A stretch of 64,000 nucleotides of DNA from Ensifer adhaerens (GTDB lineage Bacteria > Pseudomonadota > Alphaproteobacteria > Rhizobiales > Rhizobiaceae): contig NZ_CP015882.1 of assembly GCF_000697965.2 (NCBI RefSeq), forward strand, positions 310,001 to 374,000, in the 5' to 3' direction. Below are positions 1 to 64,000 of this stretch, one piece after another. A program made the translations under genes and the position numbers. Numbering within the stretch: position 1 is the stretch's first letter; every line of letters begins with the position of its first letter. The notes under the pieces were generated by a model. That model searched no databases. It was not told the origin of the DNA and worked only from the letters and a program-made list of their open reading frames with translations.

Positions 1-228
1 GCGGCAATGAACTGCACGTTCGTCTACGCTTTCGTGCCGATAAAACCGCTCGACGATATCCTTTACGAGCGTGCCGCCGAAAAGGTGGGCGAGGATATGA
101 CGAGGCTCGACCACACCATGCGGCTGGAGAATCAGGCGCTGCTTAAGTCGGACCTGGAGGCAGAACGTCGGCGGCTCGTGGAATCCCTGCTTACCGACGC
201 TGCACGGCGCCTTTGGGATGAGGATTGA
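1..228 (+). CDS. Mobile mystery protein A, C-terminal part (cut by window start)
   Basis: The reading frame is open to the first base of the window, so only the C-terminal 75 or so residues are visible; the methionine at 7 is internal. The visible part (LVYA-like FVYAFVP segment, then a charged helix containing HTM and LENQ) resembles the end of the mobile mystery protein A family, whose missing N-terminal part carries a helix-turn-helix. The partner gene for a Fic protein (mystery protein B) starts 5 bases after its stop, the standard A/B arrangement. By family knowledge the pair rides on mobile DNA and behaves like a toxin-antitoxin or regulatory pair; that role is inference here. Identification rests on the C-terminus plus the neighbour. 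Confidence 0.7.
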   Translation, partial: AAMNCTFVYAFVPIKPLDDILYERAAEKVGEDMTRLDHTMRLENQALLKSDLEAERRRLVESLLTDAARRLWDED

Positions 229-233
229 GATAC

Positions 234-827
234 ATGGCTGAAGATCCTCTATTCGAGCACGACGACGAGGCAAACACCCCTCTACCCCCTGAGGAGCGGG
301 AGCGGCTCATCCCTTCCTACATCACCTTGCGGCACGAGTTGAATGAGGCCGAGCAAGTCAATATCGGCGAGGGCCTGCGGTGGGCAACGTCGCGAAAAAG
401 GGACGTGCTCGACCAGGCTTTTCTTTGTGAGCTGCATCGCCGCATGTTTGGGGACGTTTGGGACTGGGCTGGGGACTACAGAACCACGCCTCGCAATATC
501 GGTATCGATGCCTATCGCATCTCAGTGGCAGTCAGGCAGGTGGTCGACGACGTACGCTACTGGGTCGAACACGAAACTTTTCCGCCCGACGAGATCGCCG
601 TGCGGTTCAGTCATATGCTCGTGGCCATTCATCCCTTTCCGAACGGGAACGGCAGATTTTCCCGGCTGGCTGGTGATCTGCTGGCACGTCGGCTTGGCCG
701 GCCGCCCTTTACCTGGGGCAGAGCTGATCTGGTGGATGCGGGCGAGACCCGCGCTCGTTATGTTGCGGCCCTTCGGGCGGCTGATAACCACGACATAGGA
801 CCGTTGCTGGCGTTCGCCCGCTCTTGA
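234..827 (+). CDS. Fic-domain protein, mobile mystery protein B
   Basis: A 197-residue Fic-family protein. The Fic motif HPFPNGNGRFSR lies at residues 133-144, with the catalytic His, the phosphate-binding NGNGR and the closing Arg all present, so an AMP-transferase-type active site appears intact. The region around residues 68-90 (HRRMFGDVWDWAGDYRT) is the typical preceding helix and loop. I chose the ATG at 234; a TTG at 225 overlapping the upstream stop is the alternative. It follows the mystery protein A gene by 5 bases, so the two are probably co-transcribed. The family is known to move with plasmids and islands; its target is not visible from sequence. Confidence 0.85.
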   Translation: MAEDPLFEHDDEANTPLPPEERERLIPSYITLRHELNEAEQVNIGEGLRWATSRKRDVLDQAFLCELHRRMFGDVWDWAGDYRTTPRNIGIDAYRISVAVRQVVDDVRYWVEHETFPPDEIAVRFSHMLVAIHPFPNGNGRFSRLAGDLLARRLGRPPFTWGRADLVDAGETRARYVAALRAADNHDIGPLLAFARS

Positions 828-898
828 GGTTCGAACGGGGAGTTAGCCAGCCGAACTGAACCGAGGAAGACGATATGAAGACATTCACGCAGTCGCAG

Positions 899-1073
899 TG
901 TCGGGCGAAATGAAAAACTGATCCCCCTGGAGGTGCGGACGAATTCTTGGACTAACAGGAGATAGTTCATGTATTCGTACGAAGACCGCATGAGAGCCGT
1001 GCAGCTCTACATCAAGCTTAGCAGACGCGTGAAGTCCATCGCGGACGCGCTGGGGATACACAAGACGGGCTGA
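899..1073 (+). mobile_element. IS3-family left-end remnant with 5' piece of orfA
   Basis: The short ORF at 969-1073 begins MYSYEDRMRAVQLYIKL, the characteristic start of an IS3-family OrfA transposase, and stops after 34 codons because the remainder has been lost or frameshifted. About 70 bases upstream the sequence TGTCGGGCGAAATGAAAAAC resembles an IS3-type terminal inverted repeat, so the element's left end probably lies near 899. No right end or orfB is found nearby, so this is a dead fragment. A second, unrelated-position IS3 transposase remnant is present at 34740-34990 on the opposite strand. Confidence 0.7.
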
Positions 1074-1610
1074 CAGATCAGAGATCGCGCACCTTGCCCG
1101 GCACGGAAGCGCCTGCCGTGGACAACATCGTGTCCAATACCAAACAACGAGGAAAACCCTCTTCGGCTTTCGTCGAGCCATCGATCAGAAATTTGCCTGA
1201 GGCGGGCGGGAGAACGCATCCCGTCCTACCCGCTTATGCGGCGTGAGCCGTCTGTGATTGCCCTGCCAGATGGAATCGAAACCCCGGAGCGTCAGCTTCG
1301 AGTGCTGCTCAAGCATGTTGTGCCGCATGGCTCGGGCAATAGCGCGCGAAAGCGTTCTGTCATACGTTCGCTCGCCCGGTCCGGCCGGCACGCCGAGCCT
1401 CGAACTGTAGAGCGCGTCGTCAGCTTATGGGCAATGCGCCCGCCTTCATCGAATGCAGCAAGCTGGCATGCCGTCGAGTTGCGTGCGGGGTTATACTGAT
1501 GGATGCCGCCATTGCTCTTGGCACCGCCATGGCGACCGTTGCGCTGTCCGACAGAATGGCGACACCTTCGCCGATTACCTGCATGACTGCATTATGTCCG
1601 ACATTCCGGC
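1074..1610. other. No recognisable gene between IS remnant and MocR fragment
   Basis: Several short open frames exist on both strands (for example 1236-1499 forward and 1185-1391 reverse), but none has a convincing ribosome binding site or a family motif I recognise. The stretch lies between two gene fragments, so it is best read as decayed DNA. Confidence 0.5.
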
Positions 1611-1850
1611 CACGAGGCGCTGATCATCGAGGACGATCTGGGCAGCGAGTTTCGCTATCGGGGCGGTCCGATTCCACCGCTGAAAGCGCTCGATCAGGCC
1701 CGCCAGGTCATCTATATCGGCGCCTTCAGCATGACGCTGCTGCAATCCCTGCGCGTCGGGTACATGATCATGCCGAGGGCGCTAGCGGAAAGGTGCCGCC
1801 GGCTGATTCAGGTTCGCTATGGGCGTTGCCGCAGTCCACCGAACAGATCG
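1611..1850 (+). pseudogene. MocR/PdxR-type regulator fragment (aminotransferase-like domain)
   Basis: The frame here reads ALIIEDDLGSEFRY, then a short segment ending VIYIGAFS and LRVGYMIMP. These match the mid-part of the class I aminotransferase domain of MocR/PdxR regulators (IEDDYDSEFRY, then the PLP-lysine region VIYxGTFSK). In this copy the PLP lysine position reads SMT rather than SKT, so the key lysine appears lost. Both the GntR-type HTH and the remaining aminotransferase domain are absent. A complete, clearly different MocR gene is present at 9880-11454. Confidence 0.7.
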
Positions 1851-1919
1851 TTACCACGATTGAGTCGTCCGACACATCCAATCCGCGTGTCGAGGATCAC
1901 CCCGAAATCGCCATCGAGT

Positions 1920-2849
1920 CTAGCCGGGGCGCGCGCTTGCGAGGATCGCCTGGGCAAGCGTCTCGGCGGCACGCGAGGGCTTGCTGCGGGGATGGGCGAT
2001 GTGGAACATGTCCTCGAACGTCATGCGCTCGGGGGCGAGCAGCCGCAGGCGACCGTTGCGTACCCATTCGTCGGCGTAGTGGTCGGGCAAGAAGCCGATA
2101 TAGGCGCCGGAGAGGAGCAATAGCAGCGTGCCCTCCATGTGCGGCGTGGCCGCCGCCCAGTGGAAGTTTACCCCACAGATCGTCTCGGTAAGCATGTAGG
2201 TGCGACCAGCAAAAGACTGCGCTTCCAGAACTGCGTCGGTGAGCGCATCGTCGGGCAGGTCGAATAGCGGGTGACCCTGCGCGCAATAGAGTTTCTGCAC
2301 CTCGGAAAAAACGGGCTGCGTGCGCAAATGCGGCGTCGCGCTGCCGACCGTCGGCATCAGCACGATCTGATAACCACCATTTAGAAGGCCCTGATGTAGC
2401 ACCTGCGGCGCGGCGACGTCGATCTCCAGATGCACACGCGGCGCCTGTCGGTGGAAGGCGGCGAGTGCCCCCTGGAGATCGAGATCCCGGTTGGTGATCA
2501 TCGCGTCGACCGTGCCGAAGGTCAGGCTGCCGGTCAGTTCCCCTTGCGCCTCGCCGACACGGCTCTGGAACTTTTCCAGCGAGCCGAAAAGATCCAGCGT
2601 CGCCTCATAAACGAGGCGTCCTTCGTCGGTCAGAAGGAAACCGCTGCGCCCGCGGCTGCAGAGGCGTAAGCCCAGCCGCTCCTCAAGGTGGCGCATATGG
2701 GTGGAGATGGTCGCCTGCGTCATCCCGAGTGATGATTGCGCGGCGGAAAACCCCCCATGCTGCACGACGGAGGCAAAGACACGCAACAATCTCAACTCTG
2801 CATCGCCGAGCGACAGATTGAGGATGCGATGGCGAACCTTGTTGATCAT
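1920..2849 (-). CDS. LysR-family transcriptional regulator
   Basis: A 309-residue LysR-type regulator of normal family length. The N-terminal winged HTH spans about residues 18-75 (LRLLRVFASVVQHGGFSAA, then the recognition helix TQATISTHMRHLEERLG). The rest is the periplasmic-binding-protein-like effector domain. It is divergent from the ureohydrolase operon with 92 bases between start codons, the classic LysR arrangement, so it most likely controls that operon in response to the operon's substrate or an intermediate. The effector cannot be read from sequence. Confidence 0.9.
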   Translation of the reverse strand: MINKVRHRILNLSLGDAELRLLRVFASVVQHGGFSAAQSSLGMTQATISTHMRHLEERLGLRLCSRGRSGFLLTDEGRLVYEATLDLFGSLEKFQSRVGEAQGELTGSLTFGTVDAMITNRDLDLQGALAAFHRQAPRVHLEIDVAAPQVLHQGLLNGGYQIVLMPTVGSATPHLRTQPVFSEVQKLYCAQGHPLFDLPDDALTDAVLEAQSFAGRTYMLTETICGVNFHWAAATPHMEGTLLLLLSGAYIGFLPDHYADEWVRNGRLRLLAPERMTFEDMFHIAHPRSKPSRAAETLAQAILASARPG

Positions 2850-2941
2850 TCATTGATTAAGTCACAACTAAACATCCAATCATAGATATTTTTAAGCGTA
2901 TCGACCTTCCACACACTCCCTTCATCCTGAGGAGGAGAGAC
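2850..2941. promoter_or_regulatory. Divergent promoter region, LysR regulator / ureohydrolase operon
   Basis: This 92-base gap separates the divergent LysR and ureohydrolase starts and is AT-rich compared with its flanks. It must hold both promoters and the LysR binding site, although no clean T-N11-A dyad stands out. A strong Shine-Dalgarno (GAGGAGGAGAGAC) directly precedes the ATG at 2942. Confidence 0.55.
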
Positions 2942-3913
2942 ATGGCGGGTAATTCCTATGAAACCGGGCGGCTGAACCTGCCGTTCGTCGGCATCTGCAC
3001 CTTCGGCAAATATCCCTACCAGCCGGACTGGGATGCGATCGATGCGGATGTGGCGATCCTCGGCGCGCCGTTTGACTGCGGTACGCAATGGCGCGCCGGC
3101 ACCCGCTTCGGGCCGCGGGCCATCCGCGAGGCATCGACGCTGTTTTCCTTCGGCCATGGGGGCGCCTACGATCACGAGGACGACGTCACCTACCTGCCGA
3201 GCGACAAGGTTTCGATCGTCGATATCGGTGACGCCGACATCGTCCACACCGACACGATGAAGAGCCATGCCAACATCGAATTCGGCGTGCGCAAGATCCT
3301 GGCCGCCGGCGCGCTTCCGGTGGTGCTCGGCGGTGACCATTCGGTCAACATCCCCTGCATCAACGCGTTTGAAGACGACTGTGCTGGACACGGCCCGATC
3401 CATATCGTCCAGATCGACGCGCATCTCGACTTCGTCGACGAGCGGCACGGGGTTCGCTACGGCCACGGCAATCCCATGCGCCGGGCCGCCGAGAAGCCCT
3501 ATGTCTCCGGGCTCTCGCAGTTCGGCATCCGCAACGTTTCCTCGACGGCCAAGGAAGGCTACGAGGATGCGCGGTCAATGGGCTCGGATATCCTGTCCGT
3601 GCGCCAGATCCGCGCGCTCGGCACGGAGAAGGTTGCTTCGCGCGTGCCGGCCGGAGCCCGCTACTACGTCACGATCGATATCGACGGCTTCGATCCCTCG
3701 ATTGCGCCGGGCACCGGCACGCCGTCCCATGGCGGCTTCATCTATTACGAGGTGCTGGAGATCCTCTCGATACTCGCCAGGCGCGGCACCATCGTCGGCA
3801 TCGACCTGGTCGAGGTTGCGCCGGATTACGACCACTCAGGCTCGACCTCGATCCTCGCCGCCCAGGTGCTGATGAACCTCATCGGCCGCGTCATGCACGC
3901 CAAGAGAGGCTGA
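2942..3913 (+). CDS. Agmatinase-family ureohydrolase
   Basis: A 323-residue member of the arginase/agmatinase superfamily, binuclear manganese enzymes that hydrolyse guanidino compounds to urea and an amine. The metal-binding signatures are intact: GGDHS at 130-134, DAHLD at 159-163 and DIDGFDPS at 246-253. Length and motif order fit agmatinase, guanidinobutyrase or guanidinopropionase subfamilies equally, so the substrate is open. It is the first gene of a tightly packed operon with two SDRs, a deacetylase-family hydrolase, an NCS1 permease and a GMC oxidoreductase, which argues for catabolism of an imported guanidino or ureido compound rather than routine polyamine synthesis. Strong Shine-Dalgarno supports the ATG. 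Confidence 0.88.
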   Translation: MAGNSYETGRLNLPFVGICTFGKYPYQPDWDAIDADVAILGAPFDCGTQWRAGTRFGPRAIREASTLFSFGHGGAYDHEDDVTYLPSDKVSIVDIGDADIVHTDTMKSHANIEFGVRKILAAGALPVVLGGDHSVNIPCINAFEDDCAGHGPIHIVQIDAHLDFVDERHGVRYGHGNPMRRAAEKPYVSGLSQFGIRNVSSTAKEGYEDARSMGSDILSVRQIRALGTEKVASRVPAGARYYVTIDIDGFDPSIAPGTGTPSHGGFIYYEVLEILSILARRGTIVGIDLVEVAPDYDHSGSTSILAAQVLMNLIGRVMHAKRG

Positions 3914-3917
3914 GACC

Positions 3918-4700
3918 ATGGGTCGTATCGCTTACGATTTTTCCGGCGAACACGTGCTGGTGACGGGCGCCAGCCGCGGCATCGGCCGCGCCGTCGCGGA
4001 AGGTTTTGCCGCCGCCGGGGCAGAGGTCACAATTCTTTCCTCCGGCCGTGGAATTTACGAGGCCGCCCGCGAGATGTCTGAACGCTTCGGCCGCAGGATC
4101 GCGGCGCTCGAATGCGATATCACCGACAGTGCTGCCGTTAAGGCAACGCTTTCGCCGCTTGGTCGCATCGATGTCCTCGTCAACAATGCCGGGCTCGAGC
4201 GCATTACGCCGGTGACCGACGAAGACGATAGCGTAGAAGACACGTTCCGACGCATCACCGATATCAACACCAACGGCACCTTTTATGTGACCCGCCATGC
4301 GCTGCCTCACATGCGCGAGGGGGGCCGCATCGTCGTCACCGCGTCGATCTGGAGCCGTGTCGCGGTGCCGGAGTTCTCCGCCTATATCGCCTCCAAGCAC
4401 GCCAATCTTGGTTTCACCCGGGTGATGGCCAAGGAACTTGGGGGACGAGGCATTCGCGTCAATGCCGTCTGCCCCGGCTGGGTGCGCACCGAGGCGGCGA
4501 TGCTGTCGCTGAAGAACATGTCGCTGCGCACCGGGCGCAGCGAGCAGGACCTGCTGGACGAGATCGTGGGAGCCCAGGTCCTGCCGGGCCTCCTGGAACC
4601 GGAAGACCTCGCTGCACCCTATCTCTTCCTCGCTTCCGATGGCGCAAGGGACATGACGGGCCAGGCGCTGATGCTCGACCGCGGCGAGGTGATGGCATGA
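3918..4700 (+). CDS. Short-chain dehydrogenase/reductase (first of two)
   Basis: A 260-residue classical SDR oxidoreductase. The Rossmann dinucleotide motif TGASRGIG is at 16-23, NNAG at 89-92, and the catalytic Ser143, Tyr156 and Lys160 (YIASK) are all present. It begins 4 bases after the ureohydrolase stop and its own stop overlaps the start of the next SDR, so it belongs to the same operon. SDRs oxidise or reduce alcohols and carbonyls with NAD(P); here it probably acts on the carbon skeleton released by the hydrolases. Substrate unknown. Confidence 0.88.
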   Translation: MGRIAYDFSGEHVLVTGASRGIGRAVAEGFAAAGAEVTILSSGRGIYEAAREMSERFGRRIAALECDITDSAAVKATLSPLGRIDVLVNNAGLERITPVTDEDDSVEDTFRRITDINTNGTFYVTRHALPHMREGGRIVVTASIWSRVAVPEFSAYIASKHANLGFTRVMAKELGGRGIRVNAVCPGWVRTEAAMLSLKNMSLRTGRSEQDLLDEIVGAQVLPGLLEPEDLAAPYLFLASDGARDMTGQALMLDRGEVMA

Positions 4701-5434
4701 GTGCGCGCGTTCTTGTCACCGGCGCCTATCGCGGTATTGGGGCTGCTTGCGCCCTGGCATTCGCAGCGACAGGAGCTCGGGTTGCGCTTGCCGATATTCG
4801 CAAACCGGACGAGACGGCGATTTCGGCTGTACAGGCAGGGGCTACGGAAACCCTGACGCTTGCCTGCGATGTCTCAGACGAAGGTTCGGTCGCCGCCATC
4901 GGCGAGGTGGTGCAACAGACGTTCGGCGGACTGGATATCGTCGTCCACTGCGCCGGCGTCATTCATGAAGCGGCCTTGCTTGAAACGCCCGTTGCGGATT
5001 TCGACCGGGTCATCGCCATCAACCTGCGTGGCAGCTTCCTCGTCGGCAAGATGGCATTGGGGCTGATGGGGGGAACGGCTGAGGAGCCAGCGCGGCTGAT
5101 CATGATTGCCTCCGACATGGCCTATTACGGCCGCGAGACCTTTTCGCCCTATGTCGCGTCCAAGCACGGCGTGCTCGGTCTGGTGCGTTCCTGGGCAAAG
5201 GAATTTGCGCCGCGCGTGCTGGTCAATGCGATCTGCCCCGGTCCGATCGATACCGAGATGCTTGGGGCGGCGAACATGAGCGCCGAATGGCGTGCCAGGG
5301 AACTGGCGATCCCGCTTGCGCGCTTCGGCAAGCCCGAGGAGATCGCCGAACTCGCATGGTTTCTCGCCGGCTCCGGCGGGCGCTACTTCACCGGCCAGGG
5401 GATCGGCAGCAACGGCGGGAGCATCATGCCATGA
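4697..5434 (+). CDS. Short-chain dehydrogenase/reductase (second of two)
   Basis: A 245-residue classical SDR, start overlapping the stop of the previous SDR by four bases (ATGA). It has TGAYRGIG at 8-15, Ser139, Tyr152 and Lys156 (YVASK). The usual NNAG structural motif is HCAG at 84-87, a common variant. It is clearly diverged from its neighbour, so this is not a recent tandem duplication; two SDRs in one operon suggests successive redox steps or a dehydrogenase/epimerase-like pair. Its stop overlaps the next start (ATGA again), indicating translational coupling. Confidence 0.87.
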   Translation: MSARVLVTGAYRGIGAACALAFAATGARVALADIRKPDETAISAVQAGATETLTLACDVSDEGSVAAIGEVVQQTFGGLDIVVHCAGVIHEAALLETPVADFDRVIAINLRGSFLVGKMALGLMGGTAEEPARLIMIASDMAYYGRETFSPYVASKHGVLGLVRSWAKEFAPRVLVNAICPGPIDTEMLGAANMSAEWRARELAIPLARFGKPEEIAELAWFLAGSGGRYFTGQGIGSNGGSIMP

Positions 5435-6321
5435 TCGCCAATCCCATTCCCTGGCCGAACGGCGCCAAATGCGCCGCCTCCATCACCTTCGACATGGATG
5501 CCGACAGCCTCGTCCATATCGCCCATCCAAAGGATGGCCACAGCCGCGTATCGGCGATCTCGATGCTGCAATACGGGCCGAAAGTCGCGATCCCGCGCAT
5601 TGTCGAGAGCTATCGGCAACTGGGCATCAAGCAGACCTTCTTCGTGCCGGCCTGGTGCATCGAACAATATCCGCAGGCGATCGAGGCCATACTGGAAGGC
5701 GGCCACGAGCTGGCGCATCACGGCTTCCTGCACGAGCACCCCCGCGAACTTTCGGACGAGCAAGAGGCGCACTGGCTCGACCGCGGCATCGAGGTGATCG
5801 TGAAGGCCAGCGGCAAGCGACCGCGTGGCTGGCGGGCGCCGCTTTACAACTTTTCCCACCGGTCCGCTGACCTCCTGGTGTCGCGGGGCTTTGCCTACGA
5901 CGCCTCGTTGATGGGTGACGACATTCCCTATCTGCTTGAATGCGACGCCGGCAGCCTCGTCGAGCTGCCGTCGCACTGGGGCCTCGACGATTGGCCGCAA
6001 TATGTTCAGTCGATGGACCTCGACTACATGATGCCAATCCGCGCGCCGGAGCAGGGCTTTGCCGCCTTTTCGCAGGAGTTCGAGGCGGCCTATCGCCACG
6101 GCGCGCTCTGGGTGCCGGTCGTGCATCCCTTTGCCACCGGCCGGCTTGCCCGTTGGGAGGTGGTGCATCGCTTCCTCGAACAGGTTCTCACGCGCGGTGA
6201 CGTCTGGTTCGCGCCGATGGAGGAGATTGCCGCCCATGTGCGGCGTGTTGCCGAAAACGGCAGCTGGTCGCCGAGGATTGACCGACTGCCCTTTTATTCC
6301 GAGCCCGTCACGGTTCGGTAG
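5431..6321 (+). CDS. Polysaccharide deacetylase-family (PuuE-like) hydrolase
   Basis: A 296-residue NodB-homology protein. The metal-site aspartate motif appears as TFDMDAD at 19-25 and the paired histidines as HHGFLHEH at 96-103. This form, without a signal peptide, resembles the cytoplasmic PuuE/allantoinase-like branch that hydrolyses small amide or ureido compounds rather than cell-wall chitin. The start was set at ATG 5431, overlapping the SDR stop; a longer upstream frame is only read-through over the SDR. In an operon with a ureohydrolase and an NCS1 permease, an amide or ureide hydrolase role is the best inference. Confidence 0.8.
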   Translation: MIANPIPWPNGAKCAASITFDMDADSLVHIAHPKDGHSRVSAISMLQYGPKVAIPRIVESYRQLGIKQTFFVPAWCIEQYPQAIEAILEGGHELAHHGFLHEHPRELSDEQEAHWLDRGIEVIVKASGKRPRGWRAPLYNFSHRSADLLVSRGFAYDASLMGDDIPYLLECDAGSLVELPSHWGLDDWPQYVQSMDLDYMMPIRAPEQGFAAFSQEFEAAYRHGALWVPVVHPFATGRLARWEVVHRFLEQVLTRGDVWFAPMEEIAAHVRRVAENGSWSPRIDRLPFYSEPVTVR

Positions 6322-6423
6322 CCGGCAGCGGGTTTATCCGCTTCCGAAGATCGGCGGCTGATGGAGCCGCAATGGACTTCGCGGAAAGACGCCAGAAGGC
6401 GCGACGCGAAAAGGGGAACGACG

Positions 6424-6594
6424 ATGGAAAACAACGATATCGCCTGGCAGAGCGAACTGGCGCGGCGCGCCCGCATCTACGAAGATATCGAGGCGGGCGA
6501 CCGCTTCGAGGGCACGATGACTGCGCTCGACTACACCGGCATGACGGTATTGACGCTCGTGCTGGTCGTCGGCTTCTGGCTCTGGGGGGCTTGA
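6424..6594 (+). CDS. Small single-span membrane protein before NCS1 permease
   Basis: A 56-residue protein with a charged N-terminal half and one hydrophobic C-terminal helix (MTVLTLVLVVGFWLW). It starts at ATG 6424 with GGGAACGACG just upstream and ends one base before the permease start, so the two are coupled. Small proteins of this kind directly before NCS1-type permeases may be accessory or stabilising subunits; that role is inference. I do not recognise a named family. Upstream in-frame ATG at 6361 is possible but lacks a good ribosome site. Confidence 0.65.
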   Translation: MENNDIAWQSELARRARIYEDIEAGDRFEGTMTALDYTGMTVLTLVLVVGFWLWGA

Positions 6595-6595
6595 G

Positions 6596-8059
6596 ATGAC
6601 CGATCATGTCGCACTCGAACATATCTCCACTTTGAAGACGGAACAGGAAGAGGCCGCCCGCAATCGTGCTGCCGCCGAGCGCGGCGATGCGCCCCTCTTG
6701 CCGTCTGAACGGCTCTGGGGCTTCTGGGAGTTCACCTATGCCAATTCGGCACTGGCGATTGCCACCTGGGCCTTTCTGATCGGCGGCTCTGTCGGCCTCT
6801 TCGTCGGGCCGAAGGAGGGTATCGCCGCCATTATCATCGGCAACATCGTCGGCGTCGTGCTGACGGCGCTTGCCACCACCACCATGACCGGCCGCTACGG
6901 CGTCGAGCAGTTCGTGGCGCTGCGCAGCCAATTTGGTTACAACGGCAGCCGCGTCGTCTATGTGCTCGCCGTCGTCATTCTCACCATGGGGTGGCTTGCG
7001 GTTCTCGCGATGATGTTCGGTCGCTCGATCGACGGGCTGATGGCGCTGAGCGCCGGTGAGGCCGCCAATCCGACGGGCGCGAAGATGATCATCGCCGCAA
7101 TCGGCGCAATCCTGCTCACCTGGTTCATCGTCGCCAAGGGGCCGACCTCGATCAAGTTCTTCAACATGGTCGTGTCGCCGGCGCTGGTCCTCTTGATGGT
7201 GGCGATGCTCTACCTCATCCTCAGCCATCATTCGATCGGCGAGCTTCTGGCCTTGCCGGCCCTTGCGCCGCCTTTCGAGGACAAGACGCTGAACTTCATC
7301 GTCGCGGTCGAGGTCAATCTGGCAGCCGGCTTCTCCTGGTGGCCTTATATCGGCAATCTGGCGCGGCTGACGAAGAACGAGCGCACCGCCTTCTGGCCCA
7401 ATGTTCTCGGTATCTTCGCGGCGGCAGCACTCGGCGAAATTGTCGGCCTGCTTGCAGCAGTCGCACTCGGCGAAAGCGATCCGACGATCTGGATGACGAA
7501 GATCGCCGGTCCGATGATCGGCATCGTTGCGCTGCTTTTCGTCGCCTTCGCCAACATGACCTCGATGGCAAACATCCTCTACACGTCGATCGTTGGCCTC
7601 AGGCAGGTCGGAACTGCATCGGTTCGCGCCATTTCCTGGGGCGCGATCCTGTTCCTCTTCTGCCTCATCCCGTTCGGGCTCGTGGTCTTCTACCCGCAGA
7701 TGTATGACGGTTTCTTCATCTTCCTCGTCTGGACTTCGGCGCTGAATTCCGCGCTCGCCGGTATCGGGATCGCCGACTACTTCTTCCTGCGTGGCCAGAA
7801 GCTCGACATGCGCAGCCTGCACGGACCGCAGGAAAACGGTCCCTATCGGTTCTGGGCGGGCTTCAACCCCATCGGGCTCTTTGCCCTTGCGGTCGGCTTC
7901 ATCGTCTATGTCGCCGTCTTCAATCCGCAGACGCTGGCAAGCCTGCCGGCCTTCAAATACCTGACCGCCTCCGTGCCGTCCTGCCTTGCCGCAGGCGCCA
8001 CCCACTACGTGCTCACGCGGCTTTTTGCCCGTGGCCGTGGTTGGGGCCAATACCCGTAA
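6596..8059 (+). CDS. NCS1-family purine-cytosine permease-like transporter
   Basis: A 487-residue integral membrane protein with about twelve hydrophobic segments between residues 45 and 480. The N-terminal WGFWEFTYANSALAIATWAF stretch and overall layout fit the nucleobase:cation symporter-1 family (cytosine, allantoin, hydantoin, uracil, thiamine precursors). It is the only transporter in the operon and probably imports the compound that the ureohydrolase and PuuE-like enzyme attack. Family assignment is secure; the exact substrate is not. Confidence 0.88.
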   Translation: MTDHVALEHISTLKTEQEEAARNRAAAERGDAPLLPSERLWGFWEFTYANSALAIATWAFLIGGSVGLFVGPKEGIAAIIIGNIVGVVLTALATTTMTGRYGVEQFVALRSQFGYNGSRVVYVLAVVILTMGWLAVLAMMFGRSIDGLMALSAGEAANPTGAKMIIAAIGAILLTWFIVAKGPTSIKFFNMVVSPALVLLMVAMLYLILSHHSIGELLALPALAPPFEDKTLNFIVAVEVNLAAGFSWWPYIGNLARLTKNERTAFWPNVLGIFAAAALGEIVGLLAAVALGESDPTIWMTKIAGPMIGIVALLFVAFANMTSMANILYTSIVGLRQVGTASVRAISWGAILFLFCLIPFGLVVFYPQMYDGFFIFLVWTSALNSALAGIGIADYFFLRGQKLDMRSLHGPQENGPYRFWAGFNPIGLFALAVGFIVYVAVFNPQTLASLPAFKYLTASVPSCLAAGATHYVLTRLFARGRGWGQYP

Positions 8060-8077
8060 CGCCTGGAGAAGACCGCC

Positions 8078-9763
8078 ATGAGCGACACCTACGACTACAT
8101 CATCATCGGCGCAGGATCGGCCGGCTGCGTGCTCGCCAACCGCCTTTCGGAGGACCCGTCGACCAGGGTGCTGGTTCTTGAATTCGGCGGCAGCGACAAG
8201 TCGATCTTCATCCAGATGCCGACGGCGCTTTCGATCCCGATGAACGGAACGAAGTACAATTGGAAATACATGACCCTGCCGGAGCCCGGTCTCGACGGCC
8301 GGCGCGTGCATTGCCCGCGCGGCAAGGTCATCGGCGGCTCGTCCTCGATCAACGGGCTCGTCTACATGCGCGGCCACGCCAGCGACTTCGACGAGTGGGA
8401 GAAACTTGGCGCGCGCGGCTGGCGCTACGCCAACTGCCTGCCTTATTTCCAGCGCGCCGAAAGCTGGCAGGACGGAGGCGACAGCTATCGCGGCGCCTCC
8501 GGGCCTCTTGCGACCAATGCCGGCAACGGGATGAAGAACCCGCTCTATGGCGCCTTCGTCGATGCCGGCCGCGAGGCGGGTTACATCACCACAGACGACC
8601 CGAACGGGCACATGCAGGAGGGCTTCGGGCCGATGCACATGACCGTCAAGGACGGCGTGCGCTGGTCGACGGCCAACGCCTATCTGAAGCCGGCGATGGA
8701 GAGGCCGAACCTCACGGTCATCACCCATGCGATGACGCGGCGCGTGCTTGTCGAAGGCAAGCGCGCCGTTGGCGTCGAGTACGAGCTCGGCGGCGAGCGT
8801 CATGTCGCGCGCGCCAACCGCGAGGTGCTGATTTCCTCCGGACCGATCGGATCGCCGCACCTGTTGCAGCGCTCCGGTATCGGGCCAGCCGCCGTGCTGC
8901 AGAAGGCCGGTGTTCCCGTGCTGCACGATCTGCCAGGGGTCGGCGAGAACCTGCAGGATCATTCCGAGGTCTACATCCAGTATGCCTGCAAGGAGCCGAT
9001 CACGCTCAACGGCAAGATGGGGCTCTTCAGCAAGGCTTTGATCGGGGCCGAATGGCTCTTGTTCAAGAAGGGGCTTTCGGTCTCCAACCACTTCGAAAGC
9101 GGCGGCTTCATTCGCTCCGACGCGTCGCTGCAATGGCCGGATATCCAGTTCCACTTTCTGCCGGCCGCCATGCGCTACGACGGCAAGAAGCCGCTCGACG
9201 GCCACGGTTTCATGGTGCTGACCGGTCCGAACAAGCCGAAGAGCCGTGGCTATGTCCGGCTACGCTCTCCGGAAGCCCATGAGCAACCGGATATCCTTTT
9301 CAATTATCTCGACCGCGAGGAGGACCGCGAGGGCTTCCGCCGCTGCCTGCGGCTGACGCGCGAAATCATCGCCCAGCCGGCCTTCGACCGCTTCCGCGGC
9401 GAGGAAATGGCGCCGGGCAAGGATGTTCGAAGCAACGACGAGATCGACGCCTGGGTGCGCGAGACAATGGAGAGCACTTACCACCCTTGCGGCTCCTGCC
9501 GCATGGGTGAGGACGGGATGGCAGTCGTCGACAGCGAGCTCAAGGTCCGCGGCATCAACGGGCTGAGGGTGATCGACAGTTCCGTCTTTCCGTCAGAGCC
9601 CAACGCCAACCTAAATGCGCCGACCATCATGCTGGCGGAGCGCGCCTCCGACATGGTGCGCGGCAAACCACTGCTTGCGGCTTCCAACGCCGCAGTCGGC
9701 GTCGCCCCCGGCGTTGGCGTCACCCAGCGCAGCGGAAAGCCGCTTCGCGCCGTCCGGCAATAA
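8078..9763 (+). CDS. GMC-family FAD oxidoreductase (choline dehydrogenase-like)
   Basis: A 561-residue glucose-methanol-choline oxidoreductase. The FAD-binding GAGSAG follows the first beta strand ([19 protein letters not shown]), [14 protein letters not shown] is the family signature near residue 87, and the C-terminal catalytic histidine lies in [12 protein letters not shown], followed by [14 protein letters not shown]. It closes the operon, 18 bases after the permease. The family oxidises alcohols to aldehydes or acids using FAD; here it would remove an alcohol group of the imported compound or of a deaminated product. Resemblance to BetA is clear, but no betaine-pathway partner is present, so choline is unlikely to be the substrate. 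Confidence 0.88.
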
Positions 9764-9879
9764 TGATCCTTGGAAAGGGCGGTGCGTCATGTTGCGCGGT
9801 ATCGGTTACGTGGCCGCCCGGCGGCTTCGCGGCGATGACGAGGACCCGGAGGATTGGGCCATGGCGGTCGAAAGGCTCC

Positions 9880-11454
9880 TCAACCGCCTGATCGCCCGAT
9901 GCGGCCTTGCGATCGGGCGATCGCATCGGCCAGCCGGAAAAGAAGAGGCCTCATTCGATCCGCCGGAACGCCTGCATAGCCCAGAATGAGCGCAGCCGGC
10001 TGAGGTGTCGCGATCGTGTAGTCGGACAGGGGATAGCATTGCAGTCCGGCATCGAGCACGGCGCGGTGGGAGGCCTGGTCTTGCCGGCCGCCCTCCAGCC
10101 AGGCGAGTGCATTGAGCCCGCTTTCGGAGCAGTCGATGCGGGCAAGTCCGGCAAGCGCATCCCGCCCGGCTAACATGAAAGCCTCGCGGCGCTCGGCGTA
10201 AAGGCCGCGCATCCGGCGCAGATGGCTGGCAAAGTGACCGCCGCCGATAAACTCGGCGAGCGCGAGCTGGGTTTCCACCGGGACGCTGCGGTGGATCAGC
10301 CCCGAGAGCGTGCGAAATGTCCCGACGAGTTGGGGTGGCAGGACGAGAAAGCCAACGCGGATGCCCGGATAGAGCGCCTTGCTAAAACTGCCCGCGTAGA
10401 TCACCCGGTCGTCGCTGTCGATGGAGCGCATCGAAGGCAAAGGCGCGCCGTCGTAGCGGAATTCGCTGTCGTAGTCGTCCTCGATGATCCAGGCGTCGCT
10501 CGCGCGCGCCCATTCGAGCAGGGCAAGCCGGCGTGGAAGCGATAGGGTGATGCCGAGCGGGTGGTGGCGCGACGGCATGACGAAGGCGAGGTGCGCGTCG
10601 GGATAGCGAGCCATCGCAGCCTCGACATCCATGCCGTCTGCATCGACATCGGCCGGACACAGCCGCAGCCCAAGCGTGCGAAACAGGTTGCTGGTGGTCA
10701 CCGGCCCCGGATCTTCGAACCAGATCCCGTCGCCAGGATCGGCAAGCGCCAAAGCCGAAAGCGTGAAGGCGGCGTGCCCCCCGGGCGTGATGACGATCTG
10801 ATCGGGATCGCAAGGGTCGCGCCGGTGCAGGGCCAGATATTCGGCGATCCTCTGGCGAAGCACCAGTTCGCCCGCGACGTCGCCATAGCCCATGGCCACG
10901 GCCTTGCCGCCGCGCGTCACGGCGTTCCAGCATTTCCTCCACACAGCGAAGGGAAACCGGTCGAGCGCCGGACGGTTGGGCAGGAAAGGCCTGTCTTCCA
11001 TTTGGCCGATATCGGCCGACATCCGGCATGACAAGTCGCCAATTCGCGATAGCCGCGGCGGCGCGCGGTCGGCGACATCGTGGCGGGTGGGCCTCGACAG
11101 CGGCTTTGCCGGTTGGCGCGGCAAGGCGGCCGAGACGAAAGTACCGGCACCCTGTCGTGCCTCCAGATAGCCCTCCGCCTTCAAGTTATCGAGCACCCGC
11201 ACCAGCGTCTGGCGCGACAGGCCCAACTCCTCGGCAAGGATTCGGCTTGCAGGGAGCCGTGTTCCGGCGCGCAGGTGCCCTTTCAGGATTGCCATGCGCA
11301 ATTGGTCCTGCACCTGGCGGAATTTCGGCAGGGCGACTGTCGCGTCGAGGCGAAGGAAAGGCAGGATTGGCCCTTCAAGCTGTTTGACCACCGGTGCGCC
11401 TCCAAAAATTGGTACAGTAGAATGCACCATAATGGACGTTTCTTCGTCGTCCAA
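9880..11454 (-). CDS. MocR/PdxR-family regulator (GntR HTH + aminotransferase domain)
   Basis: A 524-residue fusion regulator. A GntR winged HTH lies at about 40-105 (ILKGHLRAGTRLPASRILAE, LSRQTLVRVLDNLKAEGYLE), followed by a class I aminotransferase domain with intact IIEDDYDSEFRYDG and the PLP lysine in YAGSFSKALYPGIRVGF. The start may be the methionine at 11454 or the one eight codons in. It is convergent with the GMC gene and divergent from the Afu-like importer with about 165 bases between, so it probably controls that importer. MocR proteins sense PLP or amino compounds through the aminotransferase domain. Confidence 0.9.
   Translation of the reverse strand: MDDEETSIMVHSTVPIFGGAPVVKQLEGPILPFLRLDATVALPKFRQVQDQLRMAILKGHLRAGTRLPASRILAEELGLSRQTLVRVLDNLKAEGYLEARQGAGTFVSAALPRQPAKPLSRPTRHDVADRAPPRLSRIGDLSCRMSADIGQMEDRPFLPNRPALDRFPFAVWRKCWNAVTRGGKAVAMGYGDVAGELVLRQRIAEYLALHRRDPCDPDQIVITPGGHAAFTLSALALADPGDGIWFEDPGPVTTSNLFRTLGLRLCPADVDADGMDVEAAMARYPDAHLAFVMPSRHHPLGITLSLPRRLALLEWARASDAWIIEDDYDSEFRYDGAPLPSMRSIDSDDRVIYAGSFSKALYPGIRVGFLVLPPQLVGTFRTLSGLIHRSVPVETQLALAEFIGGGHFASHLRRMRGLYAERREAFMLAGRDALAGLARIDCSESGLNALAWLEGGRQDQASHRAVLDAGLQCYPLSDYTIATPQPAALILGYAGVPADRMRPLLFRLADAIARSQGRIGRSGG
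9890..9922. terminator. Hairpin at convergent gene ends
   Basis: Perfect 11-bp arms (GATCGCCCGAT / ATCGGGCGATC) around an 11-base loop lie at the 3' end of the MocR gene, about 130 bases past the GMC stop. No T-run follows on either strand, so it would be a weak or Rho-assisted bidirectional terminator. It also overlaps the last MocR codons. Confidence 0.4.
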
Positions 11455-11618
11455 TTGTTACATCCTGTCCCTACACGAAAACGCACCGATGCAGCCCTTC
11501 GCAGGACGCAGACAAGGTGCGGGGGAACCGGGACAGGCGGCGGTGCCGACGACCGGATGCAAGGACAAAAAGCAGCCATCGCCCACGATCCGTCGTCGAC
11601 GGTCAACAGGAGGAATTC

Positions 11619-12737
11619 ATGAACAAGCTTCTATCGCGTGCAACCAGTCGCGCCTTCGTCTCCACACTCGCCCTGGCGGCGGCCCTGCCGGGTCTTGCCC
11701 AGGCTGAGGCATCGCAAGAGCTGGTCGCTGCCGCAACGAAGGAAGGCATGTTGACCGTCATTGCGCTTCCGCACGACTGGTGCAACTACGGAGACGTCAT
11801 TGCCGGCTTCAAGGCGAAGTATCCGGGCATCGAAGTCAACGAACTGAACCCCGACGCCGGTACCGCCGACGAGCTCGAAGCCATCCGCGCGAACAAGGGC
11901 AACACGGGTTCGCAGGCGCCTGACGTCGTCGATCTGGGCCTGGCTTTTGCGCCGGCTGCCGCCAAGGAGGGCCTCCTTCAACCCTACAAGGTGGCGACCT
12001 GGGACGAAATTCCTCAAAACATCAAGGACGAGCAAGGCTATTGGTATGGCGACTACTACGGCGTCATGGCCTTCGGTGTGAACAAGGACCTGCTTGATAC
12101 TGTACCGGTCGACTGGTCGGATCTGTCGAAGTCGGAGTACTCCGGGGCTGTGGCACTCACCGGCGATCCACGGTCTTCGGCACAGGCCATCCTGGCGCTG
12201 ATGTCGGCAGGCATCTCGCGGGGCGCCAAGCCTGGAACGGAATCGGGCGGCAAGGGCCTGGAGCTCTTTGCGGAACTGAACAAATCCGGCAATTTCGTGC
12301 CTGTGCTCGGCAAGGCCGGCACGATCGCGCAGGGGCAAACCCCGATCGTCGCCGCCTGGGACTACAATCTGCTGGCCTGGCGTGACGCGTTGAAGGGCAA
12401 CCCGCCGATGGACGTCGTCGTACCGGCAACCGGTGTCGTCGCCGGGGTCTATGTTCAGGCAATCTCGGCCTACGCGCCACACCCGAACGCCGCCAAGCTG
12501 TGGATGGAATATCTCTATTCCGACGAAGGCCAGACCGGTTGGCTGAAGGGCTACTGCCACCCGGCGCGCTTCAATGCCATGTTGAAGGCTGGCAAGTTCC
12601 CGCAGGAGCTGCTCGACAAGCTGCCACCTGCCGAAGCCTATGAAAAGGCGATCTTCCCGACGGTCGACGAGCTTTCCGCCAACAAGACGGCGATCGTCGA
12701 GGGCTGGGACAAGGTGGTCGGCGCCAACGTGAAGTAA
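11619..12737 (+). CDS. ABC transporter substrate-binding protein, AfuA/FbpA-like
   Basis: A 372-residue family 1 extracellular binding protein with a signal peptide (residues 1 to about 29, ending GLAQAEA). The start at ATG 11619 follows a strong AACAGGAGGAATTC ribosome site; longer frames upstream are not coding. The fold and length match the iron/sugar-phosphate/thiamine/polyamine binding-protein group. It is followed by two permeases and an ATPase, then by an isomerase and a phosphatase-family gene, which favours an AfuABC-like sugar-phosphate or phosphorylated polyol substrate rather than iron. Substrate assignment is inference from neighbours. Confidence 0.85.
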   Translation: MNKLLSRATSRAFVSTLALAAALPGLAQAEASQELVAAATKEGMLTVIALPHDWCNYGDVIAGFKAKYPGIEVNELNPDAGTADELEAIRANKGNTGSQAPDVVDLGLAFAPAAAKEGLLQPYKVATWDEIPQNIKDEQGYWYGDYYGVMAFGVNKDLLDTVPVDWSDLSKSEYSGAVALTGDPRSSAQAILALMSAGISRGAKPGTESGGKGLELFAELNKSGNFVPVLGKAGTIAQGQTPIVAAWDYNLLAWRDALKGNPPMDVVVPATGVVAGVYVQAISAYAPHPNAAKLWMEYLYSDEGQTGWLKGYCHPARFNAMLKAGKFPQELLDKLPPAEAYEKAIFPTVDELSANKTAIVEGWDKVVGANVK

Positions 12738-12751
12738 TCCTCCGCTTGAGA

Positions 12752-12780
12752 GAGAGGTTTCACCGGTCGTGAAGCCTCTC
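12752..12780 (+). promoter_or_regulatory. mRNA stem-loop after binding-protein gene
   Basis: A 12-bp stem with one G-U wobble and a CGGTC loop (arms at 12752-12763 and 12769-12780) begins 14 bases after the binding-protein stop. No U-run follows directly. Such intercistronic hairpins typically protect the upstream message and lower expression of the permease genes relative to the binding protein. Confidence 0.55.
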
Positions 12781-12817
12781 GCCCCCCTTTGGCGCAATTT
12801 TCCCAGGGACAAATCCG

Positions 12818-13702
12818 ATGACGACAAGCGTCGCATCCCTGCCGGCCGTCTTCCGGCCACGACAGGTTCTCAGCTGGTTCGGGGTCGCCCCCTTCTTCGT
12901 CTTCGCCACGCTGTTCCTCATCCTGCCCACGCTCAACATCGTGCTCGGCGCGTTCCGCAACGCTGAGGGACAGATGACGCTGGAGAACCTCGGCAAGCTT
13001 CTTGCGCCATCCATACGATCGGCCTTCTGGATCTCGATCGAGCTCAGCCTGCTGACAGCGGCGCTCGGGTGTCTGTTCGGCTTCCTCATTGCCGCTGCCA
13101 TCACGCTCGGCGGCCTTCCGCGACCCCTTCGCAATGCCATCCTGACCTTCTCAGGCGTCGCTTCGAATTTCGCCGGCGTGCCGCTCGCCTTCGCCTTCAT
13201 CGCAACCCTCGGCCGCCTTGGTTTCGTGACGATGCTGCTGCGCCACTGGTTCGGCATCAATCTTTATGGCGCCGGCTTCAACATTGTCTCCTTCCTCGGA
13301 CTGGCGCTTACCTACCTCTATTTTCAGATCCCGCTGATGGTGCTGATCATCACGCCGGCACTGGAGGGGCTGCGCCGCGAATGGCGAGAGGCGGCCGAAA
13401 GTCTCGGCGCCAACGGTTTTCAGTACTGGCGCCTGGTGGCGTTGCCAGTGCTCTGGCCCTCGCTTCTCGGCACGCTGGCTTTGCTTTTCGCCAATGCCTT
13501 TGGAGCGGTTGCGACCGCCATTGCGCTGACCGGCTCATCGCTCTCGATCGCGCCGATCGTCCTGTTCGCCCAGATCCGCGGTGACGTGCTCAATGATCCG
13601 CATCTGGGTTATGCGATCGCCTTTGCCATGATCCTTCTCACCGCCATTGCAAACGCAATCTATATCCTCCTGCGCATGCGCGCGGAAAGGTGGGCCAAAT
13701 GA
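12818..13702 (+). CDS. ABC transporter permease (first)
   Basis: A 294-residue inner-membrane permease with about six membrane spans starting near residue 20. The EAA-type loop for ATPase contact reads EAAESLGANGFQYWRLVALP around residues 190-210. It is the second gene of the importer, 80 bases after the binding protein and across the stem-loop, and its stop overlaps the next permease start. It pairs with the 13699 permease to form the channel. Confidence 0.88.
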   Translation: MTTSVASLPAVFRPRQVLSWFGVAPFFVFATLFLILPTLNIVLGAFRNAEGQMTLENLGKLLAPSIRSAFWISIELSLLTAALGCLFGFLIAAAITLGGLPRPLRNAILTFSGVASNFAGVPLAFAFIATLGRLGFVTMLLRHWFGINLYGAGFNIVSFLGLALTYLYFQIPLMVLIITPALEGLRREWREAAESLGANGFQYWRLVALPVLWPSLLGTLALLFANAFGAVATAIALTGSSLSIAPIVLFAQIRGDVLNDPHLGYAIAFAMILLTAIANAIYILLRMRAERWAK

Positions 13703-14487
13703 GGGAAGGGCGTCTCTGGTCCTGGCTCGCCGTCGCTTTGGGCGGGCTCTATTTCCTGCTTCCGCTCGTCGGCATGTTTGACTTCTCCATGCGCATGCAG
13801 CGCGATGGCTACAGCTTCGAAGCTTACCGCGTGGTGCTGGCCGATCCGCAGTTCCAGCAAACCTTCGGCTACTCCGTCGTTCTGGCCTTGCTCACGATCG
13901 TTCTTGGAATCCTGCTCATCGTGCCGACGGCCTATTTTGTCCGGCTGCGGTTTCCCGGGTTGCGCCCGGTCGTCGAGTTCCTGACGCTGCTGCCACTGGT
14001 GATTCCGCCGATCGTCATCGTCTTCGGCTACATCCGCATCTACAACACATCCTCGGTCCTGCCGCTCACAGGAAGCTGGTGGGGTACCAATCTCCTCATT
14101 CTGTTCGGCTATGCGACACTGTCGCTGCCCTACATGTATCGCTCGGTCGACACGGGCCTGCGCACCATCGATGTCGGCAGCCTGACGGAGGCGGCCCAGA
14201 GCCTGGGGTCCGGCTGGACGCGGATCCTTGCCGTCGTCATCCTGCCAAACGTCTTCGTTTCGGTGCTATCCGGCGCCTTCCTGACCTTCGCGATCGTCAT
14301 CGGCGAATATGTCTTTGCCGCCTTGCTCAACGTCGGCTCGTTCGGCCCTTACATGGTCTGGATGGGTGGCAACCGCGCCTACGAACCCTCGGCGCTCGCC
14401 GTTGTCGCTTTCGCCATCACCTGGGCCTGTATGGCGCTGATCCAGCTTGTCACCCGTTTCTCCAAATTCTCCACCGTGAGGCGTTGA
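13699..14487 (+). CDS. ABC transporter permease (second)
   Basis: A 262-residue permease with about six membrane spans; EAA-type loop EAAQSLGSGWTRILAVVILP near residues 160-180. ATG 13699 overlaps the upstream stop by four bases (ATGA), the preferred start over a GTG three codons earlier. The importer ATPase follows after two bases. Together the two permeases make a heterodimer, unlike the fused FbpB-type permeases of iron importers. Confidence 0.88.
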   Translation: MREGRLWSWLAVALGGLYFLLPLVGMFDFSMRMQRDGYSFEAYRVVLADPQFQQTFGYSVVLALLTIVLGILLIVPTAYFVRLRFPGLRPVVEFLTLLPLVIPPIVIVFGYIRIYNTSSVLPLTGSWWGTNLLILFGYATLSLPYMYRSVDTGLRTIDVGSLTEAAQSLGSGWTRILAVVILPNVFVSVLSGAFLTFAIVIGEYVFAALLNVGSFGPYMVWMGGNRAYEPSALAVVAFAITWACMALIQLVTRFSKFSTVRR

Positions 14488-14489
14488 CC

Positions 14490-15548
14490 ATGGCTTTCCT
14501 AGATATCCAGCACCTGGAAAAATCCTTTGGCCCGACCCGTGTCGTCAAGGATTTCAACCTCGACATCGAAAAAGGGGAGTTCGTCTCCTTCCTCGGCCCG
14601 TCTGGCTGCGGCAAGACCACGGTTTTGCGCATGGTCGCCGGCTTCGAGACGCCGACATCAGGCGCGATCCGCATCGACGGACGGGAGGTGACGGGGCTTG
14701 CCGCCAACCGGCGCAATATCGGCATGGTGTTCCAGTCCTATGCACTTTTCCCAAATTTGACGGTGGCGGAAAACATAGGCTTTGGCCTCAAGGTCGCGCG
14801 TGAGGGCAAGGCGGCCACTGCACGGCGCGTCGGTGAAATGCTGGATCTGATTGGCCTGCCTCAACTCGGGGGGCGCTATCCCTTCCAGCTCTCCGGCGGC
14901 CAGCAGCAGCGTGTGGCGCTTGCGCGCGCACTGGCGCCGCGCCCGCAAGTGCTGCTGCTGGATGAGCCGCTATCGGCTCTGGACGCGAAGGTTCGCATTA
15001 GCCTGCGTGACGAGATCCGTCGAATCCAGCGCGATCTCGGCATCACCGCCATTTTCGTGACGCATGACCAGGAGGAGGCGCTGTCCATTTCGGATCGCGT
15101 CGTGGTCACGCACCGGGGCGTCGCCGACCAGGTCGGCACGCCGTTCGAGATCTACAACCGGCCGGCGACGCGCTTCGTTGCGCAATTCGTCGGTACGCTC
15201 AATCTTCTCGACGCCGACGTGTTGGATGCGACCACCGGCAAGGTGCGGCTTGGTGGTGTCCCGGTGGCGCTGGACCAGCCGCTTAATGGTCGGCCCGGCG
15301 AGCGCATCAGCCTGGCGATGCGTCCAGAATCGGTCGAACTGGGGCGCAGCGACTGCGATCGCGTCGTCCTTTCCGGCGAGATTGCAGCAGTGCATTTTCT
15401 CGGTTCAGTGATCCGCATCAAAGTGGCGGTCGCGGGCCAGTTCGTTTCGCTCGATACGTTCAACCAGCCCGACAGGCCGCCGCCCTCGGTTGGCACCACC
15501 GTAGAGGTCAGCCTGCCGCATCGCGATCTTCTGGTGCTTGCCGCCTGA
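14490..15548 (+). CDS. ABC transporter ATPase (PotA/FbpC/AfuC type)
   Basis: A 352-residue ATPase. Walker A GPSGCGKTT at 36-44, signature LSGGQQQR, Walker B LLLLDEPLSALD and the switch histidine (FVTHDQEEAL) are intact, and a C-terminal TOBE-like regulatory domain occupies roughly residues 240-350. The start at ATG 14490 lies two bases after the permease stop; a longer frame upstream only overlaps the permease. It energises the importer encoded by the preceding three genes. Confidence 0.9.
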   Translation: MAFLDIQHLEKSFGPTRVVKDFNLDIEKGEFVSFLGPSGCGKTTVLRMVAGFETPTSGAIRIDGREVTGLAANRRNIGMVFQSYALFPNLTVAENIGFGLKVAREGKAATARRVGEMLDLIGLPQLGGRYPFQLSGGQQQRVALARALAPRPQVLLLDEPLSALDAKVRISLRDEIRRIQRDLGITAIFVTHDQEEALSISDRVVVTHRGVADQVGTPFEIYNRPATRFVAQFVGTLNLLDADVLDATTGKVRLGGVPVALDQPLNGRPGERISLAMRPESVELGRSDCDRVVLSGEIAAVHFLGSVIRIKVAVAGQFVSLDTFNQPDRPPPSVGTTVEVSLPHRDLLVLAA

Positions 15549-15590
15549 TGTTCCCTCAGCTTTGAAGTCGCCTGTGAAGGAGCCGGCTCT

Positions 15591-16622
15591 TTGACCGAAA
15601 CGACGTTTGACGCTCTGTCGTCGCCGGACTGGCGCGCAAAAATTGCCACCCTTTCCGGCCCGGCCCGCGCCCGGCTGGCGGAGCGGGCGCGCAACGCGCC
15701 GCTGTTTGCGCACGCCTATGCCTTTCATCTCAACATGCGTTTTGGCGCAGTGACACCGCTGCAGCTTGCCGAATTCGCCTATGAGCAGCGGCTCGTCGGC
15801 CTCAAGGTCCATGTCGAGGACGGCGAGGCAGCCAGTCTCGCCGGTATGTCAGACGCAGCGCTTTCTGAATATGGTGCCGCAGTCGAGCAGTTCGGACTGG
15901 AGCTCCATATCGAGACCAGCACGACGCAGGAGACAGGTCTCTTTGATGCGGTACGTATCGCGCTTGCCACTGGCGCGACGTCGCTGCGTTGCTATCCGCG
16001 CTACGAGGGACGCGTCTCGGAAATTGTCTCACAAACGATTGTTGATCTGCGACGATTGGAGACCTTCGATCCCGAGGGGCGGCTTCGCTACACGCTCGAA
16101 CAGCACGAGGACCTGAAGTCGGAGGAGCTGATCGGCATCGTGAAGGCGGTCGCCAATCCGCGCCTCGGCCTGCTGTTCGACTTCGGCAACATGATTAATG
16201 CCTATGAGCTGCCGTTGCCGGCGCTTGCCGCACAGGCACCCTATGTGACCGAAGTGCATGTCAAAGACTGCCTCGTTCAGCAAGATCGCGACGGCTGGGC
16301 GCACCTCGCCTGCCAAACTGGCACCGGCCATCTGCCGCTGCATGCGATGTTCGTGGACCTGCTTCTGCTTGGCCAGGATCGTCCGCAGGTCTTAAGCTTC
16401 GGGCTCGAGGAAGAGGAGGGCTATTTCGCACCCGCCCTGCGCTTCCCCTCGGAGGAAAGCGACCCGTTCATCGCGGCTCGCTCCGCGAGCTTCACGGACA
16501 TCGGGACCACTGACCTTGGCGCGCGGCTTAGCCAAGAGGCCATCGCCGCTCATCGGCAGCTCGAAACTGTAAGAACCATGCTCAATCAGATTGCTGCCGA
16601 AGCTTTGAGGATCGACCGATGA
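15591..16622 (+). CDS. Sugar phosphate isomerase/epimerase-like TIM-barrel protein
   Basis: A 343-residue protein of the xylose-isomerase-like TIM-barrel superfamily (AP endonuclease family 2). Likely metal or catalytic acids occur in EDGEAASL, HIETSTTQET, LLFDFGNM and SFGLEEEEGY segments. The start is TTG 15591, preceded by GAAGGAGC; there is no in-frame ATG that keeps the N-terminus. It is the fifth gene of the Afu-like operon and overlaps the next start by four bases. Enzymes of this family isomerise or epimerise sugars and polyols, so it probably processes the imported substrate after or before dephosphorylation. Confidence 0.75.
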   Translation: MTETTFDALSSPDWRAKIATLSGPARARLAERARNAPLFAHAYAFHLNMRFGAVTPLQLAEFAYEQRLVGLKVHVEDGEAASLAGMSDAALSEYGAAVEQFGLELHIETSTTQETGLFDAVRIALATGATSLRCYPRYEGRVSEIVSQTIVDLRRLETFDPEGRLRYTLEQHEDLKSEELIGIVKAVANPRLGLLFDFGNMINAYELPLPALAAQAPYVTEVHVKDCLVQQDRDGWAHLACQTGTGHLPLHAMFVDLLLLGQDRPQVLSFGLEEEEGYFAPALRFPSEESDPFIAARSASFTDIGTTDLGARLSQEAIAAHRQLETVRTMLNQIAAEALRIDR

Positions 16623-17410
16623 CCCATGAGCCTGACTGCCCACCGCCCTACCTGACACTTGCGCACGCCATGGCCGATGCCGCAGCCAGCGTTATCCGTC
16701 CACACTTCCGCAAGCGTGTTGTCGTCGACGCCAAGGCAGACTCCAGCCCCGTCACCATTGCCGACCGCGACGCCGAGGCCACGATGCGGCGGATGATCGA
16801 GGCGCAGTTTCCCAACCACGGGATCAGGGGCGAAGAATTCGGCGCATGCCGAACGGATGCCGAATGGGTATGGGTGCTCGACCCGATCGACGGCACGAAG
16901 TCCTTCATCTCCGGCTCGCTCGCCTTCGGCACGCAGATCGCATTGCTCCATCGCGGCAAACCTGTCCTCGGCATGATCAATCAGCCGATCACCGGCGAAC
17001 GATGGTTCGGCATAGGCTCCTCCGCGACCCTTAATGAGGAGCCTATCCGCACCAGCGAAAAGACCGCACTCGGCGAGGCGATCCTCTACACCTCGGCCCT
17101 TGAGCAGTTCGACCGCGCGCGCCACGAGCGCTTCGACGCCTTGACTGCCAAGGTACGCTTCACCCGCATATCTCATGATTGCTACGCGGCCGGGCTGCTG
17201 GCGCTGGGCGGCATCGACCTACTCGTCGAAAGCAATGTTTTCGACTACGACATCCTGCCACAGATGCCCATTATTCTGGCTGCAGGCGGCATCGTGACCG
17301 ACTGGGATGGGCAGCCTCTTGCGGATGCGACACGGTACGACACCGTGTTGATGGCTGCAAACGCCGACCTCCATCGAGCCGCCGTGAAGATCCTTAGCCG
17401 GCTAGGATGA
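16619..17410 (+). CDS. Inositol monophosphatase/histidinol-phosphatase-family enzyme
   Basis: A 263-residue Mg-dependent phosphatase of the IMPase fold. The metal-binding motifs are present: GEEFG near residue 62, DPIDGTK near 82-88 and DYD near 214. The sequence around the third motif (FDYDILPQMPIILAAGG) resembles the HisN-type histidinol-phosphatase branch. It ends the operon and overlaps the isomerase gene, which suggests it dephosphorylates the imported sugar or polyol phosphate rather than serving histidine synthesis. Confidence 0.82.
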   Translation: MTHEPDCPPPYLTLAHAMADAAASVIRPHFRKRVVVDAKADSSPVTIADRDAEATMRRMIEAQFPNHGIRGEEFGACRTDAEWVWVLDPIDGTKSFISGSLAFGTQIALLHRGKPVLGMINQPITGERWFGIGSSATLNEEPIRTSEKTALGEAILYTSALEQFDRARHERFDALTAKVRFTRISHDCYAAGLLALGGIDLLVESNVFDYDILPQMPIILAAGGIVTDWDGQPLADATRYDTVLMAANADLHRAAVKILSRLG

Positions 17411-17735
17411 AATCCAGACGACCGGGCCGCTTAATCAATTGCCTGATCGTCGCGCTCGGCTTCAGCACCACCCATCCTCGACAATCATTGTCGCGAACGA
17501 AGCGCAGTTAGGCCGAACTCGAGTTGCCGTAGCCGTGCTCGGTGAACATTCCGCACATCGGCACTAAAAGTCAGTTCATGGTGGCAATTTGCGGACGCTT
17601 CAGTGGGCGGTAGCTAGGCGCCCGACGATACCACCAAGGCCTCAGCCTTCGAAGCAGAGGTATTGACGAGGCGATGAGGTGTCTGCGGCAAGTTTCCGGA
17701 TGTTCCGATCCGCTCGGTTCCAGCGCGGTGCGTTG
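17411..17735. other. Intergenic region between convergent operons
   Basis: No gene was found between the phosphatase gene and the convergent LacI gene. A 15-base palindrome CGACAATCATTGTCG at 17479-17493 could form a short hairpin, but it lacks a T-run. Confidence 0.5.
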
Positions 17736-18791
17736 TCATTGCATCGTACTTTCACGTATCTTGAGCTCGAAGCCCAGGTCAACGATTGGCGATGCGATTG
17801 GCAGGCCAGCCAGTCGATCAAGCACCATCTGTACAGCCTGTCGGCCGATTTCATAGCGCGGCGTGCGGATGCTGGTGAGGGACGGATAGGCGACGTGCAT
17901 CATGTCGAGGTCGTTGAAGCCGCAAATTGCCATGCGGTGCGGCACGGCGATGCCTGCCCTTTGGCATTCAAACAGCACGCCCATGGCCAAGTCATCATTG
18001 TTGCAGAAGACGGCGTCGAGATCGGCGACCTTTGCCAATGCGTCGGCCAGGAGCTGCCCGCCGAGCGAGACGCGAGACGGCGTCAACGTGGTGGTCACCA
18101 GCTTGGGATCAAAGGACTGTGCGGCCTCGAGCGCCGAGCGGTAGCCGGCGAGGCGGCGCTGCGAGCGTGGATCCATTCGGGCGCCGATGAAGCCGATGCG
18201 GCGATATCCCGCCTCGATCAGATGATTGGTGGCCACCTTGCCGCCATCGAAGTGGGAGAAGCCGACCAGCATATCGACCGGATCTTCGCCATATTCCATG
18301 ATCTGCACGATGGGGCAATCCGCGCTCTCGAGCAGTTTGCGGGTCGTTTCGGTCTGGTCGATACCGGACACGATCAACGCCGATGGCCGCTGGCCCAAAA
18401 ACATCCGGATCAGCCGTTCCTCTTCCCGTGGAGAGTAGTGGGTGTTGCCCATCTGGATCTGCAGCGGGCCGTCGCCGAGCCCGTCATAGATGCCTCGAAG
18501 GGTGTCGGCGAAGACGATGTTCGTCAGCGACGGCACGAGAACGCCGATCACATCGGCTCGCGCGGACGCGAGCGCGCGAGCATTGGGATCGGGCGCATAG
18601 CCAAGCTGGATCACCGCCGTATCGATCTCGGCGCGCAGTTCGGCCGAAACGAGCGATGGGTCGCGCAGCGCGCGCGAGACGGTGATCGCCGCGACGCCGG
18701 CCAGTTTGGCGACGTCGGCGATCGTCGGCCTGCCACTGCCGCGCCGGCTTGCCTTGCGGCCCCGGTCTCTGGAGACAATGTCGTCCGTCAC
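17736..18791 (-). CDS. LacI-family transcriptional repressor
   Basis: A 351-residue LacI regulator. The DNA-binding headpiece lies at about 22-70 (TIADVAKLAGVAAITVSRAL), followed by the hinge and a ribose-binding-protein-like effector domain. It is the last gene of the lactonase-tautomerase-LacI unit; its start overlaps the tautomerase stop. Two perfect palindromes with a TAGCGCTA core sit in the promoter region at 19985 and 20113 between this unit and the sugar ABC importer and are its likely operators, so it would repress both arms and itself. The inducer is probably the sugar or sugar acid imported. Confidence 0.9.
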   Translation of the reverse strand: MTDDIVSRDRGRKASRRGSGRPTIADVAKLAGVAAITVSRALRDPSLVSAELRAEIDTAVIQLGYAPDPNARALASARADVIGVLVPSLTNIVFADTLRGIYDGLGDGPLQIQMGNTHYSPREEERLIRMFLGQRPSALIVSGIDQTETTRKLLESADCPIVQIMEYGEDPVDMLVGFSHFDGGKVATNHLIEAGYRRIGFIGARMDPRSQRRLAGYRSALEAAQSFDPKLVTTTLTPSRVSLGGQLLADALAKVADLDAVFCNNDDLAMGVLFECQRAGIAVPHRMAICGFNDLDMMHVAYPSLTSIRTPRYEIGRQAVQMVLDRLAGLPIASPIVDLGFELKIRESTMQ

Positions 18792-19012
18792 GTCGATCCC
18801 TGCCGGTTGCGCGCGCGCAAGGTCTCCACATCGGTGTTGCCGACGTACCAGTTCCTTGCGTCGACCTCATCGAAGACGACGGAAATTTCACGCTCGGCAA
18901 GCCCGGTCGCTTCGGCAATCGCCGTTACGACCTTGCTTGCGATCGCAGCTTTCTTGACCGAAGGATCGTCGCCGAGGACCTCTCGTACGATGGTGATCCG
19001 CACGAACGGCAT
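18788..19012 (-). CDS. 4-oxalocrotonate tautomerase-like protein
   Basis: A 74-residue tautomerase-superfamily protein of the small 4-OT type. It begins MPFVRI, so removal of Met1 would expose the catalytic N-terminal proline; an Arg-rich charged segment (ITIVREVLG) follows. Length is slightly above the 60-62 residues of classical 4-OT. It lies between the lactonase and LacI genes with tiny gaps or overlap. It might tautomerise an enol/keto acid formed from the sugar acid. Confidence 0.8.
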   Translation of the reverse strand: MPFVRITIVREVLGDDPSVKKAAIASKVVTAIAEATGLAEREISVVFDEVDARNWYVGNTDVETLRARNRQGST

Positions 19013-19027
19013 GATTGACCTCCTGCC

Positions 19028-19939
19028 TCAGTAGAGACGTGCGCCGTTGACCATCAGCCGAACGGCATAAAGCGAACTGGTCGCGCAGATGTAGAGGATG
19101 TTTCGCTTGGGCCCGCCGAACACGCAGTTGGCGGTGTTTTCAGGCACTCTGACCTTGCCGAGCAGGGTGCCGTCCGGGTGATAGCAGTGGATGCCGTCGC
19201 GGGCACTTGTCCAGATCCGGCCTTCGTCATCCAGACGGAAGCCGTCAAACAGCCCGGCGGTGCAATCGGCAAAGACCTCGCTACCCGACGCGGTACCCGT
19301 TTCATCAACATTAAAGACACGCATATGCGCTGGAAGATCAGGGCCGTGCGTCCGTCCGGTGTCGACGACGTAGAGCCGTCTTTCGTCAAGGGAGAAGGCA
19401 AGGCCGTTCGGCCGCACCATGTCTTTAATGACGGCAGTGACCGCGCCCGTCGCCGGGTCGACGCGATAGACATGGCAGGCGCCGATTTCGCTTTCGGCCT
19501 TGTGGCCTTCGTAATCGCTCTCGATGCCGTAGGCAGGATCGGTAAACCAGATCGACCCGTCGGAGCGCACGACGACATCGTTCGGTGAGTTGAGCCGCTT
19601 GCCGTTCCAGCGATCGGCGATGGTTGTGATGCTGCCGTCATGGTTCGTGCGGGTCACGCGGCGGCCGCCGTGCTCGCAGGTCACCAGGCGGCCCTGCCGG
19701 TCGGTGGTGTTGCCGTTTGAAAAGTTCGACGGCTGCCGGAAGACGCTCACATGCCCATCGGTCTCGTCATAGCGCAGCATCCGGTCGTTGGGGATGTCCG
19801 ACCAGACGAGATAGCGTCCGGCGGCGAAATAGGCCGGCCCCTCGGCCCAGCGACACCCCGTATAAAGCTGCTCCACGCGGGCGCTGTGGTTGACCAGCCG
19901 GGCAAAGCGCGGGTCTACGATCTCGAAATCCTCGGCCAT
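19028..19939 (-). CDS. SMP-30/gluconolactonase-family lactonase
   Basis: A 303-residue six-bladed beta-propeller of the SMP-30/gluconolactonase/LRE family. Repeated blade strands are visible (EGPAYFAAGRYLVWSDIPN, SPNDVVVRSDGSIWFTDPAYG, RPNGLAFSLDERRLYVVDTG); residues Glu near 33, Asn in SPND and Asp in VVDTG correspond to the divalent metal ligands. Such enzymes hydrolyse aldonolactones. It is the first gene of a leftward operon with a tautomerase and LacI, opposite a ribose-type sugar importer, and likely opens the lactone of the sugar brought in. Confidence 0.88.
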   Translation of the reverse strand: MAEDFEIVDPRFARLVNHSARVEQLYTGCRWAEGPAYFAAGRYLVWSDIPNDRMLRYDETDGHVSVFRQPSNFSNGNTTDRQGRLVTCEHGGRRVTRTNHDGSITTIADRWNGKRLNSPNDVVVRSDGSIWFTDPAYGIESDYEGHKAESEIGACHVYRVDPATGAVTAVIKDMVRPNGLAFSLDERRLYVVDTGRTHGPDLPAHMRVFNVDETGTASGSEVFADCTAGLFDGFRLDDEGRIWTSARDGIHCYHPDGTLLGKVRVPENTANCVFGGPKRNILYICATSSLYAVRLMVNGARLY

Positions 19940-19984
19940 AGGGCTCCCTCATGCGGCAAAGAACGTATTCTTGAGCGTCGCGAT

Positions 19985-20000
19985 ATGATAGCGCTATCAT
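19985..20000. promoter_or_regulatory. LacI-type operator 1
   Basis: A perfect 16-bp palindrome, ATGATAGCGCTATCAT, 45 bases upstream of the lactonase start. It has the central CpG typical of LacI-family operators and shares the TAGCGCTA core with operator 2 (centres 126 bp apart). Predicted binding site of the LacI protein encoded at 17736. Confidence 0.75.
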
Positions 20001-20097
20001 TGCGGAAGGAAATAGGCTTCCTTCCGAGACGTCGAAATCACGCTGATTTCGATCTAAAACCGGTGATATTCGGTCCTCCGTAATCCGCAAATGTTAC

Positions 20098-20124
20098 TTT
20101 ACAATCGCATGTGGTAGCGCTACC
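20098..20124 (+). promoter_or_regulatory. LacI-type operator 2 with -35-like element
   Basis: GGTAGCGCTACC at 20113-20124 is a perfect 12-bp palindrome with the same TAGCGCTA core as operator 1. A -35-like TTTACA lies at 20098-20103, so the operator occupies the spacer of a plausible promoter for the sugar importer; the -10 is weak. Position fits direct repression, and the 126-bp spacing would permit looping with operator 1. Confidence 0.68.
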
Positions 20125-20289
20125 TAATTAAGAGACAGCGGTGTTTTCGGGAGGAAACCAGAGCGCCTCGTCAATGGTGAAAGCAGGCATCCAGCGTGCC
20201 GGTGCCGCAGGAGTTCGTGCCGCTCGAGGGTGAGTTTCATCCCCGGGCTGGAGAACAAACAAGTGGCGCGCCAATGGGAGGAAATGTCG

Positions 20290-21414
20290 ATGGTGAAGTC
20301 ACTCGCTGGCGGCATCGTTGCCGCCACTGCCTTTTTCATGCTGGGATCTGCTGCCTATGCAGATCCGGAAATCGTTTCAGGGCCTGCAGCCGAGCCGGAA
20401 TGTTTCGCGCCGTGGTCGGCGGACACGAAATTCTTCAAGTTCCCGAAAAAGGACGGCCCGTATCGCATAGCACTTGCCAACGGCTACATCGCCAACACCT
20501 GGCGTATCCAGATGGTGCAGACCGCCAAGGCCTATGCCGCTCAACCCGACGTCGCAGCCAAACTGAAGGAGTTCAAGGTCGTTTCGACGGGCGAGGATGT
20601 GCCGGCCCAGATCTCGGCGATCAACAACTTCATCGACTCCGGCTATGACGCGATCGTCGTCAATGCCCAGAATCCGACGGCGTTTGCGCCGGTCATCAAG
20701 CGGGCGAAGGAAGCTGGCGTGGTGCTGGTCGCCTTCGACAACATCCTCGACACCGAGGACGCCATCAACGTCAACGTCGACCAGAAGGGGCTCGGGCAAT
20801 TGTGGGGCGACTGGCTCGTCAAACATCTGCCTGATGGCGGCAAGGTGCTTGAGGTGCGCGGTGTCGCCGGCACGTCTGTCGATACCGACAGGCACGACGG
20901 CATCCATGAGAAGCTCCAGGCGTCGGGCAAGAAGTTCGAGGTCGTCGAGGTCATGGGCAAATGGGACGACGGCGTCGCCCAGAAGGTGACTGCGGACGCA
21001 ATCGCAACCAGCGGCCCCTTCGACGGCATTACCGGGCAGGGCGGCGACACCGGCATCGTTCAGGCGATGATCGATGCAAAGCACCCCTTCGTGCCTTTCG
21101 GCGGCGAAACCGAAAACGGATTTCGCAAGTTCTGTGCGGCACATGCCGCCGACGGCCTGAAATGCTCGTCGGCTGGAACCGGACCCGCGCAAGTGGCCGT
21201 CGCCATCAAGACGGCGATTGCCGCGCTCGAGGGTCAGGTGGTGCCGCAGTCGGTCAAATTGCCCTTGGCCATCGTCGAAGATCCGAACTTCAAGGAAGGC
21301 CAGGATTATTTCCAGGCGGAGTCCGACAATTTCTTCGTCGGCAATTCGTTCCCCACCTGCGGGATCAATTTCTCCGCCCAGGAGATCATGAAGCAGAGCA
21401 AGGATAACCAGTAG
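20290..21414 (+). CDS. Sugar ABC transporter substrate-binding protein (RbsB-like)
   Basis: A 374-residue periplasmic binding protein of the ribose/galactose class with an N-terminal signal peptide (residues 1 to about 25, ending SAAYA). ATG 20290 is spaced about eight bases from GGGAGGA and is preferred over the ATG two codons earlier. The ligand-binding core includes the VVNAQNPTAFAPVIKRAKEA and VRGVAGTSVDTDRHDG segments typical of PBP type 1 sugar proteins. It leads the importer operon and is controlled by the LacI operators upstream. Ligand likely a sugar or its lactone or acid. Confidence 0.88.
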   Translation: MVKSLAGGIVAATAFFMLGSAAYADPEIVSGPAAEPECFAPWSADTKFFKFPKKDGPYRIALANGYIANTWRIQMVQTAKAYAAQPDVAAKLKEFKVVSTGEDVPAQISAINNFIDSGYDAIVVNAQNPTAFAPVIKRAKEAGVVLVAFDNILDTEDAINVNVDQKGLGQLWGDWLVKHLPDGGKVLEVRGVAGTSVDTDRHDGIHEKLQASGKKFEVVEVMGKWDDGVAQKVTADAIATSGPFDGITGQGGDTGIVQAMIDAKHPFVPFGGETENGFRKFCAAHAADGLKCSSAGTGPAQVAVAIKTAIAALEGQVVPQSVKLPLAIVEDPNFKEGQDYFQAESDNFFVGNSFPTCGINFSAQEIMKQSKDNQ

Positions 21415-21426
21415 TTCGATCAGGAT

Positions 21427-21456
21427 CAGGGCACCGCACAGCTGTGCAGTGCCCTG
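21427..21456 (+). promoter_or_regulatory. mRNA stem-loop after sugar-binding-protein gene
   Basis: Thirteen bases past the stop, a 30-base inverted repeat folds into a long stem: outer arms CAGGGCAC and GTGCCCTG, inner GCACAGCTGTGC, one mismatch. It separates the binding protein from the ATPase gene and likely protects the upstream mRNA so that binding protein exceeds membrane components. Confidence 0.6.
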
Positions 21457-21485
21457 TCGTCAACAACGGTTTTCCGGAGAGCGCA

Positions 21486-23027
21486 ATGGAAAGCGGCGCA
21501 CCGCTCTTTCGCATGGAAGGTATATCGAAACGCTACGGCGGGGTGCGGGCGCTTGAAAATGCCGAACTGTCCGTCAGGACCGGCGCCATTCACGCCGTTC
21601 TCGGCGAGAACGGTGCCGGAAAGTCGACGCTCATCAAGATCATGGCGGGCGTTGTCGCCGCCGACGAGGGGCAGATGACGCTCGATGGACAGCCCGTGAC
21701 GTTTGCGTCACCGGCCGCCGCCAACGCCGCCGGCATCGCCTGCGTCTTCCAGGAGCTGTCGCTGATCCCGGAACTCAGCGTCGCCGACAACATCGTCATT
21801 TTTAATCCGCCGACCCGGTTCGGCATGATCGACCGCAAGGCCCAGCGGCGTCTGGCAGAAGAGGCGCTGGCGCGTGCCGGTGCGGCAGACATCCACCCTC
21901 TGGCGCTGGTCAAGGACCTGCCGCTGTCGCGCCAGCAGATCGTCGAGATCGCCAAGGCGCTCGCGCGCAAGCCACGCATCCTCATTCTCGACGAGGCAAC
22001 GTCGGCACTGACATCGGCCGATGTTTCCAAGGTCTTTGCCGTGTTGAAGCGGCTGCGCTCTGAGGGGCTGGCGCTTGTCTACATCTCGCACCGGATGAAC
22101 GAGATTGCGGAACTGGCAGACGATTGCACCGTGTTTCGAAACGGCAGCAAGGTTGCAAGCTACGCGGCAGGGACAAGGAGCGACAGCGAGGTCATCGAGA
22201 TGATGATCGGTCGTGAATATCACAGCGTCTATCCACCCAAGCCGGGCCCGCTTGCACCAGCGGCACCCGTCCTTGAGACGCGAAATCTGTCCTGGGCGAA
22301 CCGCCTTCACGACATCTCGTTTTCATTGCGTGCAGGCGAAATCGTCGGTCTCGGCGGGCTGGACGGGCAGGGACAGCGCGACCTCCTCCTGGCGCTGTTC
22401 GGGGTCTTGCGCGGGCTGCGCGGCACGGTTCTCGTCGACGGCAGAGCGATCAGCATCGGCAGCCCTGCGCAAGCGCGCCGGCACGGCATCGGCATGGCGC
22501 TCATTCCCGAGGACCGCAAGACCGAGGGGCTGATGCTGCCGATGACGGTGCGTGACAATCTCTCGCTCGCCTCTCTCGACCGGCTGACGCGTGGCGGGAT
22601 CATCGATCGCCCCAAAGAAGAGAGCGCTATCGACCGGATGATGACGTTGCTCTCCATCAAGGCGGGCAACATTGACGCGCCGGTCGGGGCGCTTTCGGGC
22701 GGCAACCAGCAAAAGGTCGTCATTGCGAAGTGGCTGATGCGGCAGCCGCGCATCGTCCTTCTCAACGACCCCACGCGCGGCATTGACGTCGGCACCAAAC
22801 AGGAGATCTACCAGCTCTTGCGGCGTCTGGCGGACGAAGGGGCGGCTATCCTCTTTTATTCGACCGACTATGCCGAACTCATCGGCTGCTGCGACCGGGT
22901 CCTCGTGCTCTATGACGGGGCGGTAAAACGGGAGTTGGCGGGCCCTGAGATAACGGAGCGCGCGCTGATTGCGAGCGCACTTAACATATCCTCCGCAGAC
23001 CCAAGCCACCGGGAGCCCATCCAATGA
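21486..23027 (+). CDS. Sugar ABC transporter ATPase (RbsA/MglA type)
   Basis: A 513-residue protein with two fused ATPase domains. The first domain has Walker A GENGAGKST and DEATSAL; the second has the degenerate GGLDGQGQRD in place of Walker A, the GGNQQK signature and NDPTRGIDVG, the normal pattern in this family. ATG 21486 follows a GGAGAGCGC ribosome site. It overlaps the first permease by four bases and energises the importer with two different permeases. Confidence 0.9.
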   Translation: MESGAPLFRMEGISKRYGGVRALENAELSVRTGAIHAVLGENGAGKSTLIKIMAGVVAADEGQMTLDGQPVTFASPAAANAAGIACVFQELSLIPELSVADNIVIFNPPTRFGMIDRKAQRRLAEEALARAGAADIHPLALVKDLPLSRQQIVEIAKALARKPRILILDEATSALTSADVSKVFAVLKRLRSEGLALVYISHRMNEIAELADDCTVFRNGSKVASYAAGTRSDSEVIEMMIGREYHSVYPPKPGPLAPAAPVLETRNLSWANRLHDISFSLRAGEIVGLGGLDGQGQRDLLLALFGVLRGLRGTVLVDGRAISIGSPAQARRHGIGMALIPEDRKTEGLMLPMTVRDNLSLASLDRLTRGGIIDRPKEESAIDRMMTLLSIKAGNIDAPVGALSGGNQQKVVIAKWLMRQPRIVLLNDPTRGIDVGTKQEIYQLLRRLADEGAAILFYSTDYAELIGCCDRVLVLYDGAVKRELAGPEITERALIASALNISSADPSHREPIQ

Positions 23028-24004
23028 ACGACTGGCGGTACCGACTGACGGAGCATCGGGGCACGCTGGCGGCGGTTGCGATTTTCGTGGTGATGTTCAT
23101 CATCTACACAGCGAACCATCCGGCCGGCTTCACCGCCAACGTTATCCAGACGGCCGCCAACAAAGGCGTGCTGCTTGCCTTTGTCGCGATGGCTCAAACC
23201 ATGGTGGTGATCACCGCCGGCATCGACCTCTCGGTCGGCATGATCTTCCTTCTCACCAACTGCCTGGCCTCGTGGCTGGTCGTTGGCTCGCCGCTTGAGA
23301 CGGCCTTCGGCGTCGTGGTCGTCCTTGGCGTCGGGGCCTCCTGCGGCGCGATCAATGGCGCCATTGTCATTTATGGGCGGCTACAGCCGATCGTGGCGAC
23401 GATCGCAACGGGGGCGGTCTATTTCGGCTTTGCCCTGTTGCTGCGGCCTTTTCCCGGCGGATCCGTCAACGAGGGGCTCGCGGATGCCCTGACCGGCCGG
23501 ATTTTCGGGGTTGTGCCGGCGAGCCTCGTCGCGCTTGCAGCGGTAGTCGTCGTGATATGGGTGCCCTTCAGCCGGTCGGTCTATGGGCGTGCAGCCTATG
23601 CCGTGGGCTCCTCCGAGACGGCCGCCTACATGTCCGGCATGCCGATCCGCCGCGGCAAGTTGCTCGCCTACACGCTTGCGGGCCTGGTCGCCGCACTCGG
23701 GGGGCTGTTCCTCACCTTTTTTACCTATACCGGCGACGCAGCACTCGCCAGCGGCAACGCCTACACGCTGTTTTCGATCGCAGCCGTGGTGCTGGGGGGC
23801 GTTTCGCTGTTCGGCGGCAAGGGCAGCGCCATCGGCGCGGTCTTCGGTGCGCTGGCATTCCGCACGATCGGCGACCTGTTGTTCGTTTTCGATCTCGATC
23901 CACTCTGGCAACCGCTGTTCCAGGGACTGATCCTGTTGGCGGCCATCAGTCTCGGGGCCCTTGCGCTCTTCAGGGTGCGCAATAGATTGGAGTGGTTCCT
24001 GTGA
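23024..24004 (+). CDS. Sugar ABC transporter permease (RbsC-like, first)
   Basis: A 326-residue permease with eight to ten hydrophobic segments and the family motif GIDLSVGMIFLLTNC around residues 67-80, followed by the GGVSLFGGKGSAIGAVFGAL loop near 260. Start overlaps the ATPase stop (ATGA) and its stop overlaps the second permease. Works as a heterodimer with the next gene. Confidence 0.9.
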   Translation: MNDWRYRLTEHRGTLAAVAIFVVMFIIYTANHPAGFTANVIQTAANKGVLLAFVAMAQTMVVITAGIDLSVGMIFLLTNCLASWLVVGSPLETAFGVVVVLGVGASCGAINGAIVIYGRLQPIVATIATGAVYFGFALLLRPFPGGSVNEGLADALTGRIFGVVPASLVALAAVVVVIWVPFSRSVYGRAAYAVGSSETAAYMSGMPIRRGKLLAYTLAGLVAALGGLFLTFFTYTGDAALASGNAYTLFSIAAVVLGGVSLFGGKGSAIGAVFGALAFRTIGDLLFVFDLDPLWQPLFQGLILLAAISLGALALFRVRNRLEWFL

Positions 24005-24987
24005 GCGAGACGGCAATGACTGGCGCAACCGGACGCAAATCGACCTTCATACGCAATCTCGACCCGGCGGTGGTCACTGCGTTCGGCTGCATCCTGCTGC
24101 TGCTTGTGCTCGGCAGCCTCTATTCGCGCAGCTTCCTGTCGCCGGAGTATCTGCTGCAGCAATTGAAGGTGGCGTCCTTCCTCGGCATCATCGCCACCGG
24201 CATGATGCTCGTCATCCTGCTCGGCCAGATCGATCTTTCGGTGCCGTGGACCGTTGCCACGGGCGCGATGATGGCTTGTGCGGCCGCGGCCTATGGTCCG
24301 GTCGGGACAGCGCTTGCCATTCCCTTCGGCGTCCTGTGCGGCATCGGCATCGGGCTCGTCAACGGCGTCGGGGTTGCCTACCTGCGCATCCCCTCGATGA
24401 TCGTGACGCTGGCGACCAATGCCGTCGCCCAAGGGGTGATGGTGGTCTATACGGGCGGGTTCTCGCCGCAGGATTCCGCCACTACAGCCATGCGCTATCT
24501 CGCCACCGGCGCTCTGGTTCCCGGTATTCCGAACGTGGTTTTCATCTGGGCGTTGATCGGCGCGGCGATGGTCTTTCTTCTGCGCCGGACGGGCTTCGGG
24601 CGCGCGGTCTACGGCATCGGCAATCGCGAGCGTGCGGCCTATCTCTCCGGCATCAACACCCGCCGCATCGTCATGATTGCCTTTGCCGCCTCGGGCGGGC
24701 TTTCGGCCCTTGGCGGGGTGCTGCTCGCGGGCTATGCCTCTAAGGCCGCGCAATCCATGGGTGATGCCTATCTTCTTCCGGCCATTGCGGCGGTCGTCCT
24801 TGGAGGAACGTCAATCCTCGGCGGGAAGGGATCCTATCTCGGTACGGTCGCGGGCGTCATTCTGATCACGCTCCTGCAATCGATCCTTTCCGTTACGCAG
24901 ATGCCCGAAGCCGGGCGCCAGATCATCTACGGTGTGGTGATTATCCTGATGCTACTGCTTTATGGTCGCGCGCCGGCGAGCCGGTAG
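24001..24987 (+). CDS. Sugar ABC transporter permease (RbsC-like, second)
   Basis: A 328-residue permease with the matching QIDLSVPWTVATGAMM motif and the GGTSILGGKGSYLGTVAGV loop. The GTG at 24001 overlaps the upstream stop (GTGA) and is the likely start. Two distinct RbsC-type permeases in one operon are common in rhizobial sugar importers. It ends the operon; a 7-bp GC-rich inverted repeat (GCGAGCC/GGCTCGC) spans the stop codon but lacks a T-run. Confidence 0.9.
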   Translation: MSETAMTGATGRKSTFIRNLDPAVVTAFGCILLLLVLGSLYSRSFLSPEYLLQQLKVASFLGIIATGMMLVILLGQIDLSVPWTVATGAMMACAAAAYGPVGTALAIPFGVLCGIGIGLVNGVGVAYLRIPSMIVTLATNAVAQGVMVVYTGGFSPQDSATTAMRYLATGALVPGIPNVVFIWALIGAAMVFLLRRTGFGRAVYGIGNRERAAYLSGINTRRIVMIAFAASGGLSALGGVLLAGYASKAAQSMGDAYLLPAIAAVVLGGTSILGGKGSYLGTVAGVILITLLQSILSVTQMPEAGRQIIYGVVIILMLLLYGRAPASR

Positions 24988-25176
24988 GAATGCGGGCTCG
25001 CGACACGTCACTCGGCATCGCACCTTGACGCTGCTCTCGGCGATGCGACGGAGTTCCGCCGCATCGACGGTTGGACAGTGTTCGATGCTGTCGCGAACCA
25101 CACCGGATTAGAGACCAAAACCGATTGCGCTTCTCGCACGTATATCCCCTGGAGGTCGCTATTCTTCAGGAACGTC

Positions 25177-26178
25177 ATGAAAGCGCGCGCAAGATTTCAG
25201 GTAGTCCTAAGCCTGCTGATTTTGATCGGGACCATTTTCGAGCCGCTCAGGGCGATCGCGGACGAGGCGCGCCCGGTTCGCATCGATGTCGGCGGCTTCA
25301 GTCTGAACAGCGTACTTCTTAAACCCGGCAAGCAGACGAGCCTGCCGCCGATCGTTTTCATCCACGGTGCCAGCGCCAGTCTTTACGACCCGATGTATGC
25401 CTTTCGCGGGAAGCTCGAAGGAAGAGCGACGCTTTTGTTCGTCGATCGGCCGGGACATGGCGGCTCGGATGTCGGCGGATCTGAAAACATACTGCCTGAC
25501 GGACAGGCGGACGCCATTGCAACTCTTATGGCAAGGCGCGGGATCCCGAAGGCGATCATTGTCAGCCACTCCTTTGGCGGCGCGATCGCAGCGGCCCTTG
25601 CCGTGCGCCATCCCGAAAGGGTTGTCGGTCTCGTCTTCCTGTCGCCAGCCGTCTACCCCTGGAACGGCGGCGTCGCCTGGTATTATGACGCAGCAGCCGT
25701 TCCTGTGTCGGGTGCGCTCTTCAGCACTCTGATCGCCCCGCCAATCGGCCTTCTTGCGATCGGCAGCGCGACCCGCGCGACATTTGCGCCGAACAAAATG
25801 CCGAAACACTATCTGCGTGAAGCCCGGACACTGCAGGCCCTCAGGCCCGCAGCCTTCCGGCACAATGCCCAGGAAGTGGCGGCACTCAACGACTGGACCC
25901 GGACGGCAAGTCGGAAATACCGCAACATCAGGGTGCCGACGGTCATCATAACCGGCGACGTCGACAGGATTGTCTCACCCAATGTGCATGCACGGCACCT
26001 GGCCCGGGATATCCGCGGCGCGAGGCTTATGGTCGTGCACAATCTCGGGCACAAGTCGGACTATGTCGCAAGCGATCTGGCCGTCGCGGCGATCGAAAAG
26101 ATCAGTGGCCGGAAAGTCGATCTGAGTGCCGTGGCAAGGACGATTGAAGCGCGGATCGCGGCAGATGGCGAGCGTTGA
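25177..26178 (+). CDS. Exported or membrane-anchored alpha/beta hydrolase
   Basis: A 333-residue alpha/beta-hydrolase fold protein. From ATG 25177 it starts with a hydrophobic signal or anchor (residues 8-24). Oxyanion motif FIHGAS is at 61-66, the nucleophile Ser132 is in SHSFGG, an Asp in TGDVDRIVSP and the catalytic His in NLGHKSD near residue 291, so the triad is intact. A longer frame upstream is possible but would bury the signal peptide. The DoxX-like gene overlaps its end, so the two are coupled. Substrate unknown. Confidence 0.8.
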   Translation: MKARARFQVVLSLLILIGTIFEPLRAIADEARPVRIDVGGFSLNSVLLKPGKQTSLPPIVFIHGASASLYDPMYAFRGKLEGRATLLFVDRPGHGGSDVGGSENILPDGQADAIATLMARRGIPKAIIVSHSFGGAIAAALAVRHPERVVGLVFLSPAVYPWNGGVAWYYDAAAVPVSGALFSTLIAPPIGLLAIGSATRATFAPNKMPKHYLREARTLQALRPAAFRHNAQEVAALNDWTRTASRKYRNIRVPTVIITGDVDRIVSPNVHARHLARDIRGARLMVVHNLGHKSDYVASDLAVAAIEKISGRKVDLSAVARTIEARIAADGER

Positions 26179-26596
26179 TCACTGGCGGTTGAGGTGCAGG
26201 GCCGGCATGGTCGCGCTCTATGGAACGGCGGGCGTTCTGCACATGGCCGTTCCAGCGCCCTTTGTCGCCATCACCCCTTCGTGGGTGCCTGACGCGCCAC
26301 AGATGATCTTGCTGACAGGACTTTGCGAGATCGCAGGAGCGATCGGTCTGCTGATCCCGGCTCTTCGCAAATATGCCGGCATTGCGCTCGCCCTTTATGC
26401 GGTGCTCGTCTTTCCGGCCAATATCAAGCATGCGCTGGACAGCCTGACTGCGCCGGAAGTCGCTCCTTGGCAGTGGCTGTATCACGCCGTCAGGCTGCCG
26501 CTGCAACCGGTCGTCGTCTGGCTCGCTGTCTTTGCAGGAGGTGTCGTGACCTGGCCTTTGCGGTGCAATCGGCCGCGACGGCAAGCGGGTGGCTAA
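26165..26596 (+). CDS. DoxX-family small membrane protein
   Basis: A 143-residue membrane protein with about four hydrophobic helices; the segment LCEIAGAIGLLIPALRKYAG is typical of DoxX/SURF4-like proteins, where ExxG-containing helices recur. ATG 26165 overlaps the end of the hydrolase gene by 14 bases. DoxX proteins often accompany exported oxidoreductases or hydrolases; the function in this pair is unknown. Confidence 0.75.
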   Translation: MASVDHWRLRCRAGMVALYGTAGVLHMAVPAPFVAITPSWVPDAPQMILLTGLCEIAGAIGLLIPALRKYAGIALALYAVLVFPANIKHALDSLTAPEVAPWQWLYHAVRLPLQPVVVWLAVFAGGVVTWPLRCNRPRRQAGG

Positions 26597-26699
26597 CGGC
26601 GCAGTGCTCGCATAGGTGGCCGAGAGGGGCTTCCGGCTTGGGCACCGAGGTGCTAGTCAAGCTGCCATAGGGATAACCGAAGCTCTGCCTCGAAACCCG

Positions 26700-27750
26700 A
26701 CATGTCCTGTCCCGGGATTATGCGCTTGGCTTCCTACAAACGCATCCTTGTCCCGAAAAGGCCGGTCGGGGTCGTCGGTGCCATCACGCCTTGGAGTTTC
26801 CTAAGCGCGGTGCTCGAGAGCAAACTAGCGCCAGCTCTGGCCGTTGGCTGCTCGCTTGTCGCCAAGCCTGCCGCACGGACCCCACTGTCGGCCCTTGCGC
26901 TCGGTGTTCTTGTCGAGCGTGCTGGCATACCGTCGGGGTAACGTAATCACGTCAACAGATGCCGCCATGGTCGGATCGATGTTCTGCGCAAGCGAGTTGG
27001 TCAGGAAGATTTCATTCACTGGCTCGACGAATGTGGGCAGGATCCTGACGCGTCAGGGTGCGATCAGATCAAGAAGCTCAGCCTTGAACTTGGTGGCGAT
27101 GCGCCGTTCATCGTGCTGGACAATGCCAAATATCGACGCCGCCGTCGAAGGTGTGGTTGTCGCAAAATTTCGCAATGCCGGGCAGACATCCGTGTGCGCC
27201 AACCTCATCTACGTCCAGTCCGGTGTCTACAAGGAGTTCTCTGAAAAACTTTCCCGGCGGGTGAGCGGCCTGAAGGTGGGGAACGGCTTTGCCAAAGGAT
27301 CCAAAATCGATGGAAACGCGCTGACGAAGGTCAAGGAGCATCTAGAAAAGATGTCCTCTCGCTTGGCGCTCGCGTGACGGTTGGCGGCAAATCCGGCGAA
27401 CCGGGTGAGCAGTTCGTCTCGCCGACTGTTCTTGGGGGGCACCTCCGAGATGAAGGTTGCTCGCGAAGAGACCTTTGGTCCTATCGCACAGCTCTTTATC
27501 CTTCGACACGGAGGAAGAGGTCATCGAGATGGCGAATGATACCGAGTTTGGTCTTGCCGGATGTTTCTTTTCCCGCGACGTCTCTCGAATCGGTGTTGCG
27601 GAGGCCTTGGAGACCGGCCTGGTGGGCGGGAACACCGGACTCATCTCGACCGAAATGGCTCCGTCCGACGGCATCAAGCAATCGGGTATGGGACGCGAAG
27701 GCTCCAAATATGGAACTGATGACTACGTCAATATCAAGTACTTTGCCTGA
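26700..27750 (+). pseudogene. Succinate-semialdehyde-dehydrogenase-like gene, decayed
   Basis: Pieces of a GabD-like aldehyde dehydrogenase run in order but in different frames: the [12 protein letters not shown] cofactor-site segment (about 26760), ISFTGSTNVGRIL (about 27010), the region that should hold the catalytic Cys reading FRNAGQTSVCANLIYVQSG (about 27170), and the C-terminus with FDTEEEVIEMANDTEFGLAG to GMGREGSKYGTDDY (27500-27740). Several frameshifts and an internal deletion make it non-functional. Its right end borders the decayed zone. Confidence 0.85.
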
Positions 27751-28401
27751 GCGTCGCATAAGCGTTGGAAGTGAACCCCTGCCACGCGTCCGTTCGCAGC
27801 GTCGCTCGGATACTCCGCGAATAGCGGACGTTCAAATGTCGCCAACTTGTCTGCACCCGGACATTGCCGCACCGGCTTCTGATTTCGACGGCCGCTCGAC
27901 CTGATGAGCAGCGGCAACGGATCAGGCGGTGTCAGTGCAACCAGGCCGCCGGACTTGATCATTCATCGCGGTGGGGCTCCGACCGTTGGTAGGCCATCCC
28001 ATATTTAAGCTCGGTCCTGCAATTCCTCTACGACTGGCGCCTCAGCGCGTCAGTCGCAGTGCACGCCATCCTGAATAAGTAGTTTGGCGACAAGGTCCCG
28101 AGCTCAAAACCCGGCGAACAAAAGAGTCGTGCTAGTCGGGCAGAGTCTGGGTGGACTAAATGTCCCCGGCCTGTCAAAAGTCCTCGAGGACGCGATCGCC
28201 GTTATTTTTAGAACGGGGTCGGGCGACCGATTGACGTCACGTTGCTGCCGCGAGATCACGCTGGCCGTCCTACTATTTATCAGCACCCGAGACTGGTTGA
28301 AATCAGCGGCCAATAGCGCGGCGATGGCTTCTTTTGCCCCAAGCGGCTACTCTGCAGCACTTCGGATTGACGTCCAAGAGAGATCAATCATCCTAAGGGC
28401 A
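27751..28401. other. No gene recognised; decayed DNA
   Basis: Short open frames occur on both strands, including one at 28084-28407 with a GQSLGG string that mimics a hydrolase elbow, but nothing else supports them. The stretch lies between an aldehyde dehydrogenase pseudogene and a tRNA-like remnant. Confidence 0.5.
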
Positions 28402-28468
28402 TGGTGAGCCCGGCAAGACTCTAACCTGCGACCCATTGAGCGGGCTCTAACCATCGAGCTACAGGTCC
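28402..28468 (-). pseudogene. tRNA-like remnant lacking part of the anticodon arm
   Basis: Read on the minus strand this 67-base segment has a 7-bp acceptor stem (one mismatch), TA linker, a D arm GCTC-GATGGTTA-GAGC, a T arm GCAGG-TTAGAGT-CTTGC and ends in CCA. Only 14 bases separate the D and T arms where 23 are expected, so about nine bases of the anticodon arm are missing. It therefore cannot be a normal tRNA. A tRNA fragment ending in CCA next to a truncated integrase is what an old integration site looks like. Confidence 0.55.
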
Positions 28469-28499
28469 CGCCAGATTACTTCCAAGGGCGGCGAACGCA

Positions 28500-28763
28500 T
28501 TAATCAAACTTGAGGGGCGACGAAGCGTCGCAAATCTCCGGCGCTCGGTGGGAGGCCGAGCGGTCCCCGCTCTCCAAAAGTCCAAGTAGCAGGGCTCGAG
28601 ACGAAATGACTTCGCCCTCGCTGGCCAGATGCTTGAGCGTGGCGACATCGTCGTTGGTTAGGAGGGCCGCAAGCTGGCCGCGGCCATCGAAGGGCAGGAT
28701 GGCGTCGAGCGCGTCGAGTTCTTCAGCGCGTTTGAGGACGGATTCTGAGGAGGCTTCGCTCAT
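28500..28763 (-). pseudogene. Truncated tyrosine recombinase, N-terminus only
   Basis: From the ATG at 28763 the first 50 or so residues (LDALDAILPFDGRGQLAALL, then a DDVATLKHLASEG stretch) closely match the N-terminus of the complete recombinase at 31616-32776. After that the homology stops abruptly and the frame runs into unrelated sequence. The catalytic domain is gone. As at the complete copy, it lies directly downstream of a VapBC-type pair on the same strand. Confidence 0.85.
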
Positions 28764-28860
28764 TTCGGCAGGCCGTTGATATAGAGATCGCCGTGTGCCG
28801 ACATCACGCGGCGCTCCGAACCCGGAATGCCTTCTACGGCGCACAGCCATACATCGTCGA

Positions 28861-29353
28861 TCAAGCACGGTTTTCCGCTCTGGCTCCGCTTGCCGCTTTG
28901 TGTGGTCGCCGACACGTCCGCGGGCGCTTTTGGTGGGCCGCTTCGAGCCACCATGAATTCGTCCTCACGCCGCCCGCGATGTCGGTTTGCGAAAAATCGT
29001 TGCCCTTGTAGAGGAGCGGTTCTCCCGAAAGCGCCGCAAGAGCATAGGAAAAGCAGTCGCCGTAGTTGAGGCTGGCCGGATGACGTCCCTTGCCATAGCG
29101 CCGCCAGGCGCGCCGCGCACGATCGGCATGTTCGGCTGTAACTGGGACGATTTCGACTTCTGCCTTGTAGAGCCAGAGGTCGAGATCGGCGCCTGCGGCC
29201 TCCCCAAGTCGAGTTTCGATCACCATGGCAGCCTCTAGGACGGTCGCGCCGGAGATGAGCCTGACGGGGTCGTTCTGCAATGCGCTCTCGCAAAGCCGCC
29301 GCTTCCGACGCATTGAAGGCGATGGCGGCAAGGACGGAGGTATCGATGACCAT
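28861..29353 (-). pseudogene. VapC-type PIN toxin with frameshift
   Basis: The start at 29353 gives MVIDTSVLAAIAFNASEAA, with the first PIN aspartate. The rest of the domain continues in another frame from about 29285 (DPVRLISGATVLEAAMVIET, then ADRARRAWRRYGKGRHPASL and NYGDCFSYALAAL), which contains the expected Glu and Asp residues. A single-base indel near 29272-29290 therefore splits the gene. The start overlaps the antitoxin stop (ATGA). The toxin is probably dead, leaving its antitoxin free. Confidence 0.82.
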
Positions 29354-29607
29354 CAGGATGGCAGTCCGTTCTCGTCGTAGCCAAGAATTTCGTCGGCTGT
29401 GCGGCTGTCGAGAACGGGCCGAGCGTTCCAGCGTCGCTGAATCGCTTCGAGGTCCTCGAGCAGAGCGGCTTTGCGCAAGTCAGAGCCAAGCCGTCGCAGG
29501 CGCTCTTCGAGCGCACGCTTGGTTGCCAGTGTGATGCTTTCACCGGTCCGTTCGGCAAGGGTGCGGGCCAGCTGTTCAGTGTCGTGGTCTTTGATGCTCA
29601 GCGCCAT
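29353..29607 (-). CDS. VapB-type antitoxin (Rv0623/PSK-like)
   Basis: An 84-residue antitoxin. The N-terminal segment TEQLARTLAERTGESITLAT is typical of the Rv0623/Psk family; the C-terminal part (IQRRWNARPVLDSRTADEILGYDENGLPS) is the toxin-binding tail with the conserved DEILGYDE. Its stop overlaps the frameshifted VapC start. It may now act as an orphan antitoxin against related toxins. Confidence 0.85.
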   Translation of the reverse strand: MALSIKDHDTEQLARTLAERTGESITLATKRALEERLRRLGSDLRKAALLEDLEAIQRRWNARPVLDSRTADEILGYDENGLPS

Positions 29608-29641
29608 TCTTGTCGATCAAGGCTCCTAAATTTTCTATATT

Positions 29642-30373
29642 CTACCTATAGCACCGTCGCGCCAGCCGACGCGGCCTGAGTCCTGAAGTTACCAGCAGCG
29701 CATCCATGATATGGCGAAAAGCCTCTGGCGTGAGGCGGAGAAGAAAAGGTTTCGCTATGAAGGAACCGACCATCAGAGATGCCCCCACCGTGAGACCCTT
29801 CAGTACAAGAATAAAAGGAAGTGCTCCCGATCCTTGAAAGGTGAGTGCTTTGGTAGTGTAGATCGCGAGCGAAGCTGCAGCTTCGGTGCCGATAAAGGCT
29901 CCCTTGGTCAAACTATAACCGATGAACACCGGTACGGAAGCAGGTCCAGACGAGGCCACGATCCCAGTCAAAAAGCCGATGCACGTTCCGGCTGCGGCCA
30001 GATGAGGTAATCGCAAGTGGATAAGGTTTGCGGCCAACCAGCGACGTCCAGGAATCATCAAGAGCAAGAATGATCCAATCGCCGCATCTACTGCCGCTGG
30101 CGGCAGGACAAGCATCGTTCGCGCGCCAAGAACCGCGGCAGGAAGGCCAGTAACCGCATAGGCTGCCACAGCTCGCCAATCAACTTCCCGCCACCATGCA
30201 AGAATCCGGGAAATGTTCGCTATGACGGCAGCTACCGCCATTATAGGCACAGCTTCTCTTGGCCCATAGAAATAGGCCAACACTGGGACGAGCATGATTG
30301 AGGAGCCAGTACCGATAATGCCACTTATGATCCCGGCAAGCAGGCCGATGATTAAGATGAGAAAAAGTCCCAT
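29642..30373 (-). CDS. TauE/SafE-family membrane transporter
   Basis: A 243-residue integral membrane protein. The first helix pair with GIISGIIGTGSSIMLVPVLAYF and the later FLTGIVASSGPASVPVFIGYSL are the family's two glycine-rich repeats, with seven to eight spans. The family exports or imports organosulfur compounds or sulfite. The last 12 residues (arginine-rich) do not look like the usual hydrophobic C-terminus, so the 3' end may have been altered by a junction near 29690. No linked sulfur gene is present. Confidence 0.8.
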   Translation of the reverse strand: MGLFLILIIGLLAGIISGIIGTGSSIMLVPVLAYFYGPREAVPIMAVAAVIANISRILAWWREVDWRAVAAYAVTGLPAAVLGARTMLVLPPAAVDAAIGSFLLLMIPGRRWLAANLIHLRLPHLAAAGTCIGFLTGIVASSGPASVPVFIGYSLTKGAFIGTEAAASLAIYTTKALTFQGSGALPFILVLKGLTVGASLMVGSFIAKPFLLRLTPEAFRHIMDALLVTSGLRPRRLARRCYR

Positions 30374-30772
30374 TCGCTATTACACCGAGAGCGCGTGGAT
30401 GCGTAAGCCCAACCCTATTTCGATTCGAGTTAGCCGAACAAATTCGTACTGTCTAATAAATCGATTGCGCGGCAGTCCCTTGCCGGAGAGCTACGCGCCA
30501 GTAGCGTTTGATCTAAATTAATCTGAGCCACGTGTCAGGGGAACAACGCTTACCGAGCAGCGCACTTCCCGAAGGACGGGAAGTGACGGGATTTGAACGC
30601 TGCTCATCCCGTCGCTTCAGCGCTGTCGATGGCAAGCTGCGACGATCTTGTGCTGTGGTTGTTTCCGATTTGTGCGTTTAAGATCGCATAATGTACCGAC
30701 TGGGACGTACGCTTCCGTTTCAGTTAGCGCTCAGGCGTCTACTCGACTTGCAATTCCGTCCTTCAATGTTAT
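30374..30772. other. Intergenic, no gene recognised
   Basis: About 400 bases between divergent TauE/SafE and antitoxin genes. No convincing coding sequence or RNA gene was seen. The promoters for both neighbours must lie here. Confidence 0.5.
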
Positions 30773-30792
30773 ATGTAGGTAATTACCTACAT
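30773..30792. promoter_or_regulatory. Antitoxin operator, perfect palindrome
   Basis: ATGTAGGTAATTACCTACAT is a perfect 20-bp palindrome ending 13 bases before the antitoxin start and overlapping the upstream side of its Shine-Dalgarno region. It is the expected autoregulatory site of a Phd/YefM-type antitoxin. Confidence 0.75.
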
Positions 30793-30805
30793 GGAGGTGT
30801 GCCCC

Positions 30806-31060
30806 ATGAGCATCACGACCCTTTCCAGCCGAGAACTGAATCATGACGTCAGCAGCGCCAAGAAGGCGGCAAAAAGCGGCCCTGTTATCATCACAGACCG
30901 CGGCAAGCCTTCGCATGTCCTCATGACCTATGATGAATTCGAGCGCTTGAGCGGCAAGCACCGTAGCCTTATCGAGGCTCTCGCTATGCCGGGTCTCTCG
31001 GCAATCGATTTCGAGCTGCGCCGTGTTGAAATCGGACCTCGCGAAGTGGATTTTTCTTGA
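30806..31060 (+). CDS. Phd/YefM-family antitoxin
   Basis: An 84-residue antitoxin starting at ATG 30806 with GGAGGTG nine bases upstream. The N-terminal DNA-binding half has the family pattern SSRELNHDVSSAKKAAKSGP followed by VIITDRGKPSHVLMTYDEFERL. The C-terminal helix should wrap the PIN toxin. Its stop overlaps the toxin start (TTGA), so expression is coupled, and a perfect palindrome immediately upstream is the probable autoregulatory operator. Confidence 0.9.
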   Translation: MSITTLSSRELNHDVSSAKKAAKSGPVIITDRGKPSHVLMTYDEFERLSGKHRSLIEALAMPGLSAIDFELRRVEIGPREVDFS

Positions 31061-31479
31061 AGTACTTGCTGGATACCAACGTTATCTCGGAACTACGCAA
31101 GGTCGGCGACGGCAAAGCTGATGCCAATGTCGTAGAGTGGATTGGGGCAGAAGATGCGGCTCGCTTCTTCATCTCGGCCATCACAGTCCTTGAATTGGAG
31201 CGAGGAGTGCTTAGCGTGCAGCGCCGGGATGCCGCACAAGGCGCGCGGCTGCGCTCTTGGCTCGACGGCCAGGTTCGACCCGAGTTCGCAGGTCGCATTC
31301 TGACGGTCGATGATGCGGTTGCGACTCGTTGCGCGCACTTGCATGTTCCCGACAGGCGCAACGAAGCAGACGCCTTGATTGCCGCGACTGCTTTGGTTCA
31401 CGACATGGCAGTCGTGACTCGCAATGTCAGGGATTTCGAAGGCACCGGTGTTGTGGTTGTCGATCCATGGCAAGGCTGA
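31057..31479 (+). CDS. VapC-type PIN-domain toxin
   Basis: A 140-residue PIN ribonuclease toxin starting at TTG 31057. The conserved acids are visible: Asp7 in YLLDTNVISEL, Glu in ITVLELERGV and Asp in NEADALIAATAL, with a final Asn/Asp pair near TRNVRDFEGTGV. The gene is intact and of standard length. It pairs with the Phd-type antitoxin just upstream. By family knowledge the toxin cleaves structured RNA such as tRNA. Confidence 0.9.
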   Translation: MKYLLDTNVISELRKVGDGKADANVVEWIGAEDAARFFISAITVLELERGVLSVQRRDAAQGARLRSWLDGQVRPEFAGRILTVDDAVATRCAHLHVPDRRNEADALIAATALVHDMAVVTRNVRDFEGTGVVVVDPWQG

Positions 31480-31615
31480 CGATCGTATCAGCCGCCATAC
31501 TACCTCCGAACTCAGTCCGTATAATGCTAGGTCCCCTTGGACGAGGCTGCTCTAGAGGTTCGAGCTTGCATTGCGAGTGGCTCCCCTCGCTGAAGCCTCA
31601 AGACCCAGTGACGCA

Positions 31616-32765
31616 CTAGGTCACCAACCGCGCCGCGCGCCCATTCTTTCGTTGCGCGTTGTTGAAATAGCGAGCCGCCTGTGTCACGGATTTGTGCAAC
31701 GACTGCTGCATGGCTTCCGGCAAGGGTATACCTCGATTGGCCGCCTCAGTCAGATACCCCGATCGCAGCCCATGCGCCGAAAACTGAGCCGGATCGAGGC
31801 CAGCCTGCTTGCACCGGTCCTTCAGGATCAGATTGACCGCTTGGGGCGTCAGCGCTCGGCGGTCTATATTTCCCCACTGGTCGATGCGACGGAACACCGG
31901 GCCTTCGTTTATGCCGGCTTGATCAAGCCACTCCTTCAGTGCGGTAACGGGCCGGCCGATCAGCAGCACATGCTCGTCGTCGTCGCTCTTTGTCCTCTTG
32001 GTGCGGCCAAGGCGGATCGAGAGGCAGGGGAGGGGAGGGGAGCTGGCATCAGATGGATTCGTTTGAACAGGTTCTTCATCCGTCAGATCCTCGACGCGCA
32101 GGGCTGCGACTTCCGAACGCCGGCGGCCGCCGGAGCCGAAGGCGGTTAATAGCAGTGCTCGATCACGCAGATCGACGGACCGTTCACCGGTGCAGACCTC
32201 AAGAAGCATTGCCAGGATATCGACAGTCACGGCTTTTTTGCTTTTGCGCTGTCGTGGCCGCGCGCTGGCGTGAACGGCTAGACGCAGCGCCGACTTGAGT
32301 GAGGGGCCATCAAAGGCGCCCGTCAAACCGCGCCAACGGGTGAGAATCGACCAGCTTGTCAGTCGGCGGCGAACGGTCTCGGGAGCGTGTGGCCCGTCGG
32401 CGCGCAACAGGCGCTGAGATCGCAGGCTACTTTCCACCGCGACAGGCATGCCGTGGTTTTCGTCCTCGGCGCGCCTTGTCGGATCCCAGAGATGATGGGC
32501 AACGAATTTCAAGAGCAGGCTCTCCGGCGCCGGCCAGGGGAGGGGAGTTCCCGTCGCGAACTGGCACCAGGCCTCGAGATAGCCTAGATCGGAGGCGATG
32601 GCCCTGAGCGTATTGTCGCCCACGCCTTCGTTGGCGAGATGCTTGAGCGTCGCAACGTCGTCGTCGGTCAAAAGGGCGGCCAGCTGATCGCGCCGATCGA
32701 AGGGCAGGATGGCCTCGAGCGCGTTGAGTTCTTCGGAGCGCCTTTCTATTTCCGGGCTAAGACGG

Positions 32766-32776
<11 letters not shown>
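31616..32776 (-). CDS. Tyrosine recombinase/integrase
   Basis: A 386-residue phage-integrase-family recombinase. The N-terminal DNA-binding part (residues 1-170) precedes a catalytic domain with the first Arg in GGRRRSEVAALRVEDL, a HGLR box (SAHGLRSGYLTEAANRG), a His in QQSLHKSVTQ and the nucleophile Tyr in AARYFNN near the end. The start at ATG 32776 overlaps the end of the PIN toxin gene by 11 bases, so it is co-transcribed with the toxin-antitoxin pair. A recombination-site-like inverted repeat lies about 110 bases upstream of the antitoxin. A truncated copy of its N-terminus is at 28500. Confidence 0.88.
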
Positions 32777-33490
<714 letters not shown>

Positions 33491-33535
33491 CTAACGATAG
33501 AGGGCGTTCGGGAGTTGGTCAACCTGTAGACCACG

Positions 33536-33568
33536 TCACTATCGATATCTGATACCTATCGATAGTGA
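33536..33568. repeat. 12-bp inverted repeat with 9-base spacer, recombination-site-like
   Basis: TCACTATCGATA at 33536-33547 and its exact complement TATCGATAGTGA at 33557-33568 flank the spacer TCTGATACC. The layout of two 11-13 bp arms around a 6-9 bp centre is that of a tyrosine-recombinase core site. It lies between the recombinase transcript and the point where an autotransporter gene is cut. It might instead be the antitoxin operator. Confidence 0.5.
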
Positions 33569-33577
33569 TGAGGTGAC

Positions 33578-34690
33578 TCGGGCCACAGCCGGTGTTTCCA
33601 AATTTCGACTGGCCGGACGGTCGACCGGACGTCGGCCCGCAGCCGGTCTTTCCGGACTTCGACTGGCCAGACGGCCGTCCGGATGTTGGACCGCAGCCTC
33701 TCCCTCCGGATTTCGACTGGCCCGATGGTAGACCAGATGTCGGCCCACAGCCCGTTTTCCCGGGGTTCAACCCACGCAAGCCGACAGCGGCCAAAGGCGG
33801 CCGCGTGATCGCAGCCAGGACCCCGGATACCTGTATCGACCCCCGATCAAAAGATTCCAAACAACGCCGCGACCTCCCGATCTGTAGGGATCTCGCTGCC
33901 GAAGAAGCTGCCGCCCGAAGTGCCGATCGATCATCCCAAGTGCCGCTGACGCCGGGCCGTGATCTGCCCGCGCCCTCACTGTGGAACTTCTGGTCGGATA
34001 TCCATCGACGACATTTCCGACGAGCGTTTTCACCCGACGAGCTCGTCGTCGGCATGACCGTTTCCTTGGAGGACAGCTCGGCCGATGCGTTCGACGGGAC
34101 ACTTGGCATCGATACCGATGGCTTCAGCTTCGGCCCCTATGCGGCCTATCGCCTGTCGAAGCACTGGGCAATCGACGGATCGCTGACCTACGGGCGCTAC
34201 GACAACGATATCGAACTCGACCTGCTCAACGGCCAGCAGGATTCGCAGCGTCTTGCCGGCGAAATCTCGCTGCACGGCCAGTACAAGGTTGATGCCTATT
34301 TCATCCGCCCCAAGGCATCCGTGAGCTGGTCCCATATCGAAAGCGACTCATACGACCTCTCGGGCAGCATCCTTAACATACCCGTCACCGTCTCCCTTCC
34401 CGGCGACAGCTTCAACTATCGCGTCCTCGATCTTTCGACCGAGGTCAGCCGCTACTTCCGACTGCCCAACGGACATCCATTCCTCGTCTTCACCGAGCTC
34501 GGCGCCGAGTACCAGTTCGAGCGGCCCAACGACGGCAAGATCACCACCGGCAACCTGTCGGAAATGACGCCGTCGCCCTGGTCTTTCTCGCTGCGCTCGG
34601 GCTCGCCGCGATTCGACCAACTCCGAGAGTGCAGGCTTCAGCACTTCTCTCGACTGCCTCCGGTCAGAAATGATCGGCGCGGATCGTGCA
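33578..34690 (+). pseudogene. Autotransporter/outer-membrane protein, 5' end missing and 3' frameshifted
   Basis: The frame opens inside a repeat (LGPQPVFPNFDWPDG) with no signal peptide, runs through a low-complexity linker, and from about 34020 becomes a beta-barrel-like domain with alternating strands (VVGMTVSLEDSSADAFDGTL, YRLSKHWAIDGSLTYGRYDN, YFIRPKASVSWSHIESDSYD). The 5' end is cut near 33577, just after the inverted repeat at 33536. Near 34605-34615 the frame shifts; the alternative frame ends at 34693. Recognisable similarity to autotransporter C-terminal domains makes this a decapitated surface protein gene. Confidence 0.72.
33595..33756 (+). repeat. Three 54-bp tandem repeats encoding an 18-residue unit
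   Basis: Units at 33595-33648, 33649-33702 and 33703-33756 encode FPNFDWPDGRPDVGPQPV, FPDFDWPDGRPDVGPQPL and PPDFDWPDGRPDVGPQPV. The tail of a preceding unit (GPQPV) lies at 33580-33594, so the array was longer before truncation. DNA identity between units is lower than protein identity, suggesting selection on the peptide. Confidence 0.85.
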
Positions 34691-34739
34691 TGAGACATGG
34701 CGTACACAATGGATGGCGGGCATGCTGCTCAAAGCAGCA

Positions 34740-34990
34740 GCAGCTTCTTCAAAAACGGAGAGAACCTCCTTGTAAGGCAATCTTGTGGCGCCGGAGGGCG
34801 AAGGTGACCCGGACCTTCTCTTTGTTGTCGCAGCCGATTTGTTGTCGCAGCCGATCTCGAAGCCGTCGGAGCACGATCTGATGTTCGAGCGTGAGACAGC
34901 GACCTGACCGTCGTGGAGACGATCCTCGGCCGCTCCGGTGTGGCGCACCAATAGCAGGTTATGCACCTTCATGACCCGGTAGACGCGCGG
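34740..34990 (-). pseudogene. IS3-family transposase (OrfB) remnant
   Basis: On the minus strand the text VYRVMKVHNLLLVRHTG and AVSRSNIRSCSDGFEIGCDN matches the start of the rve/DDE region of IS3-family OrfB proteins (the Asp of CSDG is the first catalytic acid). It continues out of frame as EKVRVTFAL after a 17-bp tandem duplication. Both ends of the gene are missing. Confidence 0.8.
34822..34855. repeat. 17-bp tandem duplication in transposase remnant
   Basis: TTGTTGTCGCAGCCGAT occurs twice head to tail (34822-34838, 34839-34855). Because 17 is not a multiple of three it shifts the transposase frame, and it may be the event that first inactivated that copy. Confidence 0.8.
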
Positions 34991-35015
34991 CGAGCCAACC
35001 GCACCCAGCCCTTGA

Positions 35016-35546
35016 TTACGGGACGGGCCGCAACACCCTTCGCACCTTCTGCGAGACTTCGTCGAGTGTCGCCATCACCCGGTTCACCTGGGAGAGCTTG
35101 AAAGCCTGCCTTGGGCCATACCTGACGGCGTCGTACTCTCTGGTGGAGGAGAGCGTTGCCAAGTGGGCCGCCGTGCGTTTGCGCAGCACGAGCCCAGCAT
35201 CAATGGCTACCCTGGACTGCTCGCCAAGATCGTGTTGAAAGCCGCGGATCGTCTTGTGGTCGAGGCCTTTGGCAAGCAGGAGCGCATCCAGGTAGAGTTC
35301 AACCGAATGCAGAGCCAGAAGGTGAACCGGAAGATGCGCGAGTTTTGGCGAGATGGCACCAAGCTTCACGGCCGCGTCTCTATACTGCGCTGCCAGTGCC
35401 AATGTGTCGCAAACGCTTGGCTCCTGGCCCGGATACGCAGGGTCCATCGAGATCGTCCTCCAAGGCTGGTCGAAATTCTTGATGACTTTTGTTGGAAACT
35501 TGCCGGTGGAACCGACCGAGAGGCCAGCGCTCTCAGCCTCGTTCAC
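35016..35546 (-). CDS. HEPN-like hypothetical protein
   Basis: A protein of 176 residues from a GTG at 35546, or 143 from the ATG at 35447. The helix-rich core LPVHLLALHSVELYLDALLL, followed by a KGLDHKTIRGFQHDLGEQ stretch, resembles HEPN domains, in which a helical pair forms an RNase active site in toxins and defence proteins; the canonical RxxxxH is not obvious (an R-x-F-x-H segment is present). It overlaps the end of the gene at 35533, so the two are co-transcribed. Function unknown. Confidence 0.5.
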   Translation of the reverse strand: MNEAESAGLSVGSTGKFPTKVIKNFDQPWRTISMDPAYPGQEPSVCDTLALAAQYRDAAVKLGAISPKLAHLPVHLLALHSVELYLDALLLAKGLDHKTIRGFQHDLGEQSRVAIDAGLVLRKRTAAHLATLSSTREYDAVRYGPRQAFKLSQVNRVMATLDEVSQKVRRVLRPVP

Positions 35547-36216
35547 CGATGCGCATGAGATCTTTCAACAGTCTGCGTAGCTCTGGCCAGGGTGTAAGTT
35601 CGAGCTTCCGTCCCGGATCGTGCATGACAATCAGGCAATGGAGCTTGGCGGTGACTTCGATCAGCGAAGATGGCGCTGTGATCCGCATTACGCGCCCGGC
35701 TATGCCCGCTTTATGTGCGAGCTCCTGTTCGCGGGTGACGGCATCACTGTATCCGAGACGCTGATCCGTTTCTCTCCATTGCTTGCGACGCCGGCGAAGC
35801 TCAACCCGTGCCTCAGACAGTTGCTCGGTATCCAGCTCGGGGGTCAGTCGATTGATGTCGGCAAAAGAGCGAACCGAGGTGAGCTGATCGGTCCCAGGTA
35901 TCGATAGCTCGACCGTCGGAATGCCCCCGGTCGCTTTCAGTAGTTCGGTTTCAAGCTTTTGTCTGAGGTGCGTCGCCCGGAGGCGCTGCTGATGATACGC
36001 GTACCATCGCGGCCACATCTCTCTGACAGGTGTTGGGCCACTCTCTCTCGGCAGGACGCGCGCTTCATCGATGCGTGCGCTCAGCCAACGTGCGGCGACT
36101 GGGAGAAGGTTTCGGCGGTCGATGAGACGTGGTAGGCGTTCGGCAGTGCCATTTGGGGGATTATCTTTTCCACGCGTGATTGCAGGCAAAGTTCTGCTAA
36201 TCTCAGAATCAGCCAT
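35533..36216 (-). CDS. Hypothetical protein, coupled to HEPN-like gene
   Basis: A 227-residue protein that I do not recognise. It is rich in Arg and Leu and predicted to be mostly helical; residues 75-115 and 145-185 are strongly charged and could form coiled coils (ARVELRRRRKQWRETDQRLG). No signal peptide or membrane span. It overlaps the HEPN-like gene by 14 bases and diverges from an XRE regulator 120 bases away. The arrangement suggests a small self-regulated two-gene unit. Confidence 0.6.
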   Translation of the reverse strand: MADSEISRTLPAITRGKDNPPNGTAERLPRLIDRRNLLPVAARWLSARIDEARVLPRESGPTPVREMWPRWYAYHQQRLRATHLRQKLETELLKATGGIPTVELSIPGTDQLTSVRSFADINRLTPELDTEQLSEARVELRRRRKQWRETDQRLGYSDAVTREQELAHKAGIAGRVMRITAPSSLIEVTAKLHCLIVMHDPGRKLELTPWPELRRLLKDLMRIGERG

Positions 36217-36338
36217 GATCCGAGCTCCCTATAGCTTGAATTGCGGTCAGGCCACGCAGGGTGTCGCAAGCACCGTGCGTGGCCGTTTTATACCGTCGCA
36301 GAGAGTTTGAATCATACAAAGATTATGTCAAGGTTATA

Positions 36339-36590
36339 ATGTTGACCCCCGATCAAATCCGCATGGCGCGAGCTGCATTGAAATGGGGTGTTCGTGATTT
36401 AGCAAATCGCGCCAGCATTACGGCGGCGACCGTCACGCGGATTGAGGCTGGCCGCCCGGGGTATGCCGCGACATTGGAGGCGATCCGCATCGCGTTCGAA
36501 GCCGCTGGGTTAGAGTTCATCCCGGAAAATGGTGGCGGCGTCGGCGTGCGATTTTCCAAGCCAAAAGGATCTGACCTACCAGACGGTTGA
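36339..36590 (+). CDS. XRE-family HTH regulator
   Basis: An 83-residue single-domain helix-turn-helix protein. From ATG 36339: LTPDQIRMARAALKWGVRDL then SITAATVTRIEAGRPGYAAT, the typical HTH_3 fold, ending in a short tail common in rhizobial plasmid regulators (LEFIPENGGGVGVRF). A longer frame from 36261 is possible but the ribosome site (CAAGG) fits 36339. It is divergent from the HEPN-linked pair and probably controls it. Confidence 0.8.
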   Translation: MLTPDQIRMARAALKWGVRDLANRASITAATVTRIEAGRPGYAATLEAIRIAFEAAGLEFIPENGGGVGVRFSKPKGSDLPDG

Positions 36591-37043
36591 GGCTTCCTCG
36601 GTTCTCACCTCCGAGATCAAGGCAACCTTGCTCGAGAGGACCTTGTACGCGCCTGGAGGCTTCCTATCTCAGTGGCCATCCTCGACATGGAGCCCCGGCG
36701 CTGAGCGAAACCCTGATGGCTTTGGAACCCCACAATCCGGATCTTTTTCGGTTATTCGCGTCCGGCTCGGCCTGGCGCATCCGACGTCTGTTTCGCAACC
36801 GATAGAGGTATCGGCGATTACATCGATGGCATCGCAGGCCTAGATCGTGTGCCTCACCCCTGAGCCAACGCGGCTATCCGGTCAAGCAATTGGCCGCGGG
36901 CGGCGATTTGATCGGCGGGAAGGCCCCGCTTTGGGTGGAGAATGCCGATGAACCACTCCGCGAGGGCTCTTCGATCGAGCCACAACACCTGCGATCAGCG
37001 CGATCGCCCCGGCGTTATACCTTTTCACTGAAAGGGTATAACC
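36591..37043. other. No gene recognised
   Basis: About 450 bases without a supported gene, between the XRE regulator and a nucleotidyltransferase relic. Short open frames have no recognisable motif. Confidence 0.5.
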
Positions 37044-37465
37044 ATGAAAACCAATGACCTGATGTACCAGACGATGCTTGCCGAGCTCGGTCAGAGATCG
37101 CTCGACGCCGCATGGACAGCCGACTTTCCACCTGAGGGCCACTTCACGCCCGTGACGGAAAGGCGCGCCGATACTGGTATTTCGACATCCCTGATGGGCG
37201 TGGCGGAAGGGCACGGCGATATGTTGGCCCCGCAGAGGACCCCGAGATTTCACAACGCGTCGCAGACTTTCAAGCTCAGAGGGATGATCTCCGCGCTCGG
37301 CGCCGCATCGTTAGCACCCTCACGCGTGAAGGAGGGATGATCGCGCCCGACAAGATGTCAGGCGACGTCGTTGAGCGTTGGCGAACGGGGGCCTATTCCG
37401 ATTGCGTGGCGTGCTGACCGGAACGGTGGCATTCCAATGCTACGCCGGTCTTCGTTGGCCACTAG
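37044..37465 (+). pseudogene. GSU2403-type nucleotidyltransferase-fold protein, 5' fragment with frameshifts
   Basis: It starts MKTNDLMYQTMLAELGQRSL, continues to ADFPPEGHFTPVT, then changes frame to KARRYWYFDIPDGRGGRARR, EISQRVADFQAQRDDLRARR and EGGMIAPDKMSGDVVE, and changes again to NGGLFRLRGVLTGTVAFQCY before homology ends near 37465. These blocks in this order match the N-terminal third of GSU2403-family nucleotidyltransferase-fold proteins. Two frameshifts and loss of the rest make it non-functional. Confidence 0.75.
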
Positions 37466-37691
37466 TGCCGCGTAACCTCGGAGGTAGCCTCATGTATCGG
37501 CCGATCGACCAGAGGTAATCTACAATCTCCAACCTGATTAAATCTCGGTCGCCGGCCTCCTGCTCGTCAATATCCCCGATGACGTAGCTCTCTTGTCCTA
37601 CGGCGCAGATGTTGCACCCGGCCTCGATCACATCGTCGACGAATGCCGGGACTTCAGTGGCTTTCATCTGGCGGCGGTCATTCTCAGTCAT
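37440..37691 (-). CDS. Small hypothetical protein (copy A)
   Basis: An 83-residue frame without a good ribosome site. Its middle part (VIGDIDEQEAGDRDLIRLEI, then YLWSIGRYMR) matches, at DNA level with gaps, a second degenerate copy at about 38320-38465. That an element occurs twice supports a real ancestral gene, but this copy may itself be a relic. Function unknown. Confidence 0.35.
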   Translation of the reverse strand: MTENDRRQMKATEVPAFVDDVIEAGCNICAVGQESYVIGDIDEQEAGDRDLIRLEIVDYLWSIGRYMRLPPRLRGTSGQRRPA

Positions 37692-37762
37692 GTAAGGTCG
37701 TCGGTGGGATCTGAGGGAGGCTATGACGTGACCCGCCGTGGCCGAAAGGAATCGTGGAGGCG

Positions 37763-37801
37763 AAAAAATTGAAGGCCTCGTCGTACGGAGACGGCGAGGC
37801 C
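37763..37801 (-). terminator. Minus-strand terminator-like hairpin
   Basis: Arms GGCCTCG (37774-37780) and CGAGGCC (37795-37801) form a stem; on the minus strand it is followed after five bases by a run of six T (37763-37768 on the plus strand is AAAAAA). It would end leftward transcription. Confidence 0.5.
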
Positions 37802-37920
37802 CGAGGCGCTTATCGAAGAGACTTCACTGGGGACATTGTGAAGCTCTGTGCCTGCTCGATTGGGGAAACGGGTCAGGACGAAGGGAAAACGCCGACAGAT
37901 GGGAATGGTTCCCGCATTCA

Positions 37921-37955
37921 GAAAAAATGGCCCCGAAAGGCGACTAAGGGGCCAT
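37921..37955 (-). terminator. Minus-strand intrinsic terminator
   Basis: Arms ATGGCCCC (37927-37934) and GGGGCCAT (37948-37955) with a 13-base loop; on the minus strand the stem runs directly into TTTTT. This is the clearest intrinsic terminator in the window, yet no convincing protein gene precedes it on that strand. Confidence 0.65.
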
Positions 37956-38180
37956 GAGTGTCGTGCTTCTGCCGGGCCGGCAGGATGGAACACGCCAGCC
38001 CACCTATACAATCTCCGAGGTTGAATTTGGTTCCTTCCCAGCTTGATTTTCTCCTCGTAGACGTCGCGCCGTACCCCATGGCCGAGCCCTACGGCCCCCG
38101 ATAGGTTGACGCTGGGAGTTATCAGAACAAAGTCCGGACACACCTCATAGTGCCCATATGCAAGTGGGGACAGCACCGCA

Positions 38181-38217
38181 TAGAAAGAATTGGCCCCCTG
38201 GAGCATCGGGGGGCCAA
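38181..38217 (-). terminator. Minus-strand terminator-like hairpin
   Basis: Arms TTGGCCCCC (38190-38198) and GGGGGCCAA (38209-38217) with a 10-base loop; followed on the minus strand by TTCTTTC. Third such structure within 450 bases. Confidence 0.5.
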
Positions 38218-38369
38218 CTCCTCTCGCTCCGCATGGCAAGGAATACCTGGGAGCAGACTACAAACTGCAGCCTTTGGAAACGGTTCCGTAGCCTCCCCAC
38301 AAGACACCTCGGAGGCGCTCTTCCGGTATCTGCCGATTGACCACAGATATCTGATAGTCTGCAGCTTCA

Positions 38370-38465
38370 TCACGGTCGCCGTACCTCTACAATCCGTTCA
38401 AGTTCATCGAGCGCTGCATCCTCCTCGTCTATATCACCAGACGTAGCCCTCTCGGGTCTCGTCAT
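38370..38465 (-). CDS. Very small ORF (copy B of the 37440 protein)
   Basis: A 31-codon frame starting at ATG 38465 with an excellent ribosome site (GGGAGAGGCT). It encodes MTRPERATSGDIDEEDAALD and a short charged tail. Its SGDIDEE segment matches IGDIDEQ of the 37440 gene, and past its stop the DNA still resembles copy A (YLWSIGRYRK in another frame), so it is probably a frameshifted relic whose translation start survives. Confidence 0.35.
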   Translation of the reverse strand: MTRPERATSGDIDEEDAALDELERIVEVRRP

Positions 38466-38620
38466 AGCCTCTCCCTGGAAAAGGAATGGCCCCAGCGCAC
38501 CGCCAGTCGCAGGGTCGGTTCGTTGGCAAGGGATAGCCCGCGCGGACAGGTTTGGATCAAGGAAAGCGCCAACTCGTTGTTGGGTGTAGATTTCGGGTGG
38601 ACACACTGGGGCGTATCGGA

Positions 38621-39619
38621 ATGGTTACGAATCTCGAAGATCTCTATCGTTCGTTGCGAAACGGCCATCTTAAAGCGCTGGGCATGGTCGACACTGTTAC
38701 CGATCCGCTGCTCTTGCTTGATCAAAACCTCCGCGTGAGTACCGCGAACCGATCGTTCTATTCGACCTTCAAAGTCGACCGGGACGAAACGATCGACAAA
38801 TACGTCTACGATTTGGGCGACGGGCAGTGGGACATTCCCGAACTGCGTCGGCTACTTGAGGAAGTAATCCCGAAGAGCTCGGCGGTCGTGGACTATGAGG
38901 TTGAGCACGATTTTCCTGGCATCGGGCATAAGAACATGTTGGTCAGCGCGCACCGTCTCGTTCATCCCGATGACAACAGCCGATTTGTGGTACTTTCGAT
39001 CGTCGACGCCACTGAGCGACGCCAGCGCGAGGCCGAAAAAGATGTGCTGCTGGGAGAGCTCCGACATCGGATGAAAAACTTGCTCGCCCTGGTTCAGGCG
39101 CTCGCTCGGCAGACGACGACGGACGGGCGGTCGGGTGAGGAATACAGAGACGCCTTCCTCGGTCGGTTCAGCACGCTCGTGAGAGCCCACGATGCCGCTT
39201 ACATGCAAGTAGGCCAAGCCGACCTGAGTGAAGTCCTCAAGCGAACGCTCGATCCCTATTCGGAGGGCGCCTCGGCGATCACGATTAGAACGGGTGAGAG
39301 GGTGCTGCTGAAACCCAACCAGGTCGTGTCGCTGAGCCTGATCCTTCACGAACTCGCGACCAATGCTGTCAAGTATGGCGCATTGTCCACGGCAACGGGA
39401 AAAATCGAGATACAATGGAACACTGAGGCAAGAAGCCCAGCGCATCTCCGATTGATTTGGCGAGAAAGTGATGGCCCCCGGTTCAAGCCACCAGCCAGGA
39501 CGGGGTTTGGCACTGATAGAATTCACCGTCGAGAAAGAACTGGGGGGGCGGGTGGAACTGAACTACGCGCCAACGGGTTTGGTGGTCGAGATCGCTGCAC
39601 CCTTGTAACCGGTCTCTGA
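38621..39619 (+). CDS. PAS/HWE-type sensor histidine kinase, C-terminus frameshifted
   Basis: From ATG 38621, residues 15-125 form a PAS-like sensor (VDTVTDPLLLLDQNLRVSTA), then the HisKA_2/HWE dimerisation block ELRHRMKNLLALVQALARQT with the phospho-accepting His, and the ATP-binding N box LILHELATNAVKYGALS. At about 39508, after GFG, the frame is wrong: the expected continuation LIEFTVEKELGGRVELNY to VEIAAPL is in another frame ending at 39608. Five bases relative to the usual GFGxxLI spacing seem lost. The protein as read keeps its His and N box but has an aberrant end, so kinase activity is doubtful. No membrane span. A receiver gene follows. Confidence 0.78.
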   Translation: MVTNLEDLYRSLRNGHLKALGMVDTVTDPLLLLDQNLRVSTANRSFYSTFKVDRDETIDKYVYDLGDGQWDIPELRRLLEEVIPKSSAVVDYEVEHDFPGIGHKNMLVSAHRLVHPDDNSRFVVLSIVDATERRQREAEKDVLLGELRHRMKNLLALVQALARQTTTDGRSGEEYRDAFLGRFSTLVRAHDAAYMQVGQADLSEVLKRTLDPYSEGASAITIRTGERVLLKPNQVVSLSLILHELATNAVKYGALSTATGKIEIQWNTEARSPAHLRLIWRESDGPRFKPPARTGFGTDRIHRRERTGGAGGTELRANGFGGRDRCTLVTGL

Positions 39620-39631
39620 CCGAGACTGGCC

Positions 39632-39985
39632 ATGACCAAAACTATACTCCTCGTCGAGGACGAGTTCCTCATCGCCATCGACCTGCAAATGCTGCTTGAA
39701 CGGCGCGGCTGGACTGTGATCGGGCCTGCAGCCACAGTGCGCGAAGCCCTAAGCCTCCTGGATGATAGCCTTCCCTCCGTCGCACTTCTCGATGTGACAC
39801 TAAAAGATGGATTAGTGACTCTGGTTGCGGAGGCCCTTCGGGCACGCAATATACCGTTCATCGTTGCAAGCGCCTATGACAAGCCGGAGGATGTCGCGGG
39901 TGAGGTGCTGGCGGGGGCGCCGAACGTCGGGAAGCCGGCGGATGAGCGCGATCTGCTCAAAGCGTTGGAGCGACACGTTCACTGA
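39632..39985 (+). CDS. Single-domain response regulator receiver
   Basis: A 117-residue stand-alone receiver domain. Acidic pair Glu/Asp in LLVEDEFL, the phospho-accepting Asp in VALLDVTLKDG (near residue 54), Ser/Ala in IVASAY and the conserved Lys in VGKPADERDLL are present. No output domain, as in CheY-like or HWE-partner receivers. It follows the kinase by 23 bases from the restored kinase stop and is the likely phosphorylation partner. Confidence 0.88.
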   Translation: MTKTILLVEDEFLIAIDLQMLLERRGWTVIGPAATVREALSLLDDSLPSVALLDVTLKDGLVTLVAEALRARNIPFIVASAYDKPEDVAGEVLAGAPNVGKPADERDLLKALERHVH

Positions 39986-40128
39986 ATTATGCTGCTTGTA
40001 CTTCAACAGATTAGCCGGCTCGTTCAGCGCCATGGCCGAAACTCTCCAGCCGCCCTAGGCAAGAATCGCTAAAGAAAAAACGGCCGCGTCCGGGCAGAGC
40101 GCGCCCTGAGGTCGGCGTAGTGCCAATA

Positions 40129-40382
40129 GGCTCCATTCCGGGGACTATTGAGGTGAAGTGGGACGGGTACCGGCTTGCCGTCCATGTCGAGCCGGGCGGG
40201 GTGAGGGCGATTACCCGCGGCGGCTACGACTGGACCAAGAAGTTCGACTTGATCGTCGCCGAGGCGCGCGAACTCGGGCACGCTTCCATAATCCTTGATG
40301 GCGAGGCTGTCGTTCTCGATGATTAAGGCCGATCGGATTTCGGGCTGCTGCAGCGTGCCGTCAGGGAACTCGGGAGTTGGTA
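40129..40382 (+). pseudogene. ATP-dependent DNA ligase (LigD-type) fragment
   Basis: The segment IEVKWDGYRLAVHVEPGG contains the ligase motif I lysine (KWDGYR), followed by ITRGGYDWTKKFDLIVAEAR and ILDGEAVVLDD. There a TAA stop interrupts, but the frame goes on in register with GRSDFGLLQRAVRELG as in intact ligases. Only about 80 of the family's hundreds of residues remain, so it is a fragment with a nonsense mutation. Confidence 0.82.
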
Positions 40383-40443
40383 ATTCCGCGCACACCCTAC
40401 ATCGCTGTCTACACGTTGACAGTCGACCCCGTTAAACTTGCAG

Positions 40444-40475
40444 ATTGACTGCATCGGAACTATATTGCAGTCAAT
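40444..40475. promoter_or_regulatory. Inverted repeat operator of FitA/VapB-type antitoxin
   Basis: ATTGACTGCA (40444-40453) and its exact complement TGCAGTCAAT (40466-40475) are separated by 12 bases and end 24 bases before the antitoxin start. Position and symmetry fit autoregulation by the ribbon-helix-helix antitoxin. Confidence 0.7.
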
Positions 40476-40499
40476 GAAGGCGCCTGCGAGGGTCTGACT

Positions 40500-40754
40500 A
40501 TGGCTATCCTGACAGTACGAAATGTACCTGATGAAGTGCACCGGGCTTTGCGCGTCCGGGCGGCAAATCACGGCCGCAGCACAGAGGCGGAAGTCCGCGA
40601 GATTCTGGAACGTGCGGTAAAGCCCGAACAGCGTATTCGCATCGGCGATGCCTTGGCTGAGTTGAGCGGGCGGCTTGGCTTGACCAATGATGATTTTGAA
40701 GTGTTCGACCAGATGCAAGACAAAGCGCCGGCGGAGCCGATGAGGTTTGAATGA
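40500..40754 (+). CDS. FitA/VapB-type ribbon-helix-helix antitoxin
   Basis: An 84-residue antitoxin. The N-terminal AILTVRNVPDEVHRALRVRA is the ribbon-helix-helix of the FitA family, followed by GRSTEAEVREILERAV; the C-terminus binds the toxin. Its stop overlaps the toxin start (ATGA). A 10-bp inverted repeat upstream is the probable operator. Confidence 0.92.
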   Translation: MAILTVRNVPDEVHRALRVRAANHGRSTEAEVREILERAVKPEQRIRIGDALAELSGRLGLTNDDFEVFDQMQDKAPAEPMRFE

Positions 40755-41170
40755 TCGTCCTGGACACGAATGTCGTCTCGGAGGCGATGAAGCCGGCCCC
40801 GGATTTGGCCGTGCGCAATTGGTTGAATGACCAGGTAGCCGAAACCTTGTTTTTGTCCAGTGTAACGCTGGCGGAACTGCTGTTTGGCATCGCCGCGCTA
40901 CCGGAGGGCCGGCGCAAAAAGGCGTTGGCCGACACGCTTGATGGCCTGCTCGAACTGTTCGACGATCGCGTGTTGTCATTCGACACTGCGGCGGCTCGGC
41001 ACTATGCGGACCTTACGGCAACCCCGCGAGCAGTGGGGAAGGGATTCCAGACGCCTGATGGATACATTGCGGCTATTGCAGCCTCCAAGGGATTTACAAT
41101 CGCGACCCGCGATACAAGTCCCTTTGAGGCGGCAGGAGTCCCCGTCGTCAATCCTTGGAACCACCTATAG
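40751..41170 (+). CDS. FitB/VapC-type PIN toxin
   Basis: A 139-residue PIN ribonuclease toxin. Asp5 (IVLDTNVVSEAMKP), Glu near 42 (VTLAELLFGIAALP) and Asp near 100 (TPDGYIAAIAASKG) are in place, and TRDTSPFEAAGVPVVNPW is the usual C-terminus. Intact; pairs with the preceding antitoxin. Confidence 0.92.
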   Translation: MIVLDTNVVSEAMKPAPDLAVRNWLNDQVAETLFLSSVTLAELLFGIAALPEGRRKKALADTLDGLLELFDDRVLSFDTAAARHYADLTATPRAVGKGFQTPDGYIAAIAASKGFTIATRDTSPFEAAGVPVVNPWNHL

Positions 41171-41227
41171 ACCCGCCATGGGGCCGGTCTCGGGTTCAAA
41201 CCTCGGCCACCGGGACAAGTTTGGCAC

Positions 41228-41510
41228 CCGCCGATCGACCTCGTGCTTGCTATTATTTTTCTCGCATATGGATTTGCGTTGTTGCGTCTTGGGATCAGCG
41301 GGGCAGACGGTTTCGGCGCGGCGCGGCGCGGCGCGCCTTGCTGACGCAGATAGGACCCGCAACGCGGCAATCGTTGCAGGATTGGTGCTGGTTCTGACAG
41401 GCTTGGTGGACCTGCTGCTGGCGGGCGATTTCGACTTTTATCGGGCACCCATTCTGCGCTGATCGTTGCCGTTGCCAGCATGCTCAGTCTACCGCTGATC
41501 GCCTGAGGGC
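41228..41510 (+). pseudogene. Membrane-domain fragment, possibly of an AraC-type regulator
   Basis: Two hydrophobic stretches in different frames, LAIIFLAYGFALLRLGISGA and AAIVAGLVLVLTGLVDLLLA, followed by IVAVASMLSLPLIA, look like consecutive transmembrane helices of the N-terminal membrane domain seen in some AraC-family regulators. At least two frameshifts separate them and no DNA-binding part follows. Identification is tentative. Confidence 0.4.
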
Positions 41511-41638
41511 TCCCGAGCCTAAGATGGCATGATAATCAACGCTCCCCTTTATGGAAGCAAAGCTCTTCGATCTCGATCGCGTTTCGGGAGCGGTTTTGCT
41601 TCGCGCATCTTAAAGATCGTGGGGAGGTAGTAAACGGT

Positions 41639-41682
41639 TAGATATGAACTGGCCGATCGCTCGATCGGCCAGTTCATATCTA
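41639..41682. repeat. 44-base near-continuous perfect inverted repeat
   Basis: Arms of 21 bases at 41639-41659 and 41662-41682 are exact complements with only CT between them; the inner part is GAACTGGCCGATCG. It lies 141 bases upstream of the amino-acid binding-protein gene. It is far longer than a usual operator and lacks a T-run on either side. Confidence 0.85.
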
Positions 41683-41822
41683 CGAGACATGTATTGATCT
41701 CGTTCTTTCATGAATCGGTAACAGTGGACACTTGACTCGCGGCAGCAGCTGTTGAGACTCTTTCGTTGTCAGACATCTTACATAAACGGGGATCCAAACT
41801 GACGGATCACAAGGAGGACCAC

Positions 41823-42650
41823 ATGAAAAAGCTCTTCATGCGACTGACTGTAGGTGTTGCCTTTGTCGCTGCCGCCGTATTGGCCCATGCTGGCGAGACG
41901 TTGGATCGCGTCATGGAAAAGAAGGCGATGGTCGTCGCCACCAACAGCGGCTGGCCGCCCCAGAGCTATCTCGATGACAGCAACGAGATGGTCGGCTTCG
42001 ACATCGACGTGTCGCGCGAGATCGCCAAGCGTCTGGGCGTCGAGGTGAGCTTCGAGACGCCGGACTGGGCGACGCTCACGGGCGGTCGCTGGCAGGGCCG
42101 TTACGACCTCGGTGTCGGTTCCGTGACGCCCACCAAGGCACGCGCCCAAGTGATCGATTTCGTCGGCATCTATTACTACAGCCCTTATGTGTACGTCGTG
42201 CACAAGGACAGCGACGCCAAGTCCGTCACCGACCTCAACGGCAAGGTGATCGGCGTCGAAACGGCGACGACCTCGGAAGACTTCATCAACCGGAAGCTGG
42301 AAATCGACGCTCCGGGCCTGCCGCCGATCGAATACAAACTGGAGCCGGGTGAGGTCCGTACATTCGCCGATTCCATGCTGCCCTTCGACGACCTTCGCCT
42401 CGGGGCTGGCGTTCGCCTCGATGCGGTAATCGCACCCGAGCAGACCGCGATGAATGCCATCAAGAATGGCTATCCGGTCAAGGTTCTCGAAGGCGAATAT
42501 GCCTTCCGTGAGCCGCTGGTCGTTATCGGCGAGAAGGTCGACCCGGACTGGACGGCCAAGGTCGGTGGTATCGTCGAAGAGATGAAGAAGGACGGCACGC
42601 TCGGCCAGCTCACCACCAAGTGGTATGGCAAGGACTACAGCGCCGACTGA
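41823..42650 (+). CDS. Amino-acid-type ABC transporter substrate-binding protein
   Basis: A 275-residue family 3 binding protein. Signal peptide at residues 1-23 (ending LAHA), then the lobe I motif ATNSGWPPQSYLDDSNEMVG and FDIDVSREIAKRLGVE typical of polar amino acid receptors. ATG 41823 has the strong AAGGAGGACCAC site; the earlier in-frame start lacks one. It leads an operon with an oxidase, a permease and a DMT exporter. The ligand may be an amino acid, opine or amine that the next gene product oxidises. Confidence 0.88.
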   Translation: MKKLFMRLTVGVAFVAAAVLAHAGETLDRVMEKKAMVVATNSGWPPQSYLDDSNEMVGFDIDVSREIAKRLGVEVSFETPDWATLTGGRWQGRYDLGVGSVTPTKARAQVIDFVGIYYYSPYVYVVHKDSDAKSVTDLNGKVIGVETATTSEDFINRKLEIDAPGLPPIEYKLEPGEVRTFADSMLPFDDLRLGAGVRLDAVIAPEQTAMNAIKNGYPVKVLEGEYAFREPLVVIGEKVDPDWTAKVGGIVEEMKKDGTLGQLTTKWYGKDYSAD

Positions 42651-42658
42651 TAAACACC

Positions 42659-42682
42659 GGTGCGGGCCTTTTCGCCCGCACC
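42659..42682 (+). promoter_or_regulatory. mRNA stem-loop after amino-acid binding-protein gene
   Basis: A perfect 9-bp GC-rich stem (GGTGCGGGC / GCCCGCACC) with loop CTTTTC lies nine bases past the binding-protein stop. It probably stabilises the upstream message and attenuates the downstream genes. Confidence 0.6.
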
Positions 42683-42703
42683 CTTCCATTCGAAGGGGGG
42701 CGC

Positions 42704-43990
42704 ATGCCGATGACTTATCCAGACACCTACTATAAACGAACGATGGCGGACCGGACGGCGCGACCAGTCCTTTCGGGTACGGTCGAATGTGACGCGGTCA
42801 TCGTCGGCGGCGGTCTTGCCGGCCTTTCGACGGCGCTGCAGCTTGCTCGCGCCGGCAAGCGCGTCACGGTGCTGGAGGCTGAGAGCGTCGGCTTCGGAGC
42901 GTCCGGCCGCAATGGTGGGTTCGTCAGCCCCGGTTATGCGACCGGCGGCGACGACATTGCCCGGGTCACGGGCAAGGATGCGGCCCGCAAGCTGCACCTC
43001 CTCTCCGTCGAAGGCATGGAATTCATCCGCGAGAACATCAAGACGCTCGGCATCGATAATGCGAAGCCAGAACCGGGCATCATGAGCGTTCTGCGTTACG
43101 ACGATGGCGCGAGCCTCAAGGCCTATGCCGACGAGATAAGTCGCGAATACGGCTACGAGCTCGAATACATGGACCGAGACGCCGTGCGTGCTGTGCTCAA
43201 ATCCGACCGTTACTTCCAGGCATTGCGCAATCCGACTGCCTTCCATATGCACCCGCTTAACTATCTACGTGGCATCGCGGCGGAGATCGAGCGGCTTGGG
43301 GGGCGCATCTGCGAGCAGTCGCCGGCGACTTCGGTGGTTTCTTCCGGTTCCGAAAAACGTGTGAAAACTGCACGGGGCGAGGTGAAGGCCCCTGACGTCG
43401 TCTTCACGACGGGTGGTTATACCGGTTCGCTGAATGGCAAGTTAAAGCGTTCCTATCTGCCGATTGCCACCTATGTGATGGTCAGCGAGGAGGCGCCGGA
43501 GCTGATCGCCACGGCGATCGCCACGAAGCACGCCATCGGCGACAACCGCCGGGCCGGTGACTACTACCGCCTCGTCGACGGAGGCCGCCGGATCCTCTGG
43601 GGCGGGCGTATCACCACGCGTGCTGCCTCGACCGCAGGCCTCGTCAAGGAACTGCGGGCCGAAATGGTCGATACCTATCCGCAACTTGCCGGACTCAAGA
43701 CGGAGCTCGCCTGGTCAGGCCTCATGTCCTATGCCCGGCACCTGATGCCTCAGATCGGACGTATGAGCCCAGGCATCTGGTACTGCACGGCCTTTGGCGG
43801 TCACGGCCTCAATACCACGGCGATCGGCGGCAAGGTCATTGCCGAGGGCATTTTGGGGACAAGCGAACGTTACAAGCTTTACCAACCTTTCGGTCTCGTC
43901 TGGGCCGGCGGCCTGGCGGGGCTTGCGGTGGCACAGCTCACCTACTGGAAACTTCAGGCGCAGGACTGGTGGCGCGAGCGTGCGGCTTAA
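42704..43990 (+). CDS. DAO-family FAD oxidoreductase (PuuB-like)
   Basis: A 428-residue D-amino-acid-oxidase-superfamily enzyme. The FAD-binding CDAVIVGGGLAGLSTALQLA is at about 28-47, followed by GASGRNGGFVSPGY, the flavin-contacting signature of gamma-glutamylputrescine oxidase-like proteins; FGGHGLNTTAIGGKVIAEGI closes the FAD site. These enzymes oxidatively deaminate amines or amino acids. It sits between the binding protein and permease of an amino-acid importer, so it probably oxidises the imported compound. ATG 42704 follows GAAGGGGGGC. Confidence 0.85.
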   Translation: MPMTYPDTYYKRTMADRTARPVLSGTVECDAVIVGGGLAGLSTALQLARAGKRVTVLEAESVGFGASGRNGGFVSPGYATGGDDIARVTGKDAARKLHLLSVEGMEFIRENIKTLGIDNAKPEPGIMSVLRYDDGASLKAYADEISREYGYELEYMDRDAVRAVLKSDRYFQALRNPTAFHMHPLNYLRGIAAEIERLGGRICEQSPATSVVSSGSEKRVKTARGEVKAPDVVFTTGGYTGSLNGKLKRSYLPIATYVMVSEEAPELIATAIATKHAIGDNRRAGDYYRLVDGGRRILWGGRITTRAASTAGLVKELRAEMVDTYPQLAGLKTELAWSGLMSYARHLMPQIGRMSPGIWYCTAFGGHGLNTTAIGGKVIAEGILGTSERYKLYQPFGLVWAGGLAGLAVAQLTYWKLQAQDWWRERAA

Positions 43991-44019
43991 ACAGCTTCTA
44001 CAATAAAATGGGGCGGAAT

Positions 44020-44991
44020 ATGATTGGTCGACTGATACTCACCTATCCCGAAGCGTCGCGCAGGGCAGGCGGCCTGCTAATCCTTGCGATCGTCGTGGCG
44101 ATCCTTTACTCCCTCGGGGTCAGTTCCGCCTGGATCGGCCATGTTCTGCCGTCCTTGACAGACTGGCTGAAGGAGAACCCAGCGATCAGCCGCGTCGTCT
44201 CGTCGGTGCTGATCGCGCTCATCGTCGCCGCCAACTGGCAGGCGCTGCGCCAGCTGTCACGCCGCCAGCAGATCGTCGCCGTCTGGCTCGAGCTGTTCGC
44301 GCTCCTGATGCTGTTCTTCTACTCCTTCGATCTTTCCTTCGCCTTCATCGCCAAGAAGATCGGCTTCCTCATCACGCAGGGCGTGACGACGACGCTCTTC
44401 ATTTCGGCGATTTCGATCGTCATCGCCACCATCATCGCGCTGGCCGGCGCCATCGCGAAACTCTCCAACAATGGCGTGATCTACGGGCTTGCAACGTTCT
44501 ATACGTCGCTTTTCCGCGGACTGCCGCTGCTCATGCAAATTTACATCATCTATCTCGGCCTACCGCAGGTGGGTTACGTGATCGGCGCCGTACCGGCTGG
44601 CATTCTCGCGCTCTCGCTGTGTTACGGCGCCTACATGACGGAAATTTTTCGCGCCGGCATCCAGAGCATCAATCGCGGTCAGACGGAGGGCGCGACCGCG
44701 CTCGGTCTCACTCCGGCGCAGACGATGATGCTGGTCATCTTGCCCCAGGCCATGCGGGTCATCATCCCGCCGACTGGCAACCAATTTATCGCAATGCTGA
44801 AGGATTCCTCGCTGGTATCTGTCGTAGGCGTTTGGGAAATCATGTATCTCGCCCGCACCCAAGGCCAGACGGAATTCCGACATATCGAGATGCTGATCAC
44901 CGCCTCCATGATCTACTGGACCCTTTCGATTTGCCTGGAATATGCCCAGTCCCGCATCGAGGAACGGTTTGGCCGCTTCAATGTCCGCTGA
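44020..44991 (+). CDS. Amino-acid ABC transporter permease (HisM/GlnP type)
   Basis: A 323-residue permease, longer than the usual 220-250 because of two extra N-terminal membrane helices (residues 10-90) before the conserved domain. The latter begins VTTTLFISAISIVIATIIAL and has the ATPase-contact loop GATALGLTPAQTMMLVILPQ near residue 225-245. ATG 44020 has GGGCGG five bases upstream; ATG 44008 is an alternative. It is the only permease, implying a homodimer. No ATPase gene is in this operon. Confidence 0.85.
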   Translation: MIGRLILTYPEASRRAGGLLILAIVVAILYSLGVSSAWIGHVLPSLTDWLKENPAISRVVSSVLIALIVAANWQALRQLSRRQQIVAVWLELFALLMLFFYSFDLSFAFIAKKIGFLITQGVTTTLFISAISIVIATIIALAGAIAKLSNNGVIYGLATFYTSLFRGLPLLMQIYIIYLGLPQVGYVIGAVPAGILALSLCYGAYMTEIFRAGIQSINRGQTEGATALGLTPAQTMMLVILPQAMRVIIPPTGNQFIAMLKDSSLVSVVGVWEIMYLARTQGQTEFRHIEMLITASMIYWTLSICLEYAQSRIEERFGRFNVR

Positions 44992-45871
44992 GGCATCCGT
45001 GGCAGACAGCGACGGCACTCCGGTCGTGCCGTCGTCGAACCGTCGGGGCGCGCTGCTCGTGCTCGCCGCCTTCTTTATGTTCTCCGCAACCGATGCGATC
45101 GTCAAGATCATGGCGGGAACGATGCCTGCGCCGCAGGTGACCTTTTTCGTCACCATTGCAGCTCTCCTTCTGCTCTTGGTCCATGCACTCGCAACCGGCC
45201 GTCTTCGCCGCCTCATCCCACGCCAACCGTCGCTCGCCTTCTGGCGAGCGCTGCTGCTGGCGTTCGATACGCTGCTGATCCACTATGCCTTCGCCAAGTT
45301 GCCGCTTGCGGAAGCCTATCTTATCGCCTTCCTCACGCCGATCCTGGTGGCGATGCTGAGCTTCGTCTTCCTCAAGGAGCGGCTGTCGCGCATCGGCTGG
45401 GCCGGTGTACTGATCGGCTTTGCCGGCGTCGTCGTGGCGCTGAAACCGGGCGTCGCGCCGCTCAATCTCGGCCATCTCGCCGCCTTTGGATCTGCCGTGC
45501 TTTTTGCGCTCTCGTTAATCCTGCTGCGCCGGGCGAAGGTGACGGAAACGGATGAAGCGCTGGTTGCCAGCCTGCTCGTCGTTATGACGCCTGTCGCCTT
45601 CGCGGTTGCGGCTGTTTCGGGCGAGCCAGAACCGCTCCGCCTTACCGATCTTGGCTTATCAGTCGCGGGCGGTGCCTTGATGCTGGGCGGACATGCGTTG
45701 CTGGTGCGCGCTTTCCGTGTTGGCGAGGCTTCGGTCGTTGCGCCGTTCCAGTACAGTCAAATCATCTGGGGCTGCTTCTACGGCATCTTCCTCTTCGCAA
45801 CGCCGTTAGAGCTGTACACGCTGCTGGGCGCGGCGATCATCATCCTGTCCGGATGGCTTGTCCTGAAATAA
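44981..45871 (+). CDS. EamA/DMT-family transporter
   Basis: A 296-residue drug/metabolite transporter with ten hydrophobic helices arranged as two EamA repeats; the first repeat ends at ...AMLSFVFLKERLSRIGWAGV and FLKERLS is the characteristic post-helix motif. ATG 44981 overlaps the permease by 11 bases, so it is in the same operon. It probably exports an amino acid or metabolite arising from the oxidase reaction. Direction and substrate are inference. Confidence 0.85.
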   Translation: MSAEASVADSDGTPVVPSSNRRGALLVLAAFFMFSATDAIVKIMAGTMPAPQVTFFVTIAALLLLLVHALATGRLRRLIPRQPSLAFWRALLLAFDTLLIHYAFAKLPLAEAYLIAFLTPILVAMLSFVFLKERLSRIGWAGVLIGFAGVVVALKPGVAPLNLGHLAAFGSAVLFALSLILLRRAKVTETDEALVASLLVVMTPVAFAVAAVSGEPEPLRLTDLGLSVAGGALMLGGHALLVRAFRVGEASVVAPFQYSQIIWGCFYGIFLFATPLELYTLLGAAIIILSGWLVLK

Positions 45872-46170
45872 GCTTGAGGGCAGCGAGTTTCCTGCGGCTG
45901 TGCAGGGCAAGAAGATGCTTTTTGCGCCCGCCGAAAGGCAGGAGGCGATCACCGTGTCGATCCGCTTCTGCAGGGCGAGACGCCCGACTGGATGCGCAGG
46001 GATTACTGTTCGTCGAAGTTCAGCAGGGACATGTCTTCATTGCCATGGATTAAAAAGTTGTAAGACAACGGACATTGTGGATGTTGCCAGTCAAGGCGAT
46101 CCTTGGAGCGGCTGGAAGTGCAACCTCTCGCACGGTTTCTGCATACGCCCTACACTTGACCATCCCGGAT
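45872..46170. other. Intergenic, no gene recognised
   Basis: About 300 bases between the DMT gene and the GntR regulator. No supported gene. The GntR promoter and its possible operator at 46171 lie at the right end. Confidence 0.5.
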
Positions 46171-46181
46171 TTGTCAGACAA
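46171..46181. promoter_or_regulatory. GntR-type operator candidate
   Basis: TTGTCAGACAA is an 11-base odd palindrome (arms TTGTC/GACAA around A) located 36 bases upstream of the GntR gene. Short dyads of this form are typical of GntR-family sites. Likely autoregulatory, but not proven by a second copy in the window. Confidence 0.45.
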
Positions 46182-46217
46182 GGAAGTTGCAACGACAATC
46201 AATGACGAGGCACGCCG

Positions 46218-46949
46218 GTGGAGGAGCCCCTTCGCGATTCACGCACCCTCGCTGTCCAGCTCCGGGACCGGATCGCCGATCTTATCAAAGATAAAGGGCT
46301 GAGGCCGGGCGACAGGTTGCCGACCGAAGCACAGCTGACGCAGCGGTTTAAGATTTCTCGGCCGGCGCTGCGCGAGGCGCTGAAACTGCTCGAACAGGAC
46401 GATGTGATCAATGTCGAGCATGGCCGTGGCCGGTTCGTCTCGGCGCTCTCAGCCGTGCAGGTCGATCGACCGATCACCGTCTTCGAGAGCGTTACGGACA
46501 TGGCGCGGCACTACGGCTACCGGACGGTCAACAAGGTACTTTCGATCTCCGAGGAGGCGCCGGACGCGTGCGTCGCCGAGAGCCTAAGGCTTGGCCCGGC
46601 GGACCGTGTGATCCGTATCGAGCGCATCCGCCTGCACGAGGACGAGCCGATCCTCTACTGCATCGACTACATGCCGCGCAGCCTCATTGAAGGGCGCCTC
46701 TACGACATCGACTGGAGCGGCTCGCTGATGCAGCTCATGGAGGAATACGGCAACCGCCCGCGCATGTCGGCGGCCAGCGTTTCCGCTGTCATGCTGCCGG
46801 ACGACATTGTCGAGCGTCATGGTCTGAAGGACTTCGGCCCAGCGCTTCTCATCACCGAAACTTGTTTCAACGCCGCCGGCGCGCCGGTGAACTACGCCAT
46901 CGACTACCATCGCGGCAGCCATTTCTCCTTCAGCCTCGTTCGTAAATGA
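46218..46949 (+). CDS. GntR/HutC-family regulator with UTRA domain
   Basis: A 243-residue regulator. The GntR winged HTH covers residues 10-72 (LIKDKGLRPGDRLPTEAQLT, ISRPALREALKLLEQDDVI), then a UTRA effector domain (residues 85-240) ending FNAAGAPVNYAIDYHRGSHF. The only reasonable start is GTG 46218. It follows the amino-acid/oxidase operon on the same strand and precedes a LacI gene. It could control the upstream importer operon or, because the Escherichia coli fructoselysine regulator FrlR is also GntR/UTRA, the Frl-like operon downstream. Confidence 0.85.
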   Translation: MEEPLRDSRTLAVQLRDRIADLIKDKGLRPGDRLPTEAQLTQRFKISRPALREALKLLEQDDVINVEHGRGRFVSALSAVQVDRPITVFESVTDMARHYGYRTVNKVLSISEEAPDACVAESLRLGPADRVIRIERIRLHEDEPILYCIDYMPRSLIEGRLYDIDWSGSLMQLMEEYGNRPRMSAASVSAVMLPDDIVERHGLKDFGPALLITETCFNAAGAPVNYAIDYHRGSHFSFSLVRK

Positions 46950-47056
46950 TGTCGCTGTAGGGGCAGGAACCGTGCGTCACGCGCATGACTAGGCGAGCGT
47001 GCTATCCGAAGCTACAAGGGATCGCGAAGCGTCCTGCTCGTACGATTGGAGGTGAC

Positions 47057-48079
47057 ATGGTTCAGAAACCGGCGACTTTGAAGGATGTGGCGGCGCTGGC
47101 CAATGTGTCGCGCGCGACGGCCGCCCGGGCTCTCAACAGTTACGGATATGTCGGCGACGAAACCGCCCAAAAGATCCAGGCGGCCGCGGAAAAGCTGGGC
47201 TATCGCGGCAACCGCCTCGCGCAGGCGCTGCGTAGCGGGCAATTGCCGATCGTCGGTTGCATCCTCGGCGATATCCAGAACCCGTTCTTCGCCCGCATCG
47301 CGCACGATATCGAGGTCCTCGCCCGCGAGTTCGGGCACAATCTCATCATCGGCAGCAGCGAGGAGGAGTTGGCGCAGGAAATTTCCCTTCTGGCGAGCCT
47401 CCGGTCACTAAGCATCCGCGGCTTCATCGTCGCGCCGACCTCGGAGGGCAACAACGCCCACCTCCAGGGTCTGGTCGACGAGAACGTGCCGCTGGTGCTG
47501 ATCGACCGTGTCGCAGAGGGCGTCGATTGCGACAGCGTCGTCGTCGACAACGAGGGCGGCGCCCGCAAGGCCGTCGAATACCTGATCGGCATGGGCCATA
47601 CCCGCATCGGCCTGTTGCAGGACGACATGCGTATCTTTACCTCACGCGAGCGCAGGAGCGGCTATAGGTCGGCGCTCGCCGCGGCCGGGATCGCGGCCGA
47701 CGACCGTATGGTCGCCGTGTCGCAATCCACCGTGGAGCACGCGGTCGATGCGACCATACGGCTCTTCAGCCAGAAGACACCGCCGACGTCGCTTTTCACC
47801 GTCGACAGCCTGATGACGCAGGGCGCGCTCCTGGCCTTTCGATCAATGGGGGTTTCCATCCCGCACGACGTCTCGCTCATCGGTTTCGACGACTTCAATC
47901 TGGCGACTTTCACCGATCCGCAGATTACCGTCGTTTCGCAGCCCGTCTCCGAGATTGGCCGCACGGCTGCTCGGGTGCTGTTCGAAAGGCTCACTGGCAA
48001 AGACGAGCCGCCGCGCAAAATTCGCTTTGAAACCAAGCTGATAGTTCGCGGCTCGGTGAGCCGCCGCGGCGGCGTCTGA
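47057..48079 (+). CDS. LacI-family transcriptional regulator of the Frl-like locus
   Basis: A 340-residue LacI regulator. The HTH is at about 5-50 (TLKDVAALANVSRATAARAL), followed by a hinge and a sugar-binding-like effector domain. ATG 47057 is preceded by GGAGGTGAC. It lies 170 bases upstream of the FrlB-like gene, and a perfect 20-bp palindrome with a central CpG lies between them. It is most likely the local repressor, responding to an Amadori compound or its phosphate. Confidence 0.88.
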   Translation: MVQKPATLKDVAALANVSRATAARALNSYGYVGDETAQKIQAAAEKLGYRGNRLAQALRSGQLPIVGCILGDIQNPFFARIAHDIEVLAREFGHNLIIGSSEEELAQEISLLASLRSLSIRGFIVAPTSEGNNAHLQGLVDENVPLVLIDRVAEGVDCDSVVVDNEGGARKAVEYLIGMGHTRIGLLQDDMRIFTSRERRSGYRSALAAAGIAADDRMVAVSQSTVEHAVDATIRLFSQKTPPTSLFTVDSLMTQGALLAFRSMGVSIPHDVSLIGFDDFNLATFTDPQITVVSQPVSEIGRTAARVLFERLTGKDEPPRKIRFETKLIVRGSVSRRGGV

Positions 48080-48150
48080 GCGCCGCAAACCCCGCCTCAA
48101 AAAATTCGAGACGCCCACTTGCCAGCGCGAAAGTCTTGTGCGCTAAATAT

Positions 48151-48170
48151 ATGTGAGATCGATCTCACAT
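48151..48170. promoter_or_regulatory. LacI-type operator upstream of Frl-like operon
   Basis: ATGTGAGATCGATCTCACAT is a perfect 20-bp palindrome with a central CG pair, 78 bases before the FrlB-like start. A -10-like TAAATA lies at 48144-48149 just in front, so a bound repressor would block transcription. It superficially resembles a CRP site (TGTGA/TCACA), but the spacer is 8, not 6. Confidence 0.7.
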
Positions 48171-48248
48171 CGTCTCAAAGTTTATTCGCGTTGGGACGCC
48201 ACCTCGCTTCAAAGGCGATTTCGCGCAGCGCAAAACGGGAAGGTACAA

Positions 48249-49262
48249 ATGCTCAACTTCGATAGAGATCGCTTTGTGACGATACAAAGCGGTGCAGTCG
48301 CAATCGCCGACGACATGCGCGCCCTGATGCGCGGTCTGCTCGACGACGGTCTGGAACGCATTTTCTTCATGGGGACCGGCGGCGTGCAGTTCCTAACCCA
48401 GCCGGCCATCGAGCTTGCGCGCGCTTTGACGGTATTCCCGGTTTCGGCCGCCTATTCGGCGCAGGTCGTGCTGGAGCCCCCGGCGGGCCTCAACGAGAAG
48501 GCGCTGGTCGTGCTGCCCTCGCTGTCGGGCACGACCAAGGAAAGCGTGCAGCTTCTCGCCTTCCTTAAGGAGCGCGGGGTGAAGACGCTGTCGCTCACCG
48601 GGCACAAGGACACGCCGCTCGGCCGCGACGCCGACTACAACTTCACCAATTTCGCCGAAGACGATACGTCCTCGGAATCCTTCTACCTCCAGACCCTGCT
48701 CATCGTGCTCGCGCTGCTGGCCGAGCGCGGCGAATACGCCGATTTCGACGCGACGGTCGGCGAACTGGCGCTGTTGCCGGAGCTATTGGTTTCGGTGAAG
48801 GAGGGCTACGAGGCCGAGGCCGCCGCGCTCGCCCGGGAAATCAAGGACGAAACCTACCACATCTTCACCGGCGCCGGTTCCGTCTGGCCGGAAGCGCACT
48901 ACTACGGCATGTGCATTCTGGAGGAAATGCAGTGGATCCGCACGCGCCCCGTGCAGGCATCCGACTTCTTCCACGGCACGCTGGAACTGGTGGAACCGGG
49001 TGTCAGCCTCTTCATCTTCAAGGGCGAGGATGCCTTCCGCCCATTGACGGACCGCGTGGAGAACTTCGCCAAGCGCTACACCGACAAGGTGCGCGTTCTC
49101 GATGCGGCTGCCGCCGACCTTCCGGGCGTCTCGGCCAGGACGCGCAGTCTCATCTCGCCGATTGTCCTGGCGACCATGCTGGAGCGCTTGAGCGCGCATC
49201 TGGAGGTGCTGCGCGACCATCCGCTGACCACGCGCCGCTACTACAAGCGCGTCGAATATTGA
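48249..49262 (+). CDS. FrlB-like SIS-domain deglycase (fructosamine-6-phosphate type)
   Basis: A 337-residue protein with two SIS domains, about the length of fructoselysine-6-phosphate deglycase. The segment FFHGTLELVEPGVSLFIFKG, then VENFAKRYTDKVRVLD, and the C-terminus RRYYKRVEY closely follow E. coli FrlB. In FrlB the glutamate and histidine near FRHGPLE act in catalysis; here FHGTLE retains both. ATG 48249 follows GGGAAGG. As first gene of the operon with a kinase and an epimerase it should split a 6-phosphofructosyl-amino acid into glucose 6-phosphate and the amino acid. Confidence 0.85.
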   Translation: MLNFDRDRFVTIQSGAVAIADDMRALMRGLLDDGLERIFFMGTGGVQFLTQPAIELARALTVFPVSAAYSAQVVLEPPAGLNEKALVVLPSLSGTTKESVQLLAFLKERGVKTLSLTGHKDTPLGRDADYNFTNFAEDDTSSESFYLQTLLIVLALLAERGEYADFDATVGELALLPELLVSVKEGYEAEAAALAREIKDETYHIFTGAGSVWPEAHYYGMCILEEMQWIRTRPVQASDFFHGTLELVEPGVSLFIFKGEDAFRPLTDRVENFAKRYTDKVRVLDAAAADLPGVSARTRSLISPIVLATMLERLSAHLEVLRDHPLTTRRYYKRVEY

Positions 49263-49269
49263 GGTTTTC

Positions 49270-49293
49270 CGGTCCGGCGGCGACGCCGGACCG
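49270..49293 (+). promoter_or_regulatory. mRNA stem-loop between deglycase and binding-protein genes
   Basis: A perfect 10-bp stem (CGGTCCGGCG / CGCCGGACCG) closed by a GCGA tetraloop of the stable GNRA class begins seven bases after the deglycase stop. It may terminate partially or mark an RNA processing site so that the binding-protein message is more abundant. Confidence 0.6.
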
Positions 49294-49344
49294 TTCCCCG
49301 ACCTTGCATGTCCCAAAGAAACAACAACAGAGAGGAACTGCGAA

Positions 49345-50670
49345 ATGAAAGCCAATCCGTTCTTGAGCACGACGAGCCTCGGGTCGATCGCTGCTGCCGC
49401 CTTCGTCATCGGCAGCGTCGCTGCTGCATCTGGCGCGGAGCCGGTCGTCGCCGATCCCAATGCGACGGTCGACTATTCCGGCACGGTCAGCGTGCTGACG
49501 AAATTCGGTCTGCAGCAGCTTTCTCCCTTCTTCGTCGATGCCGCCCGGGACTATGAAAAGCTCCACCCCGGCGTGAAGGTCGACCTCATCCAGGAGAGCG
49601 ACGACAGCGTGAAGGGCAAGACGAAGGCGCTCGTGGCCTCCAATTCGCTGCCCGACGTCTATTTCACCTGGACGGGCAGCTGGGGTGAGAATTTCGTGCG
49701 CGGCAACCGCGCCGTCGATCTGACCCCGGTCATCGGTCCGGATACCGAATGGGGCAAGTCGCTCGCGACCGCTGCCGTCTCCGCCTTCCAGTACAATGGC
49801 AAGCTTTACGGCATTCCGCTTTATCTCGACGCCAAGTTCATGGGCTACAACGAGAGCCTGTTCGAAAAGGCGGGTGTCGCTGAGCCCAAGTCCTTCGAGG
49901 AGCTGCTCGGCGCCTGCGCCGCCCTGAAGAAATCCGGCGTCACGCCGATCTCCTTCGGCAACAAGGAAGGCTGGCCGGGCGTGCACTATGCCGGGCAGCT
50001 GCTAGCCTACAACGTGCCGCAGGCCACGCTCGAAAAGGATTTCATCCCTGCTACGGCCGAATTTGCCGATCCCGGTTATGTCGCCAGCCTCACACAGTTC
50101 AAGCAGCTCATCGACGAATGCTCTAATGGTTCAGGCACGAACGGCTCATCCTACGCCTCGGCCTTGCAGCAGTTCAGCAACGGCAAGTCCGCCATGTACT
50201 ATCAGGAAATCATCGAGTTCGACCAGTCGACCGCGGACGGTGCGCTGAAACGGGAAGATTTCGGCTTCTTCAAGCTGCCGGTGCCGAAGGATGCCAAGGG
50301 AGACCCCAAGGCGGTCGAAGGCGCGCCGGAAGGCTACATGATCAATGCGGCTTCCAAGAACATTCCGCTTGCGATCGATTTCATGAGGTTCGTCACCTCG
50401 GCCGAAAACGGCAAGGTTCTCTCCGCGCCGCCTTATGGCCAGCCGAGCGCGACGGTCGGCGGATATTCGGTAGACGCCATGAACCCGGCCGTGGTCGACG
50501 GCCTCAAGGTGATCGCCGACGCCTCCTATCTGATGCCCTGGCTCGATACCGCCAATCCGCCGCGCGTTGCGGCCGCCTGGTTCTCCGGTCTCCAGGCGCT
50601 GATCGGCGGCTCCATGACACCCGAAGAGGTCATGGAACGGGTCAAGGAAGCAGCGACTTCGTCCAAGTAA
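49345..50670 (+). CDS. Family 1 ABC transporter substrate-binding protein of Frl-like operon
   Basis: A 441-residue sugar-type binding protein with a signal peptide (residues 1-30, ending AASGAE). The body shows VLTKFGLQQLSPFFVDAARD, then YFTWTGSWGENFVRGNRAVD and MYYQEIIEFDQ, typical of the carbohydrate CUT1 receptor group. ATG 49345 follows AGAGAGGAACTGCGA. It is followed by two CUT1 permeases and, at the end of the operon, an ATPase. Predicted to bind Amadori compounds or related glycosyl-amino compounds. Confidence 0.87.
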   Translation: MKANPFLSTTSLGSIAAAAFVIGSVAAASGAEPVVADPNATVDYSGTVSVLTKFGLQQLSPFFVDAARDYEKLHPGVKVDLIQESDDSVKGKTKALVASNSLPDVYFTWTGSWGENFVRGNRAVDLTPVIGPDTEWGKSLATAAVSAFQYNGKLYGIPLYLDAKFMGYNESLFEKAGVAEPKSFEELLGACAALKKSGVTPISFGNKEGWPGVHYAGQLLAYNVPQATLEKDFIPATAEFADPGYVASLTQFKQLIDECSNGSGTNGSSYASALQQFSNGKSAMYYQEIIEFDQSTADGALKREDFGFFKLPVPKDAKGDPKAVEGAPEGYMINAASKNIPLAIDFMRFVTSAENGKVLSAPPYGQPSATVGGYSVDAMNPAVVDGLKVIADASYLMPWLDTANPPRVAAAWFSGLQALIGGSMTPEEVMERVKEAATSSK

Positions 50671-50683
50671 GGATCGGCCCAGG

Positions 50684-51649
50684 ATGACTGTCATGAAGCA
50701 CGAGCAGAATGGTGAAGCCGTCAAAATCGGCTTCGCCGGGCCGGACCGGGCGCAAAGCCATCGGTTCGGCCCGCTGGCCGGGATCCTGTCGTTTCGCTGG
50801 GTGCTGGTCGCGTTCGTCCTGATCCTGTGGTTTGTCTATTATCCCATCATCGACAATTTCGTCGTGAGCACGAAGAACCAGGACATCTTCACAGGCGAGA
50901 CCGCTTTTATAGGACTGGACAATTACCGCCGCCTGCAGGGCGACCCGGTCGTCTGGACGGCGATCGTCAACAACACGCTCTATGCCGTCATCTCCGTCAT
51001 TTTCCAGGTTTTCGGCGCGTTCGTGCTGGCGGCCCTCATCGAGGGGCTTGCTGATGAGAGATGGCGCCGGTTCTGGCGCGCCGTCTATTTCATACCCTCG
51101 GCCATCTCGATCACCGTCACCGGCCTTCTATTCTATTTCATCTACCAGCCCGATATCGGCCTAATGGATTCGGCGCTGACGCAGCTCGGGCTTGCGGAGT
51201 GGTCGCGCGCCTGGCTCGGCGAGGAGGGCACCGCGATCTACGCTATCATCGCCATGAGCCAGTGGCAGGGTTTCGGTTATTCGACTCTGCTGTTCGCTAT
51301 CGCGATCCAGAAGATCCCGCGCGAACTCTACGACGCGGCGATCATGGACGGGGCAGGGACTTGGCGGCGCCTATGGAACATCACCTTTCCGCTCACCCGC
51401 GAAATGACCGGCCTGATGGTAATCGTCACGATCACCGGTGCGTTCCAGGTCTTCAACGAGGTCATGGTGATGACCGGCGGTGGGCCGAACAACAGCAGCC
51501 AGGTGCTCGGCACATGGCTTTACCAGCAGGGTTTCATCGAAAACGACTTCGGTTATGGCGCGGCCATCGCAACGGTTATCTTCGTCATCACGCTGATCAC
51601 CGGCTTCGCGCAGCTCTGGTACACCAAGAGACGGAGGGTCGATCTGTGA
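50684..51649 (+). CDS. CUT1-type ABC permease (first)
   Basis: A 321-residue permease with six spans and the EAA loop DAAIMDGAGTWRRLWNITFP near residues 215-235. It starts 13 bases after the binding protein stop and its stop overlaps the second permease (GTGA). Forms a heterodimer with the next gene product. Confidence 0.9.
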   Translation: MTVMKHEQNGEAVKIGFAGPDRAQSHRFGPLAGILSFRWVLVAFVLILWFVYYPIIDNFVVSTKNQDIFTGETAFIGLDNYRRLQGDPVVWTAIVNNTLYAVISVIFQVFGAFVLAALIEGLADERWRRFWRAVYFIPSAISITVTGLLFYFIYQPDIGLMDSALTQLGLAEWSRAWLGEEGTAIYAIIAMSQWQGFGYSTLLFAIAIQKIPRELYDAAIMDGAGTWRRLWNITFPLTREMTGLMVIVTITGAFQVFNEVMVMTGGGPNNSSQVLGTWLYQQGFIENDFGYGAAIATVIFVITLITGFAQLWYTKRRRVDL

Positions 51650-52506
51650 GCGTCACCTATCAACCGCGGGAAACCGAGCGCACCGACTTCGCCGCCGTGC
51701 TGGCGAAGACCTGCCTCGTTACCTTCCTGATCAGTCTCGGCTTCGTCGTGCTCTATCCGCTGTTCTGGATGGCGATGAACGGCTTCAAGACCAATGCCGA
51801 AATCTTCGGCAACCCCTTCGCGCTGCCGAGCGGCTTCAGCATCGCAAACTATATCTCGGCCTGGAACCAGGGCATCCGGAATTACATCGCGACAAGCGTC
51901 ATCGTCACGCTCGGATCGGCCGTCTGCACGGTGCTGGTCAGCGCCTGGACAGCCTATGGCCTCACGCGTTCGAAATTGCCCGGAAAGCCGTTTTTCGTCG
52001 GCATCGTGCTCGGTGGCCTCATGCTAAGCCCGACGGTCGCGGTCATCCCACTCGTGCGCATGATGCAGGGCCTTGGCCTCTATAACACCTATTGGGCGCT
52101 GATCATCCTCTATACCGCCTTCCGCATTCCCTTCACGACCTTCCTGATCCGCGCCTACATGCTCGGGCTGCCGCGGGATCTCGACGAGGCCGCCACCATG
52201 GACGGTGCCAGCGAAGGGCAGATTTTCCGGAAGGTGACGCTGCCGCTGTGCAAGCCGATCCTGGTGTCCTGCGTCATCCTGCATGTGCTCTTCGCCTGGA
52301 ACGAGTATCTCTTCGCGATGATCTTCACCAGCGGCGCGGATTTGCAGACGCTGCCCGTCGGCCTCACCTCCATCATGGCAAAGCACGGAACCAACTATGC
52401 CGTCGTCTTCGCCGCCATGACGCTCTCCGCACTTCCCATCGTCATCACCTTCTTCGCCGCCCAGCGCTTCTTCATCCGCGGGCTGGCCGAAGGCATCGGA
52501 AAATAG
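51646..52506 (+). CDS. CUT1-type ABC permease (second)
   Basis: A 286-residue permease. The EAA loop reads DEAATMDGASEGQIFRKVTL. GTG 51646 overlaps the upstream stop and is the probable start; longer frames only overlap the first permease. It is followed nine bases later by the FrlC-like gene. The hydrophobic profile (six spans) is normal. Confidence 0.9.
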   Translation: MSVTYQPRETERTDFAAVLAKTCLVTFLISLGFVVLYPLFWMAMNGFKTNAEIFGNPFALPSGFSIANYISAWNQGIRNYIATSVIVTLGSAVCTVLVSAWTAYGLTRSKLPGKPFFVGIVLGGLMLSPTVAVIPLVRMMQGLGLYNTYWALIILYTAFRIPFTTFLIRAYMLGLPRDLDEAATMDGASEGQIFRKVTLPLCKPILVSCVILHVLFAWNEYLFAMIFTSGADLQTLPVGLTSIMAKHGTNYAVVFAAMTLSALPIVITFFAAQRFFIRGLAEGIGK

Positions 52507-52515
52507 GGCGGGCAC

Positions 52516-53361
52516 ATGTTGAAACGAAACCAGCTCATCGGTGCGAACTTCTCCTTTCAGCACCATTCCTTCCGCTGGACAGCCGAAAAGCTCAGCGCCA
52601 TGGGCCTTCAGCAGATGGAGCTCTGGGGCATCGCCCCGCATCTCGATCTCTTCCACGACAACCGCGCACGGCTTGCGGAGGTGAAGGCGATCCTCGGCGA
52701 CAACGGATTGGCCGTACGTTGCTTCACGCCAGAGCAGGTTCTTTATCCGATCAACATCGCCTCCGGCGACAGCGCCTACCGCGAGGCCAGCGTCGAGCGT
52801 TTCATGCAGGCCGCCGATGTCTGCGCGGAGCTGGGAGCGCAATATCTCTTCCTGACGCCGGGCCGCGGCTTCGAGTGCGAAAGCCGACAAACCGCCTGGG
52901 CCAATTCGATCCAGTCGATCAACCGGATCGCCGCCCATGCGTGCGCGCTTGGCGTCTCCTGCCTGCTGGAGCCGCTGCAGCGCCTCGAAAGCAACATCGT
53001 CACCAATGCCGATGCGCTTGAGAGCTTCTGGCGCGCGCTCGACGGTGACGATATCGATATCGTTCTCGACCTCGTCGCCATGGCGACGGCAGAAGACAGC
53101 GTCGGCGACTATTTCGCGCGCTTCGGCAAGCGCATCGCGCATGTGCATGTCGTGGATGGAACGCCAGCGGGGCATCTTGCCTGGGGCGACGGCAACCTGC
53201 CGCTCGACGACTATATCGGGCAGCTTGGCAGGCACGGTTTCGCCGGCACGCTGACTTTCGAACCTTTCGGCAACGGCTCCTATGCGCTCGACCCCGTTTC
53301 CGCCTGGCGGCGATGCCTCGAAGCCATTGCACCCCATCTCGATGAAACGGACACAGAATGA
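52516..53361 (+). CDS. FrlC-like sugar isomerase/epimerase
   Basis: A 281-residue TIM-barrel protein resembling fructoselysine 3-epimerase FrlC. Shared features are the ELWGIAPHLDLF (E. coli EIWGGRPHAF), CFTPEQVLYPINI (TPETNGYPYN) and LLEPLQRLESNIVTNADAL (LEPLTPYESNVVCNANDVL) segments, which include metal-binding Glu residues. It ends with the EPFGNGSYALDP segment. It overlaps the kinase gene by four bases. Likely role: interconverting the C3 epimers of the Amadori substrate so both can enter the pathway. Confidence 0.78.
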   Translation: MLKRNQLIGANFSFQHHSFRWTAEKLSAMGLQQMELWGIAPHLDLFHDNRARLAEVKAILGDNGLAVRCFTPEQVLYPINIASGDSAYREASVERFMQAADVCAELGAQYLFLTPGRGFECESRQTAWANSIQSINRIAAHACALGVSCLLEPLQRLESNIVTNADALESFWRALDGDDIDIVLDLVAMATAEDSVGDYFARFGKRIAHVHVVDGTPAGHLAWGDGNLPLDDYIGQLGRHGFAGTLTFEPFGNGSYALDPVSAWRRCLEAIAPHLDETDTE

Positions 53362-54227
53362 CGAAGGCCAATCCCAACCTGATCGCCGTCGGCGACAATT
53401 GCCTCGATGCCTATCTGAGCAAAGGGTTCGTCACCGTGGGCGGCAATGCCCTCAATGTCGCCGTCCAATGGCGGCAACAGGGGTTGAATGCCCGCTATTT
53501 CGGTGCGCTGGGCCCGGATGCGGAAGGCGATATCATGCTTGCCGCCATCGCGGAGGCGGGGCTTGATCGCAACGATGTCGAAATCCGTCCCGGCGCGTCT
53601 GCTGTGACGCTGCTGACGGACGATGCCGGCGAGCGACGTTTCCTTCTCGAGTCGCTCGGAGTGGGCGAGGATTATGTTCCAAATGCTGATCGCTACGAGG
53701 CGTTGCGGCAAGCCGACTGGTTGCATCTCGGCACAAATTCCAGCGAAAGGCTCATCCGCCGGCTCGTCGCCGATGGCATTCCCTTCAGCATCGACATTTC
53801 CACACGGCATTTCGACCTTTCGCTCGATGGCGTGCCGCTTGTCTTCGCCTCCGGTCCGGACGATCCGACCAAGCCGGTCGAGCCGCTGATCGCGCGGTTC
53901 AGGGCCGCGGGCGCACGAGAGGTCGTCGTCACCTGCGGCAGGCGGGGATCCTTCTATCATGATGGTTCGACGGTGTTCGCGGCGGGTTCTGTGCCGGTCA
54001 CGGTCGTCGATACCTGCGGTGCAGGGGACAGCTTCATCGCGACCTTCATCATGTCGCGGTTCTTCGCAGACCTGTCCGGACAGGCCGCGCTCGACAGCGC
54101 CGCCGAAAGAGCATCCGAGACCTGCACCCATCTCGGCGGCTTCCCGCAGCCCATCCGGCCAATCCCGGAATGGCTGCTTAAGAAATATGACGATGTCATC
54201 GGCAGCACCGAGAGGGCGGGAACATGA
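53358..54227 (+). CDS. FrlD-like PfkB-family kinase
   Basis: A 289-residue PfkB carbohydrate kinase resembling fructoselysine 6-kinase FrlD: AVGDNCLDAYLSKGFVTVGG (E. coli TIGDNCVDIYP..SGG), NALNVAVQW, and the C-terminal anion-hole motif DTCGAGDSFIATFIMS with the catalytic Asp. Start overlaps the FrlC-like stop and its stop overlaps the oxidase start, so the three are translationally coupled. Expected to phosphorylate the imported fructosyl-amino acid at C6 before the FrlB-like step. Confidence 0.83.
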   Translation: MTKANPNLIAVGDNCLDAYLSKGFVTVGGNALNVAVQWRQQGLNARYFGALGPDAEGDIMLAAIAEAGLDRNDVEIRPGASAVTLLTDDAGERRFLLESLGVGEDYVPNADRYEALRQADWLHLGTNSSERLIRRLVADGIPFSIDISTRHFDLSLDGVPLVFASGPDDPTKPVEPLIARFRAAGAREVVVTCGRRGSFYHDGSTVFAAGSVPVTVVDTCGAGDSFIATFIMSRFFADLSGQAALDSAAERASETCTHLGGFPQPIRPIPEWLLKKYDDVIGSTERAGT

Positions 54228-55627
54228 ACACCATCACGATGAGGCCGCCCGTCGCGGCACCGAAGGGCGATCGTTCCTTCTGGCTGCAGAGCATTGCGGC
54301 GGATGCCGTCACGCCGCCCCTCAAGGGCAGCGCGGATTGCGACGTCGCGATCGTCGGCGGTGGCTATGCCGGCCTGTGGACTGCGCTGAGGATCAAGGAA
54401 CAAGCGCCCGAAACGCGTGTCTCCGTGCTCGAAGCGGATTTCTGCGGTTCCGGAGCTTCCGGTCGCAACGGCGGCCAGGTCCATAGCTGGTTTGCCGAAA
54501 TCGACATGCTGCGCGCGCTTGTCGGCGAGGATGACGCGCTCATGCTGTGCCGGGCGACCGCCGACGCCATCGAGGAGCTTAATGGCCTGCAGGCCTCCGG
54601 TGCCATCGACATGGATCTGAGACTCGACGGCTGGCTGTGGACGGCAAGTTCGACCGCGCAGGAGGGGGCCTGGGCTGCGGCCCGCGACCTCAGCCGGACG
54701 CTCGCCGAGGACCGCCTGCATCCGCTCCAGCGCGCCGATATCCTGCGCCGCACCGGCTCGGACGTCTCCTATGTGGGCATCATCGAGGAGAGGGCGGGAA
54801 CCGTGCAGCCCGCAAAGCTCGCCCTCGGCCTGCGACGGCTCGCCCTCGAAAGGGGGATCATCATCCATGAGCAGAGCCCGGTTCTCGAAATCGTGCCCGG
54901 TTCCACGCCGCAACTGCGCACAGCATGCGGCGTGCTTTCCGCCGGCAAGGTGGTGCTCGCCGCAAATGCCTGGCTTTCGGCCATCGCGGAATTGCATGCC
55001 TATCTCTACGTGGTTAGCAGCCAGGTCATCGCGACGGCGCCGGCGCGCGATGTCCTGGAGCAGATCGGCTGGACGGACGGCGCCTCGATCTGCGATGCGC
55101 AGCAGCATGTGCTCTACTACCAGCGCACGCCCGAGGGCACCGTCGTCTTCGGCCGGGGCACGGGGGGCATCGCCTATGCCGACCGCATTGACGCCCGCTT
55201 CAATCGGAGCGGCGACGGCGGCGCCGACAATATCCGCGAGATGCACCGGGTGTATCCTGAGTTGAAGCATGTGCCTGTCCTTTACGACTGGAGCGGCCCG
55301 ATCGATTGCACGGCGCAGCACCTGCCGGTCTTCGGCCATCTGAAGGACCACGCGAACATCTTTTACGCGATGGGCTTTAACGGTACGGGCATCGCGCAAA
55401 CGCCCGTCGCCGGCCGCATCATGGCAAGCCTTGTGCTCGGGCGTGACGACGCCTGGAGCCGGTGTGGGTTGGTTGGCATTGAAAAGCGCACGCGGCTTCC
55501 GCCCGAGCCGCTGCGCTATCTCGGCGCGCGCGTCGTGCGGCATGCCATCCGGCGCAAGAACGATCTCGAGATCATCAACAGAAAGCCGGGTCCGGTCACG
55601 CGGTTCCTGGCCGGGCTCGCGCCCTGA
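54224..55627 (+). CDS. DAO-family FAD oxidoreductase of Frl-like operon
   Basis: A 467-residue FAD enzyme. The dinucleotide site CDVAIVGGGYAGLWTALRIK is at about 31-50 and GSGASGRNGGQVHSW follows; FNGTGIAQTPVAGRIMASL completes the FAD site. It is related to but clearly distinct from the PuuB-like enzyme at 42704. No such enzyme belongs to the E. coli frl operon. It could oxidise Amadori compounds directly (fructosyl-amino-acid-oxidase-like chemistry) or the freed amine or amino acid. The former reading is speculative. Confidence 0.78.
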   Translation: MNTITMRPPVAAPKGDRSFWLQSIAADAVTPPLKGSADCDVAIVGGGYAGLWTALRIKEQAPETRVSVLEADFCGSGASGRNGGQVHSWFAEIDMLRALVGEDDALMLCRATADAIEELNGLQASGAIDMDLRLDGWLWTASSTAQEGAWAAARDLSRTLAEDRLHPLQRADILRRTGSDVSYVGIIEERAGTVQPAKLALGLRRLALERGIIIHEQSPVLEIVPGSTPQLRTACGVLSAGKVVLAANAWLSAIAELHAYLYVVSSQVIATAPARDVLEQIGWTDGASICDAQQHVLYYQRTPEGTVVFGRGTGGIAYADRIDARFNRSGDGGADNIREMHRVYPELKHVPVLYDWSGPIDCTAQHLPVFGHLKDHANIFYAMGFNGTGIAQTPVAGRIMASLVLGRDDAWSRCGLVGIEKRTRLPPEPLRYLGARVVRHAIRRKNDLEIINRKPGPVTRFLAGLAP

Positions 55628-55668
55628 CGGCGCGCTGTCTTGCAATTGCAAATAACGGAACGGGAACG

Positions 55669-56766
55669 ATGGCCGATTTATCGCTGAGAAACATTCGCAA
55701 GGCTTATGGTGATCTCGAAGTCCTGCACGGCATAGACCTTGAGATGAGGTCGGGCGAGTTCATCGTCTTCGTCGGCCCGTCTGGGTGCGGGAAATCCACT
55801 CTGCTGCGCTCGATTGCCGGCCTTGAGACAATCACGTCAGGCGACCTCGTCATCAATGGCGAGCGAATGAATGCCGTCGCGCCCTCCAAGCGCGGCATCT
55901 CCATGGTGTTCCAGTCCTATGCGCTTTACCCGCATATGACCGTCTACGAGAACATGGCCTTCGGACTGCGTATCACCGGAACGCCGAAGGCGGAGATCGA
56001 TATGCGGGTGCGAAAGGCGGGCGAAATACTCCAGCTCGACGAGTACCTACAACGCCACCCGAAGGCGCTTTCCGGCGGGCAACGGCAGCGCGTGGCGATC
56101 GGGCGTGCCATTGTGCGAAATCCGCGGGTCTTTCTATTTGATGAGCCCCTGTCCAATCTGGATGCCGCGCTGCGCGTCGCCACCCGCATTGAGATCGCCA
56201 AGTTGAAGCAGAGCATGCCGGAAGTAACGATGATCTACGTCACCCACGACCAGGTCGAGGCGCTGACGCTGGCGGACCGTATCGTCGTCTTCAAGGACGG
56301 CAACATCGAGCAGGTCGGCACGCCGACCGATCTCTACCGCAAGCCGGCGAACCTCTTCGTCGCGCAATTCATCGGCTCACCGGCAATGAACATCCTTAAA
56401 GGTAAGGTCGTGGGCCGTTCCGCGACATCGGCACGCTGCCAGCTTGACTGCGGTGTGGTCCTTGATATTGAGGCAGAACGTGGCAGCCTTTCAAGGGGCG
56501 AGGCGATCAGCGTCGGCATTCGCCCGGAAAACATACGGATAGGCGACAGTCATGGGACGGATCCGACATTTGCCGGAACCGTCGATCTCGTGGAGCATCT
56601 CGGCGAGGTGCAAATACTCTATCTGGACCTGAACGGCGCCCGTGAAAAGTTTTTGGTCAAGGTCGATGGGGAGAGTGCATTTTCACGCACGCAGAGCGTT
56701 AATTTCACCGCGCGCCGCCGGGATATCCACATCTTCGACACTGCGGGAAGAGCCGTTCGAAGCTAG
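55669..56766 (+). CDS. CUT1-type ABC ATPase (MsmK/UgpC/MalK type)
   Basis: A 365-residue ATPase. Walker A GPSGCGKST, signature SGGQRQRVAIGRAI, Walker B FLFDEPLSNLD and the switch histidine (VTHDQVEALTLADR) are intact; the C-terminal part is the TOBE/MalK-like regulatory domain. It lies at the end of the operon, 41 bases after the oxidase stop, and is the ATPase for the permeases at 50684 and 51646. Confidence 0.9.
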   Translation: MADLSLRNIRKAYGDLEVLHGIDLEMRSGEFIVFVGPSGCGKSTLLRSIAGLETITSGDLVINGERMNAVAPSKRGISMVFQSYALYPHMTVYENMAFGLRITGTPKAEIDMRVRKAGEILQLDEYLQRHPKALSGGQRQRVAIGRAIVRNPRVFLFDEPLSNLDAALRVATRIEIAKLKQSMPEVTMIYVTHDQVEALTLADRIVVFKDGNIEQVGTPTDLYRKPANLFVAQFIGSPAMNILKGKVVGRSATSARCQLDCGVVLDIEAERGSLSRGEAISVGIRPENIRIGDSHGTDPTFAGTVDLVEHLGEVQILYLDLNGAREKFLVKVDGESAFSRTQSVNFTARRRDIHIFDTAGRAVRS

Positions 56767-56778
56767 GTGAACCGATCT

Positions 56779-57353
56779 TGCAGCCATCAGTTCGGGAGGC
56801 TCTTGCCGGGATCAGGCAGTCAGGCGATCCCGATCTCTGGGCCGCCTGCAACAACAATCTCGCGTCTGCGCTTGGCTGACTGGCATATGCATCACCGACA
56901 ATCGACAGGAACAGACTCTTGCGTGCGGCAGCAACGGCTTGGGGTGATGTGCTTCAGGTGCGCAAAAGAGAGGACAATGAGTTATTGTGGGCGCGAGCGA
57001 GTGCAAACGTCGCCCGCGCAGTCTCCGATTTGTTTCACTACCTGCTCGTGGAGGATGGTGGCGAAATTACAGAGCGCGTGCGAGAGGTGGCGAGCAATGC
57101 AATCCATCTCTTTGAAGAGGTTATCGACGTGATGCGGCGCGTGCCGAATGACTATGCGGCCACGCTACAAGACGTCCCAACGATCCATGCCAACGTCAGA
57201 TCTTACGGATCTGCCATTCAGCTTTTGCAAGAGGCGCGCGAGGTTTTCCAAGAAACGGAAATGCCGCTGGCATTGGTACGTGCCAAGAAATGCTTGGAAA
57301 AATCGCAGCCGCACAAGCACCATCAGGTTAGGCCGCGAAAGGCCGATCGCTGA
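56779..57353 (+). pseudogene. Helical-repeat (TPR-like) protein remnant
   Basis: A TTG-initiated frame at 56919-57353 encodes VLQVRKREDNELLWARASAN, then SAIQLLQEAREVFQETEMPL and a charged tail, reminiscent of tetratricopeptide units (amphipathic helix pairs). Just upstream in another frame is AIRQSGDPDLWAACNNNLAS, another TPR-like piece ending at a stop. It is probably a decayed TPR protein. No catalytic domain is visible, so identity remains open. Confidence 0.45.
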
Positions 57354-57492
57354 ACGGGCGGCCCAACCTGCAAGGATGCGTTGTCCAAACCGTCTTACCG
57401 ATCGCTTCTCTTCGTTCTTGCAACTGTCGCTGCGTCTGCCGTCGGTGCGGACTTGTCTGAACTCAACCTGCGGGGCCGCGACCACGGTGCAT

Positions 57493-58089
57493 TCAACGCG
57501 CGCTGACCATTGAATCGAAACCGATGAGAAAAGCGTCGACCATGGCATGAAGACGACGCGGTTCAACTCCATCGCGTGCTTGAACCGAAAGCCCGTGCAG
57601 CAAGGTTGCGCAGCAATCGCCTATGGCAATTTCATCGACATGTGCCGGGATCTCCCCCGATCGTTTCCCCGCGATCAGGCGGTCAATGATCGATTGCGTT
57701 CGCGCCTTCCGATGCTCGGCCAGCCAGTCTCTGATCGCCTCGTTCTGCTGCGTGCAATTCGTCGCCGCCGATACGACCATGCATCCCTTCAGTCCGTCGG
57801 TATAGAGCGCCACTGCCGCCCGGAACATGACTTCCAGAACTGAGCGGACGTCGCTGTTCTCGAGCATGGCTCGCTCGGCAAAGCCGCCCTCATTCGTCTC
57901 GTAGTGTTCGATAGCTTCCCGAAACAAGGCCTCCTTGGAGCCGAAAGCGGCATAAATCCGCGCGGAGGCGATGCCAAGGCCATCCACCAGATCGGTCATG
58001 GAAACACCTTCGAACCCGCGCGCCCAAAACAGATCCCGGGCTCTCTTCAGCGCCACGTCCCTGTCAAACTCTCTGGGTCTACCTGCCAC
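57493..58089 (-). CDS. TetR-family repressor
   Basis: A 198-residue TetR regulator. The N-terminal HTH (residues 8-58: ARDLFWARGFEGVSMTDLVD, ASARIYAAFGSKEALFREAI) is intact and the C-terminal ligand domain is of the TetR_C type with LKGCMVVSAATNC. It is divergent from the isomerase-hydrolase operon, with 96 bases between starts, holding two similar palindromes. It most likely represses both itself and that operon. Confidence 0.92.
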   Translation of the reverse strand: MAGRPREFDRDVALKRARDLFWARGFEGVSMTDLVDGLGIASARIYAAFGSKEALFREAIEHYETNEGGFAERAMLENSDVRSVLEVMFRAAVALYTDGLKGCMVVSAATNCTQQNEAIRDWLAEHRKARTQSIIDRLIAGKRSGEIPAHVDEIAIGDCCATLLHGLSVQARDGVEPRRLHAMVDAFLIGFDSMVSAR

Positions 58090-58103
58090 GTCGCGCTCCT
58101 ATG

Positions 58104-58119
58104 TTTGTCGATCGACAAA
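58104..58119. promoter_or_regulatory. TetR operator 1
   Basis: TTTGTCGATCGACAAA is a perfect 16-bp palindrome located 15 bases upstream of the TetR start. It recurs with one change at 58157-58172, centres 53 bp apart. Confidence 0.8.
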
Positions 58120-58153
58120 TAATTCGCTTGACGCGGAGATGCAAGGCTGCCAA

Positions 58154-58175
58154 TTCTTTGTCGATCAACAAAGAA
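58154..58175. promoter_or_regulatory. TetR operator 2
   Basis: A 22-base near-perfect palindrome built around TTTGTCGATCAACAAA (58157-58172), the same motif as operator 1 with a single mismatch. It ends 11 bases before the isomerase GTG start, so binding would block the operon promoter or early elongation. Confidence 0.78.
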
Positions 58176-58185
58176 AGGCCATCCA

Positions 58186-59268
58186 GTGAAAACCATAAAA
58201 GGCCCAAGCCTCCATCTCGCTCAATTCAGCGATGCCAATCCGCCCTTCAACACGCTAAAATCAATTGCGGAATGGGCGAGCGGAATGGGCTTTGCCGCCC
58301 TTCAGATACCTGCCTGGGACCAACGCCTGATCGACATCGCCAAGGCGGCAGAGAGCCAAGCTTACTGCGACGAGATCAAAGGCACGCTTGCCGAGCACGG
58401 CTTGCAGGTCAGCGAACTGACCACGCATATCCTTGGACAGCTTGTCGCTGTCCACCCGGCGTACGATGCGATGTGCGATGCGTTCGCTCCTGAGGAGCTT
58501 CGTGGAAACGCCGCTGCCAGGAGCGAATGGGCTCTGCAGCAAATCAAGTTGGCCGCGAAAGCCTCGCGGCGGCTTGGACTGACCGAGATGGGAACGTTTT
58601 CGGGCTCATTCCTCTGGCCCTACTTCTTTCCGTTTCCACAGCGTCCCGAAGGCTTGGTCGATGCCGCCTTCGACGAACTGACCAGCCGCTGGAAGCCCAT
58701 TCTCGACAACTGCGAAGAAGAGGGGATCAACCTATGTTATGAACTTCACCCGAGCGAAGACCTTCATGACGGCGCCAGTTTCGAGATGTTTCTTGATCGC
58801 ATCGGTGGCCATCAGCGGGCCCAAATCCTCTTTGATCCCAGCCACTTCGTCTTGCAGCAGCTCAAGTATCTCGACTTCATCGACATTTATCACGAGCGCA
58901 TCGGCATGTTCCATGTCAAGGACGCTGAATTCAACCCGACCGGACGCCAGGGCATCTATGGCGGCTACCAGTCCTGGGTAAACCGTGCGGCCCGATTCCG
59001 TTCGCTGGGCGATGGCCAGGTCGACTTCCGCTCGATCTTCTCGAAATTTGCCCAGTATGATTTTTCGGGCTGGGCGACGTTGGAGTGGGAATGCTGCCTG
59101 AAGAACCAGGAAGACGGAGCGCGCGAGGGCGCTGCCTTCATTCGTGATCACGTGATCCGCGTCACGGATAAGATTTTCGACGATTTCGCCGGAACGCCGC
59201 TGAGCGTCGGCCAAATGAACAAGATCCTCGGCATCTCCAACTCTTTCGCAGGAAAACACTATGGCTAA
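58186..59268 (+). CDS. Sugar phosphate isomerase/epimerase-family TIM-barrel protein
   Basis: A 360-residue xylose-isomerase-like protein. Likely metal-binding residues occur in CYELHPSEDLHDG, LFDPSHFVLQQ, MFHVKDAEFN and WATLEWECCLKN, the canonical Glu-Asp-His-Glu spacing. The start is GTG 58186, close to operator 2. Its end overlaps the next gene by eight bases. Operon partners are two alpha/beta hydrolases, so this looks like catabolism of a glycoside- or lactone-type compound rather than central metabolism. Confidence 0.8.
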   Translation: MKTIKGPSLHLAQFSDANPPFNTLKSIAEWASGMGFAALQIPAWDQRLIDIAKAAESQAYCDEIKGTLAEHGLQVSELTTHILGQLVAVHPAYDAMCDAFAPEELRGNAAARSEWALQQIKLAAKASRRLGLTEMGTFSGSFLWPYFFPFPQRPEGLVDAAFDELTSRWKPILDNCEEEGINLCYELHPSEDLHDGASFEMFLDRIGGHQRAQILFDPSHFVLQQLKYLDFIDIYHERIGMFHVKDAEFNPTGRQGIYGGYQSWVNRAARFRSLGDGQVDFRSIFSKFAQYDFSGWATLEWECCLKNQEDGAREGAAFIRDHVIRVTDKIFDDFAGTPLSVGQMNKILGISNSFAGKHYG

Positions 59269-60145
59269 TCTATTGGTGTCGGACCACGCGTCCGAAGGTT
59301 TCGCGCATCGCTACGTGCGCGTCGACGGGCAGAAAATCCACTGCGCCACGATGGGCGAGGGCAAGCCGGTGTTGCTGATCCCCGGCTGGCCACAGACCTG
59401 GTACGCCTGGCGCTACGTAATGGTCGCCTTGGCGCAAAATGGCTTCCAAGCCATTGCCGTCGACCCCATCGGCACCGGGTTTTCCACGAGACCGGAAAAC
59501 GGCTACGACACGGGCTCAGTCGCGCGTCTCCTGCACCAGCTTATGACTGCGCTTGGTCACACCCGCTACGGTGTCGCCGGACATGACGTCGGCATGTGGG
59601 TCGGATACGCGCTGGCGAGCGACTACCCGGACGCCGTGGAACGCATCGCGCTGACAGAAGCTGTCATTCCCGGTCTCGCGCCTGCGCCGCAAATCTTCGT
59701 ACCCCCTTCGGACAACATCTTCCTCTGGCATTTCATGTTCAATCAGGTCCTGGATCTGCCGGAATTCCTCACATCGGGACGGGAGAAAGAATATCTCGGC
59801 TTCATGTTCGACAAGTGGTCTCACCGCAGGGACCGGGTCGCAGCGGATGTCTATGCAGCTGCCTACGGGACACCAGGGGGTATCCGGGCCGGCTTCTCCT
59901 ATTACCGGGCGATCCCCGAAACCATCCGTCAGAACCAGGTACGGGCGAGCCGGCCGTTGGCGATGCCGGTCTTGGCTATAGGTGCGGAGCACGCGACGGT
60001 GGACGCGCCTATGCAAACGATGCGCCGACATGCGAGCAACCTGCGCGGCGAGATTGTCCGCGATTGTGGCCATTTCATAATGGAAGAATGCCCGGACGAT
60101 TTCATCGCACAGGTTGTTCCCTTCTTTCTGGAGGGGGCAGCCTGA
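59261..60145 (+). CDS. Alpha/beta hydrolase, epoxide-hydrolase/dehalogenase-like
   Basis: A 294-residue alpha/beta hydrolase. Oxyanion LIPGWPQTWYAW at 39-50 and the nucleophile Asp109 in VAGHDVGMW place it in the epoxide hydrolase/haloalkane dehalogenase branch rather than among Ser-esterases; the base His is in RDCGHFIMEE near residue 270. Start overlaps the isomerase gene, and its stop overlaps the next start (TGATG). Substrate could be an epoxide, halide or ester; unknown. Confidence 0.85.
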   Translation: MANLLVSDHASEGFAHRYVRVDGQKIHCATMGEGKPVLLIPGWPQTWYAWRYVMVALAQNGFQAIAVDPIGTGFSTRPENGYDTGSVARLLHQLMTALGHTRYGVAGHDVGMWVGYALASDYPDAVERIALTEAVIPGLAPAPQIFVPPSDNIFLWHFMFNQVLDLPEFLTSGREKEYLGFMFDKWSHRRDRVAADVYAAAYGTPGGIRAGFSYYRAIPETIRQNQVRASRPLAMPVLAIGAEHATVDAPMQTMRRHASNLRGEIVRDCGHFIMEECPDDFIAQVVPFFLEGAA

Positions 60146-61080
60146 TGCCTGTCGATGCGAACATCGCCACGTTTCTGGCGGGGCTACCGGCCACGCAACC
60201 CTGCACCCTTGATGAAATGCGCGCAGAGACCGATCGAGCCCTGATCGCCATGCAAGGCCCCTCGGAGCCTGTCAGTCAGATCGAAGATCTCGTTGTGGCC
60301 GGCGACGATCCGGACGTTTCAATTCCTGTTCGGGCCTACTGGCCCGCTGGAGCGAAATGGGGCGGCAAGCCTCCGGCTATGGTTTTTGCCCATGCCGGGG
60401 GATGGTGCCTGGTATCGCTCGACGCGTATGACAATCCGTGTCGTGCGCTCGCCAATGCGACCGGCTGCGTTGTGTTTTCTGTCGGATATCGCCTTGCTCC
60501 GGAACATCCCTATCCGGCAGCTCTGGACGATGTCTATCGCGCCCTATGCTTTGTCGCCGACCATTCGGAACGACTGGGAGTGGACAGAAATAGGATTGTC
60601 ATCGCTGGTGACAGCGCCGGCGGCAACCTGGCTGCCGCGACCGCGATGCTCGCACGCGACCGCAGTGGACCGCCTATCGCGCAACAACTGCTCATGTATC
60701 CGCCAGTCGATACCGACTTGGAAACCGCTTCCTATCAGGAGTTTGCCGACGGTTACTATCTGACGCGCGATGCAATGAAGTTCTGTTGGGGCGCCTATCT
60801 CGGTGACCGAGTGACGACGCCCCCAGTCTATGCCGGCCCGCTTCGGGGCGATCTCTCCAGTTTGCCACCGGCGACGATCATGGTGAGCGAGTATGATCCC
60901 TTGCGCAACGAAGGCGAATCCTACGCGCGCAAACTTGACGCATGCGGCGTCCCAACCACGCTCATCGTTCTCGAGGGAATGGTCCATGCCTGCATCCATA
61001 TGCTCGGCATCACACCGGCGGCGAAAGCGATATTCGCCAATGCGGGAAGAGAGCTGCGTCTGAAGCTCGGTGCATTCTAA
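60145..61080 (+). CDS. Alpha/beta hydrolase fold-3 esterase (HSL-like)
   Basis: A 311-residue hormone-sensitive-lipase-group enzyme. The oxyanion motif HAGGW (consensus HGGG) is near residue 83, the nucleophile lies in GDSAGGNLAAA, an Asp in SEYDPLRNEG, and the His in EGMVHACIHML. The HGGG-to-HAGG change is a conservative variant. ATG 60145 overlaps the previous stop; a longer frame upstream only overlaps the epoxide-hydrolase-like gene. Closes the TetR-controlled operon. Confidence 0.87.
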   Translation: MPVDANIATFLAGLPATQPCTLDEMRAETDRALIAMQGPSEPVSQIEDLVVAGDDPDVSIPVRAYWPAGAKWGGKPPAMVFAHAGGWCLVSLDAYDNPCRALANATGCVVFSVGYRLAPEHPYPAALDDVYRALCFVADHSERLGVDRNRIVIAGDSAGGNLAAATAMLARDRSGPPIAQQLLMYPPVDTDLETASYQEFADGYYLTRDAMKFCWGAYLGDRVTTPPVYAGPLRGDLSSLPPATIMVSEYDPLRNEGESYARKLDACGVPTTLIVLEGMVHACIHMLGITPAAKAIFANAGRELRLKLGAF

Positions 61081-61203
61081 GGCTAGGCGGTGTGACGGTG
61101 AACGCGCTAGTCAATACTGTCGGGAGCGTCAGCGGCAGGTGGCATTGCGTCGGAGCGAAGGCGGTCGGGCAGTCGAGCGCATTGACGGGCCAGACTCGCT
61201 TGG

Positions 61204-62228
61204 TCACAGCCGGTCCACGTCGATGATCGCCTGAGCGAAGTCCTCCGGCGCATCCTGCGGCAGGTTGTGGCCGACGCCGCCGGCGATGTTGCGATGCTGG
61301 TAGTTGCCGGAAAACATGCCGGCTTAAACTTCGAGCCCCCGATGCGGGGCGGCGTTCTGGTCGCCTTTGAGTGTAATTGTCGGGGTCGTGATCACCGGGC
61401 TATTGGCAAGCTTTTCCTCGAATGCGTCGAAGCGGGATTCCCCTTCGATCAGGTCCAGCCGCCAGCGATAGTTATGGACGATGATAGCGACATGGTCGGG
61501 GTTGTCGAAAGCAGGGGCCGAACGTGTGAAGATCGCGTCGTCGAATTGCCCGTTCGGCGAGGCGGTCTCCCAGATTAGATGAACAAAGCCGTGCGTATTG
61601 GCCTGGTAGCCCAGCCGGCCACGCTCAGTGGCGAAATAGAATTGATACCACCAGGCGAGCTCGGCTTTGAGCGGTATAGGCTTCTTGTTCATTCTCTTGG
61701 CTGCCGATCCGCTCACCGACACCATCGCCTTACAGCGATCCGGCCACAGGACGGCCATGATTTTCGACGTACGGGCACCGCAACCATAGCCTCCGATGAT
61801 GGCTTTTTCGACGCCGAGCGCGGCGGCCAAGGCGGATTGCTGGCCGTTGCGTGGTGTGCCCTTCGATAGGGACCGGGCCGTGCCATACCTCCTGAGATAG
61901 GGCACGATCATCCGATAACCGGCCGATACAAACAGCGGCGCGACGTCGACATAGCTATGAATGTCGTAGGGCCAGCCGTGCCGCAGCAGGACCACGCGCT
62001 CGTTGCTGGCACGAGCCTCGGCGTAATCGATTTCGAGGTCGACGACCTTAATGCTTTTCATGGATTCAATGGACGTGGTCGGGCGGCCACAATGGCGGTC
62101 CGCGACGTCGTCGCGGAGGTGTCTGACCCCGCATCGGCTGCGTCGGCAAAGCCAAGTTTGACGGCTGCGGCGGTAAATGCAGCCAGGCTGAACAAGCGAC
62201 GGCGTTCAAGGTTGAATTCGACGGACAT
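61204..62228 (-). pseudogene. Tat-exported alpha/beta hydrolase, doubly inactivated
   Basis: The gene starts at ATG 62228 with MSVEFNLERRRLFSLAAFTA, a Tat-type signal, then shifts frame near 62060 and continues as HGWPYDIHSYVDVAPLF and so on. The usual nucleophile context GGYDWGAR reads GGYGCGAR, so the catalytic Asp is replaced. An in-frame TAA at 61324-61326 cuts off the C-terminal part (AGMFSGNYQHRNIAGGVGHN), which still carries the base His region and ends at 61204. A frameshift, a lost nucleophile and a premature stop show long decay. Confidence 0.85.
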
Positions 62229-62475
62229 CGATCCGGCTGCTTGGCTGGTCCATTCCGATAAGACCGGTGCACCACGAGTTTGCGCGGAGCGTGCGAGATA
62301 GGGAGGACCGTCCCTCACGATCCATGTCGACCGCGTAGACGACCATGCTCCCGGCAAACACCCTCCCGCACACAAAAGGCGCTTGCAAATCTCGCATTTA
62401 GACAACGGTCTTGCTCTGGAACATCGCCTTGCGGAGGGGGTTTAATAGGATCGTTGTAAAAAAGGACGTTTTGCC

Positions 62476-62703
62476 ATGCCAACCCATCTGGATAAGGGAG
62501 GCGACAGAGTCGGGACATCGAATGGTAGGAACCCACTGCCAACAGGATTGGGATTTCTCAGGCGCGCTTTCTTACTTGCAGTTATTATCGGTTTAACACT
62601 TGCAGTGATTGCGTTCACAATATCGCGCTCCTTGGAACCAGGCAGTGACCTCGGCAGCAATCAGCAAACGGTTGTACCAACAGGTACCGATAAGGCCAAG
62701 TGA
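62476..62703 (+). CDS. Small single-span membrane protein
   Basis: A 75-residue protein with one hydrophobic helix (residues 31-50, AFLLAVIIGLTLAVIAFTIS) and otherwise polar ends. ATG 62476 follows AAAAAAGGACG. No recognised family. It stands alone next to the decayed hydrolase gene. A small inner-membrane protein is the only supportable description. Confidence 0.55.
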   Translation: MPTHLDKGGDRVGTSNGRNPLPTGLGFLRRAFLLAVIIGLTLAVIAFTISRSLEPGSDLGSNQQTVVPTGTDKAK

Positions 62704-63103
62704 AGTTGAAGCACCCACGAACCGCCAAGCGACATCCGCTCGAGCAACGGTCGGAGCGGTGGTGACGCATGCGTAACCCCTCACGCGCGAACCGGCCCGA
62801 TAGGATTGGACCGCGGGCGGGTCGAGAATGCTTGTAGGTCTACTTCAACTGCAGCGCGTTCATAGATAATGACGCTTTCTGGTGCACTGCTTACCGAACG
62901 TGCGGCCGGCAGAAGCATGCCACTGTTCAAATGCTAGTTTGATGACACGGCCGGACGCTAGACTTCTTTCTGGCACGTATGGCTCTCCGGGAAGTCCGGA
63001 TTCGCTGGATCAACCGAGATTTTGCCCGAGAATTCCTTCCTTGAAGGAACGTGCACATCGATACGGTGAAAGTGAAGGCACGAAAGTTCCACGGACGGCA
63101 CGC
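62704..63103. other. Intergenic, no gene recognised
   Basis: About 400 bases between the small membrane protein and the convergent hypothetical gene at 63104. No supported gene; short frames opposite the next gene are shadows. Confidence 0.5.
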
Positions 63104-63742
63104 CTATCGAAGGAGACCGTCGCTCCCGAATTCGTCCCATCCGCTCAAGCCGGTCGCGGCTTCGTCGGCTCGTTCGCTTGGTTTGACTTTTTCCTTTTTC
63201 TTCAGCGACCGCGTCAACTTCGCCTGATACGCGGCCCGCCTGCGATTTTCCGCTTTCGCCGCTATATCTTCTTCTCGCCACTCATCCACGGCGCCACGGT
63301 CGAGTAGATCTTCGACGACACGAGGATCGAATATGTGAAAGGTGATCTTCCTTGCGCGTCCTTGTAGCCTCACCGTTCGCGTCCCGGCGCTGGGCAGACG
63401 ACCGTCTGCGAGCCAGCGCTTCCGCTCTGATGCCGTGATCGTCAGAATATCCTCGATCTCTCGAGGAATGATCGGAAGGTTTGCGATGCCGTCCAACGCG
63501 CTGGAGACGGCCGATGCCGTAGCTCTGAAGGCTGTCTTCGAAGTCTCTGGCATGACGAGGATCAGCCCGCCTGGCTGCATATCCAGCGACTTCCGGATCG
63601 TGGATGGTAGCCGGGACCGGATTTCCTGCAGAATACCCTTAAGCCTGACACCAGATCCGAGGGTCGCCACCACGGGAAGCGGCCACTCCCTGATCAGTTC
63701 GGGATCGTCACTTTCCTTGCTCTTTGTCTTCGTCTTGGGCAT
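63104..63742 (-). CDS. Hypothetical protein, charged C-terminus
   Basis: A 212-residue protein from ATG 63742 (MPKTKTKSKESDDPELIREW). I do not recognise a family. The middle segment REIEDILTITASERKRWLAD may be a small helical DNA-binding motif, since serine-rich ITASERKRWL resembles the start of an HTH, and the last 60 residues are strongly basic and acidic. An upstream start at 63847 is possible. No membrane span. It lies at the right end with no operon partner. Confidence 0.55.
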   Translation of the reverse strand: MPKTKTKSKESDDPELIREWPLPVVATLGSGVRLKGILQEIRSRLPSTIRKSLDMQPGGLILVMPETSKTAFRATASAVSSALDGIANLPIIPREIEDILTITASERKRWLADGRLPSAGTRTVRLQGRARKITFHIFDPRVVEDLLDRGAVDEWREEDIAAKAENRRRAAYQAKLTRSLKKKEKVKPSERADEAATGLSGWDEFGSDGLLR

Positions 63743-64000
63743 TCCGCAGGAGATGGTGTTGAAGGGGCCGCGCGTCAACGGAGCTTGGGATGATTTGCCA
63801 CGTTCCCTCCTCATATCTGTGTCGATGCCGAGTTGGTTTCCGGTCATGGGACCGCAAAACCCCGTTTAGAACTGAGGAGATGCCCATGTTCCGGCGGACC
63901 GCCGGGACAGACGACACTGGCCGGGTGAACTCTTTACCAAGCTACACATCGACACCCGAGAAACGTTCATCAGGGACAGCAGGCAGACCGGGATTTCTCA
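63743..64000. other. Right edge, no supported gene
   Basis: No complete gene is supported here. Open frames on both strands run to the window end without recognisable motifs, so a gene cut by the edge cannot be excluded. Confidence 0.4.

Follow-up and report, generated by a model that had tools for sequence, protein, structure and literature searches.

The frl operon of Escherichia coli takes up its substrate through the FrlA permease, and we know of no oxidase in the enteric frl and gfr systems. Both E. coli frl and Salmonella gfr rely on deglycase chemistry on 6-phosphates, which would also be that of the locus described here. Uptake in Salmonella gfr proceeds by a PTS, through GfrABCD (PMC12675984, excerpt). 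In Bacillus subtilis, the frlBONMD-frlP locus joins a FrlB-type deglycase and a FrlD-type kinase with a type I ABC importer and its ATPase gene; the FrlONM-FrlP importer takes up fructosevaline, and the regulator is the FrlR repressor (PMC12632257, excerpt). The soc operon (socR, socABCD) on pAtC58 of Agrobacterium tumefaciens C58 serves the catabolism of the Amadori opine DFG (santhopine) and includes a FAD oxidoreductase gene (PMC4231840, excerpt). Amadori compounds are found in decaying plant material and in the rhizosphere (PMC4231840 and PMC12632257, excerpts), and microbes are described as users of either amadoriases or fructosamine kinases (PMC12632257, excerpt).

We analysed a 64,000-nucleotide stretch of Ensifer adhaerens DNA (contig NZ_CP015882.1, positions 310,001 to 374,000), here called the window and numbered from its first letter. 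Positions 47057 to 56766 have a single-operon layout with all genes on the plus strand, and every gene claimed for it in a preliminary description (three Frl homologues, a CUT1 importer, a LacI regulator, and a DAO-family oxidase) was found there. A LacI-family regulator identified by profile matches (47057..48079) is followed by a FrlB-like SIS deglycase (48249..49262), the solute-binding protein (49345..50670; PF01547) and the two permeases (50684..51649 and 51646..52506; both PF00528, the second with a GTG start read from the sequence) of the importer, a FrlC-like 3-epimerase (52516..53361; PF01261), a FrlD-like PfkB kinase (53358..54227; PF00294), the oxidase (54224..55627; PF01266), hereafter the 54224 oxidase, and a UgpC/MalK-type importer ATPase (55669..56766). 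The FrlC/FrlD and FrlD/oxidase gene pairs each overlap by 4 bases. The operon resembles the B. subtilis locus in its deglycase, kinase, and importer with ATPase; in contrast, the excerpt on B. subtilis names neither an epimerase nor an oxidase for that locus, and FrlR stands there in place of the LacI-family gene (PMC12632257). Profile matches to the solute-binding protein, both permeases, and the ATPase identify the importer as CUT1-type. Its genes are thus present in place of FrlA as had been claimed, but such an importer already has a precedent among Frl systems in B. subtilis FrlONM-FrlP (PMC12632257, excerpt).

The NCBIfam scan covered all operon proteins other than permease 2, and among these only the ATPase passed a curated cut-off (NF008653, 467.1 bits against 432). 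The Frl families were nonetheless the best NCBIfam match of each of the three enzymes, which upholds their naming. The FrlB-like protein scored 95.3 of the 430 bits required by the equivalog NF008481 and was again below the cut-off in a second scan, while the FrlC-like and FrlD-like proteins reached 108.9 of 305 bits with NF007360 (fructoselysine 3-epimerase) and 125.2 of 247 bits with NF007321 (fructoselysine 6-kinase). Because all three lie under the curated cut-offs, they are relatives rather than equivalogs. The FrlB-like protein aligns with the solved SIS proteins 2a3n (206 bits, residues 1-337), 3eua (142 bits, residues 19-337), and 9ou6 (residues 33-337), the last of which we take to be FraB, and its nearest solved relatives are 2a3n and 8glr, presumably both Salmonella GfrF. 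Its residues E226 and H242, presumably the catalytic Glu and His, align in the five PDB chains compared. By sequence, it belongs to the broader fructosamine-6-phosphate deglycase-type SIS group. Alignments read by eye further showed that E152, D185, H211, and E249 of FrlC and the GAGD motif of FrlD (221-224) are kept, as are the two FrlB residues; we take all of these to be active-site or metal-binding positions.

Between the LacI gene and frlB lies a perfect 20-base palindrome, ATGTGAGATCGATCTCACAT (48151..48170), which is the predicted LacI operator and the sole site with at most two mismatches in the genome of this strain. Its 14-base core is conserved before frlB in the related-locus set (the best 80 of 574, found via FrlB), being exact in 49 of 59 loci, with one mismatch in 7 and two in 3.

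Gene order is conserved in this set far beyond chance, and the neighbourhood of relatives agrees with the arrangement first described. Counts were made on the 54 loci whose DNA runs on for 6.6 kb or more downstream of frlB, five of the 59 (L009, L035, L040, L056, and L058) being excluded as their DNA ends early; the oxidase is visible in L009, L040, and L058 all the same. Among these 54 loci, again from the best 80 of 574, the LacI regulator is present in all, and the solute-binding protein, both permeases, FrlD, and the oxidase each in 53. FrlC occurs in at most 43/54, a number that includes L010 and L011, where there is no full-length FrlC between permease 2 and FrlD.

The frlB-linked oxidase is the novel part of the system. 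Since the locus set had been found via FrlB, linkage was tested again in draws made with the oxidase. It lay at most 6.2 kb from frlB in all 11 oxidase-bearing genomes of a 397-genome draw and at most 9.3 kb from frlB in 24/24 plasmid records. At a contig end (G703, contig 4), a partial oxidase copy is preceded by a piece of frlD, with no frlB in 10 kb. In a tree, the frlB-linked oxidases, which span Alphaproteobacteria and Actinomycetota, separate from 24 unlinked paralogues with branch support of 97/95; the very long outgroup row of this tree attaches to the linked side, and for 11 of the 24 unlinked rows, "unlinked" means that no frl gene occurred in the contig regions fetched, some only 7.5-10.5 kb long. 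The linked oxidases share an invariant stretch, G387-T388-G389-I390-A391-Q392 (44 aligned relatives), where unlinked paralogues mostly carry GNG[VI]xx by a crude pattern. The oxidase had been regarded as an addition to the pathway, and an extra gene is indeed present; however, it is no casual addition, because it makes up a separate group and stands nearly always beside frlB. The conserved operon that ties it to the kinase and deglycase genes is frequently plasmid-borne and sometimes has soc as a neighbour.

The PF01266 domain and a fold test place the 54224 oxidase in the glycine/sarcosine oxidase fold family (predicted model, pLDDT 87.8). Among curated families, it is nearest to TIGR03329, the aminophosphonate oxidoreductase family to which PbfD of the PbfC/PbfD amine oxidases would belong, yet its 419.3 bits fall short of the cut-off of 632.8. 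We also considered whether it is an amadoriase of the SocD type, but SocD of the soc operon has no significant similarity to it (BLASTP E 0.61-0.75). Such oxidases are named automatically as anything from amino-acid oxidase to gamma-glutamylputrescine oxidoreductase, and the present finding would help to correct these names.

The soc operon often adjoins the E. adhaerens-type operon in relatives. The soc operon acts, and the present operon would act, on Amadori compounds, and both have a FAD oxidoreductase gene, whereas soc has an amino-acid-type importer and, in the stretch examined, no kinase or deglycase gene. Of the 51 loci (best 80 of 574) for which 8 kb or more of upstream DNA is available, 12 show a soc operon with a complete SocD on that side; in the DNA available for the other 39, a complete SocD was not found. 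In one locus (L021), socD is split into two pieces and the other soc genes are missing, and another (L011) has a 60-residue SocD piece. Two Arthrobacter loci bearing the same oxidase group also have soc operons. SocD had no match in the window, nor, at E 1e-10, in the genome of this strain, in a search run without a positive control. The soc argument thus rests on the relatives.

The gene set very probably imports and breaks down Amadori compounds, that is, sugar-amino-acid conjugates. Both the homology of the enzymes and, independently, the soc neighbours in relatives support the proposal that fructosyl-amino acids or Amadori opines are taken up and broken down. Counting for it, a single operon holds a kinase, a deglycase, and an epimerase of the Frl type, with their likely active-site residues kept; counting against it is the distance of all three homologues from the curated cut-offs. 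We consider it likely that this is an inducible operon for phosphorylative Amadori breakdown with the oxidase as a dedicated partner, and that the adjoining upstream module (u-module) formerly had its own frlB2-frlD2. Substrates, reactions, repression by LacI, and shared use of enzymes are inferred in this scheme, as follows. An Amadori compound (an N-fructosyl amine or amino acid), which would also induce the operon, would be taken up by the CUT1 importer. FrlC would probably convert a C-3 epimer, FrlD would phosphorylate the sugar at C-6, and FrlB would cleave the 6-phosphate, giving glucose 6-phosphate and releasing the amine or amino acid. Until the inducer is present, the LacI protein would act as a repressor at its one operator, just 3' of the promoter. 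The 54224 oxidase would oxidise an amine of the pathway, whether the Amadori compound or one of its products or by-products.

Two accounts of the oxidase differ in its substrate. It could be a parallel amadoriase that works alongside the kinase/deglycase route and oxidises the imported compound at the C1-N bond of the sugar, yielding glucosone and the free amino acid, a reading that we advance tentatively and at less than even confidence. Possible to a like degree, and still short of being the probable answer, is a finishing step, in which the oxidase would act on the amine or amino acid freed by FrlB or on a related secondary amine taken up together with it. Its proximity to frlB when genomes are drawn by the oxidase and the invariant stretch set against GNG[VI]xx both favour such a step. 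So do the name of TIGR03329, its nearest curated family, and the fact that PbfD enzymes oxidise secondary amines and, to a lesser extent, primary ones (PMC10590968, excerpt). On the other hand, the operon has no aldehyde dehydrogenase or transaminase gene for use of the product, and a dedicated oxidase for amino acids set free by FrlB would seem hardly necessary. The genes to work on can be named, there is one operator, and the host type is tractable, so the contribution of the oxidase is now approachable. That the operon serves another amino-sugar or sugar conjugate, with FrlB and FrlD relatives of shifted substrates, would fit the scores far below the Frl equivalog cut-offs and the breadth of the SIS and PfkB families; it is unlikely in view of three Frl-type enzymes standing together, the soc neighbours in relatives, and the deglycase-type SIS proteins that are the closest solved relatives. 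A passenger gene with no role in the pathway is very improbable: L060 does have LacI and FrlB without the oxidase, and no DAO-family gene was found in the stretch fetched around 10 of 23 sampled frlB places, so that an oxidase is not required with every alphaproteobacterial FrlB, but against this stand its presence in 53/54 loci of the operon type (best 80 of 574), a single oxidase group across Alphaproteobacteria and Actinomycetota, and its 4-base overlap with frlD in the window.

The u-module (41823-46949) adjoins the operon and encodes an amino-acid-type importer, a second oxidase, and a GntR regulator. On the plus strand, it comprises an amino-acid-type ABC solute-binding protein (41823..42650; PF00497, ATG start read from the sequence), a second DAO-family FAD oxidase (42704..43990; PF01266, 214.7 bits) with 26% pairwise identity to the 54224 oxidase, an amino-acid-type ABC permease (43969..44991; profile matches, start uncertain), a DMT/EamA-type transporter (44942..45871; start uncertain), and a GntR/UTRA (HutC-type) regulator (46218..46949; PF07702, PF00392). 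Elsewhere the module carries its own frlB2-frlD2. In the window, a remnant of about the first 40 codons of frlB2, with a stop and a frame change, is left on the minus strand (45908..46026) and was recognised by similarity to L077: positions 45895-46298 match the gntR-frlB2 region of that locus with 73.9% identity over 417 columns (E 2e-73), and the best protein piece scores 43.1 bits against 26.9 for the best of 200 shuffles. The window GntR matches those of frlB2 loci (L067-L082) at 62-89% and probably regulates the u-module. Two plus-strand sites that resemble GntR operators and may function as such, TTGTAAGACAA (46058) and TTGTCAGACAA (46171), lie within 46058..46181, and both recur in the gntR-frlB2 interval of 10 of the 13 frlB2 loci compared; TTGTCAGACA (41766..41775, plus strand) resembles the sites before gntR and may share their function.

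Under the phosphorylative Amadori scheme, the E. adhaerens u-module would once have had its own frlB2-frlD2, since lost, and may now depend on FrlB and FrlD of the operon. More speculatively, and without our counting it as the probable case, the oxidase group could be a new kind of Amadori-pathway enzyme, a FAD amine oxidase that would work only in combination with the phosphorylative route, its substrate being an amine set free by that route, a side product, or an intermediate carrying phosphate. The two known Amadori routes, kinase/deglycase and oxidase, would then be united in a single operon under common regulation, and Ensifer would run two importers and two oxidases on one kinase and deglycase. 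The operator before frlB, the upstream importer/oxidase module, and the frlB2 remnant were absent from the preliminary description. In L039, a second exact operator core lies ahead of the u-module genes. Synteny with L003, L004, and L007 begins at 41629, and the left end of this shared Ensifer stretch carries a 44-base inverted repeat (41639..41682) that forms a strong predicted hairpin (fold z -7.19; 0 of 200 shuffles as stable).

The genes at 47057-56766, in a window located on contig 3 of the genome, run in a single direction and are separated by short gaps or 4-base overlaps. Family scans of this interval identified a LacI regulator, an FrlB-like SIS protein, a CUT1 substrate-binding protein (SBP), two permeases, FrlC-like and FrlD-like proteins, a DAO-family oxidase, and a UgpC/MalK ATPase. 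For each of the three Frl homologues, the best family match was an Frl family, yet the scores fell well below the curated cut-offs, and on these sequence scores we classify them as relatives, not equivalogs. Matches of the SIS protein to 2a3n (206 bits), 3eua (142 bits), and 9ou6 (121 bits), which we take to be Salmonella GfrF, B. subtilis FrlB, and FraB, respectively, span all or most of its length. Glu226 and His242, presumably catalytic, are aligned in all five chains shown. Likewise, the four FrlC positions that match the presumed metal ligands of tagatose 3-epimerase are kept, and GAGD is retained in FrlD. In published systems, the Amadori product receives a phosphate at C-6 from the kinase, and the deglycase yields, for example, glucose 6-phosphate and a free amine (PMC12632257). 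We consider it highly probable that the operon is Amadori-catabolic and of a known general kind; what sets it apart is the dedicated oxidase at 54224-55627. An ABC importer within an frl locus was already known from B. subtilis. Among the papers listed by searches of openly licensed literature, none described this operon in its title or abstract opening.

The stretch 46200-56800 is 100% identical to NZ_CP121310.1, an Ensifer adhaerens replicon. Among the best 80 of 574 related loci, found through FrlB, 59 carried an FrlB of more than 70% identity, all of them together with LacI. When gene counts were restricted to the 54 loci with at least 6.6 kb of downstream DNA, LacI was present in all 54; the SBP, permease 1, permease 2, FrlD, and the oxidase in 53 each; the ATPase in 46; and FrlC in at most 43. 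The single locus missing the SBP, permeases, FrlD, and oxidase was an actinomycete MAG (L060). The LacI operon of R. daejeonense lies on a plasmid typed as conjugative, where it is directly preceded (2724-10606 of L151) by a further set encoding an amino-acid importer, GntR, a SIS protein, an FAD oxidoreductase, and an epimerase.

At 48151-48170, directly 3' of promoter-like TTGCCA and TAAAT, is a perfect palindrome of 20 bases, ATGTGAGATCGATCTCACAT, which represents a putative LacI operator. Its 14-base core was found before frlB without mismatch in 49 of the 59 loci; 7 others had one mismatch and 3 had two, while 6 of 987 random stretches from the same loci reached two mismatches and none fewer. 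Because this is the sole site with at most two mismatches in 18 bases across the 7.27-Mb genome, the LacI protein probably controls no operon but this one. In a related locus (L039), a second exact core at ~17569 precedes an SBP-oxidase-permease module, which suggests joint control of the module and the LacI operon there.

We then considered the oxidase. Used alone as a query against 397 genomes of the order, it had relatives of at least 60% identity in 11, and in all 11, one copy lay within 6.2 kb of frlB; in one of them (G703), the oxidase is cut by a contig end. A second, partial copy, limited to the first 197 codons, lies at the end of contig 4 of G703 (9669-10597 of L162) together with a fragment of frlD; the preceding 10 kb contain no frlB. 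On plasmids, frlB was at most 9.3 kb away in 24 of 24 records with an oxidase of at least 60% identity; none of the 17 records with lower-identity oxidases was among the 60 frlB records listed, of 128. No frl genes were found around relatives of 35-44% identity in the regions fetched (12 + 10). In a tree of 89 rows, a branch (97/95) separated the 64 frlB-linked oxidases, of which five are actinobacterial, from the 24 unlinked ones. Because most linked rows had been obtained via FrlB, the oxidase-query draws outweigh the tree.

The oxidase showed no significant BLASTP similarity to SocD, the FAD oxidoreductase of the Agrobacterium santhopine (soc) genes. Its closest curated family is TIGR03329, with a score under the cut-off, and its model (pLDDT 87.8) has a glycine/sarcosine oxidase fold. 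N-methyl-aminoethylphosphonate is oxidized by PbfC and PbfD of phosphonate clusters, for which the free amine is a poorer substrate (PMC10590968); by this analogy, amine chemistry of some kind is likely for the 54224 oxidase. Whether it acts in parallel, as an amadoriase on the imported compound, or finishes the pathway on the amine or amino acid released by FrlB is about evenly balanced.

Several kinds of DAO-family gene adjoin frlB, including the 54224 group, the oxidase of the neighboring u-module, SocD, and another in L120. Such a gene lay within ~9 kb in 13 of 23 sampled frlB places (FrlB at least 53% identical), against a rough background expectation of ~0.11 per place. L120, which has another FrlB/FrlD/CUT1 cluster, carries two different DAO-family genes within and next to it (7930-9414 and 15603-16733), and one of these shares 56% identity with SocD.

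Independent support for Amadori substrates comes most strongly from the physical linkage of the soc operon, which confers the ability to use deoxyfructosyl-glutamine (PMC4231840). In 12 of the 51 loci whose upstream DNA reaches 8 kb or more, a soc operon lies no further than 8 kb upstream of frlB and includes a complete SocD (57-85% to that of A. fabrum C58). In nine of these (L009, L016, L020, L024, L025, L034, L045, L047, and L054), socD ends within ~250 bases of the LacI gene; SocC was not found in 6 of the 12. In L021, socD is broken into two pieces, and L011 has a SocD piece of 60 residues. Genes of the soc type also occur in two Arthrobacter loci whose oxidase belongs to the same group as the 54224 enzyme. 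In L003 and L004, where the available DNA begins inside socB, soc genes precede a u-module-type module, unlike in the window, where none were found before the u-module. Ensifer adhaerens Lc04 has two island copies on different scaffolds (L004 and L007), with upstream soc genes in L004 only.

Other Ensifer loci are collinear with the window over 41629-56414, and an inverted repeat at 41639-41682, forming a very stable hairpin, lies at the edge of the common stretch. The u-module (41823-46949) encodes an amino-acid-type SBP, a second oxidase, a permease, a DMT transporter, and GntR. Its genes have relatives in S. meliloti and in 12 further loci, which carry frlB2 and frlD2 as well, mostly divergent from gntR; the SBP-oxidase-permease part comes after the LacI operon in L010 and L039. 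At the frlB2-frlD2 place of the window, only an frlB2 stub (45908-46026, minus strand, between the DMT transporter and GntR) and two GntR-type sites remain, and a matching remnant is present in L003, L004, and L007. The link is not constant, as the u-module accompanied frlB in two of six sampled genomes. Immediately downstream of the operon, 57493-60145 holds a TetR-like ORF (by eye), a xylose-isomerase-like TIM-barrel protein, and an alpha/beta hydrolase. Elsewhere in the window, 33592-34881 encodes a protein with an autotransporter beta-domain and an N-terminal part made up of successive FDWPDGRPDVGPQP-like repeats.
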